Position numbers and translations under genes: made by a program. From the NCBI GenBank assembly GCA_029204225.1, contig CM055092.1:77013679-77077678 (forward strand): DNA of 64,000 bases. Direction: 5' to 3'. Under the pieces are notes generated by a model. It worked only from the letters and a program-made list of their open reading frames with translations, had not been told where the DNA came from and did not search any database. Shown here one piece after another: positions 1 through 64,000 of the stretch (position 1 is its first letter; every line of letters starts with the position of its first letter). The stretch is from Diphasiastrum complanatum. Lineage: Eukaryota; Streptophyta; Lycopodiopsida; Lycopodiales; Lycopodiaceae.

Positions 1-849
1 TTATCCTACAAGTTGTTATGCAATGAAGCATTGCATACAATAAAGTCCATTTTTATTGATTGTCTTGGATTTGTGTTGTTCTAAGACTAGGATAAGTACT
101 AAGTAGAATATTACTCATCTAATGGTGTATGATTAAGTACGATAATATCGTGCATCTTATCCATTTTGGCATTGAAGTCTTACAACTTAAACTTCCAAGA
201 AAGTCACTAAATGATGGTACATGTAACATGACTTTCTTGCTAGAAATTTTGGGGGTGCCTAGAAAAAACCTTCGCTTGGTAATCTCATAGAAGATGTTAT
301 GTGGATTGAAATTTTGAAATGCAACACCTTAAATTATGTAGTAAAACATCCAAGCAAACAACTTCCATGTAAAACAACTCAATGTCAACTAACTATAATT
401 AATTTGTGTATGAATGTAGCAAGATTTGCTTGCAATGAAAATTTTATTTACGAAAACATTTTCCAGGATAATCAAGCATGAGTTTGTTATTGGAGGATGA
501 TTAAGAATCAATGGATGTTACAAGATTTTTGTAGCAATCTTTAACGAGGATTCTAGTCACAATAACCTAGATGGGAAATCTATTCAGACTCGATGTTAGG
601 ACAATTTCTCTCCATCGGAATCAATATTGCTTAAGAAGAAAATGATAAAACTAGAATATAGTACGACTATCTTATAGTGTCCTGTTGTCGTGAGGATGGT
701 TGGACATTTTCAAAATCTAATCCTAAATCAATGATCCCAAGTATGTTTCACCAACCAAACCATACCCTTTAAGGCTAATAGAGGTTTTCCACACCTCCAG
801 AGGTATAGCCTACAAAGTAGTGTAGCTCTGTTCTAACATATGTATGACA
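1..849. other. AT-rich region, no recognised gene
   Basis: Only short open frames are present (one of 60 codons at 299-481), none with a recognisable domain. No repeat structure was noticed apart from the direct repeat that starts near 850. Confidence 0.4.
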
Positions 850-1035
850 TACAACCTTTACTATAGTTTAATGGTATCTTGCTCTCTTTTGGAGTAGTTA
901 AGCTACTTTTCTATTGTACTCAATCCGTGGATCTCTTCTATATCTCTAATGATATTGTTTAGATTTTCTAAGACGTACTCACACAATGTATCAAGTACTC
1001 CCAATCGCAGCTCCATATATCAAGTAGAAATTTTT
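850..1035 (-). repeat. Left copy of a diverged dispersed repeat
   Basis: This block aligns in direct orientation with 3765-3955. The shared core includes the words ATATCTCTAATGATATTGTT and TCTAAGA followed by GTACTCCCAAT. Read on the minus strand, both copies keep a similar peptide (GV-D-L-EY-LENLNNIIRDI), with most differences conservative, which suggests an old coding sequence, not random DNA. The family is not recognised. Confidence 0.6.
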
Positions 1036-1726
1036 AGTGGCCCCAGGGGTTTGGACTGTTAGAGGGTGCCTTGGACATTGGAGTCGGACCTAACTTGGAT
1101 AATAGTGGAATAGGACGATGGGGTCAATTGACCACCTGCACGCGATATTAGCATGTGTGTTGCATTTATGTATAAACTTGAATGTACATGCATTGTGATT
1201 TTGCATGGGTCTTAGCAATAATAGGTTAGGGGTTTCTATATGTAGTAGACATGCATGGGAGATTGGCATGATCTGATAGGTGGCTCCCATGTGGATTCTG
1301 TGCATGGGCAGGTGGGGTAGGTTCTATGCTCTATATATACCCTCACCCATGTCTATGGGGATCACAAAGAATCTTACGGTCATTATGTTGTTGGACTGTG
1401 AAGCGCTTATCTTGTGATTTTGCCTATCTCTTGGATTGCTCAGTTGCTAAATCGGTCTATGATGGGATGGTTTTGTCTGCTGCACTCTTCCTTTTTGTTC
1501 TTGGAGCTCTATCTCAATTTGGAGTCTTCAAGATGTTTTATTGGTATCAGCGCAATGGTGGAGTTAGAATAGCAATAATCAATGTGTATTTCTACAACTA
1601 CTTTCTAAGTTTGACAATACACTTTAATTGAGTTCTAGAGTTATCGGGCCATTGGTTGTGAGATTGATCTCAAATTGTGTTTGCTAGATCTCATAAGGAG
1701 TTGGATTCACTTTCAAGTATCATTCT

Positions 1727-1727
<1 letters not shown>
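1036..1727. other. Unassigned sequence
   Basis: No coding region or element boundary could be supported. A plus-strand open frame of about 100 codons at 1326-1631 has no recognisable motif and ordinary non-coding composition. Confidence 0.35.

Positions 1728-1815
<88 letters not shown>
1728..1815. repeat. (AG)n microsatellite
   Basis: Uninterrupted AG dinucleotide tract of about 88 bp. It lies about 100 bp from the broken left end of the copia fragment. No LINE 3' hairpin precedes it. Confidence 0.95.
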
Positions 1816-1817
<2 letters not shown>

Positions 1818-1913
1818 GCATATCTGTTGATTCAAACGTAGTGGTGTAAAGAGCTTGATTGTTAAAAGAGTAGCAGTGGTTGAGCTTGTATAAATTGTCA
1901 CTTCTTCTCCCAA

Positions 1914-2220
1914 AAGCTAGAGTTTTTCGGGACTTTCAAAGATTGTACAGCCATTTGTGTCAAATTCAACCCTCCGACCTGAATTAGTGATTTTACTAAC
2001 TGAGAGTGGATTTTTAGTCAAATTTGGAACGTGAAGAACGTTGGACACCCTTCTGAAATTTGACCCTAACTGTTCCTTCACCCTGGATTGTGTGAGATGA
2101 GTTGTCTCCAAGTTGCACAACTCGAGAGTGGGTGTATAATTTGTAGTCCTTGAACCAGTCTTTGTGGTGAGTCATGTGTTGTGTTGCTCCAGAGTCAAGA
2201 TACCAAGAATCGATATCCTG
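1914..2220 (-). pseudogene. Ty1/copia protease and pre-integrase fragment
   Basis: On the minus strand, directly downstream of the gag remnant, the translation contains WYLDSGATQHMT, the retropepsin active site (DSGA) used by copia elements to cleave Gag-Pol. After a frameshift comes the spacer typical before integrase, with VLHVPNLTKNPLSVSKIT. Integrase, reverse transcriptase and RNase H are absent: similarity stops near 1914, where unrelated sequence and an AG tract begin. It belongs to the same element as the LTR at 3099-3760. The frameshift and truncation make it non-functional. Confidence 0.85.
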
Positions 2221-2956
2221 CTATTCTCCGCCCTTGGTCATAAAAGCTGCTTCATCTTCCTCTTGCTGTTGGGTCAAAAAATTGGTTGAAGCACTATGTG
2301 CTTGTTGGTATTGCTGCTTCTTTTCATTATTATATTTCAAAGCTCTATAGTTCTTGATTTCATGTCCAGTTATTTTGTAGTATTTGCAGAATAGTTTTTG
2401 CTTTGGTTGGAAGGATGAAGAGTTCGAATTTGACCCTAAGTCAAAATTTGACCCAGAGCTAAAATTTGACCTAGAGCCAAAATTCGACCTTGAGCCAGAA
2501 TTCGACCCTGGCTGCATATTGCTCTTCCTTTTGGATCTGAACTTCTGATTTTTTGAATATAGTGCTTGTGGATCCGATCCTGAGCCTGAGGAAGAAGTTG
2601 ATCTTCTGATTTCTTCTTGTAGAAGTAATGAGAGTACTCTTGATAGAGTTAGATGCTCCTGGATCGAAATTGTCATGACCCAATTTTCATAGGTTTTAGG
2701 CAGACTTGATAATAGAGTCATAGTAGCATCAAAGTCTTGTAAAGTATTGAGATGACTCGAAACACTTACTGCTTCAGACATTCTGGGAGAAATATTTCTT
2801 CCTCCTTGATGATAGTAGCTACTTCACCCTCTGGCTTGAATTCAGTGTCTCAACAACGTCCCACAGCTCCTTGGCTAATAGCATGACCTTTAATTTGAAC
2901 TTCCAGAGATGATAGTTCCCTCCATCGAGCCTTCCGATTAGAGAAGACGGATCCAT
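2221..2956 (-). pseudogene. Ty1/copia gag remnant
   Basis: The frame opens on the minus strand at 2956 with MDPSSLIGRLDGGNYHLWKF, the typical copia Gag start (L-x-G-x-NY-x-x-W). After a frameshift near 2830 it resumes with LNTLQDFDATMTLLSSLPKT and a Ser/Asn-rich linker. A nucleocapsid knuckle is recognisable near 2345-2400, but two of its three cysteines are tyrosines (CKYYKITGHEIKNY), so zinc binding would be lost. Gag normally forms the particle that packages the retrotransposon RNA. The start was chosen for its Gag homology and its position 130 bp after the primer site. Confidence 0.85.
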
Positions 2957-3083
2957 TTTGGCTGAGTGAGATCGTTGGTAGTAACAATGATTTCGGAATA
3001 TTGTTGGCTGTGGGTTTGCTAGTTCGTTGTCTTGATAGAAACAAGACTAATAATCCACAATGAGAAGTAGATTACTTGGATGC

Positions 3084-3098
3084 TTGCTCTGATAATGA
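3084..3098 (-). other. Primer-binding site (initiator Met tRNA type)
   Basis: The minus strand reads TTATCAGAGC directly after the LTR end, a near match to TGGTATCAGAGC, the usual plant copia primer site complementary to the 3' end of initiator methionine tRNA. The first bases are altered. Confidence 0.75.
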
Positions 3099-3760
3099 TG
3101 TCGGAAATTAGTTGGGTTTGTGCGGAAGCTGGGAGCGAGCTTGGTGAGTGGATAAAAAATTCCACAATTAGCAACAAAATGTTCAAACTGAATTGATTCA
3201 ACAAATGCAAGTGAACTATAACAGTAGCCTAGATAGATAATTGCACTTTGATTAATATCAACAATGAGTACAATGCTTGAAGTAATTACTTCAGCTGATT
3301 GTTGTGTGTGATAAAACTGGCAACAGAAATATATCTAGTCAATTACAATTTTAGTAGTAACTATATATCAGAAGAAGCTTTGCGATGAAGATTCTAGGAT
3401 TAGATATACTAAAAATATCCACAACTAACTTGCATTGAATGCTATCTTCTATATTAATTACAACTGCCTTGTAACTGTAAATACATATATCACATATGCA
3501 GACTATCAATGCGAAGTCGTTGGGTCAACAATATCAAAATTTACAATGGTTTGGATTTTATACAAAGGATCGAAAAATTTACATTGGGCTGGGGTTGGAA
3601 AAATTAGACCCGATCCAGAGTCGAACATGCCCAGATAATTTAGTGAAGGGTCGAAGAAATCCGAACCGATCCAACCCGACCCAAGGTCAAAAAAATCTCT
3701 ATTTTGAATGGTTTTTCAGCATTAATAAATGGATTTGAGGTTGATCATTGAAATCCAACA
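3099..3760 (-). repeat. 5' LTR of the copia fragment
   Basis: The LTR begins on the minus strand with TGTTGGATTTCA at 3760 and ends with TTTCCGACA at 3099, so its ends are short inverted repeats (TGTTGGA and TCCGACA). Length is 662 bp. The primer site follows at once and gag lies 140 bp further on. No partner LTR is found at the other side because the element is broken near 1914. Confidence 0.8.
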
Positions 3761-3764
3761 ATAT

Positions 3765-3955
3765 AGTCCTCACTACAATTTAACAATATCTTGCTCTCTT
3801 CTGAGTTCCTGAACTACTTATCTATCGTATTCAATTTGAGGATCTCTTCCTATATCTCTAATGATATTGTTTAGGTTTTCTAAGATGTATTCAACCAATG
3901 AATCACGTACTCCCAATTGTAACTCAGTGTATTGAGTAGAGGTTCCTCTCAATTC
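3765..3955 (-). repeat. Right copy of a diverged dispersed repeat
   Basis: Direct-repeat partner of 850-1035, starting four bases outside the copia LTR. The minus-strand reading contains the conserved peptide EYILENLNNIIRDIGRD, and the reading extends to the right with a plausible coding stretch (WRELRGTSTQYTELQLGV). Stops interrupt both copies. The family is unknown. Confidence 0.6.
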
Positions 3956-5024
3956 TCTCCACACTAAATTCTCACCTAACTCATACGCTTTTAAGTAACT
4001 GTTGTCAGCCTATGTCTTACTCTAAACAACTTATTTTCCTCCAGAAGATGTTTTTTAAAATCTCAAGAATAGAAGTAATGATGGAAAATTCCGTTTTTGT
4101 ATAGTTGACAAAAATCTCTAGGTAAAGGTAGTTTTTGAAGTCCCAATCGTGTTATGACAATCATGGGCCATATCTTGCTCTAGTAGAACTCTATAGCTGA
4201 ATGAAACATGTCGCTGTTAAAATCCATGATGTATTCACTTTGATATAGATCAATACTTTGACTCTAAACCCTTCGTTGTCAACTTCTATAGCCAAATCAC
4301 ACGTTCTTACAATGTTGATGGTGGTATCTAGGGTTACCAACTCCACTACTACCCAATCAACAATCCCGATAAAATAGGACAATACCTTTTGGGACTAGTT
4401 GAAATATAAGCCATTCACTAGCTGCCTTTTTCATATATTTCTTAAGAGCACTCTTAAGGGTATTTTTGTAAGGACCACCACGGGAAAATCCCTAAGATGA
4501 GGATAGGAGAACACAACAAGAGGGACTATGGAGCCAAACGGCCCAGCCAAACATAGATCAATCCTGGATCTAGCCCCCAAGCCATGCCATGTGAATGCTA
4601 GAGGAGAAGAGAGCAACTGGTGACCTAAACCCAAGTTTTCCACGAGAGAATCTGTTACATCCATGTCCCGTAGGTGGGATTCGGAATAATTCATGACATG
4701 CATAGCTGGTCACTCTAGTGTATGTGATTATTACTTATGCCTCGTCATTCCGGGCTTGGTCGATAAAGTAATTAATAGTCATATGAGGGCCCAGACCTAT
4801 AATTGGACATAGGAGCACTTGCATGGTGTTTGGCTGCTATAATGCAAGAATAGGAGGTTAGTTGCTATTCCAGGTTGCATGGGGATCCTAAGAGGAATAT
4901 TCTTTGTTGGAAGTAATTCTAGTTTATGCGGTGGATAGATCTACTCACAAATGTAGTGAGGAGAGGATCGTCCACTTCTTAAGATCTACAAGCTTTACAA
5001 CAAAATAAAAACATAAACAATGGA
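3956..5024. other. Unassigned sequence
   Basis: No domain, splice-consistent gene or element end was recognised. TGTTGGAAGTAATTC near 4914 resembles an LTR start, but no matching end or primer site was found. Confidence 0.35.
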
Positions 5025-5191
5025 GAGCACCAAGGCTTCCCAATTGGTGCTCGGAATAAAATGGTGTGGCTAAGGCGGTACCCAACTAGCCACTACTTGG
5101 AAAATAACTAAGACTTTGCTAAGGCTTTCCCAACTAGCAAAGGTGAATGAAAATAACAAGATCTTGCTAAGGCTTCCCAACTAGCAAGATC
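5025..5191 (+). repeat. Array of four hairpins with a shared loop and different stems
   Basis: Four units follow each other every 41-48 bp. Each has a perfect inverted repeat around a loop close to AAGGCTTCCCAACT. The stems are GAGCACCAA/TTGGTGCTC (5025-5052), GTGGCTA/TAGCCAC (5066-5093), CTTTGCTA/TAGCAAAG (5114-5142) and GATCTTGCTA/TAGCAAGATC (5160-5191). Loop sequence is kept while stem sequence changes on both sides. The function is unknown. Confidence 0.8.
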
Positions 5192-5819
5192 ATTAATCTA
5201 GATCCTACTTAACACCCAAAAGGGAGATAAAATATAAATTGCGTCTAATACTAAGCAATAAGCAATAATGAACATGCCACAATAAAAACCGATGAGAAGG
5301 AGGCAAGAGGAGGACCAAGACCTTTTCTTAAGCTATGCACCTTCCCAAAGGGAACACAATGAAATCACAAGATGATCACAATAGCAATTTGTCATAATCA
5401 CAAAGTGTTGATTACGAGGGAAATGCCTTTCTTCTTTTAGCAAAAAGGGCCTTCCATAAGTATCCACTAGCTTATGGGATTAGTGTCTAAACTAGCCATT
5501 CTAAGGCTTCTCAACTTCTAACTTAGAACTTAGGACTTTTTAGAATCTCTAACTCTAGACTTAAAATAGCTTAACATAACTTAGAATCTTTCTAAGCTTA
5601 AGTTTTCTTAATTCTAAATTCTAAGTCTAAGTTTAACTTGATTAATTTATTTAACTACCCATAGACTTAAAAACACATGCCATAGTAGAAGTTTATTAAC
5701 ATTTACTCCTATGTATACTTACTTTTGCCTTGATATATTGATGGAGCCCCTTGGAAACCTGCCCCATCTCCCTCACCCACCCACATGCACACACTCTTTC
5801 TCTAGAATCCCCACTCACC

Positions 5820-5822
<3 letters not shown>
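5192..5822. other. AT-rich region, no recognised gene
   Basis: Contains locally repetitive words such as CTTAGAACTTAG and CTAAGTCTAAG between 5500 and 5640. No coding feature was supported. Confidence 0.35.

Positions 5823-5899
<77 letters not shown>
5823..5899. repeat. (TC)n microsatellite
   Basis: About 77 bp of uninterrupted TC, followed by a looser CT-rich stretch to about 5950. The LINE 3' hairpin is not present upstream. Confidence 0.95.
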
Positions 5900-5903
<4 letters not shown>

Positions 5904-6731
5904 AACTCTCTCCCGCGCTCTTTCTCTTCTCTCTCGCTCTCTCTTTCTGCCTGCGGACTGTTCCACTGCCTGCGCGTAGCCCTTTTGTTTATTTATTTAT
6001 TTGAATTATTAAAAAACGCATCCAGGACGCTGGTGAGATTGAATACTCTAGCATCTTCATATCAGCATTGTCATCTAATTAAGATGATCAAGCATAGTAC
6101 ATCTACAAGGCCGGCTCCATTGTCGAATTGTCGCATTGTAAACTGACCTCCTAAGGTGCCAAAGAGATTGTACTGGATCTCATTCACCAACCAGACCACT
6201 TTTTGGGTTGCTAGTGGTAATTTCTCCCAAGGTCCAATGTCAGGAAGTGTGCAAGTATAGCATGGGGTTGAATGGAAGAAAATCTAATATTGAGGGAGAG
6301 GATGGAATGTGAGAAAATGCAGGTGGAGGTGATTGAGATATGGGAGGAGATAGGTGGAGGTGATTGAGGTTCTAGAGGTGGTGAATGTGGAGGTGATTGA
6401 GCTTGTAATGGAAAAGTGTGGATTGGATTAGTTGTGACGATGGCGGATGTGGTTTGTGTTAATAGTTGTAATACAGAATCGTCTACATTGACTACAGATT
6501 CAAGTAGGGTTGGGATAGTGGAATTGAATCCCGTGTTAAGTTTGAATGAAGGGGTGGATGTGACAGTAAATGGTGGGGGTAGTGGTGAAGGAGAGTTGTG
6601 TTAGTAGGCAATGATACCAGAACAGCTGAAGTTATCCAAGTAGGCAGGACCACGCCTAATGATCCAGAGCCGGAAGCGCCTGCATCCAAAGAGCTTCTGG
6701 TTGCTACTACTACTTGTCTTCTTTGCTGGGC
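5900..6731. other. Unassigned sequence
   Basis: No recognised gene. The GGTGG-rich stretch 6290-6600 is low in complexity. On the minus strand 6490-6690 is open and may be a Pro/Leu-rich tail of the neighbouring unknown frame, but this is not demonstrable. Confidence 0.3.
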
Positions 6732-7208
6732 CTATTGAAGTAGGGCCTCTTGTTGCGCCAAAACCTTCTTTGGAACCTGAGAGGATTTCAAGATCGTGCC
6801 AAATTTAGCATACTCTATCCCTATATCACTGGATAAGATATAAGGTGAAATAGGTTCAGCTAACACTTGCGAGTTGGCCCTTTTTTTGGTGCTAAGATAT
6901 ATGTCCTCTAGCTCTTTGAGGACCGCGGCCATATGTTGTCCCATGTGTTGGCTGACCAACATATGAAGAAGATATCCACATTTGGTGGTGGATTTGTGAG
7001 ATTTCAAGACCACACATAGCTTCTCATAAACCTTCTCTGCCCACTTATAATTTTGAGTAGGATCTTTCATGGTGAGGGTTACATAGATCGCTTTTGGTGG
7101 AATGTGATCCATTTTGACAATGTGAACCTCAACCATGGCCATGAGGACTTCTGCAGTTGCCTGGAGCTTAGGATCCTTGATGAGTCTGATGGCAATGTCA
7201 TCATTCAT
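6732..7208 (-). CDS. Unknown repeated protein family, copy 1 (partial)
   Basis: An open frame of 158 codons on the minus strand. It is clearly homologous to the plus-strand sequence at 20950-21230: both contain MVE-H-VKMD-IPP, LTM-(K/D)-(D/N)-PT and STTKCGYLLHML or its equivalent. The N-terminal half present in the other copy is missing here, because the frame runs straight into a copia protease fragment of opposite strand near 7229. No known catalytic motif is visible. It could be a Gag-like or accessory protein of an undescribed retroelement, or a domesticated remnant. The cleaner reading frame suggests this copy is the less decayed of the two over the shared part. Confidence 0.5.
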   Translation of the reverse strand: MNDDIAIRLIKDPKLQATAEVLMAMVEVHIVKMDHIPPKAIYVTLTMKDPTQNYKWAEKVYEKLCVVLKSHKSTTKCGYLLHMLVSQHMGQHMAAVLKELEDIYLSTKKRANSQVLAEPISPYILSSDIGIEYAKFGTILKSSQVPKKVLAQQEALLQ

Positions 7209-7228
7209 CTACACGATGGTCTTTTCAT

Positions 7229-7659
7229 CGTCTAGCAGAACTTCGAAGCAAGGTAATCCTACTCTTGATGAGGATGGTTTGGATGTTCAAGATGCAAATG
7301 ATGATGCTTTTGTGATGTCTTCATGTATGCTTGCTAATGCTGGAGATCTAGATCCATGGTGGATTGATAGTGGAGCAAGTTCACACATGACTTTTCACAA
7401 AGATAAATTCACTTCTTTGTTGGCATATGGAGATGACAAGAGGGTGATCTACACGGACAATGATGGTGAGTGTACAATCAAAGGGATTGGCATAATTCCT
7501 ATTTCTTTCTCTACAAATAGGAATGTTCATTTGGAGGATGTCTTGTTTATTCCATATAGTACCAAGAATTTGCTTAGTGTGAGTCAATTGCTAAGTAAAG
7601 GCCTCAAAGTTGAGTTCATGGAGATGCTTGTATGTCAATCAAAAGGAAGGATATCTTGA
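7229..7659 (+). pseudogene. Ty1/copia protease and pre-integrase fragment
   Basis: The plus-strand frame contains DPWWIDSGASSHMTFHKD, the copia retropepsin active site, followed by the pre-integrase spacer (VHLEDVLFIPYSTKNLLSVS, then LLSKGLKVEF). It ends at a stop at 7657-7659. There is no gag part ahead of it and no integrase behind it. The codons before about 7229 belong to the antisense side of the unknown family at 6732-7208, so the apparent start is artificial. The two sequences abut at a rearrangement point. Confidence 0.85.
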
Positions 7660-8074
7660 TTGGAAAAGGTCAAACTTAAACATATGTGAATGGTCCTTGT
7701 CTGTTTAACTAGTAGTGTCGATGCTACAAAAGGAATTAGAATGCAATATCTAGAACTCAATTATCCAACCAAATTAGAAGATTTAATTTCCAATGACAAT
7801 AGATGTGGTAAAAAATCGAATACACATAGAATATTCCCTAGCTACCAAGATCAATGAAAAAACATCAATGTTGTATTTGAGAGTATTGATGATGGAAGTT
7901 CCAAGATGCACAATTTTTTTCAAGTATCAATATATCATTGTACATGTTTGATATATATTGAAAATTTTCCAACTATTTGTAACTTTCTAGAAGACATTTA
8001 CTATCCACCAAACCTTACTAGGTAAGCACCAAGGGTCCAAAACATCAATAATGCATCACAGGTTCACCACATCA
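7660..8074 (+). other. Possible decayed coding remnant
   Basis: A plus-strand reading from about 7715 is open for roughly 45 codons (starting SVDATKGIRMQYLEL), then shows a stop and continues in frame to about 8020. The composition looks coding, but no family was recognised. Confidence 0.25.
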
Positions 8075-8920
8075 TCATTTGAAAGTAATACAAAAAAGAC
8101 ACGTTGCAAACCAACATAAATACATTCTGAAATATGTTGTACTACAAAACGTAATGAGATACATTCCGAAATTTGTTGCACTGTACTGATTGCACTCACC
8201 ACAACTGTATTTTCGTCTTCCATACAAACAAGGGCATATAGATGTTGTGATTAACTTATTGCAACATCCTCTACCCTCTGCTTTCATTCCTTGACACCTT
8301 ATTTTGCATTTTGGGCTCAAACGTCGAATTGGCCACCAGCTACTATTATAACTCTCTCAATCACAGTTTCCTATTTTTGCAAAATGTTATCTGGATGAAA
8401 TCCTGACACTCCACAGGATGTGGGATTGGATCCTGCAAAAAAATTAGTAGGACAACTATTGCCATGATGTCCTTGATAACTCTTTCTACGATGCCTTGAT
8501 ATATATTTAACATATGTGCGATGAGATACAATATCTTTTTCATTGTTCAATTCTTGCACTGGATGTTTTCTTCTCAATGTTTGTATGTTGTTCACATCAG
8601 TGGCAATTTCAAAAGTAAGGTCCACGAAGCTGTTAACAGATTCTAAATGAAGCACTAACAATCAAAGAACGACGACCTGCAAGCACTCAAGCAAGCAAAT
8701 CTTGTAGATTTGGACCTTTTCCTACGAACATCCCAGCAAAAAAAAGATTTTCCTCTTGAACTTTGAAGTAAAACATTTGCCATATCACCCATTGATGCCT
8801 CGTATAGGGATACTTTTGTGCCTTGATTGTCCATTCTTTGCCAAACACTATGCACAACCTATGCCAAATTTGTTGTGGGCATCAAAGCCTCATCCACATC
8901 ATTCATCAGTTGGAGCAAAC
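8075..8920 (-). pseudogene. Unassigned minus-strand coding-like segment with a Cys-rich block
   Basis: Three successive minus-strand open stretches (8655-8855, 8371-8661, 8075-8320) overlap or nearly join. The last holds a cysteine cluster, CKIRCQGMKAEGRGCC, then ICPCLYGRRKYSCGEC, that could bind zinc. Beyond it a short peptide (ATNFGMYL, then TYFRMYL) is repeated because the DNA is duplicated with a spacing of about 50 bp (8098-8170). Splice or frame links between the pieces were not resolved. This may be the remains of a spliced gene or a transposon gene. I do not recognise the family. Confidence 0.3.
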
Positions 8921-8935
8921 CCTAAACTCTAAAGA

Positions 8936-8980
8936 GAGAGCAAGACAACGCCATTGAGAGAGAGAGAGCAAGACAACGCC

Positions 8981-9025
<45 letters not shown>
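8936..9025. repeat. AG microsatellite with duplicated 32-bp unit
   Basis: The unit GAGAGCAAGACAACGCCATT occurs twice (8936-8956 and 8966-8985), followed by an uninterrupted AG tract to 9025. Confidence 0.85.
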
Positions 9026-9029
<4 letters not shown>

Positions 9030-9239
9030 AAAGGCGAAGTCATCCAAGCCGTCATTCACCACAATAACCAGTTGGAGTGCTGAGTGAGCAAGGAGTGCTA
9101 GCAAGGTGGTGGACGTGGAGCAAGCAAAGCGGAGGAGTGTGGAGCAAGCAAGGAGTGCAATTTTGGAGTGCAAGCAAGGAGACGTAGGAGAAGTGCAGAT
9201 TGGTAATGCCCATTGCTGTACTTTTATCTGATCATTGCA

Positions 9240-9620
9240 CATATTGCAATTTATTTTGTAGCAGCGCTTGCATCTCGATTCAAGCGCTGCAAAATTTTTT
9301 TGCAGCAAGTCGCGCTACCTCCTACTGCGAAAAAAATTTGTAGCAGGGGTACTTGGCCGCCGAGTACCCCTGCTGCAATTTTTTTTTAACAATCTAACAA
9401 CCCAAATCTTTGAAAGCAAATTGAAATCATCTAAAGCCCATTGTTGTCATTCGTTCACTCCTCCACCAATTTGTGGTGGCACAGACGCTGAGTACCCCTG
9501 TTGCAAATTTTTTTTAACAATCGAACAACCCAAATCTTTGAAAGCAGATCAAAATCATCTGAAGCCCATTGCTGTCATTAATTTACTCCTCCACCAATTT
9601 GTGGCGGCACAGAAGCCGTT
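9240..9620. repeat. Palindrome plus two tandem copies of a 126-bp unit
   Basis: A strong inverted repeat at 9343-9376 has arms GCAGGGGTACT and AGTACCCCTGC around GGCCGCC. It is followed by two copies of a unit that starts GAGTACCCCTG and ends TTTGTGGYGGCACAGA (about 9362-9489 and 9490-9616). Another GC-rich inverted pair (CAGCGCTTG/CAAGCGCTG) lies at 9262-9289. The style resembles subterminal repeats of CACTA-type DNA transposons, but no terminal sequence was proven. Confidence 0.65.
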
Positions 9621-9649
9621 CTTGAATCATGCTGTATATAACTAATTTT

Positions 9650-10320
9650 CTACTATTCCTATATGCAAAGGATGCCTTCCATTAAATAAGCAGCTGCCAA
9701 GTTACTTTTTTCGAGAGTCCAATGGAAAGCATGGCTAGGAAGAGCTCAGAAGTAGCCTCAATATACACTTTTTTTTTTTTCTCTAAAGTAAGGGGTCATA
9801 ATATAACCAGACTTTTTATGGACACAACTTAATTCTAATCTTCTTGTTTAAATTTCTATTTCTTTTGAAGTCTAAATGCATGCAGATTTGTAGTACACAA
9901 CTTAAACGTGGCAGGGTCATTTTCTACGTATGTAGGACTGTTGATTTGTAAAGAATTAAAGCACAACATTCCTAAGTTTGGGGTCCAGTCTTAGAGTTAT
10001 CTATGTCATAGCAAAAAGAACTTAGCTATGTCATGGCACGTACCATTCATTCTATCACCTTGCTTAGAAACCGTTCATAGTAATTTGAGTTATATGACTT
10101 CACAGAGCTCTTACAAAATATTACGGGTGCAATGTTCAGCAATTCTTCCATATTGTGCTGCAGTAGACATGTCGGTTAAGTGATTGTTGGCTGATAAATG
10201 AAACTTGAAATAATTACTACAAGCTAGTCCGGATATACATTCTCCAGCTAAGCTAAAGATTGAAAAATTAAACTAAACATATTAATGTCAAGAAGAATAA
10301 ATCGTTCATTAAAATCGAAT
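9650..10320. other. AT-rich spacer between hairpin repeats
   Basis: No gene recognised. The segment is bounded on both sides by the GCAGGGGTACT hairpin family, so it may be the inside of a non-autonomous DNA transposon. Confidence 0.35.
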
Positions 10321-10329
10321 GCACAAAGT

Positions 10330-10460
10330 TTGCAGCAAGGGTACTCGCGTGACCTGCTCTAAAAAGATTTTGCAGCAGGGGTACTCGGCCGCCAAGTACC
10401 CCTGCTACAAAATTGTTTTGCAACAGGTCGCTCGGTTGCTCGACCTACTGCAAAAATATT
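10330..10460. repeat. Second copy of the GCAGGGGTACT palindrome
   Basis: At 10370-10411 the sequence GCAGCAGGGGTACT, GGCCGCC and AGTACCCCTGCT forms the same hairpin as at 9343-9376. A partial arm (GCAGCAAGGGTACT) lies just to the left at 10331, and a further inverted pair (CAACAGGTCGCTCGG and CGACCTACTGC) to the right. Confidence 0.7.
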
Positions 10461-10784
10461 GCTGGAAGTACAAGTTTTTTTAGTAGAGGCAAATGAATAA
10501 GGAGCCTTTACTGCAAATTATACTTTGATGACTTTTTTATTCTCATCATACTGCAAATTATGCTTTTTGCTTCTCATCATACTACAGCATGTTGAGCATG
10601 GGGTTACTCTAATTATTATTGATATGAATTCCCATGTATTTGCAATCCAAATATTTTCTTTTGAAATCTAAAAAGTAATCTGTATACAGGAGGATCAGTT
10701 TATCTCTGATAATCAATTTATTTTCAGCTTAACATTTTGAACTAATTTTGTTGATGGTCGACATCATGCACTAATCAATTTTTT

Positions 10785-11440
10785 TTGTTGAGAATATTGT
10801 TTACTGTGGAAAAATGTTGTAGTATGGTGTGCACAACATCCCAAACAAAAAAAGTATCAACAATGTCTGAGGGATCATCACATGCAACAAGCGCATCTAG
10901 CCTTGTTGAGAGTTCCATTTCAGATATAATTTGTGTGCAAAAAACACAATTGATTGTAGTGAGTATTGTATCTTCAATTCATTACTAAAGAGGTTTTGAT
11001 ACTTTTGCATATACAAAAAAATTTATACTTAAAATGGCATTTATTGCCATGTGCAGGATTTTCACACACCTGCTACATCCAGTGGTACTGTTGTTGTTGA
11101 GCCTTTGGTAGTGGAGACAGTTCCTATTGAACCTATTAGTTTGGAGGGCGCTTTGCCTGATGTAGGTATGGAGAAAATTGGGATTGCAGAGAGTGATGAT
11201 GAGATTGAAAGAAACAAGGGTCGAAAGAGACTAGATGTTGCTAGTGAGATGGGTGAAGTTTTTTTATCATTTCATTTGGATATGTTATCTGTCACTCTAG
11301 AAAAATTGCTTGTTAGGAGAGATAGTCTGGCTCCATTGGTGCCCTTGTGTCGTATTATTGTGCACAAGGTCATCAGAACGTTTGGTGAACAAAGGTATAA
11401 GCTCAAGGATTTGTTTGTAGATAGAAACATTGCTAGTTGA
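10785..11440 (+). CDS. Putative two-exon gene of unknown function
   Basis: A plus-strand frame beginning around 10785 (Ser-rich, SEGSSHATSASSLVES) meets a plausible donor (GTGAGT near 10958). A pyrimidine-rich acceptor ending TGCCATGTGCAG at 11046-11057 opens a second exon of about 127 codons that ends with a stop at 11438-11440. The second exon is acidic in the middle (ESDDEIERNKGRKR) and hydrophobic later (LCRIIVHKVIRTFG). No domain is recognised. It precedes a gypsy-type protease remnant in the same strand, so it may be part of a transposable element. Exon joining was inferred from sequence only. Confidence 0.35.
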
Positions 11441-12760
11441 AACTCATGCAACATGGGTCTTAACTCGTGCACAAACCCAACGCCAAGCCCCTACTCTTGC
11501 ACCCAGCAAAACCCAACAGCATAATGTAGCTCCAAGTGAAGACTCGACACCTATTGTCTATCCTCACCCATCTGAAGAAATTTGGCTGCATCATCAGTAT
11601 CGCAATGCAGACCAACAATCTTCCACCTCCCATAAAGTACCTCACAAGTCTTTTGAAACCAAAAACCCTTGAAGGCACTGAAGTCTGGGGGTATTTATTG
11701 CAAGCTAATGTGACTCTCCCTTTCCATGTTCTCTGGAAGCATGCTGGAAAATGGAAACACCAAATCCAATTCATTGACACCACCACCCCTGACGAGTAAT
11801 CTGAAATGCCATTACACCTCACAAATCCACTCAGTGAGCAGGGCAACATCAAGATTCCAGCTACCCATCGCCAATCTCGCGAAGTGCTAGTTGTTCTAGA
11901 TGGTGGCTCTGGCGTTAACATCATTTCCACATCCCTCATATTAAAATGGAATCTGAGAGACAAACCTACCAAACTCACTTGTCAGCTTAGGATGGCTGAT
12001 CAAAGTGTGGTCTGACCGACCAGTTTCCTTCCGCAAGTGCTGATCAAACTAGGAGGCCTAAAGTTTTCTGTAGATCTGGTTGTACTCGATATTCCTAGTA
12101 ATGCCTATTCCTATGAGTTACTACTTGGTTGCCCATGGCTCACCAATGCAAGAGTCGTTCACGATTGGAGCAAAGGCCTCGCGAGTCACCTTTGGAAATA
12201 GAGATAGCTTTATCACAATCGATTCATCTGGCAAACTCAAACCTGCACGAATTCATGACAAGGGATTCTCGACCAGTAATTCAGTGTTTGAGCCATACCA
12301 GTCGACCCACGAAAAAGGTCATTATGTTAAATCTACTGATATCGTAAACTGGAGTCACAGTTTAGCTACCATTGATTGTGTGAATGCCAATTATTGTACT
12401 CAACATCAAGATGATTGTACCTATCCTCCCCTGACCGATAACGAACAATTACCTGATCTAGATACACCTATCATTAATATCAATTTTATTGATATTCTTC
12501 CACACAATGATGCGTTGCTAAATGTTGCATGACTACCTATTGATGAATTAGAAGATTTATTTGTAGATGACGAGAATGTCTTACGAATTCAGAATTGCCC
12601 AAACGATTTGGACATTTCTGTTATTCAAATCCTCAACTACATGGAAGTGCTTCCACTCAAGACCTACTCGCAGTGGACATTCAAAACGAAAAAATATTGA
12701 AATTATATACAATGATGTCGTTGTGACATGTGTTGAGGTGGAAGAAGATTAGAGTCTAAA
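11430..12760 (+). pseudogene. Ty3/gypsy-like protease fragment
   Basis: Frames on the plus strand contain REVLVVLDGGSGVNIIS, an aspartic protease active site of the kind found in plant gypsy polyproteins (D-G-G-S-G in place of D-T/S-G). About 60 codons later comes YELLLGCPWLTNARVVHDW, the matching C-terminal motif of the same domain (normally LLG-R-PWL). A Pro/Thr/Gln-rich stretch precedes it (11450-11600). A stop at 12013-12015 and several frame changes (near 11670, 12190 and 12530) disrupt it. No reverse transcriptase follows. The D-x-G signature is altered, but the family usually carries this form. Confidence 0.65.
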
Positions 12761-13012
12761 CTACATCCGGTGGAAACTATTGCTCCTACAAGATGATGTA
12801 CTTTCAGACTTCGGATTCATTTTCAATAGTAAATTCGTAAGTAACTGTAAACACTCGATCTTTTATGAATAGTTTCAATCAAAACTTTCTAATACAATCT
12901 CTGTACTAGTTGTAACTAACTTTGTATTAGTTTTATGCAGGTACGTAAAAGACATGAGCTCGAGATCAAATGCAGAGATATTGGTGAAACAATCCAACTT
13001 ATGGAAGAACAT
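12761..13012 (+). CDS. Possible terminal exons of a plus-strand gene
   Basis: A short open stretch ending FGFIFNSKF meets GTAAGT at 12837. An acceptor TTTTATGCAG at 12931-12940 opens VRKRHELEIKCRDIGETIQ and a stop at about 13010. The splice signals are good but the upstream gene is not identified. It runs convergently towards the Ulp1-like gene, whose stop is only about 200 bp away. Confidence 0.25.
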
Positions 13013-13215
13013 TGAGATTCACTATCAGCGAATACATGCCAATCATCATGTCTTTTTATCAATATAGAAAATTGCATTCCAGTATTACACTATGGACACA
13101 ACCTGATTGTAAGAATCTATATTGATATCAATAAAAAAATCCATAAACGGGTTGTTTACATGTAAAATGATCATATCTTCTTCTTTTTTATGTATCTCTA
13201 TTTACAAATAGATTT

Positions 13216-14618
13216 CTATTCAATCAATTTTTCTATATTTTTTTTATCAGTATTAGGAACTGATAAGGGAACAACTCCTATAATCTCGCCCTCTGTTTCG
13301 CGAAGGGCCTCAATGCGTTTTAAGGCAAGAGGAATATCTGCTATAATATTGTCTTCCTCTGTATCAGGAAGAACTTTTATTCCTTTTTTATCATATAAAA
13401 TAAGATCTGCATCCTGAGCAACCTGAAAGGCTGTTAAGGCGGGAGCAGCTTTCTTTTGAGGGCCCTCGATCCCAGGTGCAACGCTTACATCGTACTGAAC
13501 ATAGGTTTTGATCAACTCTTGCTGAAATCTATATACATCATCAGGAGTATACGGCTCAAGAATGAACTGTCATCACAAAACACGAGAATCAACAAATTAC
13601 AAACAATGATAGTAAAAAAATATGAATCAGAATGAAAGGAACCACAAATGAACAGAATATTACCTTTTCAATATCTACATCCACTTGTAAATTATACCAT
13701 TCAAAAAATAGCTTTGTATTGTACCGGACGAACCATGCACAACTAAAAGCATCGTTTTGTTGTACACATTGCATATATAGAACGAAAATTAGTAATATTA
13801 TGATAGAAATTTTATTTATGCTATGACGATACATTTGAATTAACAAAGGAATATATACATATCAGAGATAAATTGAAAGATCTAATGGTTATTGAAGTTG
13901 TCGTTGTCGGTATTTTTCGAACGACGTCATGAAGTAGAGAATCAAATTCTCTCTGTGTATTTGTAACCGAGTTTAATTTTACACATAGAAAATTTGATAC
14001 TCCCTTCTTATTTATCTTTACAAAAAGAATATTCAAGCTCCTCCAATGCCGACTGCAACAACCAAAATCCAAATATCGATAAATTCATATTTATGAAAGA
14101 ATTCCGTACTTATTAAAGCAATGAAGCATGCAACAATCCAGATTAAAGCAACAAAAACAAAAGAGCAATCTTTACTTATATTCATATGGAATCAAATAAA
14201 ATTTTGCCACAGGATTGCATTCGATAAAATAGACAGCCTTCCCAAAATTGGCTTCTTTCGTCTTTATCGCTTCCATGATAAATGGACTAACAACAAAAAC
14301 TGTACCATGAGAATCGAAACTAATACTATTATGCAAAAAAGATACTCCAGCTTCTACTATTACATCTGAAATTTATGAGGTTTTATCTTTCAGCTCGACA
14401 CAAAATTTGGGACCTAATCTAAATCTTGTACGTGTATCTGGAAGAAAAAAATCAAAAAAATTGTCGAGAAGATCAATTTCATTAGCTAGGTAGGCCTCGT
14501 ATTGATTATAATGGTCAGAATCAAAATAAACTTGGGCTAGATCGTATGAAATTCTAACAAAAAGATTATTTATAGGAGCAGAAACAGAAGTGGAAACAAT
14601 ATTTACAGATTTTTATGT
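13216..14618 (-). CDS. Ulp1-like cysteine protease (C48 type), spliced
   Basis: Minus-strand exons, joined by plausible introns, give a papain-like Ulp1 fold. From N to C: an acidic lead (14424-14618), an intron inferred at 14368-14423 (GTCCCA to TTTCAG), FVVSPFIMEAI with YFIECNPVAKFYLIPYEY, an intron ending TTGTTGCAG near 14052, then RHWRSLNILFV with the catalytic His-Trp. Later comes CVQQNDAFSCAWFVRY (about 13727-13774), matching the Q-x6-C active-site block, although the usual D-C-G is S-C-A. An intron (13567-13663, GT to AG, phase 0) leads to a C-terminal extension of about 117 residues that ends at 13216. Ulp1 enzymes remove SUMO-like tags, and many plant transposons carry such genes. 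The join near 13850 is unresolved, so activity is uncertain. The frame upstream is continuous with the histone-H3-like segment except for two stops. Confidence 0.6.
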
Positions 14619-14633
14619 TATTTTGTCGAGCTC

Positions 14634-15302
14634 CTATTGGGTAATCAACACTTTTGGTGATGAAACCTGCTGAGGAGTTGGACGAACAACATGAGGAGGA
14701 AGGAGTGAAGATTCTCGATCTGAGTTAGATTCTCCAGCATCTGACTCAAAGCTCAAGAAGATACGGGGTCTCTTGGCCGAGATACGTCTAGGAGGCCCAG
14801 GAAGCAGCTGGCCTTCGAGATCCAGTCTTCTTGGAAACAGGCTCTTCCTCTTCCTCCTAGAGGTACTCGGCAAGTCGGTTCTATCCATAGGCAGGTCTCT
14901 GGAGGTGTTGGCATTATCAACAAGCAGACTAGAATATCGGTTCCGAAGCCTTTTGAGAATGACGAAATCCTTTGGCATGATGGTGACACGCTTACCATAC
15001 ACTGCCAAAAGACAAGTATCCTCAAAAAACAGGGACAGAAAATCTTCTACAGCACCCTGTAAGGCCTGCATGGTTGTCACGGCAAAACAAACATTTAGTC
15101 CAAGTGACAAAATGACATTCCTTACAGATCGGCCGAAAGGAGCTCTAGGAATCAACAATTTAGTTGATCTTTGGAGTTTTCTAATCTCCCTCAGCCAGAC
15201 CTACTTCTTGCCACGTCTACGGCCAGTACCAGGGGGAACATGAGAATGGGACAACTGTACAGTGGTTATGGCACGGGCAGTGGATTTGGTCCTGGCCATC
15301 AT
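14634..15302 (-). pseudogene. Histone H3-like protein with a long C-terminal extension
   Basis: The minus-strand frame starts at 15302 (or 15299) with MARTKSTAR, almost the exact H3 N-terminus (lysine 4 kept, lysine 9 replaced by alanine). The tail is only about 33 residues and ends at an in-frame TAG (15201-15203). The same frame resumes with WLREIRKLQRSTKLLIP (alpha-N and start of the fold), then MQALQGAVEDFLSLFFEDT (alpha-2) and YGKRVTIMPKDFVILKRLRN (loop 2 and alpha-3). The spacing between alpha-1 and alpha-2 equals canonical H3, so the loop-1 insertion typical of CENH3 is lacking. About 90 further residues follow, with RRKRK and KRPR basic patches (likely nuclear signals) and a Ser/Pro-rich end. 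It stops at 14634, sixteen bases before the protease coding sequence in the same frame. The internal stop implies decay unless it is read through. Confidence 0.75.
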
Positions 15303-15379
15303 TCTCAGAAGAAAAAAAATTAACAAAAAAAAGTTTGAACAAAAGCAAAATGGATGAAGACAAAAAAAAATTGCGACAA

Positions 15380-16180
15380 AAAGACGCTTGAGATCGATTC
15401 CAGAACTGAATATTGATTTTGAGCGCAAGATATACACAGAATATTTTAAGAAACGATATGGCCGCTCGAAAGCGATATTGGACTACCAGCGGTATCGGTC
15501 TTGAGCACACTGTGAGAGGGCGGAAGCTTGAACGGTGAGAGAGAGAGCGCTTGAGAGCGATATTGGGAGCGAAAACCGAAAATTTTGCAAAAAAAAATGA
15601 AAATTCCGAAGACTTGTATATACGAAATTTTCACACGTGTGAAAAGATGGTCGAGACATGTGTCGTCAGCTAATTGGTCCACGTGGAATGTTCGTACTGA
15701 CAATGATGATTCAATTATGAGGCCACGTGGGCTGGGACACGTGCACAAATCCATTTTCGACGCGTGTCATTCTCGCACGTGATAGATGTCAGATCAACAT
15801 TCTAGGTACGACACATTAATTTTGACCAATCACAAGTGGACACATATTCCTTCGTTACTCCTACACACGTGCAAAAATTTATTTATAAATAGGTCTTTTT
15901 CAGTTCGGATTTTCACGCAAATTTACTATTTCTTGGCCGGATATCGATTTCAAGCGCGTCGTTTGCACTGATTACCCTTCGTTGACTAATTTGCGCCTGG
16001 AACCAATACTGCCTCGTCCGGTATCGCATTCAAGCGCACATTGCATCTCCTTTCTTTTGTGCTCTATGTTCTTGAGCTCGGATCCAATACTCCAATTTGT
16101 AATATGGCTCTCGAGCACATATTGCCTTGGCGTGCTTGCCTGACCTACAGTTTGCGCCTGAGAGCGATATTTGGAATTTT
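15380..16180. promoter_or_regulatory. Divergent intergenic region with six CACGTG boxes and an inverted motif array
   Basis: This region separates the H3-like locus (minus) from the gene starting at 16204 (plus). Six CACGTG boxes lie at 15634, 15680, 15724, 15738, 15776 and 15866. A TATA-like TTTATAAATAGG lies near 15881, facing the plus-strand gene. On the left, variants of GCTTGAGAGCGATATTGG recur near 15386, 15466, 15488 and 15549. On the right, the reverse-complement form (CCGGTATCGCATTCAAGCGC) occurs near 15938 and 16018, with further variants at 16070, 16107 and 16157. CACGTG is the plant G-box bound by bHLH and bZIP factors. The motif array could be a transposase-binding cluster. Confidence 0.55.
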
Positions 16181-16203
16181 ACATCTGTTGTTTTTTTATT
16201 AAA

Positions 16204-17719
16204 ATGTCTAATTTTGATTCTAGTTTGCTTTCTTTCTTTTATGAATTTGATATTACTGATAGTTTGGAGTATTTCAAATTTCTTTTTTCTCCTTTTCTTT
16301 TTATTCTTCCTTCTATAACTGAGGGCCCTGGTGTGGAGGCATTTTCCAGAGATATATCTCATATTTAAGTCCCTGCTCAGTACTTTGTTATTCAGATCTC
16401 AGAATAAGGACATGATTCATTATCAAAATCTGGTGGCACTCGACAAGCATATTTATAAAGATAAGCTTGACAGAATGTTTACCAAGTTACATAATGATTT
16501 CAAGTCTGTAGATGAGTGCCCAATTCATAATAAAAAATGTAGATTTGTTGATTTTTAGTCTGCTTTTGTTTTTTTTCTTTTGTTAAATATTTTTGACGAT
16601 TTGGAGGTTGTCCCTTCCACTTCTGAAGCTGCTATTTCTAGTGGTACAAAGTCTGAAAAGTCAAAGATTGTAGATATAGATATTTTTTTTATTGATACGA
16701 GCGTTAATTTAGATGATTGTTCTGATTTTGATCCTGCTCGAAATAGGACACTCTTTATAGGCCCTAGAACACCCACTACTCTTTCTCCTTCTGATAAATC
16801 TTTGATCACTTTGCCTACTTATAATATAGATAATAATTTCTTTTTGACAATATCGGATATATCGGATCTTTTTTACTTCACTGAAGCTAAGACTCTTTGT
16901 ATTTTGAACAAAGAGCTTGATGAATTTTTGGATATAATTGATTTTGATGCTGCTGATCTTCTCCCTGGTGTTGACGATGTACATAATCATAAGTTTTATT
17001 CAGGGAAAGATTGCTTGAAAATGGCTGTGGAGGAAATGCGCAACAAAAAAGATGATCTACCTTCTGAGGAGGAGTTTCTTAGAATCCAAAGTCAACTTGG
17101 TTTTCCACAACCAACTGTCTATTCACCAACAATATTGACATCAAAAGGTGGACATAATATTGATGGAGAGACAGTACTCAGGAAAGACAAAGCCGAATGC
17201 GTAAGTTTTTGTATCTTATCACGTACTAGTAGATTCGTTATGTCAGATTATATACTGGAGCTTACTTTGTTTTTTATCATTTCAAAAAATAATTTTCCTT
17301 GATGATTTCGCAATTCATCGAGGAGGGCATAGATCTTCTCCTGGAGAATTTTCAAGAGATCATACACTGGGGCACTATCTGAAGTTTCTCAAGAATAATG
17401 AAATAAGTGTTTCCCATTCAAAGTTTCATCAACATGATGAAACTATGATTATGGTAATCAAGACACTGTCTCATTTTCTTGGAGGACATAATTTCAATAA
17501 GGTGCATAAAATAATTTTTGTAAGAAAACCATTGCGGTTAAAATTTTGGGATATGGACCAGTGAATTCCATGCTCAAATCATCTCATTTTGCATTGTATG
17601 CTGCTTACGTTGATCTGAGTAAGCATGAAAACTATGAGCTATTGGATCCATACGAAAGAAGAAAACTGTTGCATGATTCTAAGTCGCAACTTTCATTGAA
17701 AAAAATATCGGAAGCAAAT
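16204..17719 (+). CDS. Unknown multi-exon gene divergent from the H3-like locus
   Basis: The likely start is MSNFDSSLLSFFYEF at 16204. After a short unresolved exon region (16320-16400), a second stretch contains DRMFTKLHNDFKSVDECPIH and the longest open part runs 16580-17210, an acidic protein with ELDEFLDIIDFDAADLLPG and SGKDCLKMAVEEMR. A donor GTAAGT at 17200 leads to an acceptor before GGHRSSPGEFSRDHTLGHYL near 17320. A further exon contains GYGPVNSMLKSSHFALYAAY and ends at about 17719. I recognise no domain. The gene runs head-on into the transposase-like gene, whose 3' end lies at about 17720. It is probably an accessory gene of the same mobile element. Confidence 0.45.
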
Positions 17720-19866
17720 TAGATACTGCTGAATTGTACTTTGTAAATATTTTTACTTAATATACAAAATTTTATTGTGTGTCTATAGCCTATTGGCTTA
17801 TATAAATTCGCATGTTTTTTGAAATTTTTTATAATCCGTCGATTTTGTATTATGATGAATTTGGATTCTTCTGCAAAACCATTGGAAAAGTTGCAGTATA
17901 TAGCTGTTTTTTGTGCTAGTCCTGCCATGTTGTGTACTTTTATGAAATGCCGCTCTTGCTTGCCAACAATGAGATTTTTCCATTTCTTGTGATGACCATA
18001 TGCTAAGACTTCCATTATTTCTTGCAAAGAATGTTGAATGATGTCGTAATATGTGCATAATCTAAATCAGTACCGAAAGTATCTAATTTAATTGCACATA
18101 TTTGTCTATTGTAGTGTAAAATCAAAATCTTACCATCTAATGTGTTATATGATCAACACCCCATGCACTTTGAACTGCATCCACAAATTCATTGGTTGTT
18201 TTTTGTATCATTTGTACATCAATATTTGAAAATTTATCTTTTCTCAAGTATTTCACCATGTTGTTTAACTTTTTCCAAACTTCTACTTTGTGTATACGAG
18301 TAGAACCTTCTTTTTCGAAATCTTGAGTTGCTGCAATAATTTCTTTCCAAACCGTGTATTGAACCTTGGATTGTTTGCCAGAATAATTTGATAAAAATCT
18401 TTGAGCTTGGCTCCAATGCTCGGCTTGAATGGAATATTTCCTGTTTTACCTGATAGCTTGTCATCTTTATTTATTTTAACGTGGCCTTTATGTAAGTCTG
18501 CTTTGGACAACACATCCTCTAATCTGGAAGTAGCTTCTTTCGTAGAGGCCTCTGGCTCGGAATTCCATGCAAACAAGATGTGAAGATATATTATTTTTTC
18601 TATAATACGCACCTACGCATGCAATGTACAGATATGAACATTTCGTAGAGGAATCGGTAGTACATGTTTCCAATTAGGATCTTCTCGATCTCTTGATATT
18701 CCTATACTCCTTGTCATGTCTTTTGCTATTTTTATGCAGTACAAACAAGGGTGTTTAGAGTTAGCGCCATGAGATACATTGAACATACATTTTAATGTCT
18801 TCAGATCTCCTGCTAAATGCCATTCAATGTTGAAAGTGCTAATTTCAAGAATATTGAGTGGAACTCCCTCCATGTGATTTTTTATGGTGGCATGATATGA
18901 TGTTCTATTAAATATCCAAGAGAAAATGTCATGGTCTTCTTTCAACACCTATAAGAGAATACAAAAACGTGATTAGCCTCATAATATTAACACAGAGAAG
19001 ATTTTCCATATGAAATTCATATTCAAATAACTATCCCTATCTATTATGCAAAGAAACTGCTATACTTGAAATGCTGCCAACCACCAGATATCATTTTCTG
19101 ATTGAACACTGAAATTGAGGCCTTCTAAGTCTTCTGACTTTGAACTTGCTCCATTCATGATCGTGAGACTGACTCTTTCCATTTTTTGTCCTTTTATAAT
19201 TTCAGACTCATCTAACTTGAGAACAACTATCAACTTGTTATTGACATTCTCATTTGTAATACCGTAAAAATTTATGATGAATGTTAATAACTGATTAATG
19301 TCAATAAATAAATTGTTGGAATTGTTATAAGCTAGACTTTCTCCTTTCGAGCAATACACTTCATTTATATGAGATGGATTACCATCTGGGTTACATTTAT
19401 CACAAGTTAGTAACATCACCTTCATGTAAAACTCTTACATGAAATACATCCAAACAAGTTTTCATCTTTGAAGATTTTTCTTCGCACTCCTTTGATATTT
19501 TCCTTGATTCTTCTTCCAAATAATGTATTCTTTGCATTGAATGTGCATTCTCATAGAGCATCAAATTTTCATAGTAGCCCAAAAGGCCATTTTTACCATG
19601 ACACATATAGATTATTAACTAACTCACCGAATGAAAATCTGGATGTTGCAATGAACATGGATCAATAGGATACAATGTTCCTGATGACCATAAATCTACA
19701 TGCTTTAGTTTTTCCTCCCTGTATCGGACCATATCAGAAGTTGACAATTTGGGTTGCTTTGAATTTCTTGTCCCGAGCGGAACATATCTTGGACTTTATA
19801 TCATTCAGAAGATATTTGCCTCTGGATACGTACAACTCCAAACCTTACAGGTGATATTTTAGACAT
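17720..19866 (-). pseudogene. DDE-type transposase-like gene, spliced
   Basis: The start MSKISPV is at 19866. A 59-base intron (AAG|GTTTGG to TATAAAG) keeps frame into SPRYVPLGTRNSKQPKL. Next come a Glu/Lys-rich likely coiled coil (YLEEESRKISKECEEKSSKM), CDKCNPDGNPS, and VVLKLDESEIIKGQKMERVS with a candidate first catalytic Asp. After a GT-AG intron comes EWHLAGDLKTLKCMFNVSHG with PCLYC, a candidate second Asp followed by a CxxC pair, a layout seen in poorly studied animal and plant DDE transposases. Two in-frame TAG codons (near 18613 and 18140) interrupt the C-terminal half, so this copy is probably dead. It lies tail to tail with the gene at 16204-17719. Assignment rests on motif layout alone. 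Confidence 0.45.
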
Positions 19867-20440
19867 TGTGGTCAATGGGAGCAGACTAAGAAAGTAGAAT
19901 AAGCCTTGTTTTTATCTTGATATGTATTAGTTTCTTTATTTTCTAATTTTTCTTCTTTAATTCTGTTTACTGCTTGCTTGTCTTTTTAACAATTTTTTGT
20001 TGTGTTTTCTTGTTTCAGAACATCAAGATATTATCAAATCAATCAGTCTTTTTCTGTGAAAACCACAAGAATCATTATTTTCAGAAAAATTGTCTCACAA
20101 TTATATCAGATAGAATTTGCCCAACTTCTTTTTTAATATGCACGATTCATTTTTTACCTGCACAAATTCTGTCTCAGAGACAAACTTTCCAACAATAGAA
20201 AAAATTAGTTTTTTGCATCAGATCCTCACCGACAGAATTCGTAGATAATTCGCTGAACAACAAAATCATCTCCACGATTTCTCTGTCATCTCCGCAAATT
20301 TTGATCAGACCAATTTTTGTACTGTCGGTCATTTTTACTCATTTTTGTACAAAAAACTCACTTATAGGAACTCGCCGACCCTCAAAACAATGCCTCGGAA
20401 TTTGCGAACCTCACTAGGAAATCATGGACATTGAGGACAA
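19867..20440. other. Unassigned sequence upstream of the transposase-like gene
   Basis: Holds the presumed promoter of the minus-strand gene and the leader of the plus-strand unknown frame that follows. A pyrimidine tract ending TTGTTTCAG near 20020 resembles a splice acceptor. No conserved gene was recognised. Confidence 0.3.
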
Positions 20441-20582
20441 ATTTTGGGAGAAATTGCAAATTCTTGTAAAAAAAAAGTCTACCATCCTCTCCACGAGTTC
20501 ATTCTAGATTCATGCTCTCGAGTTCATGCTGAAAATTTTCAAAATTTTTTAAAACTTTCAAGACAATCTAGAATCACTACTA

Positions 20583-21240
20583 CCATGGCTTCTCGCGCCT
20601 CATCACTCTCTCTTCATCGTCACAAGGCCCCTAAGCCTTATTCAGACGATATCTTCTTGATTTCCATCAAGAATTATGTTGAGCAACTTATCTTGGCCAA
20701 GGATATTTTTACCAACCTTGGCTTTGATCTGACATACTTCACTAATCAGCAGAACAAGAGTTTGATTTGAGCTGCCTACTCAACTTATTCAGACGAGTTC
20801 CAGACCTTTCGGATCACGTCTAAGGGCGGCAGTTCTACCATCATCAACATCTCCCCAAAGCATTTACAAAGAGTTGGATTTTCTAACCTGGGCGAGACAA
20901 TCCATCGCAAGGGTACCAATTATGATGCCAAGTATTTCACCAAGTTTCTAATGGATGACGGAAAAACAATTACCCAAACCAACGATGGGATCACTATTTG
21001 CCACATCACGGATCCTGAGCTTCGGGCAATATTAAAAATCCTGGTGGCCATGGTCGAGTTTCACACCGTGAAAATGGATCGCATTCCACCTAGCAATCTA
21101 TTTTCATTAACCCTCACCATGGATAACCCCACTCATACTGGACCGAAAAAGTGTCAGACAAATTGTGTGGGGCCCTAAAAACTAGAAAACCTACCACCAA
21201 ATGTGGATATCTTCTCCACATGTTGTTGTATCATCTTCGT
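20583..21240 (+). pseudogene. Unknown repeated protein family, copy 2 (longer, interrupted)
   Basis: The plus strand opens at 20583 with MASRASSLSLHRHKAPKPYS and is open for about 200 codons apart from one in-frame TGA (20768-20770). From 20950 it matches the minus-strand frame at 6732-7208 (MVEFHTVKMDRIPP, then LTLTMDNPTHT). A frameshift near 21150 moves the match to the frame containing CGALKTRKPTTKCGYLLHML. The match stops near 21230. This copy shows the N-terminal half missing in the other. Function is unknown. The Gag-like position ahead of copia pieces is suggestive only. Confidence 0.5.
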
Positions 21241-21419
21241 AGTATAGAGGTTCATCGCTGGGAGTGGCAACCTCGCCTTCACCTGCATAGTTCAGAAAGG
21301 CTTTGGAGGCTCGAGCACCTACCCAAAGCTATCCTATCCCAACGTAAGAAGAGAGAGGAGAGCCACTATCCACACCTGTGGAGGTTGGTAAGAAACTATC
21401 TAATAAGGATGAGAGTGTA

Positions 21420-22080
21420 CTAGTTGATGCCACTTTATTTCGTCAATTAGTTGGTTCGCTGATTTATCTCACAAACTACTCGTCCTGACATAAGTTATGT
21501 TGTAAGCGTTGTAAGTCAATCCATGGCTACTCCTAGATAGATTCATTGGAAAGCAGTAAAGAGAATTCTTCGTTATGTGAAGGGCACGATAACTCATGGA
21601 TTGTTATATAAGAGGCAACATACTTTACCAGTTTTACAGGGCTTTGTTGATTCAGATTGGGTAGGCTGTATTGATGACAGGAGATCTACCACAGGTTATA
21701 TATTTCATGTTGGTAATGGTGTATTTTCTTGGTCAAGTAAGAAACAAGACATATTTGCTCTTTCTACTACAAAAGCAGAATACAAAGCACTATGTTCAGC
21801 TACGCAGAAAGCAGTTTGGCTAAGAAGAATGTTAGAAGACATTGGAATTCCACATAATAAGCCTACTGTGATCAGATGTGACAATCAGAGTGCCATACAG
21901 CTAGCTAGAAATCTTGTATTTCATGCACGCACGAAGCATATAGAAATTAAGTATCATTTCATTAGAGAGAAGTTGTTATCCAATGAAATAGACATAGTGC
22001 ATTGTAAGACAGAGAATCAATTAGCTGATATATTCACTAAACCTTTAAGTACTGATAAGTTTGAGCAAAGCAAAGAGTAG
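21420..22080 (+). pseudogene. Ty1/copia reverse transcriptase end and RNase H
   Basis: The plus strand begins with LFRQLVGSLIYLTNYSS (end of reverse transcriptase), then has stops near 21488 and 21538. From 21577 an open frame holds copia RNase H: FVDSDWVGCIDDRRSTTGYI, SSKKQDIFALSTTKAEYKAL, IRCDNQSAIQLARN, HIEIKYHFIREKL and LADIFTKPL. RNase H removes the RNA template during reverse transcription. The frame ends at 22080, a few bases before another copia LTR of opposite strand begins, so the 3' LTR of this element is missing. Confidence 0.9.
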
Positions 22081-22087
22081 AGAGAGA

Positions 22088-22553
22088 ATGAGTCCAAAAC
22101 ACTAAAATCTCAATATTCACAATATGGCAAAAAATGCCTAGCTTTCCCTACATGAGAGAGACTCGAATTCCTACAGTGGAGTTGCATGAAAAGTCCACTT
22201 AACTGAACTAATTCACCTACCAGAGATCCACATGTGTAACTTCATGCATGTATGGTGCATGTACTGCATGTCAACTCATAAAATTGCCTAGACATGTGTA
22301 GATCACAGAAACTACTGTGCATGTTACATGCACTGATTGCTTGTGGCTTGCATGCATACAGTAAGACTTTGCATGTTATCAAAACATCTGCATGTCTTTA
22401 CAATTGAACCTATCTAACTCAAATCCGAGCTACGGTAGAAGGATATGTGCTCAATTCACACTCCTTATATGTACAACATGAAATCTAGTGAAAATTATCA
22501 TGGACATGACCCCAAACTCAAGATAGGAAGATAATATTTTAATAATCTTCACA
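22088..22553 (-). repeat. 3' LTR of a minus-strand copia element
   Basis: Read on the minus strand the LTR starts TGTGAAGATTATT at 22553, directly after a polypurine tract, and probably ends near 22088 with GTTTTGGACTCA. The right boundary is firm because of the polypurine tract. The left boundary is inferred from the final CA. Repeated CATGCA words crowd the middle (22240-22400). Confidence 0.65.
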
Positions 22554-22567
22554 CTCCTCCTTAAAAT
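22554..22567 (-). other. Polypurine tract
   Basis: TTTTAAGGAGGAG on the minus strand immediately precedes the LTR start. Such tracts prime plus-strand DNA synthesis in LTR retrotransposons. Confidence 0.75.
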
Positions 22568-24187
22568 TTATGTTCCTATCAACATAGATTTCGAAATTAG
22601 GCCAAGGTTTGACCTCATCTTCATAAAGACATTCTTGAGTAGAGGCTTGGTGAGAAGATCTGCAACACAATCTGAAGATGAAACATGCTCCAATGAGATC
22701 TCTCCTCCAATGACTTTTTCTCTTACAAAATGATGAGCCACTTCAATATGCTTGCTCCTTGCATAAAAGACTGGATTATTTGCAAGAGCCTGAGCAGAAA
22801 TGTTATCATTCTTGATAATTGGTAAATCTTCATCTGCATAACACTTAAGTTCCAAAAGTAGCCTTTTGATCCATAAAACCTCCTTTGTTGTGGTTGTAAG
22901 AGATTTGTATTCAGCTTCACAGGATGATAAGGAAATAGTTGTCTACTTCTTTGATAGCCAAGAAACCAAATTTCCTCCAAGAAATATAGTGTAAGCACTT
23001 GTGGATTTCCTATCCAACCTATCTCCAGCAAAATCTGAATTTGAAAAAGCAATCAAAGTCAGATCTTCTCCTTCATAGTATAGTCCATAATCCAAGGTAG
23101 AAGATATATACCTCAAGACTCTTTTAGCCAACTTCCAATGATATAACTTTGGATCCTGCATGTGTTGACTTAGCTTATGAACACAATTAGATCAGGCCTA
23201 GTCACTGTTAACCAAGTAAGTGAGCCAATAAGACTCCTATAAAGAGTGATGTCCTCAAAGGATTTTTCATCATCTTTAATAGGAACTTTTACAATGTGCT
23301 CCAAAGGTGTATCTATGCCTTTACAGTTCTTCATATGAAATTTTCTGAGCATGGAAAGTGCATATCTACTTTGGCTTATAAATGCATGACCTTTCCAAAA
23401 ATCTATTTCAAGGCCAAGAATATAGTGAAGAACTCCTAAGTCCTGCATCTTAAACTCAGTACCAAGTGCATGCTTAGTTTCTTCAACTAACTTCTCACTG
23501 TTTTCACAAAGAATGATATCATCTACATAGATGAGAAGAATAATTACAAAGTTCCAGAGAAGGGTCATATTCACTTAGACAAAATCCGAGTGATATGAGA
23601 TAAGAATTGAGCCTTGCATACCAAGACCTTGGTGTTTATTTCAGTCCATACAGACTTTTGAATAAAAGACAAACTTTTCATTCATCACCTTCCTTCACAA
23701 AACCTGGAGGTTGCTCCATATAAATCTCCTCCTCAAGGTAGCCATTGAGAAATGCATTAGAAACATCAAACTGAAACATACTCCATTTGTGAAAACGTGC
23801 AAGAGAGATGAGTATTCAAATTATTACCATCTTTGCAACTGGTGCAAAGGTATCTTCATAATCAAGACCTTTAATCTGAGAGTAGCCTTTAGCACAAAGT
23901 CTTGCTTTATACTTATTGATAGATCCATCATGATTATACTTGATTCTGAATACCCACTTACATCCGATCACATGCATGTTGTTTGGTGGCTCCATAAGCT
24001 CCCATGTATTATTTGACATCAAGGCTTCAAATTCTTGGGTCATTGCTTCAACCCACTTCTTGGATTGAAAAGCTTCTTGGACATCGTTAGGCTCTTCATC
24101 TGATATAAAAAGTGCATGATAGAAAGTTTCACCTTCTATTTGCCTTCCTTCTTCATCATATGTGAGCCTCCTTGGCTCAGATCTTGC
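22568..24187 (-). pseudogene. Ty1/copia reverse transcriptase and RNase H, 5' truncated
   Basis: Going 5' to 3' on the minus strand: MTQEFEALMSNNTWELMEPP with WVFRIKYNHDGSI and DYEDTFAPVAKM (start of reverse transcriptase), a damaged middle, then IILLIYVDDIILCENSEKL (catalytic Y-V-D-D), MQDLGVLHYILGLEI, and RNase H with SNSDFAGDRLDRKST, KHIEVAHHFVREKV and VADLLTKPLLKN. Frameshifts near 23800, 23170, 22940 and 22860 break it. Upstream of 24187 the integrase and gag regions are missing. The element seems inserted into the plus-strand copia ending at 22080. Confidence 0.9.
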
Positions 24188-24830
24188 TCATGTAGATCTT
24201 CTTTGTGTGATAGCTTGAATCTGCTCCTCCTCAAGCCTCGACCTCACCTCTTCTTGAATAGCATCAAGGTTGATAATTGATCTTGCATACAAAAGTGTTA
24301 AAAAAATGGTGATGTGTTGACAATTAATGAGGAAACTAAGATGCTTGCACAAGAAATATGTCAACCTACTAGTCCCTCTGGTGTAAATCTTAGATTTGGC
24401 TACTTTTTTACTCGAATTTCTTTTATTCAAGGTGCTTCTGAGCTTCGCAGACTTAATGATTTTGATTTCAATTTTGTATCGGATTCAAGTGGCCATACCA
24501 TTCTAAGGTAATTATGGTATATACGTTGTGTTTTTGGTATGTTTTAGAGATTTTGTTTTGTGTGTTTACAGTTTATTTGGATGCTTTTTTTATATTTTAG
24601 TCAGGGTATTTCAAAATATTGACGTTTTGATATTTCTCGTTGTGGTCCAAAGAATACCATCGGCCTGTAGTTGAGTGTGGTATCATGGATTTTATGGATA
24701 CTTACAATGTCCTTATCAGTCATTGTCATCATTGGTCTGATGAGGAATCTGGGCAGGGGCTGCATCAAGCATGGATTCGCGCAAACTTACCGTTAGGTGA
24801 AAAATAGCCACTAATTCACCTTTTGACAAC
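24188..24830 (+). other. Unassigned sequence with a possible exon
   Basis: A plus-strand open stretch at 24314-24511 (FGYFFTRISFIQGASELRRL) and a second at about 24655-24805 containing CGIMDFMDTYNVLISHCHHW look coding. No family was recognised. They may belong to the same mobile element as the genes at 13-20 kb, interrupted by the copia insertions. This is inference. Confidence 0.25.
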
Positions 24831-24929
24831 TTAATGAAAGAATTTCTAAAGTGATCTCGACCTATAATTATCAACTTCAAGGTCAAACCAAAAAAAATAC
24901 CCTAGAATGCCAAAAACAACTCAAATTTG

Positions 24930-26810
24930 GCCCCAAGTTGAAGGCTGGTTTGGGCTTCACAAGATGAGCACAATTTGTGAAGGTTGTGTGATGGGAAAAT
25001 ACCTAGGGAGCAATTCAAGGAAAAGTTGCAAGGGCTGAAAAAGTACTTGAATTGATCATAGTGACCTGTGATCCAATGAAGACCATGTCACCAGGTGTAG
25101 GTGGAGCCTACTATTTTATGGCTTTCATAGATGAATACTCCATAAGGACATGGATCTACTTCTTGAAAAGTAAATTGGATGCATTGGCTTGTTTTGAAGG
25201 AGTTAAAAACCTTAGTAGATAACCAGATGGATGCTCACATCAAGGTACTAGAAGGGGTGAGTACAAATCAAATGAATTTGAAACTTTTTGCACAGGACAT
25301 GGAATAAAGAGGCAATTCACTCAAGCACATATGTCGCATAACAATGGAATAATGGAAAGGAAGAGTTGTACCATTGTAAAATGATCAATAATGAAGCAAA
25401 CGGATTTGGCAAATTTTTATTGGTCATAAGCTTGTGATAGTACTAACTTCTTGCAAAACAAAAATTCTATTATCGTGATTGCTAATGTGACTCTTGAAGA
25501 AAGGCGCTTATAGGTATAAAGCCTAAGATTGAAAATTTTTGTATTTTTGGATGCATGTCACATGCCAAAAGAGGAACAAAAGTAAGTTTGATGCAAAGTC
25601 TATAATATGTGTTTTTGTTGGATATGATGAGAAGATAACAACATACAGATGTTTTGATCCTACAACGTAGAAAATCGATATTAGCAAAGATGTGATCTTT
25701 GGAAAATGCACAAGATAGATGAATCTAGCGATTCTGAAGTTGATGATGTAGGAGAAAAGCTTCCTATTATCTTGAAAGAGGATGAAGACAACACACCTCA
25801 TGAGATCGAGCAAGATGATCGTGATGAACCTGAGATCCATGATCGAACTCCTCCCATTAGTCAACAAAGAGGAAGATACTTGCCAACTGGAGCCAAGAAA
25901 GTCAAGCATGTTGGTGACAAGAGAAAGAGACAAGATACAGCCTGGAACACTTACTTGCCAAGAAGTGTTTCACCTCAATAGAAGGTACCAAAGTGGTGTG
26001 AAACTATCATGAAAGATGCTAAGATGAACCAATCTGAGTCTAGCAAATAAGGAGAGGTAAGAAGATCAACAAGAGATAGGAAAGCTCTAGATTGTTACCA
26101 AGTCAATTATGCCCTTATGAGTGAAATTCTTCAATGACAAAAATCATCATCCTATGAGGAAGCGAAACATTTCAAGTTGTGGCAAGGGGCTATGAATGAG
26201 AAATTAGATTCCATTTAAAGACATGGTACATGGGAGTTGGTTAATCTTCCTCTAAATAAGTAACCCATTAGATATACATGACAAAATTTCATGTGAATAG
26301 ATCAATTGCGAAGCATAAATCTCGATTGGTGATCAAAGCTACCAACAAGGCAAAGGTATTGATGACAAAAAAAATGTTTGCTCCTATAGTAAAACGAACT
26401 ACCCTACGTTTGGTAATTGCTATAGCTTCCTATTTGGGTTGGAAAATCCACCAAATGGATGTGAAGTCTGCTTTCTTGAAAGGAGATCTAGAGGGGAAAA
26501 TATAAATGTTCCAACCACAAGGCTATGTAATCAAGGCTAAAAAGACAAGTTGTGTGGGCTGAGAAAAGTGCTTTCTGGTTTAAAGCAAGCACATGCGAGC
26601 ATGCTAACATGCATTGATGACAATGGTCCAATAGATGATATTATATTCCATCAATTAGTTGGAAGTCTTATATATCTCATTACCACTAGACCAAATATTT
26701 GTTATATAATGGTTAGCCAATGGTAGCACCATTTATGGATTATTGGAAGCAGCCAAGCGCATCTTGAGGTACGTGAAGGGTACACCTAGCCTGACCCTAT
26801 GATAAGTTCA
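24930..26810 (+). pseudogene. Decayed Ty1/copia integrase and reverse transcriptase
   Basis: Pieces in several plus-strand frames: ICEGCVMGKY (pre-integrase zinc region), CDPMKTMSPGVGGAYYFMAF and RTWIYFLKS (integrase core), HGIKRQFTQAHMSHNNGIME (integrase, near 25300), an acidic linker at 25706-25930, reverse transcriptase with KHKSRLVIKA, IHQMDVKSAFLKGDLEG and CGLRKVLSGLKQA in a shifted frame. Straight after this the sequence jumps to DDIIFHQLVGSLIYLITTRP, so the Y-V-D-D catalytic block is deleted. Many stops are present. It is an old copy. Confidence 0.85.
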
Positions 26811-27287
26811 AAAGGCCATAATGAAAATTCTTGCATGACAAAAAATCAAGCTCCTTGACCAAAATTCATACCTGTGCATGCAACACATCTCTATTTATTA
26901 GAATTATTTTTTATTATAGAAATGATATTCTCACCCTAATTTCTCATATTGCTAAATATACATGTTTGAAATTAAACTAATTTTGTCCATTTATAATGCT
27001 TTTCAAACTTGGGTTCATCACAAAAAACATGCAATTACATTATGACAATAAACATTTGATCAAGTTTAAAAACATTGTAGACACCCAATGTCCATTAGAC
27101 TCTTTGATTTGTTCAATGATGGAACTCAATTGATTCTTTAACTTCCTTGATTGCTTAGAAGCTATGATATTATCATGATGATATTGTTTGACAAAAAAGT
27201 AGAGAATGTGAGATCTTTATCTTAGAAAGGGTGAAAATTATGAGAGAAACGAAGATATTTTTTGTTGTGTAAGGAATGTAGTCTAAG

Positions 27288-27289
<2 letters not shown>
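26811..27289. other. Unassigned AT-rich sequence
   Basis: No recognised coding or repeat feature. Confidence 0.35.

Positions 27290-27366
<77 letters not shown>
27290..27366. repeat. Compound (TA)n(GA)n microsatellite
   Basis: About 48 bp of TA followed by about 28 bp of GA. Confidence 0.95.
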
Positions 27367-27369
<3 letters not shown>

Positions 27370-29554
27370 GACGCCTAGAGAGAGACTATACATAGTCAAA
27401 GGTGTGCTCATATGTGTGCCTTTCAATACTATGCATAGTATATTTTTGTTGTAATGAAATCTAAGACATGCAACTCCAAAGAGATCTTTGATGAAATGGA
27501 TATGGATATAGATTTCTTTGCATCTGGAGTTGCACTAACAATCATAATTAATCTTATCTCAACTTTCAGCAAGCAAGTGTCAACTAAAGTTTTCATATAG
27601 ATGCCATTAATTCCTTGTAATTTCTATCTTTTCATAGCTATTCAACAATTGTAATGATAGGAGGAATTACGACAATCCTTTTACAATATTTGGTCTGATA
27701 TGTTGAATGACCAATGCAAAGGTTGCATGGGAGAGATAAACACATTACTTTTAAATCATTGATTGCAAGAGCAAATGTACTTCATACACAATGAATAATT
27801 GCTTCCAGTTATTTTGAGGACAATAATGTGAGCGTGTGAGAATCTCACTCAGAAGTGACACTTAGATATTCATATGAAGGTACAAAATTGCACTGTTGAC
27901 CCTATAAGATGTGTTTTGACCTTGATTCATTTTACAAAAAAGATTAATGAAGCCAAAATGAGTTCACACGAACACTATATGAAAGTTAAGAAGTAAGCTC
28001 AAGGCACCTCAAGGGATCACTACAAGCCCTAAAGTGGGGCCTAAACCATTCTCACAAACACACAATCAACACAATATTCCATCTTCCAAAAGCTACACTC
28101 ACTACAAAAATAATTCTTATTACAAAACAATTACTCGACTAAATAGTATATAATGTACGGTATGTCATAGTATGAGGGCATTACAACAAGCAGCAGCTCT
28201 CCACACTAGAGCTGCAACATTCTTCACTTTCACATCCCATGGTCATGATATTCAATGGTTATCCTATTGTCAATCAAAACTTGATAAATACTCCAGGCTC
28301 CAGCTAAACAAGTCCGTCAACATTCAGCCTCCTAATGGTACTGAACATAGTAAACATATTAAATTTCCAATTTTCAGATGTTTTCAGTCCAATGGTTCAA
28401 TATTTGCAGTGGTCATCAGAAAGACAACTCGAAGACTTAGAAAATGGAAGGCAATAGCTACAAACATATCAATTTCCCACATCATGGTGAAGAATTCAAA
28501 ACTTACATCAAATGGGCAATTTTAGGACTTCTCATTATAAAATTGAAATGATATGATGGTCTAGGTATCCTATTTGGCAGTTGATGATGCCCAGCTAGTT
28601 CGAGATAAATGTGACATGTCAGTTGCCAGCCATGTCAGCTTGACCAAGGACTAAAGGGTCAAATGGCCGCCAGACTAATAAATCAAGCATCATGGATGTT
28701 GAAATTTATATATAGTTCACTTATCCAATTGACTCCTAAAAATAAAAAAGGTGGACTGATTTCCGAAAACTATCCAATTGGACATTTCTCCAGCCAAAGC
28801 TCTTCAACATTAAAAAGGTGCTACAAGACATTTTGATAAACGCAGAAAGTATGCAAAGTGGCAGTGAGGTTTTCCATTTGTAAAACACGGTCAGCTTATG
28901 AGATCACAGCTCGTTGAGTCGTGCGTAATGCTGAATCTGGTGCTAGATCTAAAAACCAGAACAATAACCTTTCCAAGACTTTGTAAAGCACCTGTAATCC
29001 TCATTTGTCACTCCAGCATGTCTCATTGTTAACACGGATCACTGGTGCAGATGATACTTGTCTTTGGAAAGAGAATGAATTAGCAAATACCAGAAAAGAT
29101 TTCCCGAAAAAAGGGCTTAGAGCGAGGTTTGTATCGGGGCTTCAAACTTTCAGACTTCACGAAGATTATAGATTGGCAAGCTGGAAAAGCAGTAAACAAT
29201 AACCAGCCACTTCCCAATGAGGAAAATTACTATTAAAAAGCTTTTTTGAAACAAAATTTTCCTTTTTCATATGAGCTAAGCCCAAAATTTAGGCACTTAT
29301 TGCACTTACTTTAGTAATACCACAGCGCATTCTCCTTGAACCAAAGTGGAAACAATATTCTTTTCACTGCAGCAACCAACTGACCAAGTTCTAAGAAAAG
29401 TAGTAAGATGCTGGATAAGGTAACTGCAGGAACTTAGTGTATTTCAAGTTAAATCGAGACAACGCGTCCTGTAGCTATAATTTCTCACATTCCAGATCTG
29501 TGAAACTCGCTAAGATCTCTAGATCGATAATGATGACTAGCATTACCAAAAGTC
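27367..29554. other. Region 3' of the ATP12 gene, no recognised gene
   Basis: Presumably contains the ATP12 3' untranslated region and terminator at its right end. Open frames at 28172-28525 and 29005-29202 lack recognisable domains. CACTACAAAAATAATTCTTA near 28092 resembles a CACTA transposon end, but its partner was not found. Confidence 0.35.
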
Positions 29555-29686
29555 TCAATTTTTTGGACTTACAGAGCCTGAGTTTGCAGACAGGAGTTTC
29601 AAAAACACAGAAGCTGCAGAGACTTTTACACGAAGATCAGCCATATCAACATCGTGACCACCTTCTACTAAACCCCATGCTTCTAT
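29555..29686 (-). CDS. ATP12: ATP12-like F1-ATPase assembly chaperone, last exon
   Basis: After an acceptor reading TCTCCAG the minus strand codes IEAWGLVEGGHDVDMADLRV and ends with a stop at 29555-29557, giving 43 residues. This is the conserved C-terminal block of ATP12 proteins (W-G-L-V-E-G-G-H-D-x-D). ATP12 binds the alpha subunit of mitochondrial F1-ATPase in the matrix and keeps it ready for assembly with beta subunits. The join with the preceding exon is phase 0 and continues EEDYQ directly into IEAW, as in other family members. The tail after VFLKLL (SANSGSVSPKN) is variable. Confidence 0.92.
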   Translation of the reverse strand: MEAWGLVEGGHDVDMADLRVKVSAASVFLKLLSANSGSVSPKN

Positions 29687-29911
29687 CTGGAGATTGCCAA
29701 GAACCCACAAACATAAGCGTCACTTAAAAACACAATAACCTGATTGATTTGTAACACTGATAAAACATAAAAAGAATATTCCCATTGCCCTTTGCAGAAT
29801 ATGTTGGATTTAACCCTAAGAATATCCGTGAGATTCTACCTGCACTGAACATGAAATTGAACATTGAAAAATAAATCACAATGAGCATGAATCATAATTG
29901 TAAAATATAAC

Positions 29912-30189
29912 CTGGTAATCTTCCTCGACACGAATAGCTTTCAGGGCTTCATCAATGTTCAAGTGCTCATCGAACACAGCCATAGCTATTATCAGCGAAC
30001 GCGCAGCACCAGCAAGAAAATCCACAGCAGCCAATTCCCAATCATTTGTATTCCTTAGAGCAGTTTCCAGCACCTGAACAACATTATCTGGTTGGTTTGT
30101 GACAAATAGACTCGAAGATACTGTTGGCCTCACACCAAGCACTTTTTCAGCCCAATCTAACAGCGGGTCCCAAAGTTGGGCCTGCTTTG
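29912..30189 (-). CDS. ATP12: ATP12-like chaperone, exon with the core helix region
   Basis: The acceptor TTTTATTTGCAG opens KQAQLWDPLLDWAEKVLGVR, followed by NDWELAAVDFLAGAARSLII, AMAVFDEHLNIDEALKAIRV and EEDYQ, and a GT donor at 29911. WDPLLDW, the L-A-G-A-A-x-S-L segment and the E-A-x-x-A-x-R-x-E-E-D-Y-Q run are family hallmarks. Length is 278 nt. The exon starts after the first base of an alanine codon, matching the phase at the end of the preceding exon. The 225-bp and 641-bp introns on either side are ordinary in size. Confidence 0.95.
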
Positions 30190-30652
30190 CTGCAAATAAA
30201 ACAAACAGTCAAATTGATTCAATAATCATTCATGCACGAATGCTTCACCAAAAAACTTTATTCTAATGAAAACGACAAAAGCTGACCCCAATAAAGGCAT
30301 GCAAGTGAGAGGGTTCTGCAAGAAGCTAGAGCACTACACAAAGAATATGAAATACATGTGAGATTAGATGGATGAAATGGTTACGCTTGTCGGCAAGAAA
30401 TGGATGCTAAATTTACCCATGATAGATCTCTCTTTTGATTGACACAGTACTGGACTTTCACTGGCATTGAAAGGGAGTTGAACGAGGTAAGAGCAAAGTA
30501 TGGCTCTACAGTGGATTAAAAACATCAAACTCTTAAAGAGGCAGAATTGGCAGTACAATAGAAGTGGTAAAATAAAATGGGGAAAATGCTAGGTGTGGTC
30601 AATCCAGCACTGAGGCCTGCATGGTTTGAGAAACTGACCACCATATAAATGT

Positions 30653-30677
30653 AGAGAGAGAGAGAGAGAGAGAGAGC
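30653..30677. repeat. Short (AG)n microsatellite
   Basis: About 25 bp of AG within the ATP12 intron at 30190-30830. Confidence 0.9.
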
Positions 30678-30763
30678 TGAGCACGAGGAAGAGAGGTTTT
30701 TTGCTAAAAAATTTAGGGTTAGGGTTTAGTTTTTAGGTTCTGAAATGAAAAATAGCAATAATG

Positions 30764-30765
<2 letters not shown>

Positions 30766-30829
<64 letters not shown>
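30766..30829. repeat. Compound (GT)n(GA)n microsatellite at an ATP12 donor site
   Basis: About 40 bp of GT followed by 24 bp of GA. On the coding (minus) strand it reads (TC)n(AC)n and forms the first bases of the intron itself: the donor is CTG|GTCTCTCT. Confidence 0.95.
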
Positions 30830-30830
30830 C

Positions 30831-30993
30831 CAGCCAACCCGGCGGGTTCAGAAGAACGGCAACAAACAGCATCAGTGTGAAAATAATTCAGCAAGGATGA
30901 GATCACTCTGTCTCTGTCTTGCGGAATCTGGTCAATTGCAGTGGCAGTAAGCTTCATCAGAGGCATCGTGTAAGGTCGAATCCCACTGCTAGC
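30831..30993 (-). CDS. ATP12: ATP12-like chaperone, exon with the G-I-R-P-x-T-M-P-L block
   Basis: The acceptor GGGATTTTCCAG opens ASSGIRPYTMPLMKLTATAI, then DQIPQDRDRVISSLLNYFHT and DAVCCRSSEPAGLA. GIRP-x-TMPLM-x-L is a diagnostic ATP12 motif, and the C-R-x-x-E-P end matches the family. Length is 163 nt (phase 0 to phase 1). The donor (GGCTG|GTCTCT) is weak by consensus and was chosen because only it joins the next exon in frame. Complementary compound microsatellites lie on both sides: (GT)n(GA)n about 20 nt before the acceptor and (TC)n(AC)n at the donor. Confidence 0.92.
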
Positions 30994-31011
30994 CTGGAAA
31001 ATCCCACATTT

Positions 31012-31013
<2 letters not shown>

Positions 31014-31080
<67 letters not shown>
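31014..31080. repeat. Compound (CT)n(AC)n microsatellite at an ATP12 acceptor site
   Basis: About 47 bp of CT followed by 20 bp of AC. On the ATP12 coding strand it reads (GT)n(GA)n and ends about 20 nt upstream of the 30993 acceptor. It is the reverse complement of the tract at 30766-30829. Confidence 0.95.
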
Positions 31081-31227
31081 GATTATTTTCATCTCATCTC
31101 TTTTACCAGTTACTAGTAGAATATACGATAGACAGCCTATTTCACGTGTTAGACTTTTCAGAGACATTCTTATGCTCCCAAGTTACATACTTGAAATGTA
31201 CTTATCAGTACTATGTATCTTTAAAAA

Positions 31228-31229
<2 letters not shown>

Positions 31230-31274
<45 letters not shown>
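31230..31274. repeat. (CT)n microsatellite
   Basis: About 45 bp of CT followed by GC-rich sequence (GCTGATGGAGCCAGCCCCCT). The change from CT tract to GC-rich DNA resembles LINE 5' junctions seen elsewhere in the window, but no LINE coding sequence follows. Confidence 0.9.
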
Positions 31275-31276
<2 letters not shown>

Positions 31277-32928
31277 TGATGGAGCCAGCCCCCTTCCTCA
31301 CTGCCAGCGCTGGCCCTCTAGCCCTTCATGCACCCCCTCTGACCTGCCAAACCCGGCCTTCATCAATTCTTTTATAGCTCCTCCATTCAGAAGTTTTGGT
31401 CTCCTACATTGCAGACCTCTACGTCTGAACTATCTGTGAAAATTAGAGTTACAGCACTAGCACATGGACATTCGTTGCTATTGACCCCAGATTTTCCAAC
31501 CTCACACACTTCACTGCCAAGACGATCCATTCTCCTTTTCAAAAGCTAGAAATAGGATGTTCCCAAGATGTAGATGCAAATAGTGGTATTAGGTTGAAAG
31601 ACCTAAATAATGCTTAAGAACAAACTGCGTGTTTTTGGTTTATTAGTACCCAACCAACTCTTAGAATTGTGAACACAGTAGCATATGCGTCAAGGGGTAT
31701 GTGTAGTATAATACCTAAATACGGGCGGAAGATTCTTCCTGAGAGGTGGTCACGATCGTCTTTCTAACATGATAAGCCACAAACCCTTCTAATATCGGTA
31801 CCGAAGAGCAATGTATCATGTTAACACCATAATAAGCCACATAGTAATGGTTTCAAAAGGAAATCTAGCAATTCCTAACACCATATTCCTAGGTCATACG
31901 TATTTGCCCTAGAACTTGTCTGTTGATTGTCAGAATCAAGGACAACATATTACATTCGAATAGGTAGTGATCTTGTTATGCTTCATTCAATAATACGGAG
32001 CTTCATAACTTCATAAACAGTAGGATATTTAGTAATTTGCAATGAGTTGACCTTGAAACCAAACTATTTTATAACATACACCTACCTTTGATAGGAGTTG
32101 ATCCCCTGATAGAAGGGAACATCTCCCCTCCTTTTGTGCTTTTCAGAATGAAAATCCACCTATAGTGTTGTCTATGCTGTATCTTACCAGTTGTTTGATT
32201 GATAAATTAAGGGTTTTTGCCCAAAACGGTTGGATGTCTACAACAAATGGCCCCTATGCTTCTGTGAAGAACTTCCTCTAGAACTTGTCTAGTGCGAAAA
32301 GTGCGAGACAGTTTGTGGTTTGCACTCCCTCTTGAACTCGACTTCTGCAAAAAGTATGAAAACTGCGAGAAGGTCATATATATGGGCGCATTTCTACTGT
32401 GGACCAACAATCCATCGCTGGCCATATCAACTGCCCTTTTCTATTCTATATTCCATTCAAAGACAACAACAATAATATGCCTTGAAAAGCCTGAAATGCA
32501 TATAAAAAACCACTTTTGAAGAGTATACAATCAAACTAGAGGTAGATCGCCGGCCAGCAGCCTCTTACATACTTGAAAACTGATAGAACTGAGCTCCAAA
32601 TGTGGAATTACTTCCTTATGCACCAGCGCTCCACTGTAGGTTGTGAATGAGCTTGTTTGCTCATAGCAAATAGCATTTGGAAGAGAAAGAGAAAGGAAAA
32701 GGCAAAGAGAGAGGTGTCCATTGCTGCAACTTCTCTCCAAGTTCAAACAAGGCACTCTATGGACTATGATGCCCATCGTTGGATTCAAAGCATTGAGGAA
32801 GGACAAATCCTCACCGTTCATCACAAACTTGTAGGGCAAATCAGTGTGTGTCTTAATAACCCCCCTTTTTTAAAAAAAACCTCTTCGCAAGATTATTGTT
32901 GATGTGGTTATAGATGTTTCACCAATAG
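31275..32928. other. ATP12 intron sequence, no recognised element
   Basis: Part of the 10-kb ATP12 intron. Open frames on both strands (for example 32207-32425 and 32531-32839) have no known motif. No LTR, LINE or transposase match was seen. Confidence 0.4.
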
Positions 32929-32938
32929 GGTTGGTATT

Positions 32939-33649
32939 ATAGTTGCACTACGATTCTGAATCGCGGTCCAGAATCGCGATTCGTATTTTAGAATCGTGTT
33001 TTTTTTTTGGGCAATACGGGTATCAGATGAAAGCTCTAATTAAGAGCATTATTACTGTGTAGTTTGCCGAATGTTGCGGGTATAGGATGGTCCAATTCAA
33101 GTGCATTAATCCAAGTTGGGTTCTATCAAGGATAAAAATTCAAAACCATTATGATCACAAATGGTTCCAGTGGAATAGAGATAGAGAACTGTAGAGCAAT
33201 TGTATCTCGCTTTTTGCTTCGGAGGGCGCTGCCCCCCCTGGACCCCCCCCATGACAGTAGCAGGCGGGGCACTGCCCCCCCTGCACCCCCCCGAAGACAA
33301 ATGCGCGCCGATAAGGGCCCAATATATATGCCCCCAACTGTATGCACATTGCACTCACATCTCCAGTGAAATGATTGCAAAAGTGATCATCATCCATAGA
33401 GTTGATAGCCCAAACTGTAGCATTCGCCATTAACAATTACTGAGAACCAGAGCAAATAACAACCAAATAGCTACTGACTTTTATCTGTTTGTGCCCTGTC
33501 TACTACACTTCTGGGAGGCAAAACGTTGGTTTGACCATTGCTCCCCTAAAAAAATTTCAGCCATAAGCTATTTTTCGAAAAGAAAATTTTTTTTTTAACT
33601 TTTTCACGATTCGCGGTCAGAATCGCGAATCGCCATTCGCTGCAACCAT
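32939..33649. mobile_element. Non-autonomous DNA transposon (MITE) with 10-bp target duplication
   Basis: The element begins ATAGTTGCACTACGATTC and ends with the inverted counterpart GCTGCAACCAT, so the termini pair as ATAGTTGCA and ATGGTTGCA, with further inverted words (AATCGCGATTCG near 32977, AATCGCGAATCG near 33621). It is flanked by the direct repeat GGTTGGTATT at 32929-32938 and 33650-33659. The centre carries G/C homopolymer runs (33221-33295). A 9-10 bp duplication suggests a Mutator-like mobiliser. There is no coding capacity. It sits in the ATP12 intron. Confidence 0.8.
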
Positions 33650-33762
33650 GGTTGGTATTCTCTTGGACAGAGTTGTTAATAACAACTATTGTCCCCCGGG
33701 GTCAATCAAAATTTAACCATGTTCGACAATAGTACAAGGAGTATCTTGATAAAATAGCATTC

Positions 33763-33952
33763 ATGAGAGAGAGAGAGAGAGAAGAAGAGGAAGAGGAAGA
33801 GGAAGAGGAAGAAGAAGAAGAAGAAGAAGAAAGAGAAGAAGAAGAAGAAGAGGAAGAGGAAGAGGAAGAGGAGGAGGAGGAGGAAGAGGAAGAGGAAGAG
33901 GAAGAGGAAGAAGAGGAAGACGAAGACGAAGAAGAGGAAGACGAAGAAGAAG

Positions 33953-33983
<31 letters not shown>

Positions 33984-34012
33984 TGACGAAGAAGAAGAAG
34001 AAGAAGAAGAAA
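33763..34012 (-). repeat. Pyrimidine microsatellite tail of a LINE
   Basis: A mixture of GA, GAA, GAG and GAC units (CTT and CTC on the coding strand), about 250 bp. It follows the LINE 3' end AGACATTAATAAAGC directly. Its apparent open frames (poly-Glu on plus, poly-Ser on minus) come from the repeat itself. Confidence 0.9.
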
Positions 34013-34472
34013 GCTTTATTAATGTCTTTTCCATGCCAAAAGGCATATAAGACCAAAAAGAGTACATGTCAAGTATGTGGTAACCATGGGAGCGTATATA
34101 AACGTCTCCAAGAAACAACTATGCATAAAAGATAAACAAAATAACTGTAAACTACAAATTGTCCATAAGTGGGAGAAAAATAACTGCTAAGAATAGAGTT
34201 GTATCATCTAGCACTGCTGCTAAAAAAGGATGTGATACGAGCTGTTGCAGGAGGTACTATGGATCGTCGCTGACGTCGTCTATGAGGACGAAAATTGTGT
34301 GCTCTTATGACAGGGCGGGTAGTGCGAGCTGCCACATGACTGTGTGAGTGATGCGCTGTCTCTGATGTTTGTGAGGTGGTGTATCGTCGTCGTCGTCATC
34401 AGACTCGAGGTCTCGGTGCGGTCGTCTCCTGAAGAATAATGATGTGATTTGAGCCTGAGGGCTAGAATGTGG

Positions 34473-37400
34473 CTAGTGAGTTGACTGGTACATATCCTGC
34501 CATAGCAAGACCATCTCTCGTATTATGAGCGCAACACCGCGAGGGTCTTCATATGCAATAAGCGATCTGAGTGTAGTGGGCATGTCTCGGAATAGGCAGT
34601 GGTATCTCCCTCCGATGCCATAATATATGGGGCATCTGAAGATGAAGTGCTCCTCGGACTCTACCTCATGCAAAGAACATAGCTGGCATAATCTCTCCTC
34701 TCGTGGTGTACCCTGGAATCTGCCTGTCTCAATAGCCAACTGGTGTGAGGGGACTTTGAACTGTCCCAAAGTGAAACGCAGACCGTGTGATAACCCCGAG
34801 GACAAGTATCGAGATAAAACTGGAAGACCAGCGGCATTCTGCTCCAAAAAGTGAGTCCGATAGTAATCAAGCTTAACCCCCAACTGGTTACGCCAAGTAC
34901 GATCAAGATATGCTCTATATAAAAATCGTCTAATGTACTGGTGTGTACCCGAGGGAAGATCAGTGATAGTGATACCAAATGCCTCCATGAGGAAATGTGA
35001 TGCCTGAGAGAACCATGACAGCCGGTACCCCTGAGTCTGAAGATGGTGGAAGGACATGAGTGCAAGCCATGTATATCTCTGCTCTGTATCAAGAAGTGCC
35101 TGAGCCCTCTGGATGTACATGATAACCTGGAAGGTTGTCTCTATTTGGATAGGGGGGGTGGCGAACTCCACATGAATGATCTCATGTGGAACAGAGGGCT
35201 TTGCTCGAATCATGTGAGCTGACATGGTGGTCTGTAAACGGGAAATGCTGGCCCAATGTGAGGAGAGGCCTGTACACCATATCTTTGTTGCATATAAGGC
35301 TGAAGGGGTGACGATGGTGTCAAAAAGTCTACACTTACTCGAGGCATCCCGAACAGACTTACGGAAGCAGAATCTCTCCAGCTGAACTAGGGAAGAATGA
35401 CCTTTCCCGAGTCTAGAAGTAGTTGCATGTCTCATACTGAAGGTAGGACCAGAGAAGAGCACACCCAAGTGTATGAAGAGAACACCTCTAGAGGCTGTCC
35501 ATCAAAGGTGAGCACTAAGCACCTGGCGCTGCATGAAACCCCGAGAAGTATTGAAGACCATGATCTTGGTCTTCGAGAGATTCACCCCTAAACCCCACTG
35601 GGCACAAAAGGTGTGTAAGCAATCCAATTGTCTCTACAATCCCTCTCTGGTATGAGAGACTAGTACCACATCATCCACATAGAGAAGGATAGCGATCAAA
35701 ATGTCACCAAGCCTACATCCGTCCCCGCCACACTAAGAGATAACCTGCTCCATCTCATCAATGTATTGTTCAAAGAGAACTGGTGAAAGAGAGCATCCCT
35801 GCTTAACCCCAATAGTACTCCGGATCTACCCAGAAATGCCACTGCTGCGACGAAAGCAACCCAAAGCTCTCTCATAGAAAACCATGACAACTAGAATAAT
35901 GTCCGTGGAGAAGCCCAGGTCGTGGAGTCTCTGGATAAGTAGAGAACGTGGGATAGAGTCAAAGGCTTTCCTAAAGTCCACAAAACAATAGTAAACCTTT
36001 TCTCTCCTCTGCCTAGCTTCCTCAATGAGAGCTCAAAGTGTGAATATGTGATCCGTAGCGGAGTAATGAGTGTCGAACCCTGCCTGACCCAATGCATGCA
36101 ATCTCCTGGACTCTGGCTTTGAGCTAACTGCAAACTGAAGGATGGTACCATATAACTTCATGAGAACATGCCCAATCATGATAGTGCGGTAATTACCAGG
36201 TAACATGGGGTCATCATTTTTATGGATAGGATGTATGACGTTGGTGCACCAAGAGGATGGGAAGCCTTCAACAACTGCATGGTGAAGGAGAGTGGATAGT
36301 GTAGGGGCAAGAGTGTCGGAGGCATGAATCAGTAGTTCGGATTCAAGATCTTCAATGTCTCTAGTTCGATGGGCTTTCAGATTTTTGATTGCTGCCCGGA
36401 CCAAATCAGGGGTGAAAAGGGTGAAGTCTGGAGGTCGAGGAGAGATGGAGATGGGCGTATCAGTGGGTATAGTGTAAAGTTGGGTAGCATAGTCGGTCCA
36501 TATATGTAGATCGTCCAGAAGAGGGGGTGGAGCACGAGGGATAAACTCACGCCAAAAGGCACCAGAAGAGGAACTGTAAAGGAGGTCTCCTTTGGAGTCA
36601 TCATAGGCACGTTTTTTGCGACGGAGTGTGCGGTTGTATAATTGTCGTGAGGAGCGTAGGAGGTGGGGGGCACGGGCATATGTGACAGTGTGGTGGAGGG
36701 AGCGACATTCCGCATCGTACCATGGTGGACGCGGTGATTGCGGATGGGCTGGTCTGTGGTTATGGGGTTCGAATGGGAAGGCCAAAGTTGTAGCAGTATG
36801 GAGGGAGGTGGTGAGAAAGGCGGCTTGAGATTCCAGTGGTTGGTTGTGTGGAAAGAAGTGAAGTAAGGAGGCAAGGAATTCTTGGTAGAGTGGTATGTAG
36901 AGGGGGTGGAAAGTAGATTCTTGGTAGAGTGGTATGTAGAGGGGTGGAAAGTATATTTGGGTGCACGGGGTAGTGTAGATTGTGGTGAAGATGGTGGTGG
37001 TGGTGGGTGGCCAATAGCGAAGGAAAGGAACGAATGATCAGAGAGAGTGGTAGGAGAGATATGGAAGGTGTGAATGAGGGGAATGGATGAAGGTGACCCC
37101 ATGAGGTAGTCAACAACGCTATGACCGCCACTATGAGGGTGACAAGTATAGCTGCCAAAATTAGGCCAATGAGGCCAAAATTAGGCCATTATAAATGGCT
37201 AACTCATGTGCCTCACCAAACTGTACACCATATGATATAATAGGTCCCGGTCCATCCTCAGAAGTCCTGGTGATCCCCAAGTTGTCACTATCAAGGGCAT
37301 GAACTTGGAGCTGATCGGTAGAATCATGGAACTCTGTCTATCGTGAAGCAGTCCAGGCATTAAAGTCCCAAACGAGGAAAATATGCCCCCGCTCTGCAAA

Positions 37401-37872
37401 TTTGATGATATCCACTTAAAGGTCCAAATAAGGTGAGCCAACACCCTCGACAAAAGAAGAGGACTCCGGAGGAAAATAGCAAGTAGCAATGAAGATGTCC
37501 CTGTCCAAACCAATCTCTCGTCCTATGATACGAATCCATATGTATCGTGCATGCTCATCGTGCCTGACAAACTCAATCATCTGATGAAGGGACTCTCTGT
37601 AGAGACAAGCCCCCCCCTCCAAAACCACGGCCACTAGCTGATATAGTCTCAGGTCTGTACACTGAACTCCATCTGTATCCCGGGAAAGTGGGTAGTCCTC
37701 TCTCTTGACTCTCGTGAGTCTCCATGAATAACAATAAGTTTCGTCCGGTAATAAAGTCAATCAGATCACCTATTGGTGAGGATGAGTGAATGCCATCACA
37801 ATTCCATACTCCAATCTGAAGATGGTATGGATGGGGCCCCGGGATGCTCCCAATCCCAAGGGCCCCAACTCC
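34473..37872 (-). pseudogene. LINE copy 2 ORF2 (endonuclease and reverse transcriptase), disrupted
   Basis: Minus-strand pieces in order: IGVWNCDGIHSSSPIGDLID (endonuclease start), ARYIWIRIIGREIGLDRDIF, an S-D-H-S-F endonuclease motif near 37050, NYRTIMIGHVLMKLYGTILQ (reverse transcriptase), LLYVDDVVLVSHTREGL near 35660 (catalytic Y-V-D-D), and the C-terminal part 34473-35468 with CQLCSLHEVESEEHFIFRCP, a CCHC knuckle. Multiple stops and frameshifts occur, for example near 37750, 37190, 36040 and 35890. A 42-bp tandem duplication lies at 36870-36950. ORF2 nicks DNA and copies the LINE RNA in place. This copy cannot make a full protein. Confidence 0.9.
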
Positions 37873-37875
37873 CTA
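37832..37875 (-). promoter_or_regulatory. ORF1 stop codon with downstream stem-loop, LINE copy 2
   Basis: TAG (37873-37875) is followed after five bases by TGGGGCCC (37860-37867), which pairs perfectly with GGGCCCCA (37832-37839). The loop contains a smaller GGGA/TCCC pair. ORF2 follows in the same frame without an ATG. Proposed as a readthrough signal by comparison with 42848-42893. Confidence 0.5.
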
Positions 37876-39050
37876 TCTCTGGGAGGTACTAGGGATGCTA
37901 GCAACAAATCGTATCTGACCATCAGGATAGATGACCTGCCTACCAGTCTCTCGAGCATCCTCAAAGGCTTTACGCCTCTCCTCAACCTGAATATAAGTGA
38001 GATCATCATCCATATATATAGTAGTGCCGCGTAGTTTGGCTCTACAATGTAAAGCCTCTCTCCGACTTGCTAAGGATGTAAAGCGAATGATCAATGTAGC
38101 TGCATCTCTGGTGGTCCTCCAGGCTGTATCTAATCCATCTGTCACAAGTCCTAGAGTGGTCTCGAGAAACCTCGTAACTTCGGCAATGGCATTCTGTGTA
38201 ACCAGTATCCCACGAACACTGATATTATGGGCTTTTTGCTCCCTTGACCGCTCTTCGGAAATGGTGGCTGAGATGACTGAGGAAATGGGAGCACTAGGCC
38301 TGGTGCCCTTCTTCAATACTGCTGCCCATGAAAGGGTTTCCTCCTTGTGTTGTTGCTCAGTCTTATTTTCTAGCTCCCGTATCATGGTGGTAGTCGATTA
38401 CGAGGCTGCAACCTGCTTAGTACTGATCATTTGTTCTGATGAAGCAACTTTGGTCTGCAACAAGTTCCTGTCTTTGAGCAAAAAGACCACTATTCCTTTC
38501 AACTGTGAAAGTTCTTGTTTCAAAGCTGGATATCTGCTTTCATTTGGTCAGCTTCCCAAGAGGAAAAAAGCTCAGTTGATTTGGAGGGAGTATATGGGAT
38601 GAGTGCTGTAGACGGAGGAGCTGTGGATTCTTGAGAAATAGGAATAGGAAGGAGGCTGGTAGGGATGGTCAGATCTGTAGGGCTGGAGCTCAATGATGAA
38701 GAAGAAGCAAAAGAAGAAGAAGAAGAAGATAAAGAAGATGAAGGAGCAAAGGAGCCAAAAGAGGAAGAAGATGAAGGGGCAGAAGAGAAGGAAGAAGAAG
38801 AGGGGAGGAGGGGCAGCACTGCCACGTCAGCAGTAGGTAGCGAGGATGGTACTGCAGCGATGGTGGGCAGCAGTAGCGAGGGTGGGGGTGGAACAGCATC
38901 GAGGAGGGGGGGGGTGAGGTGGAAGCGATGGGCAGCAGCGAGGGTGAGGTGGCATCCAGGGGGGATGAGGTGGCAGCGAGGGGGGACTGACCTGGCAGCT
39001 GATATGGCAGGAGAGCGAGGGGGGGTGGGCACCTTCCGGCAAGGAGGCAT
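37873..39050 (-). pseudogene. LINE copy 2 ORF1, disrupted
   Basis: The likely start is at 39050 (MPPCRKVPTPPRSP), with a Pro/Ser-rich N-terminus. IPYTPSKSTELFSSW then aligns with DYTPSKPTESLFAYD of the intact copy. A stop at 38520 and a frameshift follow. The C-terminal part (37873-38385) carries ISVRGILVTQ, LDTAWRTTRDAATLIIRF and TTIYMDDDLTYIQVEERRKA. It ends in TAG at 37873-37875, and the sequence after the TAG continues in the same frame into ORF2. ORF1 proteins of LINEs bind the element RNA. Confidence 0.8.
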
Positions 39051-39072
39051 GGCAGCGAGGGAGAGGGCGCCC

Positions 39073-39078
<6 letters not shown>

Positions 39079-39118
<40 letters not shown>

Positions 39119-39715
39119 CATTGACATCTTTTAGGTACCACAAGGTACATCAAACCAATGTGAATACATCTCAAGTATGAACTTATCCAAGGGAACATCA
39201 ATATGTCCCCAAAGCAACAAATAAATTGCTATCCAGAACTACACAAAATTAAAGAAACTAGTGTCACCTAGATATCAAAAGAGAAAATGTAAATTTTCAA
39301 ACATGGTACAAGATACAAGCCAAGCATGTCTCATGCCAGAGTATCATGTATGGGTGTTTGAGACTATCTAGTGGATGTGCGTTTTCATCTACCCCTATGA
39401 TTGTCACAAGATGGCATACTCCTCTAATTCTGTGTTTGTCTAGACCTCCATTTAGAGAAGAAGTAATCTGAGGCTAAGAATCCCGGTGTTGAAACTGGTC
39501 CCTCTGAAATATCTCTTGAATCTTCAACACCACACAGAGATAAGTGATCGTAAGGTAACTGGAGGATCTTAAAAAGAGATGGTATCGGTCCTTGATCTCA
39601 TAACAAATGGGACATCAGCATATGGAGTGCTCCTCTGTCTCTACCTCACCAAGAGTACACATCTGGCAGATCCTGCTCTCTCATGTAATACCCTAGAAGC
39701 AAAGAACATGCAGCA
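39079..39715 (-). mobile_element. 5'-truncated LINE copy (subfamily with GTACC hairpin)
   Basis: A minus-strand fragment: the CCHC-knuckle region of ORF2 (39590-39715, matching the corresponding DNA of copy 2 around CTCCTC-GTCTCTACCTCA), a decayed 3' part, the hairpin GTACC-TTGT-GGTAC (39135-39148), AGATGTCAATGAAGC and a CT tail (39079-39115). The first bases of LINE copy 2 follow the tail. Confidence 0.8.
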
Positions 39716-41067
39716 GCAATTGCATGACAAGTAACTAAACATATGACATTGGGCTGTGGCTATATAGAAGGTATTAAGGATTTCAAGCGAGGCATTTGGA
39801 TTGCTTGTGGTTTGAACTCATCAATGCTCTCAGTGATAATTAGAATTACAAGAGAGATCTCTTTAGTAGAATGGGCTATAATTGTATAAATGCCATAGTT
39901 ACCACTTGGTGGAATCCCGATGATACCAATTTGGTCTCCTAGGCTCAAGGTTGAACCTGGGATCAATGTTCTACAATTAGGTGGAGCTAATGTTTCATGG
40001 ACCTTTTTGAAATGCCTCTTCGAAAAGGGTTTGAAACAAGAAAGAATCGGCAACCCTGGGAAAGAATAGGCAAATTGGTTTTAGGTTTTTTTTTTAAAGA
40101 ATTTTTCTCTAGCCTTCTATTATAACAAAAACAAGTGCTTTTTTAGTGTTTAAATTGCAATGTACATTAAAAGTTTCATAGCATCTCTGACTGTCTACAT
40201 AATCATCTCATACGAGGCTTGGAGTGGAACTGCATGATGTTCCATGTCATCTTCTCAACGATCTCTTCAGAAGCTTAGGAATGCAAATCTTCAACATTTC
40301 CCAATAGCCTGTGGTATTGTAAGCTTCTTCCATTTTCTACATCACAACCATTTTAGCTGGAGCATAAAGCTATATCCATGACATATCCTCCCCTTCTTAC
40401 AATTGCCTTCCTTTGATATCATTTCATTCCAAAGCTTTTTTCTCTATGTTCAAAACATATCTCAAGCACTTTCCCCTGGTGATTTCAGATGTTCAAGTGC
40501 TCCTTAATGTACTCAACAATTAAAAATGAGCTTCAATACTTTACTAAGAATTTGGAAAGGAAGAGACAGCCCCTAAAGTAACAGTGTCTTATCATACTGG
40601 GCATCAACTACTGAAACTCCAGTGTCAGAATACAAAAGCAGCTCTAACATCAAAATATTACACTAAAGAATTAAAGACACGTTTCAGAATCAATATCTTG
40701 CTGTGTTTCCTGTTTTATTGAAATAAGGCAGCATGACAATCAAAATTGCAAGCAATAATTATGAGTTTCTCCCTGCTAAAACCATTAGCCATCAAGTCAA
40801 GAACCTAGATAACTAATGCTGGTAAACTTACTCTGGATGTTACAGCACTCATACTTACAAATGGATGACCTTCATTTTCCTCCAAAGGGGTTGAGAAAGG
40901 GTTGCATAAGACATTCAAACTCCATGATTACCAGCATTTTCATTCTACAAGGCCTAGCTTAACAGGTTAGAAACTAAATGCAGGCTCAAGAAATAACAAC
41001 TTCCTCTAAAATGTAGGTTCCAGAAGGGTAAAACTCAAAAGAACAGCATCCCTGAAAATATACACAC
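39716..41067. other. ATP12 intron sequence, no recognised element
   Basis: A minus-strand open frame at 39760-40053 shows no known motif. The rest is AT-rich without a supported feature. Confidence 0.4.
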
Positions 41068-41296
41068 CTGTGCTTCCCACTCTGCAGCAATGGCCATGGC
41101 CAAGCTGGGAGAAGGAACTTTAACTACTTTCTTGGCAGGAGTTTTCAAAACTCTATTGTCTAGCATCACCACAAATTCTCCATCTTTCCCCATAGGTTTC
41201 ATATGTGCAATCTCATAAAAGCGCTTCCCTATAGTACCACTGCTACCTGTTCTTGGCAAATGTGTGGCGAGGCTCTCACTGCTGAGCTCATGCACT
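41068..41296 (-). CDS. ATP12: ATP12-like chaperone, first recognisable exon
   Basis: The best acceptor is TTTTTTTCCTTATATTAG at 41297. It opens 76 codons including GTIGKRFYEIAHMKPMGKDG, EFVVMLDNRVLKTPAKKVVK and SLAMAIAAEWEAQ, then the donor CAG|GTGTGT at 41067. G-K-R-F-Y, L-D-x-R-x-L-K-T-P and A-A-E-W-x-x-Q are strongly conserved in ATP12. The open frame continues leftward in the mRNA sense through a CT/TA microsatellite, but that part is intron. The targeting-peptide exon lies further upstream (above 41300) and was not found; a 5-kb antisense LINE sits in that direction. The next exon is 10,074 bp away. Confidence 0.93.
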
Positions 41297-41361
41297 CTAA
41301 TATAAGGAAAAAAATTGATCATTGAATGTTGTTGCTCCAATTGCCTGCAAGATGCATTGAT

Positions 41362-41364
<3 letters not shown>

Positions 41365-41445
<81 letters not shown>
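41365..41445. repeat. Compound (TC)n(TA)n microsatellite
   Basis: About 50 bp of TC followed by about 31 bp of TA, in the presumed first ATP12 intron, 70 bp upstream of the 41296 acceptor. Confidence 0.95.
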
Positions 41446-41447
<2 letters not shown>

Positions 41448-41589
41448 TGCAGCCCATATCACATCCTTCATAGTATTAGCGGGACAAGATGATAGTGCTA
41501 TAAGTCATTTTTGACATTTAGTTGTATTGTACATATCTCATCACATTTATTTTAGTCCAGAGTATCTAGATATGTTGTTTTTGTTACTG

Positions 41590-41669
41590 AGTCGGAGATA
41601 TTTCATACGCTCCCATTGTTACTACATACACAGTTTTATATGCCTTTTGGCATGGAAAAGACATTAATA

Positions 41670-41715
<46 letters not shown>
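41590..41715 (+). mobile_element. Very short 5'-truncated LINE 3' end
   Basis: Plus-strand copy of the LINE 3' end only: CATACGCTCCCATTGTTACT matches the 3' region of copy 2, then the hairpin ATGCC-TTTT-GGCAT (41640-41653), AGACATTAATAAAG and a CT tail (41673-41715). The intact LINE begins at the next base. The left boundary is approximate. Confidence 0.8.
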
Positions 41716-41717
<2 letters not shown>

Positions 41718-41929
41718 CCGCCCTGCTGGTGCGCTGCCCGCCCTGCTAGCGCTGCTGCCCTCTCTCTCTCTTGCGCGCCCACCCGCCCTGCTGGCGCTGC
41801 TGTCCGCCCTGTTGGCGCTGCAGTGCTGACCTTCGCACCTGCCCTACGCTGCCCTGCGCTGGTCTGCGCTACTGCGCTGCTACGCCTGGCCGTTTGTCTA
41901 CACTGTCCTCCATCTGCTTACCGCCTCCT

Positions 41930-42850
41930 ATGGCACCTAAGAAAAAGGGGGGTGTTCTTACACCCCCCTCCCTGTTGGACACCCCCCCATCACCGGTAGT
42001 GATGGAGGAGCCGTCTTCGGTGATAGAAACTAGTGACATTCCTGTCAACATGGCTGCCATTGACTACACTCCTTCCAAACCTACCGAAAGTCTTTTTGCT
42101 TATGATCTTAGTTTTATCCGACAAGAAATTCTTGGACTTAAGAAACAACTACACCTCTTTGAAGCTGAAAATAGCAAGTTAGCTAAGGATCTTTTTGGTG
42201 TCACGGAACGTGTGGAGCAGCTTGAGCAAGAAAATATATATCTTAAGCAACGAATTGCAGAAAAAAGTGCCTTGGAGGAGACTTCCAACAAGATCAATAG
42301 CTTGGAGAAACAAGTCGAGGAGACGAAAACGTGGGCAGCACTCTTCAAACCGGATGATATGGGCAGCAAACTCTCATCACTCGCAAAACAGGTTGAAGAA
42401 ACGACATCGATCCTTAAGCAAGGTAATCACTCTCAGATTTCATCTTTTCCGAAGGAAAACGATTTGGAGACAGTTTTGGGTGAACAAGCCAGAAGGGCCA
42501 AAAAAGCCTTTAACATTAGAGTAAGAGGCATTGCCAATGGTGGAAAACCGTTGGAAGAAGCTATGGATTTGCTCATTTCCAAGTTATCTCATGTGGCTGA
42601 TGGTTTTGATACTGCTTGGCGTAGTAAATTTGATGACAATGTTTTGTTTATCAAGTTCCGCTCGCTTTCACAACGCAATGCTGCCCTTCGGCTTAGGGCA
42701 AAGCTTAAAGGTACTTTCATTTATATGGATGATGACTTAACAAATACTCAATGGTTGGCAAGAAAAAAGGTTATCCTTGAAGCGAAAGAGAAAGGGCAAA
42801 GGGTTGTTTTTATTGACGGGAAACCGAGATTTTTCGACCTTCCACAATAG
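41930..42850 (+). CDS. LINE ORF1 protein (coiled coil, putative RNA binding)
   Basis: Start chosen at ATG 41930 (MAPKKKGGVLTPPSLLD); upstream the frame is open but low in complexity. The protein has 306 residues. Residues about 60-190 are rich in heptad-like Glu/Lys/Leu stretches (LKKQLHLFEAENSKLAKDLF, EQLEQENIYLKQRI, NKINSLEKQVEETKTW), predicting a coiled coil for trimer formation. The C-terminal 120 residues (FNIRVRGIANG, FIKFRSLSQRNAALRLRAKL, YMDDDLT) resemble the RNA-recognition and C-terminal domains of other LINE ORF1 proteins. It should coat the element RNA and bring ORF2 protein to it. It ends CAA TAG at 42850, and the next frame is the same. Confidence 0.85.
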   Translation: MAPKKKGGVLTPPSLLDTPPSPVVMEEPSSVIETSDIPVNMAAIDYTPSKPTESLFAYDLSFIRQEILGLKKQLHLFEAENSKLAKDLFGVTERVEQLEQENIYLKQRIAEKSALEETSNKINSLEKQVEETKTWAALFKPDDMGSKLSSLAKQVEETTSILKQGNHSQISSFPKENDLETVLGEQARRAKKAFNIRVRGIANGGKPLEEAMDLLISKLSHVADGFDTAWRSKFDDNVLFIKFRSLSQRNAALRLRAKLKGTFIYMDDDLTNTQWLARKKVILEAKEKGQRVVFIDGKPRFFDLPQ

Positions 42851-42893
42851 GAACTAGGGGCCCCCGGATATAGAAGCTACCCGAGATCCCCTA
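42848..42893 (+). promoter_or_regulatory. ORF1 stop codon with downstream stem-loop, LINE copy 1
   Basis: The stop context is CAA TAG GAA. Four bases later TAGGGG (42855-42860) pairs with CCCCTA (42888-42893). Inside it CGG/CCG and TAG/CTA can pair further. Sixteen sense codons in the same frame lead to ORF2 without any ATG. The arrangement is shared in kind with copy 2. Confidence 0.5.
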
Positions 42894-45800
42894 CCAATTT
42901 GAGACTTGGCTTCTGGAATTGTAATGGTTTTTTATCTTCGTCATCAGCCGGAGACTTTGCTGATTTTATTAGAAAATGCGACATTTTGTTGTTGGCTGAA
43001 ACTCATGAGTCCTTATATCATCCTCTTCCAAATATACAGGAGTACTCTTGGCATTCTGCTTTTCGTCCATTTGTTAGGGGAAAAACTTGTCGAGGATCTG
43101 GAGGAGTAGCTTGTTTATACAGAGACACCACAGTTCAGATGGTTAAACAAGATCCATACGCTCGCTATATTTGGTTACACATTATTGGCTCACTATTGGG
43201 ATTACCTCAGGACATCTATATAGCTGTATGCTATTTTGCTCCACAGACCTCAGTGTTTGCTGAGTTTGGCGGGGACCCTTTTCAGGCTCTCTCAGATGAT
43301 ATTGCTATCTTTTCTCAGCAGGGCTCCATTTTACTAGCAGGTGATTTCAACGCCCGCACAAGCTCTAGACAAACCGAATTTCATGCAGCTACGGATCTTC
43401 TCAGGCTTTACCCTTTGGATATGGGGCTAGACCGGGTATCACAGGATGCAGACACTCCAGCTACATCTTTCGGGGAGCAGTTGATCACTCTAGCAGAGAC
43501 ACACGCTCTTGCCATTTTGAATGGCCTCACACAGTGGCCTTCCTCATCAGCATATACATGCTATCCTCATGGTGGAGGACATAGTGTGGTCGACTACTTC
43601 ATTGGATCACCTGCTTTGATCTCTCACATTTCTGATTTCTCCATTACACCCCCTACCATTTCCGATCACTCACTCTTACACATCTCACTTGGTCACATAA
43701 CCTCTTCTTTGCAAGTTTCTTGCTCTCTTCCCACTCATAAACGTATTCCTTTCACCCAATCTGGATTCACTAATTACACCACAATCTTATCCCAACTACT
43801 CGCTAACTTCCCGTTCATGGCACCAATTGACCAGCAAGCCACTTTTCTCTCTACATCCCTCTTAGCTGCTGCTTCCTCATCCTTCCCCACCAAAACGACA
43901 TCATCTCACAGAAGTGTTCACAACAGATGGTATGATGCAGAATGCCGCTCTCTTCACAATCATGTGACATATGCCAGGTCACACTCCCCTGCCACACTCA
44001 AACAATGCCAGAAAGAATATCATAGAACCACCAGAACAAAGAAGATCAAGTACCTACAATCACTCTGCCAAAAAATGATCAACTCTTTAGATTCACCCTC
44101 CTCCTCTTTTTTCTGGAAACATTTCACCAGACACTCTTCAACATTGGCCCCCATAGCCATCGAATCCTGGATCGAGTATGCCACGGAGTTATATACCACG
44201 GACTCTCCTCCTACCTCACTCTCACCGAGACCTGACCACTGCTCACTTTTCACCCCTGACATGGTTGAAAACGCCATTAAACATGCCAAACTAAATAAAG
44301 CCACTGACTATGACTCCTTAAGTGTAGACTTCCTAAAGCCCGTAGCACATCTCATCTCCCCTTACATTGCTCATGTTTTTAACACAGCTGTTACTTCTGG
44401 TTTTCCTACGGCTTGGTGTACTAATATCCTTCACCCCATCCTCAAGGCAGGTGATCCCATGAATGTAGGAAACTACCGCACCATTATGATTGGCCACACT
44501 CTGGCTAAGATATATGGCTCTATACTACAGACAGTTACTGGATCTTTTGCTGAAACTGAGGGTTTACACGCTATGGGTCAAGCTGGTTTCAGACCGGGAT
44601 ATTCTACTTCAGACCAGATCTTCATTTTGAGATGCATTATTGAGGAGGCTCGACATCGGAAACAGAGAATTTACTGTTGCTTTGTGGATTTTCGCAAAGC
44701 TTTTGACTCTGTTCCACGACATCTTCTTTTCCAGAGACTGTCTTCACTTGGCTTTTCAGAGGATACTATTGCTGCGATCATTACTTTATATGAGCGAGTC
44801 TTGGCACGTTTCAGAGATGGTAGTGGCTGGTCCTCACAGATACATTCTACCATTGGTGTGAAGCAGGGTTGCCCCTTATCACCCACTCTTTTTGCACTAT
44901 ATATAGATGACCTCGAGCGGATTATTCGCGAGGAAGGTGGAGAGGGCTGTCCCCTAGCAGACATTATTATCCCCATTCTCTTGTACGCTGATGATGTGGT
45001 TCTCCTCTCATCCTCTGCAGCTGGTTTACAGAGTCACCTTTCTGCTTTACATCACTTTTGCCAGCGTTGGGGATTGACGGTTAACCTTAAGAAGACTAAG
45101 ATTATGGTGTTTAACACCAACAGACAGCATATGAGAGATGTGATTTTCTATTATGACGGGCTACCGATTGAGATCGTGACCTCCTACACCTATTTGGGAG
45201 TTCTTTTCTCTGGTCCGCTACTCACTTTTCGACCAGCAGCCACCGCCAGGCTCCGCAAGGGGCATACCGCTCTTGTGCATATGGAGAGATTTTGCTCTAC
45301 TTATTATGTGCAGGATCCTGCTACCAGATGCCTACTATTTTCTGCTACTGTCTCCCCAGTTGTGCTATATTCGGCTGAGACTTGGTGCCCTGATTTATCA
45401 CGCGATACATGGAGAGATCTTACTCGTATCCAGATTCTCATGCTCAGTAGGATAATCCGGGCTAAGCCCTCAGTACCACATGATATCATACTAGTCGAGT
45501 TTGCTTCTCCTCCATTAGTTGTTGGTGCTATGTTTCAGATCATCACCTTTCTTCACAGGGTATCAGATCTAGATACCTCCAGATACATTGTTGCTGCTCT
45601 CACTTCATCTTGTACCATTGCGGATCAGGGAGCCAAGCACTCTTGGTATCGCAGTGTCTCAGCCCTTCTTCAGACTTGGGGTTTATCCGCACTTGATCTT
45701 CCGAATGGAACCCATGCTTATATCAGACAGCAGATCTACCGGAGCTACATACGCACTATATGGTCACATCCTGATCCAGATAGGGTCAAGCTACATTATT

Positions 45801-46402
45801 ATGGCACACATCTTTTACGGCTGGACGTTTCGGGCTTGCCTATTCTTCCAGTTTATCTTACACAGACGCTATCTTTTGGTCTGAGATATCGTATAGGACA
45901 GCTTCGAGTCTCTTCTCATCAGCTTGCTATCGAGACAGGTAGATACACAGACACTCCCAGATTGCAGCGGATATGTCAGCTCTGTTCTCTTCAGGAGGTG
46001 GAAGATGAGTTTCATTTCATCTTTCGCTGCCCAGTATACTATGAGATTAGAGGACGATACCATTGTTTATACCGAGATATTCCCCTCACGTTGAGCTCCT
46101 TCCTCGAGTATCCAGACGCTAGATGTGTGGGTCTTCTTTTGAGAGAGATGTATATTTTACGAGCTTCACTTCTACCTACGCTCTCAGATATGGATTCCAG
46201 TCAGGCTCACATTACTCAGTTCTTCCAGAAGCGAGACAGAGTGGATATTTCGGTTGCGGATTTTGACGTCCCCGTCCGAAGATCGAAGACACAGAGAGTT
46301 TCGGCTCGATCCAGTGCTACTAGATCTTCATACGCCTCCCACCAGCCTACATCACGACCCACTACTACCATCACTCATTACTTTCGGCTTGCTCGTAGCT
46401 AG
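42851..46402 (+). CDS. LINE ORF2 polyprotein (endonuclease, reverse transcriptase, CCHC)
   Basis: Open from the base after the ORF1 TAG to 46402 (about 1183 codons). No ATG lies near the start of homology, LRLGFWNCNGFLSSSS (42899 onward). Domains in order: apurinic-type endonuclease (LLLAETHE, LLAGDFNAR, VVDYFIGS, ISDHSLL; about residues 15-270), reverse transcriptase (NYRTIMIGHTLAKIYGS, CFVDFRKAFDSVPRHLLF, GVKQGCPLSPTLFALYIDDL, LLYADDVVLLS with catalytic Asp-Asp; about 500-780), thumb and linker, then CQLCSLQEVEDEFHFIFRCP (CCHC knuckle near 1045) and a basic Ser/Thr-rich tail. The enzyme nicks target DNA and primes reverse transcription of the element RNA. All key residues appear present. 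Confidence 0.93.
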   Translation, partial: ELGAPGYRSYPRSPTNLRLGFWNCNGFLSSSSAGDFADFIRKCDILLLAETHESLYHPLPNIQEYSWHSAFRPFVRGKTCRGSGGVACLYRDTTVQMVKQDPYARYIWLHIIGSLLGLPQDIYIAVCYFAPQTSVFAEFGGDPFQALSDDIAIFSQQGSILLAGDFNARTSSRQTEFHAATDLLRLYPLDMGLDRVSQDADTPATSFGEQLITLAETHALAILNGLTQWPSSSAYTCYPHGGGHSVVDYFIGSPALISHISDFSITPPTISDHSLLHISLGHITSSLQVSCSLPTHKRIPFTQSGFTNYTTILSQLLANFPFMAPIDQQATFLSTSLLAAASSSFPTKTTSSHRSVHNRWYDAECRSLHNHVTYARSHSPATLKQCQKEYHRTTRTKKIKYLQSLCQKMINSLDSPSSSFFWKHFTRHSSTLAPIAIESWIEYATELYTTDSPPTSLSPRPDHCSLFTPDMVENAIKHAKLNKATDYDSLSVDFLKPVAHLISPYIAHVFNTAVTSGFPTAWCTNILHPILKAGDPMNVGNYRTIMIGHTLAKIYGSILQTVTGSFAETEGLHAMGQAGFRPGYSTSDQIFILRCIIEEARHRKQRIYCCFVDFRKAFDSVPRHLLFQRLSSLGFSEDTIAAIITLYERVLARFRDGSGWSSQIHSTIGVKQGCPLSPTLFALYIDDLERIIREEGGEGCPLADIIIPILLYADDVVLLSSSAAGLQSHLSALHHFCQRWGLTVNLKKTKIMVFNTNRQHMRDVIFYYDGLPIEIVTSYTYLGVLFSGPLLTFRPAATARLRKGHTALVHMERFCSTYYVQDPATRCLLFSATVSPVVLYSAETWCPDLSRDTWRDLTRIQILMLSRIIRAKPSVPHDIILVEFASPPLVVGAMFQIITFLHRVSDLDTSRYIVAALTSSCTIADQGAKHSWYRSVSALLQTWGLSALDLPNGTHAYIRQQIYRSYIRTIWSHPDPDRVKLHYYGTHLLRLDVSGLPILPVYLTQTLSFGLRYRIGQLRVSSHQLAIETGRYTDTPRLQRICQLCSLQEVEDEFHFIFRCPVYYEIRGRYHCLYRDIPLTLSSFLEYPDARCVGLLLREMYILRASLLPTLSDMDSSQAHITQFFQKRDRVDISVADFDVPVRRSKTQRVSARSSATRSSYASHQPTSRPTTTITHYFRLARS

Positions 46403-46590
46403 TTTCCTCCGCGGAGCAGGTGGTTAAGCTCTTGCTTTGTACCCTCACCAGCTGGTGGTCAAGCTTGGATACTTTTTCTCTTAGAGACAGAGAGATCGAT
46501 ATTTTAGTTTTAGTTTTACTGTCTTTTCATTGGTAAATAAGTCCTTATGCGGACAATGCTTCTCACATTTTGTACTCTCTTTTGTCTTAT

Positions 46591-46636
46591 GTGCCCCTGG
46601 GCACCAAAAGACGTTAATAATAATAATTCTGATTCT

Positions 46637-46639
<3 letters not shown>
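46591..46639 (+). other. LINE 3' hairpin and tail junction
   Basis: GTGCCC-CT-GGGCAC is followed by AAAAGACGTTAATAATAATA and the CT tail. The same arrangement with different stems occurs at 34033-34046, 39135-39148, 41640-41653, 51825-51838 and 60298-60311. It is likely the site recognised by the LINE reverse transcriptase. Confidence 0.65.
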
Positions 46640-46710
<71 letters not shown>

Positions 46711-46731
46711 ATATATATATATATATATATA
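46640..46731. repeat. (CT)n LINE tail followed by (TA)n
   Basis: 67 bp of CT and about 24 bp of TA. Confidence 0.95.
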
Positions 46732-48218
46732 TGTGCTGGCAGAATGCGTTCTGCCAGCTGGGCGTTCCGGAACAGTTTGAAAATAACTTCCAAACACTTT
46801 TTTGGTGCCATTCAAAAATTTGCTTATGTAATGAATATCCTATACATACATGCATAATTCGCCCCAGTTCGAGTAATACCAAGAACAGGGCCGATAACAT
46901 CAAAAAACTTTTATTTGGCATTTAATAACTCGAACCTGATTCGAGGACCAAAACCCTAAAGCTAAAATTTTGATGCCCCTATAGCCTCTATATATCATGT
47001 TGACAAAAAGTGCAATACACGCACCTTACTCTAGGAACAATAGTGGATATTAAACTCTCTAGAAAAGGAAACCAAAACTTTGAAAAAAACAAGTCCCAAA
47101 ACAAGTTAAAACTAGAAGCTTAGAAAGTGAACTCTACATATCTGATTCAGAAGTTGCAAAGTGCAGCAAAAAGAAACCTACTATAAGAATTACAATGATG
47201 CAAACATATTTGGAAAAGAACACAACATTATTGGCAATCAACAAAAATGATGAGCTAACCATCTAAGTGTGGCCAATGACCCCTGTTATGATACCATTAT
47301 ACAGCCAAAAATTGTATGTTTTGTACAAGGACCAACTTACTAAGCCAAATGCTCTACAGATCCTAGCAATGGTAACTTGTTGGCTTGTCTTACGACATGT
47401 TTCACTACACAAATTCACTAGATCAATTAGCCTATAGAACATTGAAGACGTTGCATTCATTTTTCCCAAGATCTTGCAAGTAACCCTACTATCCAACAGG
47501 TCTTATGCTGAAATAAGAAGAAAACAATCATTCTCTGGTTTCAACCAATTTCAGTTATATTCTGTAGAATAAGATAGAATCAAATCCAGGATGTTGTAGG
47601 CGTTGAATTCTTATGGATCAACCCTAAACCCTGAATGCAATTCGAAACACATCTAAATTGTTCAAATCTCAATGTATCAGAGAATAATGTTTAAAAAAAT
47701 TAAACTATTGCTAGTTAAAGGTTTAGGGCTTAGGGTCAAAAAACGACAGTTCCCTAGGTCCTTGACTACCGAGTGACTACAAGAATCAAAATCAAGTCTA
47801 AGCGTATGCATATCAATGTGTGCATGTATGGAATCACATTGCTTGACTAATGCTCTTGATATATGATGTACATATCCTATTCCCAAAGCCAAGCTGATCC
47901 AAATGATCCTAATCAGTGCATCAGCAATAGATATGATGCATATGGCGTTCCGGGTCTAGATATCCACAACTCTGACATTTTGCCAAAAGGCCTCCACATA
48001 ACACGGGAGAGTATGATGAGTAGACCCTAAACCCTAAATCAGTGAATCAATTCGTCAAGACTCAGTGAATCAACAATACCTACATTGTATTAGGGATATG
48101 TAGGCTCCTATAGTAAATTAAAGTTTACCCCCCATCCCAACAGCTGTTTTTGACACCCATATCAAAACAAAAAAAATTGCGTTCCAGAGTAGTGACACGT
48201 TCCGGAACACGTGTGGCA

Positions 48219-48223
<5 letters not shown>
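46732..48223. other. Segment between two TA tracts, possible non-autonomous element
   Basis: Starts with a perfect hairpin CTGGCAGAA-TGCG-TTCTGCCAG (46736-46757) followed by GCGTTCCGGAACAG, and ends with CACGTTCCGGAACACGTG near 48198. TA repeats flank both sides (46708-46731 and 48224-48266). The shared TTCCGGAAC core suggests matched ends. A minus-strand open stretch at 47263-47496 has a good GTAAGT donor, but a stop upstream prevents a gene call. Confidence 0.3.

Positions 48224-48288
<65 letters not shown>
48224..48288. repeat. Compound (TA)n(CA)n microsatellite
   Basis: About 43 bp of TA followed by 22 bp of CA. Confidence 0.95.
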
Positions 48289-48799
48289 TAGTGGGTATGC
48301 CCGTCGTTGACGAGCGGCAGGCGATCTGGGTGGCGGCTTGTGGTCGAGACTTGTGGATGCTGCTCAGAGCGGGCGATTGATGATCTACTTAGCCATCCTC
48401 CCCCTCCCCGTGGTCTGTGGCACAACATTCTTTTTATTTTCAATTTTTTTGGCGAGACAACGCATTGCGCGCGCCCTTCCATGTTGTCGAGAGTGGAAAA
48501 TGTAAAGGGGGGTTGTGCAAGGCCCACCTCCCTCCCCCCCAAAAAATGGGGGGAGACAAGTGTGGGAGAATGTAGCCCTCTCCCCCACCCTAAAAAAAAC
48601 ATGGGGTCTTCCCCCAACTTCCACCCACCACACCCCCCCTCCCCCCTTCAAAAAAAAAACAACTTTTTTGTGGACCTCGAGAATGGGGCATCTTTGTTTT
48701 TTCGAGGGGAGGGGAGGGGGTGCAAAAAAAAATCAAGAGAACCCCCTTAAGAAAAACCCCCACAAATCAGAGATCGAATGTGGTCGGAGGTCGCCTCAT
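48289..48799. other. Sequence rich in C/A and G homopolymer runs
   Basis: Alternating runs such as CCCCCCCAAAAAATGGGG and CCCCTAAG-AAAAACCCCC between 48520 and 48770. No gene was recognised; open frames here are low-complexity. Confidence 0.4.
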
Positions 48800-49420
48800 T
48801 GTGGCCTGTCATGTAGGCTTGCCACATGGCAAATCATGCAGGCTTGGGGTTTGTCACATGGCAAGCCACATAGGCCTACCATAGGCTTGTGTAGCAGGTC
48901 ACATATGCATGTCATAGGGTTGCTACCTGCCAAGCTTGTCGCAGGTTGCCACATGGCAAGTCACGTAGGTCGAGAACACATGGCAAATTGTGCAAACTTG
49001 GGGTTGCCATGTGGCAAACCACATAGGCATACCATAGGCTTGCATGGCGAACCAACCAAGCTCTACCACGTAGGCTTGAGTGGAAAGCCACATGGAAAGT
49101 CACATAGGCTTGCCACGTGTAAAACCATGTAGCAAGCCATGTAGGCCTACCCCATGGCAAGTCATGCAAGCTTGGAGTTTGCCACGTGGCAAACCACGTA
49201 GTTCTAACATAGGCTTGCGTGGCAAGCCAACCAGACTCTACCAGGTAGGCCTGAGTGGACATAGAGAGAGAAAATTGGGGCTCAAAAGTTGCCACATGGC
49301 AAGCCACGTAGGTCTGCCGCGTGGAAAACCATGTAGGTCTGGGACTGGCCATGTGGCAAGCCACGTAGGCCTACCATAGGCTTGTGTAGCTTGGCACATG
49401 GCCTACCATAGGCTTCACGA
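48800..49420. repeat. Minisatellite built on a CCACATGGCAAG word
   Basis: Words such as TTGCCACATGGCAAGCCACG and CCTACCATAGGCTTG recur many times. Longer units are visible: GCAAACTTGGGGTTGCCATG to GTAGGCTTGAGTGGA (48991-49082) repeats at 49167-49259 with a spacing of about 177 bp, and a partial unit starts at 48837. Many words are self-complementary (GCCATGTGGC, CCACATGG). Confidence 0.75.
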
Positions 49421-50912
49421 TTCGTGATTCGTTGCCCAGAATCGGTGACAGTTAAATTTTTTTTTTTGCCCTTTTTACAACCAGCGAGCACCTAGTCCGT
49501 GCACCTGGGGAGAGAGAGACAAGTGCATAGGGAGAGCAAATGATGGCAGATCATCGCGTGTGAGCGTTCGGCGTCCATCTATTCGTTGCTCCAGAGGTAG
49601 CGCTCATAGGCTCTATGGGATCAGCGTTGCATATCGAGCGAAATCGAAGAACTGAGATTTTTGGTAAGTGTAGGCTTCATTTTTTCAATGTGTTTAGATT
49701 GAGCTACAGGCAATGATATCGCTTGGTTTTTGGTTGTAAACCACCTTTCCCCATGCCCACAGTACCTATCACATCAGTTTCAGTCATTATGACTCGCCTT
49801 GCAAGTTTTGAATGATGACCCTAATTCCATGTGTTTTTTGGATGGTTTCATGAAGTAGCCTAGAGGCATTTGATTAAGGTGAAGTTTTGGCCTACACTGC
49901 ATTTCTACATGCCTACAGAGACCCCTATGAAGTTCGTTTCGTCTGTATTCGTTTGCACCAGACGCTTCCAAACCCCAAATCAAAAATCCCTTGTGTTTTT
50001 TGCCCTCATTATGATTTGATTTTGAGGCATCCGATTCTCTGATGTGTTTAGGAGCTACACAGTGTTTTCTCATGCTTTCCAAAATGGTTGCAATGAGTAG
50101 TAGGTCGTTGGATGTTTCTTGCTTGATTCCAGCTGTTAAACACAATTTTTTAGGGTTTTCTTTGGATGCTTGTCACAATTGTTCTGGCCCATTCAATGCT
50201 GTGCCTGCTCCTACACCTGTGCTAGGCCCTGCCACTGATGTGCCTACAGCTGTACCTCTACTAGGCCCTGCCAGTGATACTAACCCTTGAACAAAGGTAT
50301 CCGCTGGTCTGACTGGCTGGGTGGAGGTACCATCATGCCTGTACATGTCCATGAGCCTCAGGGCACATCCCCATCTGGCCCTTTGAGCCGTAGCAAGTGA
50401 GCTCTGAGCCTGGTCAGCGATCCAGTGAAGATCCCACCACAATATAAGCATCTCCATTTGTGGGGTACCTGAGCCTCTGAATGTAGCCACATCCCCCTCT
50501 GTGAGCTCAACCTCAGCCCAAATGCCCCTACCAGTGACTATCATGGTATCAACCCTAAACATCTGCATATTTCCATCCCACATGGTCGTGACTCGTCAGT
50601 AGCAAATGCACCATGTGCCACAGCAGATTTTGCCAAAGGGGGGGGGGGGACACCCACAGATCGCCCACCATCTACCACATTCACACCCGCTGCTAAGGGT
50701 ATACCCACCTACCTTAGTCCTCTACTAAACTTAGTGGGTTATGTGGGCCTTACTCAATGAATCTGGGAACTGGCGCATGGCATGGTTGTTTTGCCAACAG
50801 GTCCGATGCTCAGGAACATAGGGCGATAGCTGGTCACGTTTGAGTGGAGCCAGGGACCGTTTGACCGAGAGCAGTGTCGGTTGAGGGAGGATCAGCTGAG
50901 GCCCATGACGTG
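49421..50912. other. Unassigned sequence
   Basis: TTCACGATTCGTGATTCG near 49414 resembles the end of the MITE at 32939-33649. A minus-strand open frame at 50173-50583 (136 codons, WWDLHWIADQAQ, then a Gly/Pro-rich tail) has no recognised family. Nothing else is supported. Confidence 0.35.
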
Positions 50913-50917
50913 GTGGA

Positions 50918-51377
50918 TGTTAGAAATAATAAATGATAATGTTAGTTTCCCATAGGTTACTTTGACCCACAAGGTCGAGACTTGTGTAACCATGGGTTAG
51001 GTTTATTATTTAGACCATGTTAAGATAATTTTAGTTAAGTTTGACCCAATTTTGGTCTAGTGGTAACTCGTGGGTCCAAGTAAAGTCTAATTATGTTAAA
51101 GGACCCTATCTTGACTTTTGGGAGTGCCCTATAATTAGTAGTGGGTTCGGAAGGTTCTAGAACTCAGAGTTTGGAAGAGTCTAGGCCCTTGGAAGGCCTA
51201 TTTATATGTACTCATTGTTCATTTGTAGTTCATTCCCTTTCAAGCATTGCTACTACTTTCTCTCTCCTTGAGGACGCCTAACCCTCTCCCTCTTCTTCTT
51301 CTTCTTCCTCTTCTTCTTCTTCTTCTTGTATATGGAGATTGAATGTTAGAAGGATCTTGGCACTTTGATTTCCTACA
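50918..51377 (+). mobile_element. Solo LTR with GTGGA target duplication
   Basis: The 460-bp sequence starts TGTTAGAAATAATAAATG and ends TTTGATTTCCTACA, so its ends are short imperfect inverted repeats (TGT-AG-AAAT). GTGGA is duplicated on both sides (50913-50917 and 51378-51382). A TATA-like CTATTTATATGTACTC lies near 51198, followed by a pyrimidine-rich CTT region. This is what remains when the two LTRs of a retrotransposon recombine. Confidence 0.82.
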
Positions 51378-51644
51378 GTGGAGCATCCATGGGTGCCGCA
51401 CCGGCAACCTACAACGATTGGCCAAGACAGTCCTCTCACAGAACTGTCCCTGCTTTATTCTAGCATAGAGTCGGATGACTCTGACTACCAGTCAGAGGAG
51501 ACAGTGTCTAGATGATTTTGTATCATCTTACTGTTATCATTTCATTGTAGTGGACTAGTTCGTTGCCTTGCGGCACGAGATTGTATATATTCATATTTTT
51601 GCACGTGTGTCTTATATCTTCAGTGTGGTTCATTTTGCTTTTAG

Positions 51645-51722
51645 CCATGATTCAGTATGGTTCAATACGATTCAGTATGGTTGAATATGGTTCAGTATGA
51701 TTTAGTATGGTTCCTTGTGATT
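51645..51722. repeat. Short tandem repeat of ATTCAGTATGGTTCA type
   Basis: The words CAGTATGGTT, CAATACGATT, CAGTATGGTT, GAATATGGTT and CAGTATGATT follow each other every 10 bp. Confidence 0.75.
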
Positions 51723-51754
51723 TCAGTTCGGTTTGTTGTGATCTTAGACGGATG

Positions 51755-51756
<2 letters not shown>

Positions 51757-51795
<39 letters not shown>

Positions 51796-51905
51796 GAATA
51801 GAATAGAATATTAATGTCTACAGAGTGGCCTTGGGCACATAAGACAGAGAAAAAGTACATCATAAAGGAGCATTGTCCGCACAGTTCATTTCACTGATGT
51901 TGGTA
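51757..51905 (-). mobile_element. 5'-truncated LINE 3' end
   Basis: Minus-strand copy of the last 110 bp of the LINE: TGCGGACAATGCTCC and GTCTTATGTGCCC match copy 1 (46547-46596). The hairpin at 51825-51838 has one mismatch, then AGACATTAATATTCTATTCT and a CT tail (51757-51791). The body left of the tail is short, so this is a heavily truncated insertion. Confidence 0.8.
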
Positions 51906-52137
51906 CTCCCAAACGTTGATAACTTCGTTGTGGACCTCCATCAATGAATCAATTAATTAGCACATTAGGAATTAGTGAACCATTAACACCTAGTATTCAG
52001 CGAAATCCTACTTCTGCAATGCATAAAAAATTTTACAAAAATTATATTTAAACTCCCCAAGAAAAATGCAGCCATCTGACATCCATATTGGCAAAGAAAG
52101 AAAAAAGGCATTTCGGGACACCCCATGCAACTATGAT

Positions 52138-52138
<1 letters not shown>

Positions 52139-52181
<43 letters not shown>
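52139..52181. repeat. (TA)n microsatellite
   Basis: 43 bp of TA repeat. Confidence 0.95.
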
Positions 52182-52183
<2 letters not shown>

Positions 52184-52535
52184 AAGGAAGCGGATGGCGG
52201 ACGCGCTGTCCGGACGCGGACTCGTACGCGTCAAGGGTGCGTCCGCGTCCACGATTTTCAATTTTTTTTTTTCAAAAAAAAAAAATATAGGCACTAGCCC
52301 AAGCTGTCCCAGATCCCCAAAACGAAATAAAAGCAATTTATGGCCCCTCCCCCCCCCCCCCCTGGAATTGATTATTAAAGGGTGTCTGGCACCCACCTGC
52401 CCCCTCCTGTTAAAAAATAGGAAAACGATACCAAAAAAATTTGCAACAGACCTAACCACTGCCCATGCCTTCCATAACTGAGATATTACCAAAAAACGAC
52501 GAGTAATGAGCAGTTTATAAATTATTATGAACCTT
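52182..52535. other. Unassigned sequence with homopolymer runs
   Basis: A CG-rich patch (GCGGACGCGCTGTCCGGACG near 52198), a T-run/A-run inverted pair (52264-52286) and a C-run near 52350 are present. No gene. Confidence 0.4.
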
Positions 52536-52539
52536 CATT

Positions 52540-52990
52540 GGGAACTAAGCTCCAAAAAAGCAACAAAGAAAGATCAATTGATAAGCTATGCAAGAAAGCA
52601 ATGGTCAAAAACGTCTTTCCAATGCATGAAGATGATGGGAGTAGTTCTGAAGGAATCTTGCCACATCACCAATTGCTCCGTCTTCAACGCCACGTGAAAC
52701 GTTTTGGTGAGCCTCCAGAGACAGCACCCAGTGGTTTCTGATCCACTGATCAAAAACCAGTGGGTGCTGTCTCTAAAGGCTCACCAAAAAACGTTTGACA
52801 TGGAGTCAAAAACGGAGCAATTAATGGCGTGGTAATATCCGGGAGTACGTAAGGGCGACACAACCGCTCCTTTCGTCTGCATGCCCTGGAAGGACCTTTT
52901 TGGCCATTGCTTTCCTGCAAGGCTTCCTGGCCAAATATCCAAATGAAAGGGTAGTGAACATTGCTTGATATATATTGCTTCGTTGGGTTT
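52540..52990. repeat. Long foldback (inverted duplication) with a stem of about 200 bp
   Basis: The two halves around 52745 are imperfect reverse complements. The inner part is almost perfect: AGAGACAGCACCCAGTGG (52719-52736) with CCAGTGGGTGCTGTCTCT (52757-52774), then GGTGAGCC with GGCTCACC, then TTGCTCCG with CGGAGCAA. The outer part still matches (AAAGCAATGGTCA near 52594 with GGCCATTGCTTT near 52899). The loop at the centre is only a few bases (TGATCCACTGATCA). Confidence 0.75.
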
Positions 52991-53595
52991 CTGAGTTCAG
53001 GAAATGGGCAGTGAAGCCAAAACCTAAATCATAAAACAGTATAAAGCCAACACAACTACCTTTCAAACTCTATATTGATTGCAATACCTGCTCTAATTGA
53101 CTTTCATTTACACCATCCCCGTCGGTAACCAAACAGCTTCAGTACGTCTGTCGCACTCGCTAGTTATGGAAGAGATCGAACTTTCTTCCTAGCTAACTGA
53201 AGGCTTGTACTCTTCATCATTAGAAGAATCTTGCTCAACAATGTATTTGATGTCCTTCTTTTCGTCGTTTGTTTGCTAGCCGTTGGCCCTAAAGCATACG
53301 ATAGGTCCACACTTTTGCGCGTCTTGAATGGGCTTGTGTGGTGTGCGTCCTCAATTCCATGGCTTGATGAAAACAACTGTGGAAAAACTGATGTTCACAA
53401 TTTTGAACTCCAGAAGCTAATGGACACCAGAAGAGAATGGTCAGCAGAACTATGCCATTCACTACAGGGGACCACATGACCGACCATCCAGCATAGGCCT
53501 ACACAGTACTGTGTCTTGTATGATGTGATCGGTTTCCCCCCAGATGAACTTCAACAGCTTACTAATTACTCATGCAAAATTGTTTCATTCACTAT
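52991..53595. other. Unassigned sequence
   Basis: A plus-strand open frame at 53231-53479 starts with a hydrophobic stretch (VFDVLLFVVCLLAVG) that resembles a signal peptide, but no family is recognised and there is no support for expression. Confidence 0.3.
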
Positions 53596-54300
53596 AGGTC
53601 GTCCGTCCGTTCCTCGTCCTGTCTGCTCCCACAGGTTCCTGGCGAGGTTGTCGGTTGGTTCACGTCGAACTTCGGAAGGACGTACTGGGCCTGTCGTCCG
53701 TCCGGTCCTCGTCCCGTCTGCTCCCACAGGTTCCTATCGAGGTTGTCCACTGGCCGCAACGGACGACACCTGAAACGAATCTCGTTTGGAGAAACGGGAC
53801 CGTCGGACGGAAAGTTGCAAAACTAGTCCATTTCGCTTGACCTAATTGCGTTTCTGTCCCGTCGAACGGTTGATCGAACGACACCCGAATCGGGCCAGGC
53901 TTGGTCGTTTGAGTTCGTATCGGGATCACGAATCCGTGGACTGTATTCCTGGGCCATTTTGTCCATTCCAAATGTTTTCAGGTCCCGTCCCTCACGAAGT
54001 GTCCTTGAAGCCCTGTTCAACGTCGAACTTCGGACGGACATTCTGGGTTCTTCGTCGATCCTTTCCTTGTCTTGTCTGTTCCGACAGGTTCCTATCGAGG
54101 TTGTCCGCTAGCCGAAACGGACGGCACCTGAAACGGATCCCGTTTGGAGAAACGGGACCGTCGGACGGAGAGCTGCAAAACTAGTCCATCTCGACTGACC
54201 TAATTGTGTTTCTATCCCGTCGATACCCGAATCGAGCTAGGCTCGGTCCCTTGGGTTCGTACCCGCTTCACGAACCAGTGGACTGCATTCTTGGACCATT
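53596..54300. repeat. CpG-rich tandem duplication of about 358 bp
   Basis: ACGTCGAACTTCGGA occurs at 53662 and 54020. The following 280 bp match closely, including GAGAAACGGGACCGTCGGAC and GCAAAACTAGTCCAT. A shorter internal repeat of about 96 bp (GTCCGTCCG-TCCTCGTCC at 53599 and 53695) precedes it. CG dinucleotides are far more frequent than in flanking DNA. Confidence 0.8.
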
Positions 54301-54614
54301 AATACATTCTACGCAGGTTTAAGTGTATGCTACACAAGTGCAGCTTTGATGTTGAATCTGCACATACCTGTGGTGCAATGCCTACGACACAATGAGGACG
54401 TGGGGTGGGGTTGATGATGTTTATGGATGTGGTTATGATGATTATGGTTGTGGCTTGTTTTTATGGTTATGGCTGTGGGGTTGTGGGTTTAGGATGATTT
54501 GTTAGGGTTTAGGGTGTTATGTTAACTGTGCCATTTGTTAGGGTGTCGGGTTTAGCATGTTATGTTAAATGGTTGAACATGATGCATATGTTATGAATGA
54601 GATGCAGATGTGCT

Positions 54615-54616
<2 letters not shown>
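54301..54616. other. GT-rich spacer
   Basis: Runs of GGTTATGG and GGTTTAGGGT words (54400-54570). No gene. Confidence 0.4.

Positions 54617-54702
<86 letters not shown>
54617..54702. repeat. (TC)n microsatellite
   Basis: 86 bp of uninterrupted TC. No LINE hairpin upstream. Confidence 0.95.
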
Positions 54703-54705
<3 letters not shown>

Positions 54706-55013
54706 TTGCACGGAGCAAACCATTCCTAACTAACCATTCAAATTTCACAGAGCTAACCATTTGTAAGCAACCACGATAAATTAGCCATGACACCAATAGA
54801 CTGTAAAAAAATATATACATCTCATCTGATGCCACTGTACATGATGCTAAAATGTGTATCAGTATCTACAAGTCTGTGCTAAAAAAATCATCCCTCTGCG
54901 TGCCAGATGCATCTGCAGGGGTGTCAAATACAAAGTCTGGCTGGGAGTCTGGAGGCATCTGGGACTCCTCTAAGTCTAGGCCAACGCTTGCCAAGAGACA
55001 ACTAGAAAAATCA

Positions 55014-57026
55014 TCAGTGCGTCCCCTCTTGGCTGGCCTGCCTCTGGGTCTGCTGGAAGGAACCCTCTATGGTACACTCCTGCATGGGGGGTCTCCCTCT
55101 GCCACAGGGGGGTCTCTGGGAAGAACTGCTTGCCTGTGATGCTCTGAGTCGTCTCTGCGCTATGTATCTCTCGGCAGCAGCCTCTGTCTCCCTCACAAAC
55201 TCTGACCAGCCATCATCGGAAAGGGGGCGCAATGCGGGAGTACTGGGTGGGGCACGTGGACCATCCCCTGCAAGAAGGTCAACCGTCTCATCTGAATCAT
55301 ATGTGGGCTCATCATCAGAGGAGGGCAATGGAACGTCTCATCGGCATCAGCATCATCCTCGGGATCACCCCGCAGAGCACACCGAGCGGCATCGTCTGGA
55401 TCAACCTCTGGCTCTGGCTCATGATTTGCCGCTGCAACCAGGCACTCATCGGGATTGACCTGCACAAGTCAATCATTCGTGAGAATAGCCGAAGCAACCG
55501 TGAGGACATTAAATTGAATGTCTTTAACCAATACGAAAGCAAAACGACTGAGCAACGAAATATACCTGCAGCAGTAGGGCGTGTGCGCCTCCTGCCCTCA
55601 TGCTCTCCGTGATGCGTCGAACCACCCTGGTGTTGGTGTTGCAGTACACCAAGTCATTGCACCACTCCGTCGTCAGACGGTTCCACCTGTTCGTGTGAAC
55701 AAGGCTGAACGCTGACCAGTTCCGCTCGCACACACAAGCAGAATAGTCCTGCATTAATTGGCAACAACTCGAGTGAGTACCGACCTTGTAGACAAAATGC
55801 GAAAACTGGTTGGATGAATGAGATTAGACAACATACCTGTGAAAGGACTCGGAGCGCGAGCGTCCTCAGGTCTGGCTGCCCAACGTTGTAGCTCCCCCAC
55901 CATGATACAGGCAAGAGCCTGTTCTCTCGAACACGTGCAAGGTCCTCGCCGAACAGCCCCAGAGAGTGCCTGCAGTTGAGCAACGATATGCTTGAGACAC
56001 TTGAGCTCGCGCAGGGAAATTGAACGAACGACAGCGTACGATAGATCAAGAGTTTACTTAAAACGGAGCCTCTACACCTCGAGCCTGCTGCGGATACCAG
56101 TGTCGCTGCTGAGGAGGCGGATGTATGCGAACCAGTCTGCACGCAGCTCTGCATCGTCGTACTGCCTCTCGCTCTGAAACAGCGGATGCAGTATGTGGGC
56201 CACATTGTGAATGGGCCGATGAAACTTATCCCAGCGTCGCTGCCACAAGCGCCTGATAGGCTCCAACTTGTGGACCAAACCACGTGGTGGCAACAGTTAC
56301 ATACCATCGTGTTGCGGCAGCAAGATGGAACAGATTGCAAAATGGAAGTAAGGATGGTGAGACGGAAAAAAGTTATACTTGGCAGGGTCCAGCTCTAAAC
56401 ACTGGAGAGACTCGCCTATGCGGTCCATGAACTCGTAAATGAGGCCCATCGTGCACCCCTCGCGATCAATGAGCCTCAGAACAGAGTAGATGGGGCGCAT
56501 GACGTCCATCAGCTGCTGCATATCCACCCAGAAAGGCTCCATGAATAAGATGTTGTGGAAAGCCAAGCCCTCTGGGGTCGTGGACAGGTCCATGGCGGTG
56601 AACTCTACAAAAGTGGCCATGTGCCGCAATTCACCCTTGAGCTTGTGTAGCCGCTCAAGCATGACGAACTGGTAGACGAAGCGGGTGCGAGCGGGCTTCT
56701 TCAAGTCGAGCCTGCATTGACAAACGGAATGAGAGGCACACATGAAACGAGCAAAAAATAAAGAAGCATCTTGAACGAGCCAAAAAATAAGTAGCAGCTT
56801 ACCTGTTGAATGTGCAGAAAAGAGCCGTCATGCGGCGCTTGCATGTAACGAAGTCCACAACCGCAAGTGCCCTCGTGAGAATCTCACTGACCCAAGGCAG
56901 GCGCCCGATAGAATGCAGGAGGAGGTCCAGTGAGTGTGCGGCACATGGAGTCCAGACAATGGAGGGGTAGTCTGCCATAAGAATCTCCCCCATACCGTGA
57001 CAATTGGACGCATTGTCTGTCACAAC
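55014..57026 (-). pseudogene. hAT-type transposase gene (DUF659 and dimerisation domains), 5' part missing
   Basis: Spliced minus-strand exons. 57026-56813: VVTDNASNCHGMGEILMADY and IVWTPCAAHSLDLLL, the catalytic-core signature of plant hAT/DUF659 transposases. 56711-56305: KKPARTRFVYQFVMLERLHK and following. About 56270-56090: IRRLWQRRWDKFHRPIHNVA. About 55965-55838: HSLGLFGEDLARVRENRLLP and LRTLALRVLSQ. About 55752-55568: CERNWSAFSLVHTNRWNRL, the hAT dimerisation motif. From about 55463 down to 55014: an acidic, Ser-rich tail with one frameshift near 55330. GT-AG signals are clear at most joins (AACAG|GTAAGC, AATGCAG, CTGCAG|GTATAT, TTGTGCAG). The BED finger and first part of DUF659 are absent; a LINE lies just upstream. 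hAT enzymes cut and paste DNA with 8-bp target duplications. Confidence 0.82.
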
Positions 57027-57129
57027 CTTTCACGATACGTTCACATGATCAGTTTACAGCTTGGAAACACATTGCAATCAACCCTAAACTACGCAAAACT
57101 ATTGTATCAACATTAAGCAGTAAGTGACC

Positions 57130-60100
57130 AAGCAACTAATGAAAGAAGCTCAGGTGGGGTGGCATGCTTATACAGAGACCAGTATAGTCATACTTTTCAA
57201 GATTTCCGAGGCACATTCCTTGGTCATTCTGAACGGTTTATCACAGTGGCCAGATTCAGCAGCATTCACTTGTCATCCGCATAGTGGCAGACAGTGTGTG
57301 GTGGATTACTTCATTGGCTCACCAGCCTTGATTCCTCTCATTCAGAGCTTTACTATACTCTCTCCTACCCCTGCTGATCACTCATTGCTCTTACTCTCTG
57401 TTGGCCAGACCTCTTCCCTTCCAATCATTCGACCCAAGACCGCTACACCTCACTTTTCTTTTCGTACACATCTCATCCCACGCTACATAGTCGCGCTCAA
57501 CTCTCTTTTGCAAGATTTTCCCTTCTCCTCTCCTATTGAGCAACAGGCCAGCTTCTTGTCGCTCTCCCTTATACAAGCCGCCACCCAGGCCTTTCCCCCT
57601 AAGACATATCCCACTCATCGAAAGACCTATAACCGATGGTATGACCATGATTGCCACACCTTACATAAGCAAGTGGTATACGCCATGCATCACTCTCCTA
57701 ATCTTTTAGTACACGTAGAAAAGCAATATCATCATGTAGTTAATAAAAAGAAAAGAGACTCTTAAACAAGAGATGGTCTGAAACTCATAGACTCCCTTTT
57801 CTCTTCCTCCTCTCATTTCTAAAAAATCTTTTCTAAGAAATCTTCCTTACTTTCACCTATTGATATTGACTCTTGGGTGGAGTATGCTACTTGCTTATAC
57901 ATTACAGATGCTCCGCCTATCCCTATCACTCGACCCGCTACATTCTCTCTTTTTACCTCTGACCAAATTGAATTCGCGATTTGTAAAGCCCAATCCCATA
58001 AAGCGAAGGACGTCGACTCTCTTAACTCGAACTTCCTCAAACCTGTCTCCCAGCTTCTCTCTCCTTACATTGCCCACACTTTTAACTTGGTTGTTACCTC
58101 GGGCTTCCCCACCAACTGGTGCACGAACCTTCTCCATCCCATTCTCAAGGCTGGTGATCCAACGAACGTGGATAACTATCGCACTCTCATGATTAGTCAC
58201 ACGATGGCGAAGCTTTATGGCTCAGTTCTGCAGTCTATGGTTGGATCCCAGGCGGAATCAGATGAGTTATTTGCTCTTGGACAGGCTGGCTTTAAACCCG
58301 GATACTCTACCATTGATCATGCATTTGTCCTACGCTGCATCATAGAGGAGGCTCGACATCGGAGACAGAGAGTATACTGCTGCTTTGTGGATTTTCGCAA
58401 GGCCTTTGACTCAGTTCCACGGCACCTGCTACTTCAGCGCTTATCTTCACTTGGCTTCTCACATGATATCATTATGGCTATCAGCGCCTTATATGAGAGG
58501 GTTTTAGCACGTTTCAGAGATGGCAGCAGCTGGTCGCCTTCTATCCAGAGCACAGTTGGAGTCAAGCAGGGATGTCCACTGTCTCCCACTCTTTTTGCAT
58601 TGTACATTGATGATCTAGAGCGGATCATCAAGGAGGAGGGGGGTGATGGATGTCCTCTTGCTGATGTTATTATTCCTATCCTACTGTATGCAGATGATGT
58701 GGCATTGATATCCTCTACAGCCTCTGGATTACAGTGACATCTTGATGCTCTATATGGTTTTTGCTTAGTGTGGGGCTTGACGGTGAATATTGCTAAGACC
58801 AAAGTTATAGTGTTTAACACAAATCGGCAGCATATGAGAGATGACGCTTTTTATTATGATGCACAGCAGCTAGAGATTGTCACATCATACACCTATCTAG
58901 GTGTATTATTCACCGGCCCCTTACTCACTTTTCGCTCTACTGCTCTATATCGCCTGCGTAAGGGGCATGCTGCCTTGGTACATATGGAGAGAGTGTGTAC
59001 TACTTACCATATTCATGATCCTGCTACCAGAGACCACCTTTTTTCTACAGTAGTCTCACCTATGGCTATGCACTCGGCGGAGGTCTGGTGCCAGGGATAT
59101 CTCAGAGTACTTGGAGAGACATCACTCATCTGCAGAGCACCATGTTAGGGAGGATGATTCGTGCGAAGCTGTCAGTTCCTCATGAGATTCTTTTAGCGGA
59201 GTTCGCCTCACTCCCCATGGTGGTAGAGGCTATGTTTCAGATTGTTACCTTTCTACAGCGACTTGAGACCATGGATACTCACAGATACGTGATGGCAGCG
59301 CTTACTTCTTCTCAGACTATAGCTGGACAGCAGGCTAGGTCTTCTTGGTATGGTGATGTGGTGGCTTTCTTTCAGTCATGGGGCTTCTTGATGCTAGATC
59401 TCCCACAGGGAACTCATACATTTATCAGACAGCAGCTGTATCGGAGATATTGTCACATAGTATGGGATCGTCCTGACCATGAGAGAGTCAAGATTACCTT
59501 CTATGGCACACATATCTTACGCAGAGACAGTTTGGGACTCCCTGTTAGACCTTTATATCTCTCTCTTCCTCTTTCTTTTGGGCTCCGATACAGATTGGGA
59601 CAGTTACAAGTCTCTTCGCATCAGCTTGCTATTGAGACAGGCAGATATTCAGGCATTTTGAGAGAGCATCAAATACACCAGATATGCACATTGGGTGTAG
59701 TGGAGGATGAGTTTCATTTTATCTTTATATGCCCTACATACTATGAGATACGTGGCCGATATCACTGTTTATATCGTGACACCCCTATTACCCTCAGTAC
59801 ATTTTTGGAGTATCAGGATCCCAAATGTGTCAGCCTTTTTACTACAAGAGATGCTTATGTTGAGAGCCCCTTTGCTAACATCGGAGAGTATTACTGATTC
59901 TAGCCAGCATCTCATTACCGGTGAGGGGGAAGGCCCAGCGTGCTCAGCCACCACCTCTTGCCAGATCTACGCGCGCCTCTAAAGCTACCAGAGCTCCTCG
60001 ATTACAGCCCACAGCTGCTATGGGTAGCAGACGCTTTTTTCGAGATTGATATTTATCCTTTTACTTTCCTCAGCAGAGCAGGCGGTTAAGCTCTTGCACC

Positions 60101-60370
60101 TGTACCCTCTTCAGAGCTGGAGGTTAAGCTCTTGTGTATCTGCTCTTTTATGCATTTTATGATTCTATATTGGCTATGTCTTTTCCTAGCTCAAGAGAGT
60201 TCTTTTTTGTCTTTTCCATTTAGACTAGTGTTTTTTATTATGTTGTCCGACATGGACAGTAATCCTACGAGACATTTACTTATTCATTCTGTCTTATGTG
60301 CCCTTGGGCACTCAACAGACATTAATACATTTTCTTCTTCTTCTTCTTCTTCTTCTTCTTCTTCTCTCTC

Positions 60371-60452
<82 letters not shown>
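57130..60452 (+). mobile_element. LINE copy 3, 5' truncated and internally deleted
   Basis: A plus-strand copy without ORF1. It begins within the endonuclease region (GGVACLYRD equivalent near 57155), lacks about 100 codons, then continues through reverse transcriptase to the CCHC end, a 3' region with the hairpin GTGCCC-TT-GGGCAC (60298-60311), AGACATTAATACATTTTC, and a CTT then CT tail (60333-60452). It is inserted in what was probably an intron of the hAT gene. Confidence 0.88.
57150..59897 (+). pseudogene. LINE copy 3 ORF2 remnant
   Basis: Pieces: SEAHSLVILNGLSQWPDSAA and VVDYFIGSPALIPLIQS (endonuclease), a damaged stretch with stops 57763-57876, reverse transcriptase in 57877-58737 (CFVDFRKAFDSVPRHLLLQR, GVKQGCPLSPTLFALYIDDL, LLYADDVALIS), a TGA at 58735, then TVNIAKTKVIVFNTNRQHMR, a frameshift near 59100, and the C-terminal part with IHQICTLGVVEDEFHFIFIC, where the last Cys of the knuckle is shifted. 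It is closer to copy 1 than to copy 2 in sequence. The catalytic Asp pair is intact but the frame is broken. Confidence 0.9.
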
Positions 60453-60454
<2 letters not shown>

Positions 60455-60698
60455 GCACACACACACAGAAGCACGCAAATCCAATCTCTCTCTCCCACCC
60501 TAAACCCCAAACCCAAGCACCCTAAAACCTAAATCCTAAACTCACACACACACACCATGTCTCATACACGCGTGCACACACACAAATCCTCTCTCTCTCC
60601 GTCCCTCACACTCTGTCTCTTCCTCTCTCTCTCTCTCACACAGATCACCACACACACACACATCTGTATGCACACAAATCAACAATATCCACACACAC
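60453..60698. repeat. CA/CT-rich low-complexity region
   Basis: Mixed ACAC, CTCT and CCCTAAA-like words between the LINE tail and the gypsy LTR. CCCTAAACCCCAAACCC near 60499 resembles plant telomeric repeats loosely, but it is too short and irregular to call. Confidence 0.6.
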
Positions 60699-61055
60699 TG
60701 TAATAGATCCTAACACCACAGTAGGGCAAACACTAACTGATCCACCCAACCTTGCCTACTTACTGATATAGAGTAGCCCCTCCTAGCCCAGTGTGAGGAC
60801 TGGTAGCATGCAACTGCCAAGTGTCGTCCACGTGTCACTGACGTGGCCGATTGCACGTCGGGACCCAACTGGGGGCCCTATCCTGCTGACAGGGTCCCTA
60901 GGCTGTGTTAGGCCCGCCATGGCTATGGACCGTGCTGGGGCACACTACTCACATTGTCTTGCCCTATTGGTCGTGTACGCTAAACACGACCCTGACTGTG
61001 GTATCTGACCTATCTGTGTTCTCTAGGGTTCGACACTGGTCACGAGCTCGTAACA
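60699..61055 (-). repeat. 3' LTR of a Ty3/gypsy element
   Basis: On the minus strand the LTR starts TGTTACGAGCTCGTG at 61055, right after the polypurine tract, and probably ends GGATCTATTACA at 60699, giving inverted ends TGTTA and TTACA and a length of 357 bp. The outer end is inferred. Confidence 0.6.
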
Positions 61056-61068
61056 CTCCCTCCCCCTT
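61056..61068 (-). other. Polypurine tract
   Basis: AAGGGGGAGGGAG on the minus strand directly before the LTR start. Confidence 0.75.
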
Positions 61069-63675
61069 AAGAACCGTCTTGGTCCTCTAAGACAAAGTCT
61101 GGAAAAATCTTGCGAAGGACGCTGCCTCTTTCCCAAGTGGCATTCTCAACAGGCTGATCATTCCACTTAACCAGATATTCTCGGTATAGAGTATGACGAG
61201 TCTGTGTCTCTCTACTATTAAGAATCTCCTCTGGTTTATGTGGAGGTTGCTGAGGATCCAATGGGAGAACTAGAACACTGTCCCCTACCAGATTTTCTGA
61301 TCTGGTTAAGGCTTTTCGTAACTGACTTACATCAAAGACTGGAAAAACCTTACTGCTGTGTGGGAGTTCTAGTTCATAGGTGACCTCGCCTAGTCTCCTA
61401 CTGATGGTAAAGGGACAACAATACCTTGGAGACAACTTAGCACACACTCCTGATTTGAGGGTTTAGAGTCAACTGGAACTCTCAAGTAGACTTTTTCACC
61501 AGCGGAGAACTGCACGTCCCGTCTGTGTGGATCTGCATAATGCCTGGCTCGATCCTGGGACTGCCTAATGCTACGCTTAGCATGTTCTATCATCTAGTAT
61601 AGGTCCTCTAAAAAGTTTCTGGCTGCTTCAGCTTTTTCTTGTTTAAACCCTACAGCTGTGGTTGAGCGTGGCTGAAAACCGTACATCAGCATAAATGGGC
61701 TGTATCCCGTAGCTGAATGTTTGGTACTGTTGTAAGCAAACTCTGATATCGAGAGATACTCCTCCCAATTAGTCTGCTTCTTGCTGACGTATGCACGAAG
61801 CATATCCTCCAGCACCTATTTACCCTCTCTGTTTGACCATCCGTCTGTGGATGGTCGGTGGTACTCATATTAAGTTTAGTATGGAGATGATGGAATACTG
61901 CCCTCCAAAAATTTCCAATAAACTTATTGTCCCGGTCGCTGACTATGCCAGAAGGTAGACCATACAATTTGAATAGCTCGTCTACAAACAACCACGCTAA
62001 CTCTGGAGCTCTAACGGTTGTTTTGGTCAGAATAAAATGAGCCATTTTGGTCAGACGGTCAACTGTGACCCATATAGCGTCATTACCCCTTTGGGTTTTA
62101 GGCAGGCCTACTATAAAATCCATGGAGATACTCTCCCATTTACCAGCTGGTATTTCTAAGGGCTACAACAACCCTCCTGCCTTTAAACGCTCTGCTTTGT
62201 TTACTTGACATTTCTGGCAACTGGTTACATACTGTTGGACGTCCTTTTTCATACTGGGCCAGAAAAATTGCTTACAAAGAAGCTCATAGGTCTTCTGTAT
62301 GCCTGGGTGTCCCGCACTAGGATTGTCATGACATTCATATAGGACCTGCTGCCTATAATCCTTTGAATTGGGGACACATACTCTATCTCTATAGAGCAAG
62401 TACTCATCCTGAATGGAATATTGTTTCCATTTGAATCCTTGAGTCAATTGACCCTCAACCACTAAGGTTTGCTTGGGTAATACAGGCTCAGAATCCTCAA
62501 CGTCATCTGACGATGTATACTCGGACTCATCCTCATCCTCAACGAAAGTTGCCGTATTCTTGGATGAACTGGCACCAGCCCCGGGAACTGGTTCTAGAGT
62601 CTGTAACTGTCTGCTCTAGACTGAGTTCCAGATAGTAGAGAAGAATGCATCATGCTGGCACTTCCCTCTCAAGGACTCGAGTAACTCATTACGAATCTGA
62701 GTAAAACTCAGCTCGTTTATCATAGGCATTCTGGTAAGGGCATCTACTACTATATTGAATTTCCCCCATCTATATCTGATAGACGTATCAAACTCTTGCA
62801 TGAACTCTGCCCAACAAGCTTTCCGACCTCTAAGCTCAGGTTGATTGCAAAGGTATCTGAGACTTTCATTGTCTGTCAGGACCTCAAAGTTGGCACCATA
62901 CAAATAATGCCCAAGTCTTAAGGGCATGGACTATAGAAAAGAGTTCCTTTTCATAGGCACTGTACCTAGTCTGAGCTAGCTCGAGTTTTTTACTCTCGAA
63001 CGCAACTGGTCGTCCACTCTGTAGCACAGCACCTACTGCAAAATCGCTAGCATCTGTTTCGACCACAAATGGCTGATTGGGGTCGCCGACTTTTAAAACT
63101 GGTGCTGTAGCTAAGGCTAGTTTGAGAGCATCAAAGCTCTCCTGCTGTGCGGACTCCCAAATGAACTCCTTTCCCTTCCCCTTACGAAGATTTGTCATGG
63201 GAACTGCTATCTGAGCATATTCCTTGACAAATCGTCTGTAATATCCCACCAAACTAAGAAAGATCTGAAGTTCCAAAATATTATGAGGTCTTAGCCAACT
63301 AAGTATGGCTTTAACCTTATTCGGGTCCATCTTAATCCCATCTGACGAGATAATGTGACCAAAATATGCTACTTCTTCAACGACGAATTTACACTTGGAT
63401 TGTTTAGCATAAAGCTTATGCTTTCTGAGTATCCGAGGAGGAGGACGTAGCATCATCCCAATCTGCCTCCGCATCAGCCCCCAAGCAAGCCAAACCAACA
63501 ACACCTGCTCCAGCTGCTGTAATGCTGCACCTCTAGCTGTACCTGGAGCCCTGCGTGGTCGTCCTCTGTTCCTTGGCAGTTTCTGTGCCTTGCCTTTCTT
63601 GTTCGGTGCACCCTTGGGCCTTCCTGGTCTCTTGTAGACAAGAGGAGCTATCAATGCCTCATCACCCCCATGCAA
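61067..63675 (-). pseudogene. Ty3/gypsy chromovirus pol remnant with internal deletion
   Basis: Minus strand, in order. A basic N-terminal piece with KRPGRPKGAPNKKG and RNRGRPRRAPG (two AT-hook-like cores). A direct jump into the end of reverse transcriptase, RKHKLYAKQSKCKFVVEEVA with YFGHIISSDGIKMDPNKVKA; the Y-x-D-D block is absent. RNase H of gypsy type (PFVVETDASDFAVGAVLQS, FEVLTDNESLRYL). A zinc-binding integrase start (HDNPSAGHPGIQKTYELL, CQKCQ). Integrase core (MDFIVGLPKTQRGNDAIWVT, GIVSDRDNKFIGNFW, TDHPQTDGQTERVNR). A C-terminal chromodomain (YREYLVKWNDQPVENATWER), which in chromoviruses targets chromatin. Stops and frameshifts near 62930, 62610, 62160, 61690 and 61590 break it. Confidence 0.9.
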
Positions 63676-64000
63676 ATCACCTGGCTGGCTAGGCTGGGCC
63701 CAAGTTGAGGCCGGCTGGGATATGGAAGCAAAAGAGGAAACTCCTTTCTTCCCAGACCTCTGGACGTTGATGTTTCTTCTGAGAGCTCAGAATTCTAGAA
63801 TCTATGTTTATGATAGCAGTTTTGTTGCTTCCTGCCTTCTGATAAAACTGATTGTTTGAGGGTCGTGGAATGGCAATAAAATGGCTGTGGGTTTGCGCCC
63901 CACCTGGTGGACTTCGGATTCTTGTAGATGGCTGATGAAGAGTCTAGATTGCTCATTGTGGATCAGATCGGAAGTTGCTGACTGTTTTCCCGTTTTGTTT
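63676..64000 (-). other. Continuation of the gypsy element, unassigned
   Basis: Presumably the gag side of the gypsy element. No motif is recognisable before the window ends. Confidence 0.3.

Follow-up and report, generated by a model that had tools for sequence, protein, structure and literature searches.

The locus examined here raises the question of why a reading frame resembling histone H3 lies among mobile sequences in Diphasiastrum complanatum, and what it could do there. The original prediction, made from the window (the whole stretch of 64,000 nucleotides that was analysed), was that a mobile element had captured H3, perhaps to mimic or redirect nucleosomes.

H3-like Gene of the Window

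The predicted H3-like frame at 14634-15302 was confirmed by matches to the Pfam Histone family (PF00125, E 1.5e-19, 70.9 bits against a cut-off of 26.4) and to PDB H3 chains (E about 8e-18), far above chance. Its coordinates were correct, and its strand was found to be minus (15302-14634). The minus-strand translation reads MMARTKSTARAITTVQLSHSHVPPGTGRRRGKK, then a TAG stop, then VWLREIRKLQRSTKLLIPRAPF..., and contains the MARTKSTAR start, the frame and the H3 motifs originally described. The translation and its alignment with H3 also agreed with the prediction that lysine 4 is present, K9 absent and loop 1 without an insertion. On the other hand, the C-terminal extension had been put at 90 residues, which is too short, the longest open copy read (L039, protein P0007) comprising 370 residues in total. 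The in-frame TAG exists, but it is one of four stops (15201-15203, 14634-14636, 14613-14615, and 14373-14375; the frame ends at 14172) rather than the only one, and the window copy is therefore dead. Decay and recoding had both been offered for this TAG; decay holds, whereas recoding was ruled out by the CAG (Gln) that other copies read at the same position. The features of the locus are as follows.

12671..19792, no strand: truncated, decayed copy of an H3-carrying DNA transposon, without either terminal inverted repeat (repeat homology)
13219..13569, minus: conserved downstream coding segment (tblastn, 75% to a segment of L044)
14172..15302, minus: H3-like gene (subfamily A) with four in-frame stops (translation, comparison with other copies)
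14172..14954, minus: basic, Ser-rich linker and C-terminal region of the H3-like protein (188-residue matches; further out, L039 and L040)
14955..15197, minus: histone H3 fold (PF00125, E 1.5e-19, residues 2-82 of the 188-aa frame)
15201..15203, minus: in-frame TAG, CAG (Gln) in most copies read (copy comparison)
15303..16411, no strand: intergenic region from which the H3-like gene and gene 2 diverge; some copies have about 0.6 kb of it twice (copy comparison)
16412..17528, plus: gene 2, function unassigned, with relatives in subfamily B (homology search)
17837..19786, minus: decayed RAG1/Transib-type (CMCT-clade) transposase gene with introns (motifs; fold of a homologue)

The segment at 13219..13569 may be either a small gene in its own right or a 3' exon that belongs to the H3-like gene.

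Extent and Gene Content of the Element

The H3-like gene belongs to a DNA transposon that is very abundant in the genome. At each of the 30 loci retrieved with the H3-like query, the window included, the element continues past the gene on one side or both; these loci stand for subfamily A because they were the best matches of one search. Other copies had been expected always next to an Ulp1-like sequence. The element neighbourhood was indeed constant (30/30), but no Ulp1/C48 peptidase match occurred in the subset of window ORFs scanned with Pfam. The usual partner of the H3-like gene is a RAG1/Transib-type DDE transposase together with gene 2, which is convergent with the transposase gene and divergent from the H3-like gene. 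In the window, the D, D, C-x2-C, H, and E motif residues of the transposase are readable, and about 0.7 kb of its gene is absent near 19388-19446. The non-H3 genes matched no Pfam family above cut-off, except for DUF7794 in a protein of Adiantum.

Homology to other genomic copies extended over query 1209-8330, which corresponds to window 19792-12671. The ends of the element were observed in other copies alone, the window copy being cut at both. On the left, all 39 scored copies (7678 candidates) began within L045:756-773, 36 of them at 756-759; on the right, all 39 scored copies (10819 candidates) finished within L044:9569-9581, query copies being excluded from both counts. The terminal inverted repeats, CATTAGAGAAA...TTTCTCTAATG, are of the 5'-CA..TG-3' type and match at 25 of 32 bases in one left/right pair, and five copies (C1, C4, C8, C17, and L040) in which both ends were found span about 7-10 kb. 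A Helitron, prompted by a hairpin before the right end, was excluded by the inverted repeats at both ends. A viral origin, prompted by the multi-gene layout, found no support in the Pfam, PDB, protein, and genome comparisons made.

Copies varied in content. In L046 (C11:42557201-42564000) and in a row on contig C1289, the alignment jumped from query 5076 to 8233, the whole H3 module being absent and the transposase and gene 2 sequence kept; of these two, L046 alone was retrieved in full. In L045 (5433-6598), as in other rows, the divergent promoter region was present twice, with halves that were 79% identical. Towards the right end of the element, L044 contained another pair of conserved coding segments on the minus strand (8133-9091), both of which occurred in L040 and one in L039; neither matched Pfam.

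Other mobile sequences were seen by eye in the ORF list of the window. Copia-type coding pieces on both strands (20771-24187) adjoin the element copy. An open frame of 1183 residues (42851-46402) looks like a LINE-type endonuclease and reverse transcriptase, and broken relatives of it lie near 34473-38397 and 57124-59897.

Insertion Sites

Among the copies with both ends, the bases common to both flanks numbered two (TA) in C8, one in C4 and C17, and none in C1 and L040. When the L040 flanks were joined and searched, 38 of 40 rows were exactly as long across the joint as the query they matched and two were one base shorter; the joined C8 flanks likewise gave 38 of 40. Joint sequences were read for five rows of L040 and four of C8. 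The empty site of C8 equals the left flank plus the right flank, and the TA is thus not a duplication; in the empty sites of L040, the first base past the joint is C instead of A. At C1 and C4, reading frames were continuous across the joint, as judged by eye. Both tested cases (L040 and C8) thus have a target-site duplication of 0 bp, as the element probably does in general.

Copies, Subfamilies, and Selection

The genome that holds the window (1.74 Gb, 5176 contigs) was searched with the 188-residue frame, giving 7398 first-look candidates, which, as in the other genome searches, are not copy numbers. The 150 scored rows, the window aside, were 70-78% identical to the query, reached within 3 residues of either query end, and were found on each of contigs C1-C23. 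Copies without the TAG had been predicted and do exist: about 40 of the 150 scored rows were free of stops and about 110 had at least one (counted by eye, window included, matched part only). The longest open frames read were those of L039 (370 codons) and L040 (336), and P0007 has about 245 residues C-terminal to the fold (PF00125, E 1.4e-23). Changes from CAG to TAG accounted for 24 of the 49 stops in 25 non-redundant copies, the TAG of the window being one such. They are expected from deamination of methylated CHG cytosines and are a mark of CHG-methylated plant transposons.

The Pfam histone profile gave 6325 candidates and 153 matches in the genome, including 13 canonical H3 rows at 163-165 bits. 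The rest were H3-like, nearly all at 95-110 bits, with three partial rows at 82-84 bits; these rows were taken as H3-like by score, and the host CENH3 could be among them. Other proteomes, in which relatives had also been sought, yielded general H3 relatives only (6 and 32 proteins in two protein searches), and none of these proteins outside the host genome combined the fold with the extension.

A transposase search of the genome gave 19056 candidates and 57 scored loci. An H3-like row lay 1.6-3.2 kb downstream in four of the 57, and two more were met by rows of the 188-residue frame that had been noticed beforehand and are probably one duplicated copy on C5. This is a partial and uneven count, made against 134 rows of the Pfam search and only 5 of the 150 rows of the frame search. 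Five further transposase loci were read, three of them (L066, L067, and L068) picked for a listed H3-like match and two (L069 and L070) without such knowledge. A diverged H3-like gene, designated subfamily B, was present in all three preselected loci and in L070. L069 (C17:17849801-17859000) had no H3-like match in 9.2 kb, and contained the transposase and part of gene 2. Gene 2 matches occurred in four of the five loci, L067 being the exception, and the order transposase, gene 2, H3-like gene was the same in both subfamilies (L066, L068, and L070). The B tails begin with MDRRKQTRRD in L067 and L068 and with MDRRMQTRRD in L066.

Selection was tested in 25 subfamily A copies, which had been picked by similarity to the window protein and remained after 7 of 32 aligned copies were dropped for identity of at least 97%; a first look by codon position was too blunt. 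Variants in one or two of the 25 copies had a nonsynonymous/synonymous (N/S) ratio of 2.87, compared with 2.78 expected without selection, and variants common to at least three copies had a ratio of 1.69 (p 0.0017). When C>T changes were excluded, the ratio was 0.94 for shared and 3.44 for rare variants (p 0.001), while the C>T class alone gave little signal (1.98 and 2.28). In the H3 fold, shared variants had a ratio of 1.06 and rare ones 2.60 (p 0.006); no clear departure from neutrality was seen in the C-terminal domain within the 25 subfamily A copies (p 0.29). Between subfamilies, a single pair (L039 and L066) was compared: the fold was 59% identical (pS 0.80, pN 0.29), the tail looked unconstrained (pS 0.60, pN 0.62), and the C-terminal region could be aligned between A and B.

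In a tree with H3 and CENH3, the A and B folds grouped together (98/99), separate from all H3 and CENH3 rows included, none of which was a lycophyte CENH3; P0030 and P0035 were left out. An earlier alignment's tree with CENH3 rows had not settled the placement. The supported separate clade and the identity of only about 50% to host H3 contradict the idea of a recent processed H3 pseudogene, and neither simple pseudogenisation nor recent capture accounts for the H3-like gene. Sequence comparison thus identifies it as a part of the element, in two diverged subfamilies and with a signature of purifying selection, and selection appears to have kept it working.

Histone Features

K4 was found in 22 of the 25 subfamily A copies, and Ala at the K9 position also in 22; the later modifiable lysines were absent. 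R2, K4, and T6 of the H3 tail were recognisable in most A copies, and R8 was Arg in only 13 of the 25. Three of the four B frames read had K4, and L066 had Met. The residues of the H3-H3 four-helix bundle and K115 were kept in most of the 25 A copies, R63 of H3 was replaced by Pro in 24, LLIPRAPF stands where H3 has LLIRKLPF, and Leu occupies the C110 position, as it does in human CENP-A. The alignment included CENH3 sequences. Descent from CENH3, to which this motif resemblance alone pointed, was rejected given the clade separate from the CENH3 rows used. An AF2 model of the H3-like protein was poor (mean pLDDT 49.9), the histone fold alone scoring higher, and it found no significant match in the PDB.

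Relation of the Transposase to RAG1

Structure comparison of a transposase homologue recovered the RAG1/Transib fold. The matched structures listed included neither EnSpm nor Plavaka, so this match does not separate Transib from these two. The DDE residues, with C-x2-C and H-x3/4-H between the second D and the last E, were present. Residues H562, H567, and E587 of P0070 aligned without gaps to H937, H942, and E962 of mouse RAG1; D290, C309, and C312 were colinear with D708, C727, and C730 in a non-significant hhalign alignment; and D193 was matched to D600 by eye. The structural alignment spans model residues 71-543, with E587 outside it. The counterparts in P0070 were named from the roles of these residues in RAG1. 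RAG1 was not among the matches of a PDB profile search with A2, and an hhalign comparison with a single RAG1 sequence fell short of significance (P 0.18). The ungapped RAG1 match of 33 residues scored 50, which was equalled in 1 of 2000 shuffles, and a second homologue scored 49, also equalled in 1 of 2000. Fold, motif residues, and this ungapped match together suggest that the transposase is related to RAG1.

Relatives of the transposase outside the host genome were up to 72% identical. The Adiantum nelumboides protein with DUF7794 (P0098) runs on into transposase-like sequence; DUF7794 falls outside the transposase match, as far as readable, and the protein is perhaps a gene model extending into an element.

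Possible Role of the Element's Histone

Taken jointly, the identity of the element, its selected histone cargo, and an action of that cargo on chromatin are probable. The element encodes a CMCT-clade DDE transposase, the convergent gene 2, and a protein that joins an H3-like tail and fold to a long C-terminal region. It may reasonably be supposed that this protein mimics or redirects nucleosomes, as originally proposed. The protein would pair with host H4 and stand in for H3, either along the element or where transposition takes place. The bundle residues and K115, kept in most copies, make it plausible that it binds H4 and dimerises through the H3 contacts. Nucleosomes containing it would be unable to bear H3K9 or H3K27 methylation, since the tail has lost K9 and the later modifiable lysines, and the element would thereby stay transcribable and accessible to its own transposase. 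This specific anti-silencing mechanism is tentative, at somewhat below an even chance. The fullest form of the proposal, in which a selected element H3 replaces host H3 on element copies or transposition complexes and leaves K9/K27 silencing without a substrate while the K4 segment stays readable, is possible but doubtful. The RAG2 of animals binds H3K4me3 through a PHD finger (PMC8355894), and the retained K4 is suggestive for that reason; no PHD finger was found among the window and copy ORFs scanned with Pfam. Transposition may not need the H3-like protein, because L046, the C1289 row, and L069 are without it.

The main rival is that the protein never enters nucleosomes and acts within the transposition complex, where its histone fold would be an architectural or DNA-binding subunit and its C-terminal region would bind the transposase. 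HMGB1 assists RAG in a comparable way, and the fold is joined to a long C-terminal region that can be aligned between subfamilies when the tail is not conserved between them, in a neighbourhood shared with a RAG1-like transposase. However, the four-helix bundle residues and K115 would be superfluous in a DNA binder acting as a monomer, and the recognisable R2, K4, and T6 of most A copies, with K4 in three of four B frames, do not favour this explanation, which we regard as unlikely though serious. That the protein imitates CENH3, steering the element to centromeres or protecting it there, would suit LLIPRAPF and the CENP-A-like Leu; but loop 1 without an insertion, the clade apart from the CENH3 rows used (no lycophyte among them), and copies on each of contigs C1-C23 make it rather improbable. 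There is a slim chance that the protein is a decoy which titrates H3 chaperones or modifiers and forms no nucleosomes: it kept the K4 segment and the fold and lost the other tail lysines, and nothing specific speaks against it, beyond a C-terminal region for which a decoy has no obvious need.

If the H3-like module were a separate element or a passenger merely nested with the transposase element, its absence from L046, the C1289 row, and L069 and the promoter region duplicated at the joint in some copies would be accounted for. However, the gene order common to both subfamilies, the outer ends common to copies, the upstream region that the H3-like gene shares with gene 2, and the lack of any gene outside the element among the 30 loci make this very unlikely. 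A functionless captured pseudogene would fit the stops of the window copy and of most scored rows, but is extremely improbable in view of the selection signal within and between subfamilies, the stop-free rows, and the 370 open codons of L039. The findings suggest that the element itself makes a chromatin protein of its own. Should this protein become part of nucleosomes, one could test directly whether a parasite can escape silencing by replacing the substrate of the silencing marks, and a mobile element with self-made chromatin would then exist in a RAG-like system.

Comparison with Known Systems

Anti-silencing factors and DNA demethylases are already known as transposon cargo, and no transposon carrying a core histone was found among the best matches in the open-access literature, preprints aside. 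VANC is not known to be a histone, and the VANDAL transposase is of another type than that of the present element. VANDAL with its VANC, a plant transposon whose accessory gene counteracts silencing, is the model for the role proposed here (PMC10398659; PMC5735166). The cargo resembles histone H3 and CENH3 in its fold, the K4-type start of its tail, and the bundle residues. It differs from them in its roughly 50% identity, its short tail lacking K9 and the lysines beyond, its long C-terminal extension, its place in an element, and its own clade. It thus departs from the K4-K9-K14-K27 tail of canonical H3, and it lacks the longer loop 1 of CENH3 in the alignment.

The CMCT clade comprises EnSpm/CACTA, Mirage, Chapaev, Transib, Plavaka, ESTA, and Lanisha, and the available part of its description (PMC12730594) gives the D, D, E order found here, in which C(2)C and H(4)H lie between the second D and the last E, the same 5'-CA..TG-3' ends, and fungal members with chromatin-related extra genes (TET/JBP). 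In contrast, that part gives target-site duplications of 2-5 bp, compared with 0 bp here, and mentions no H3-like gene. The element behaves as a CMCT transposon yet falls outside the recorded range of target-site duplications. Compared with RAG1, Transib, and RAGL (PMC7204232; PMC4411706; PMC9435367), the element has no CAC-type heptamer (it starts with CATTAGA) and no 5-bp duplication, its gene 2 has no Pfam match, and its sequence profiles stay below significance. RAGL elements, alone in this group, have a RAG2-like Kelch gene (RAG2L); gene 2 is placed convergently like RAG2L, but its frames gave no Pfam match. Transib-like proteins in plants have already been reported (PMC9435367). A RAG1-like transposase fold in a plant-type genome, without target-site duplication, widens the known range of the enzyme family of V(D)J recombination.
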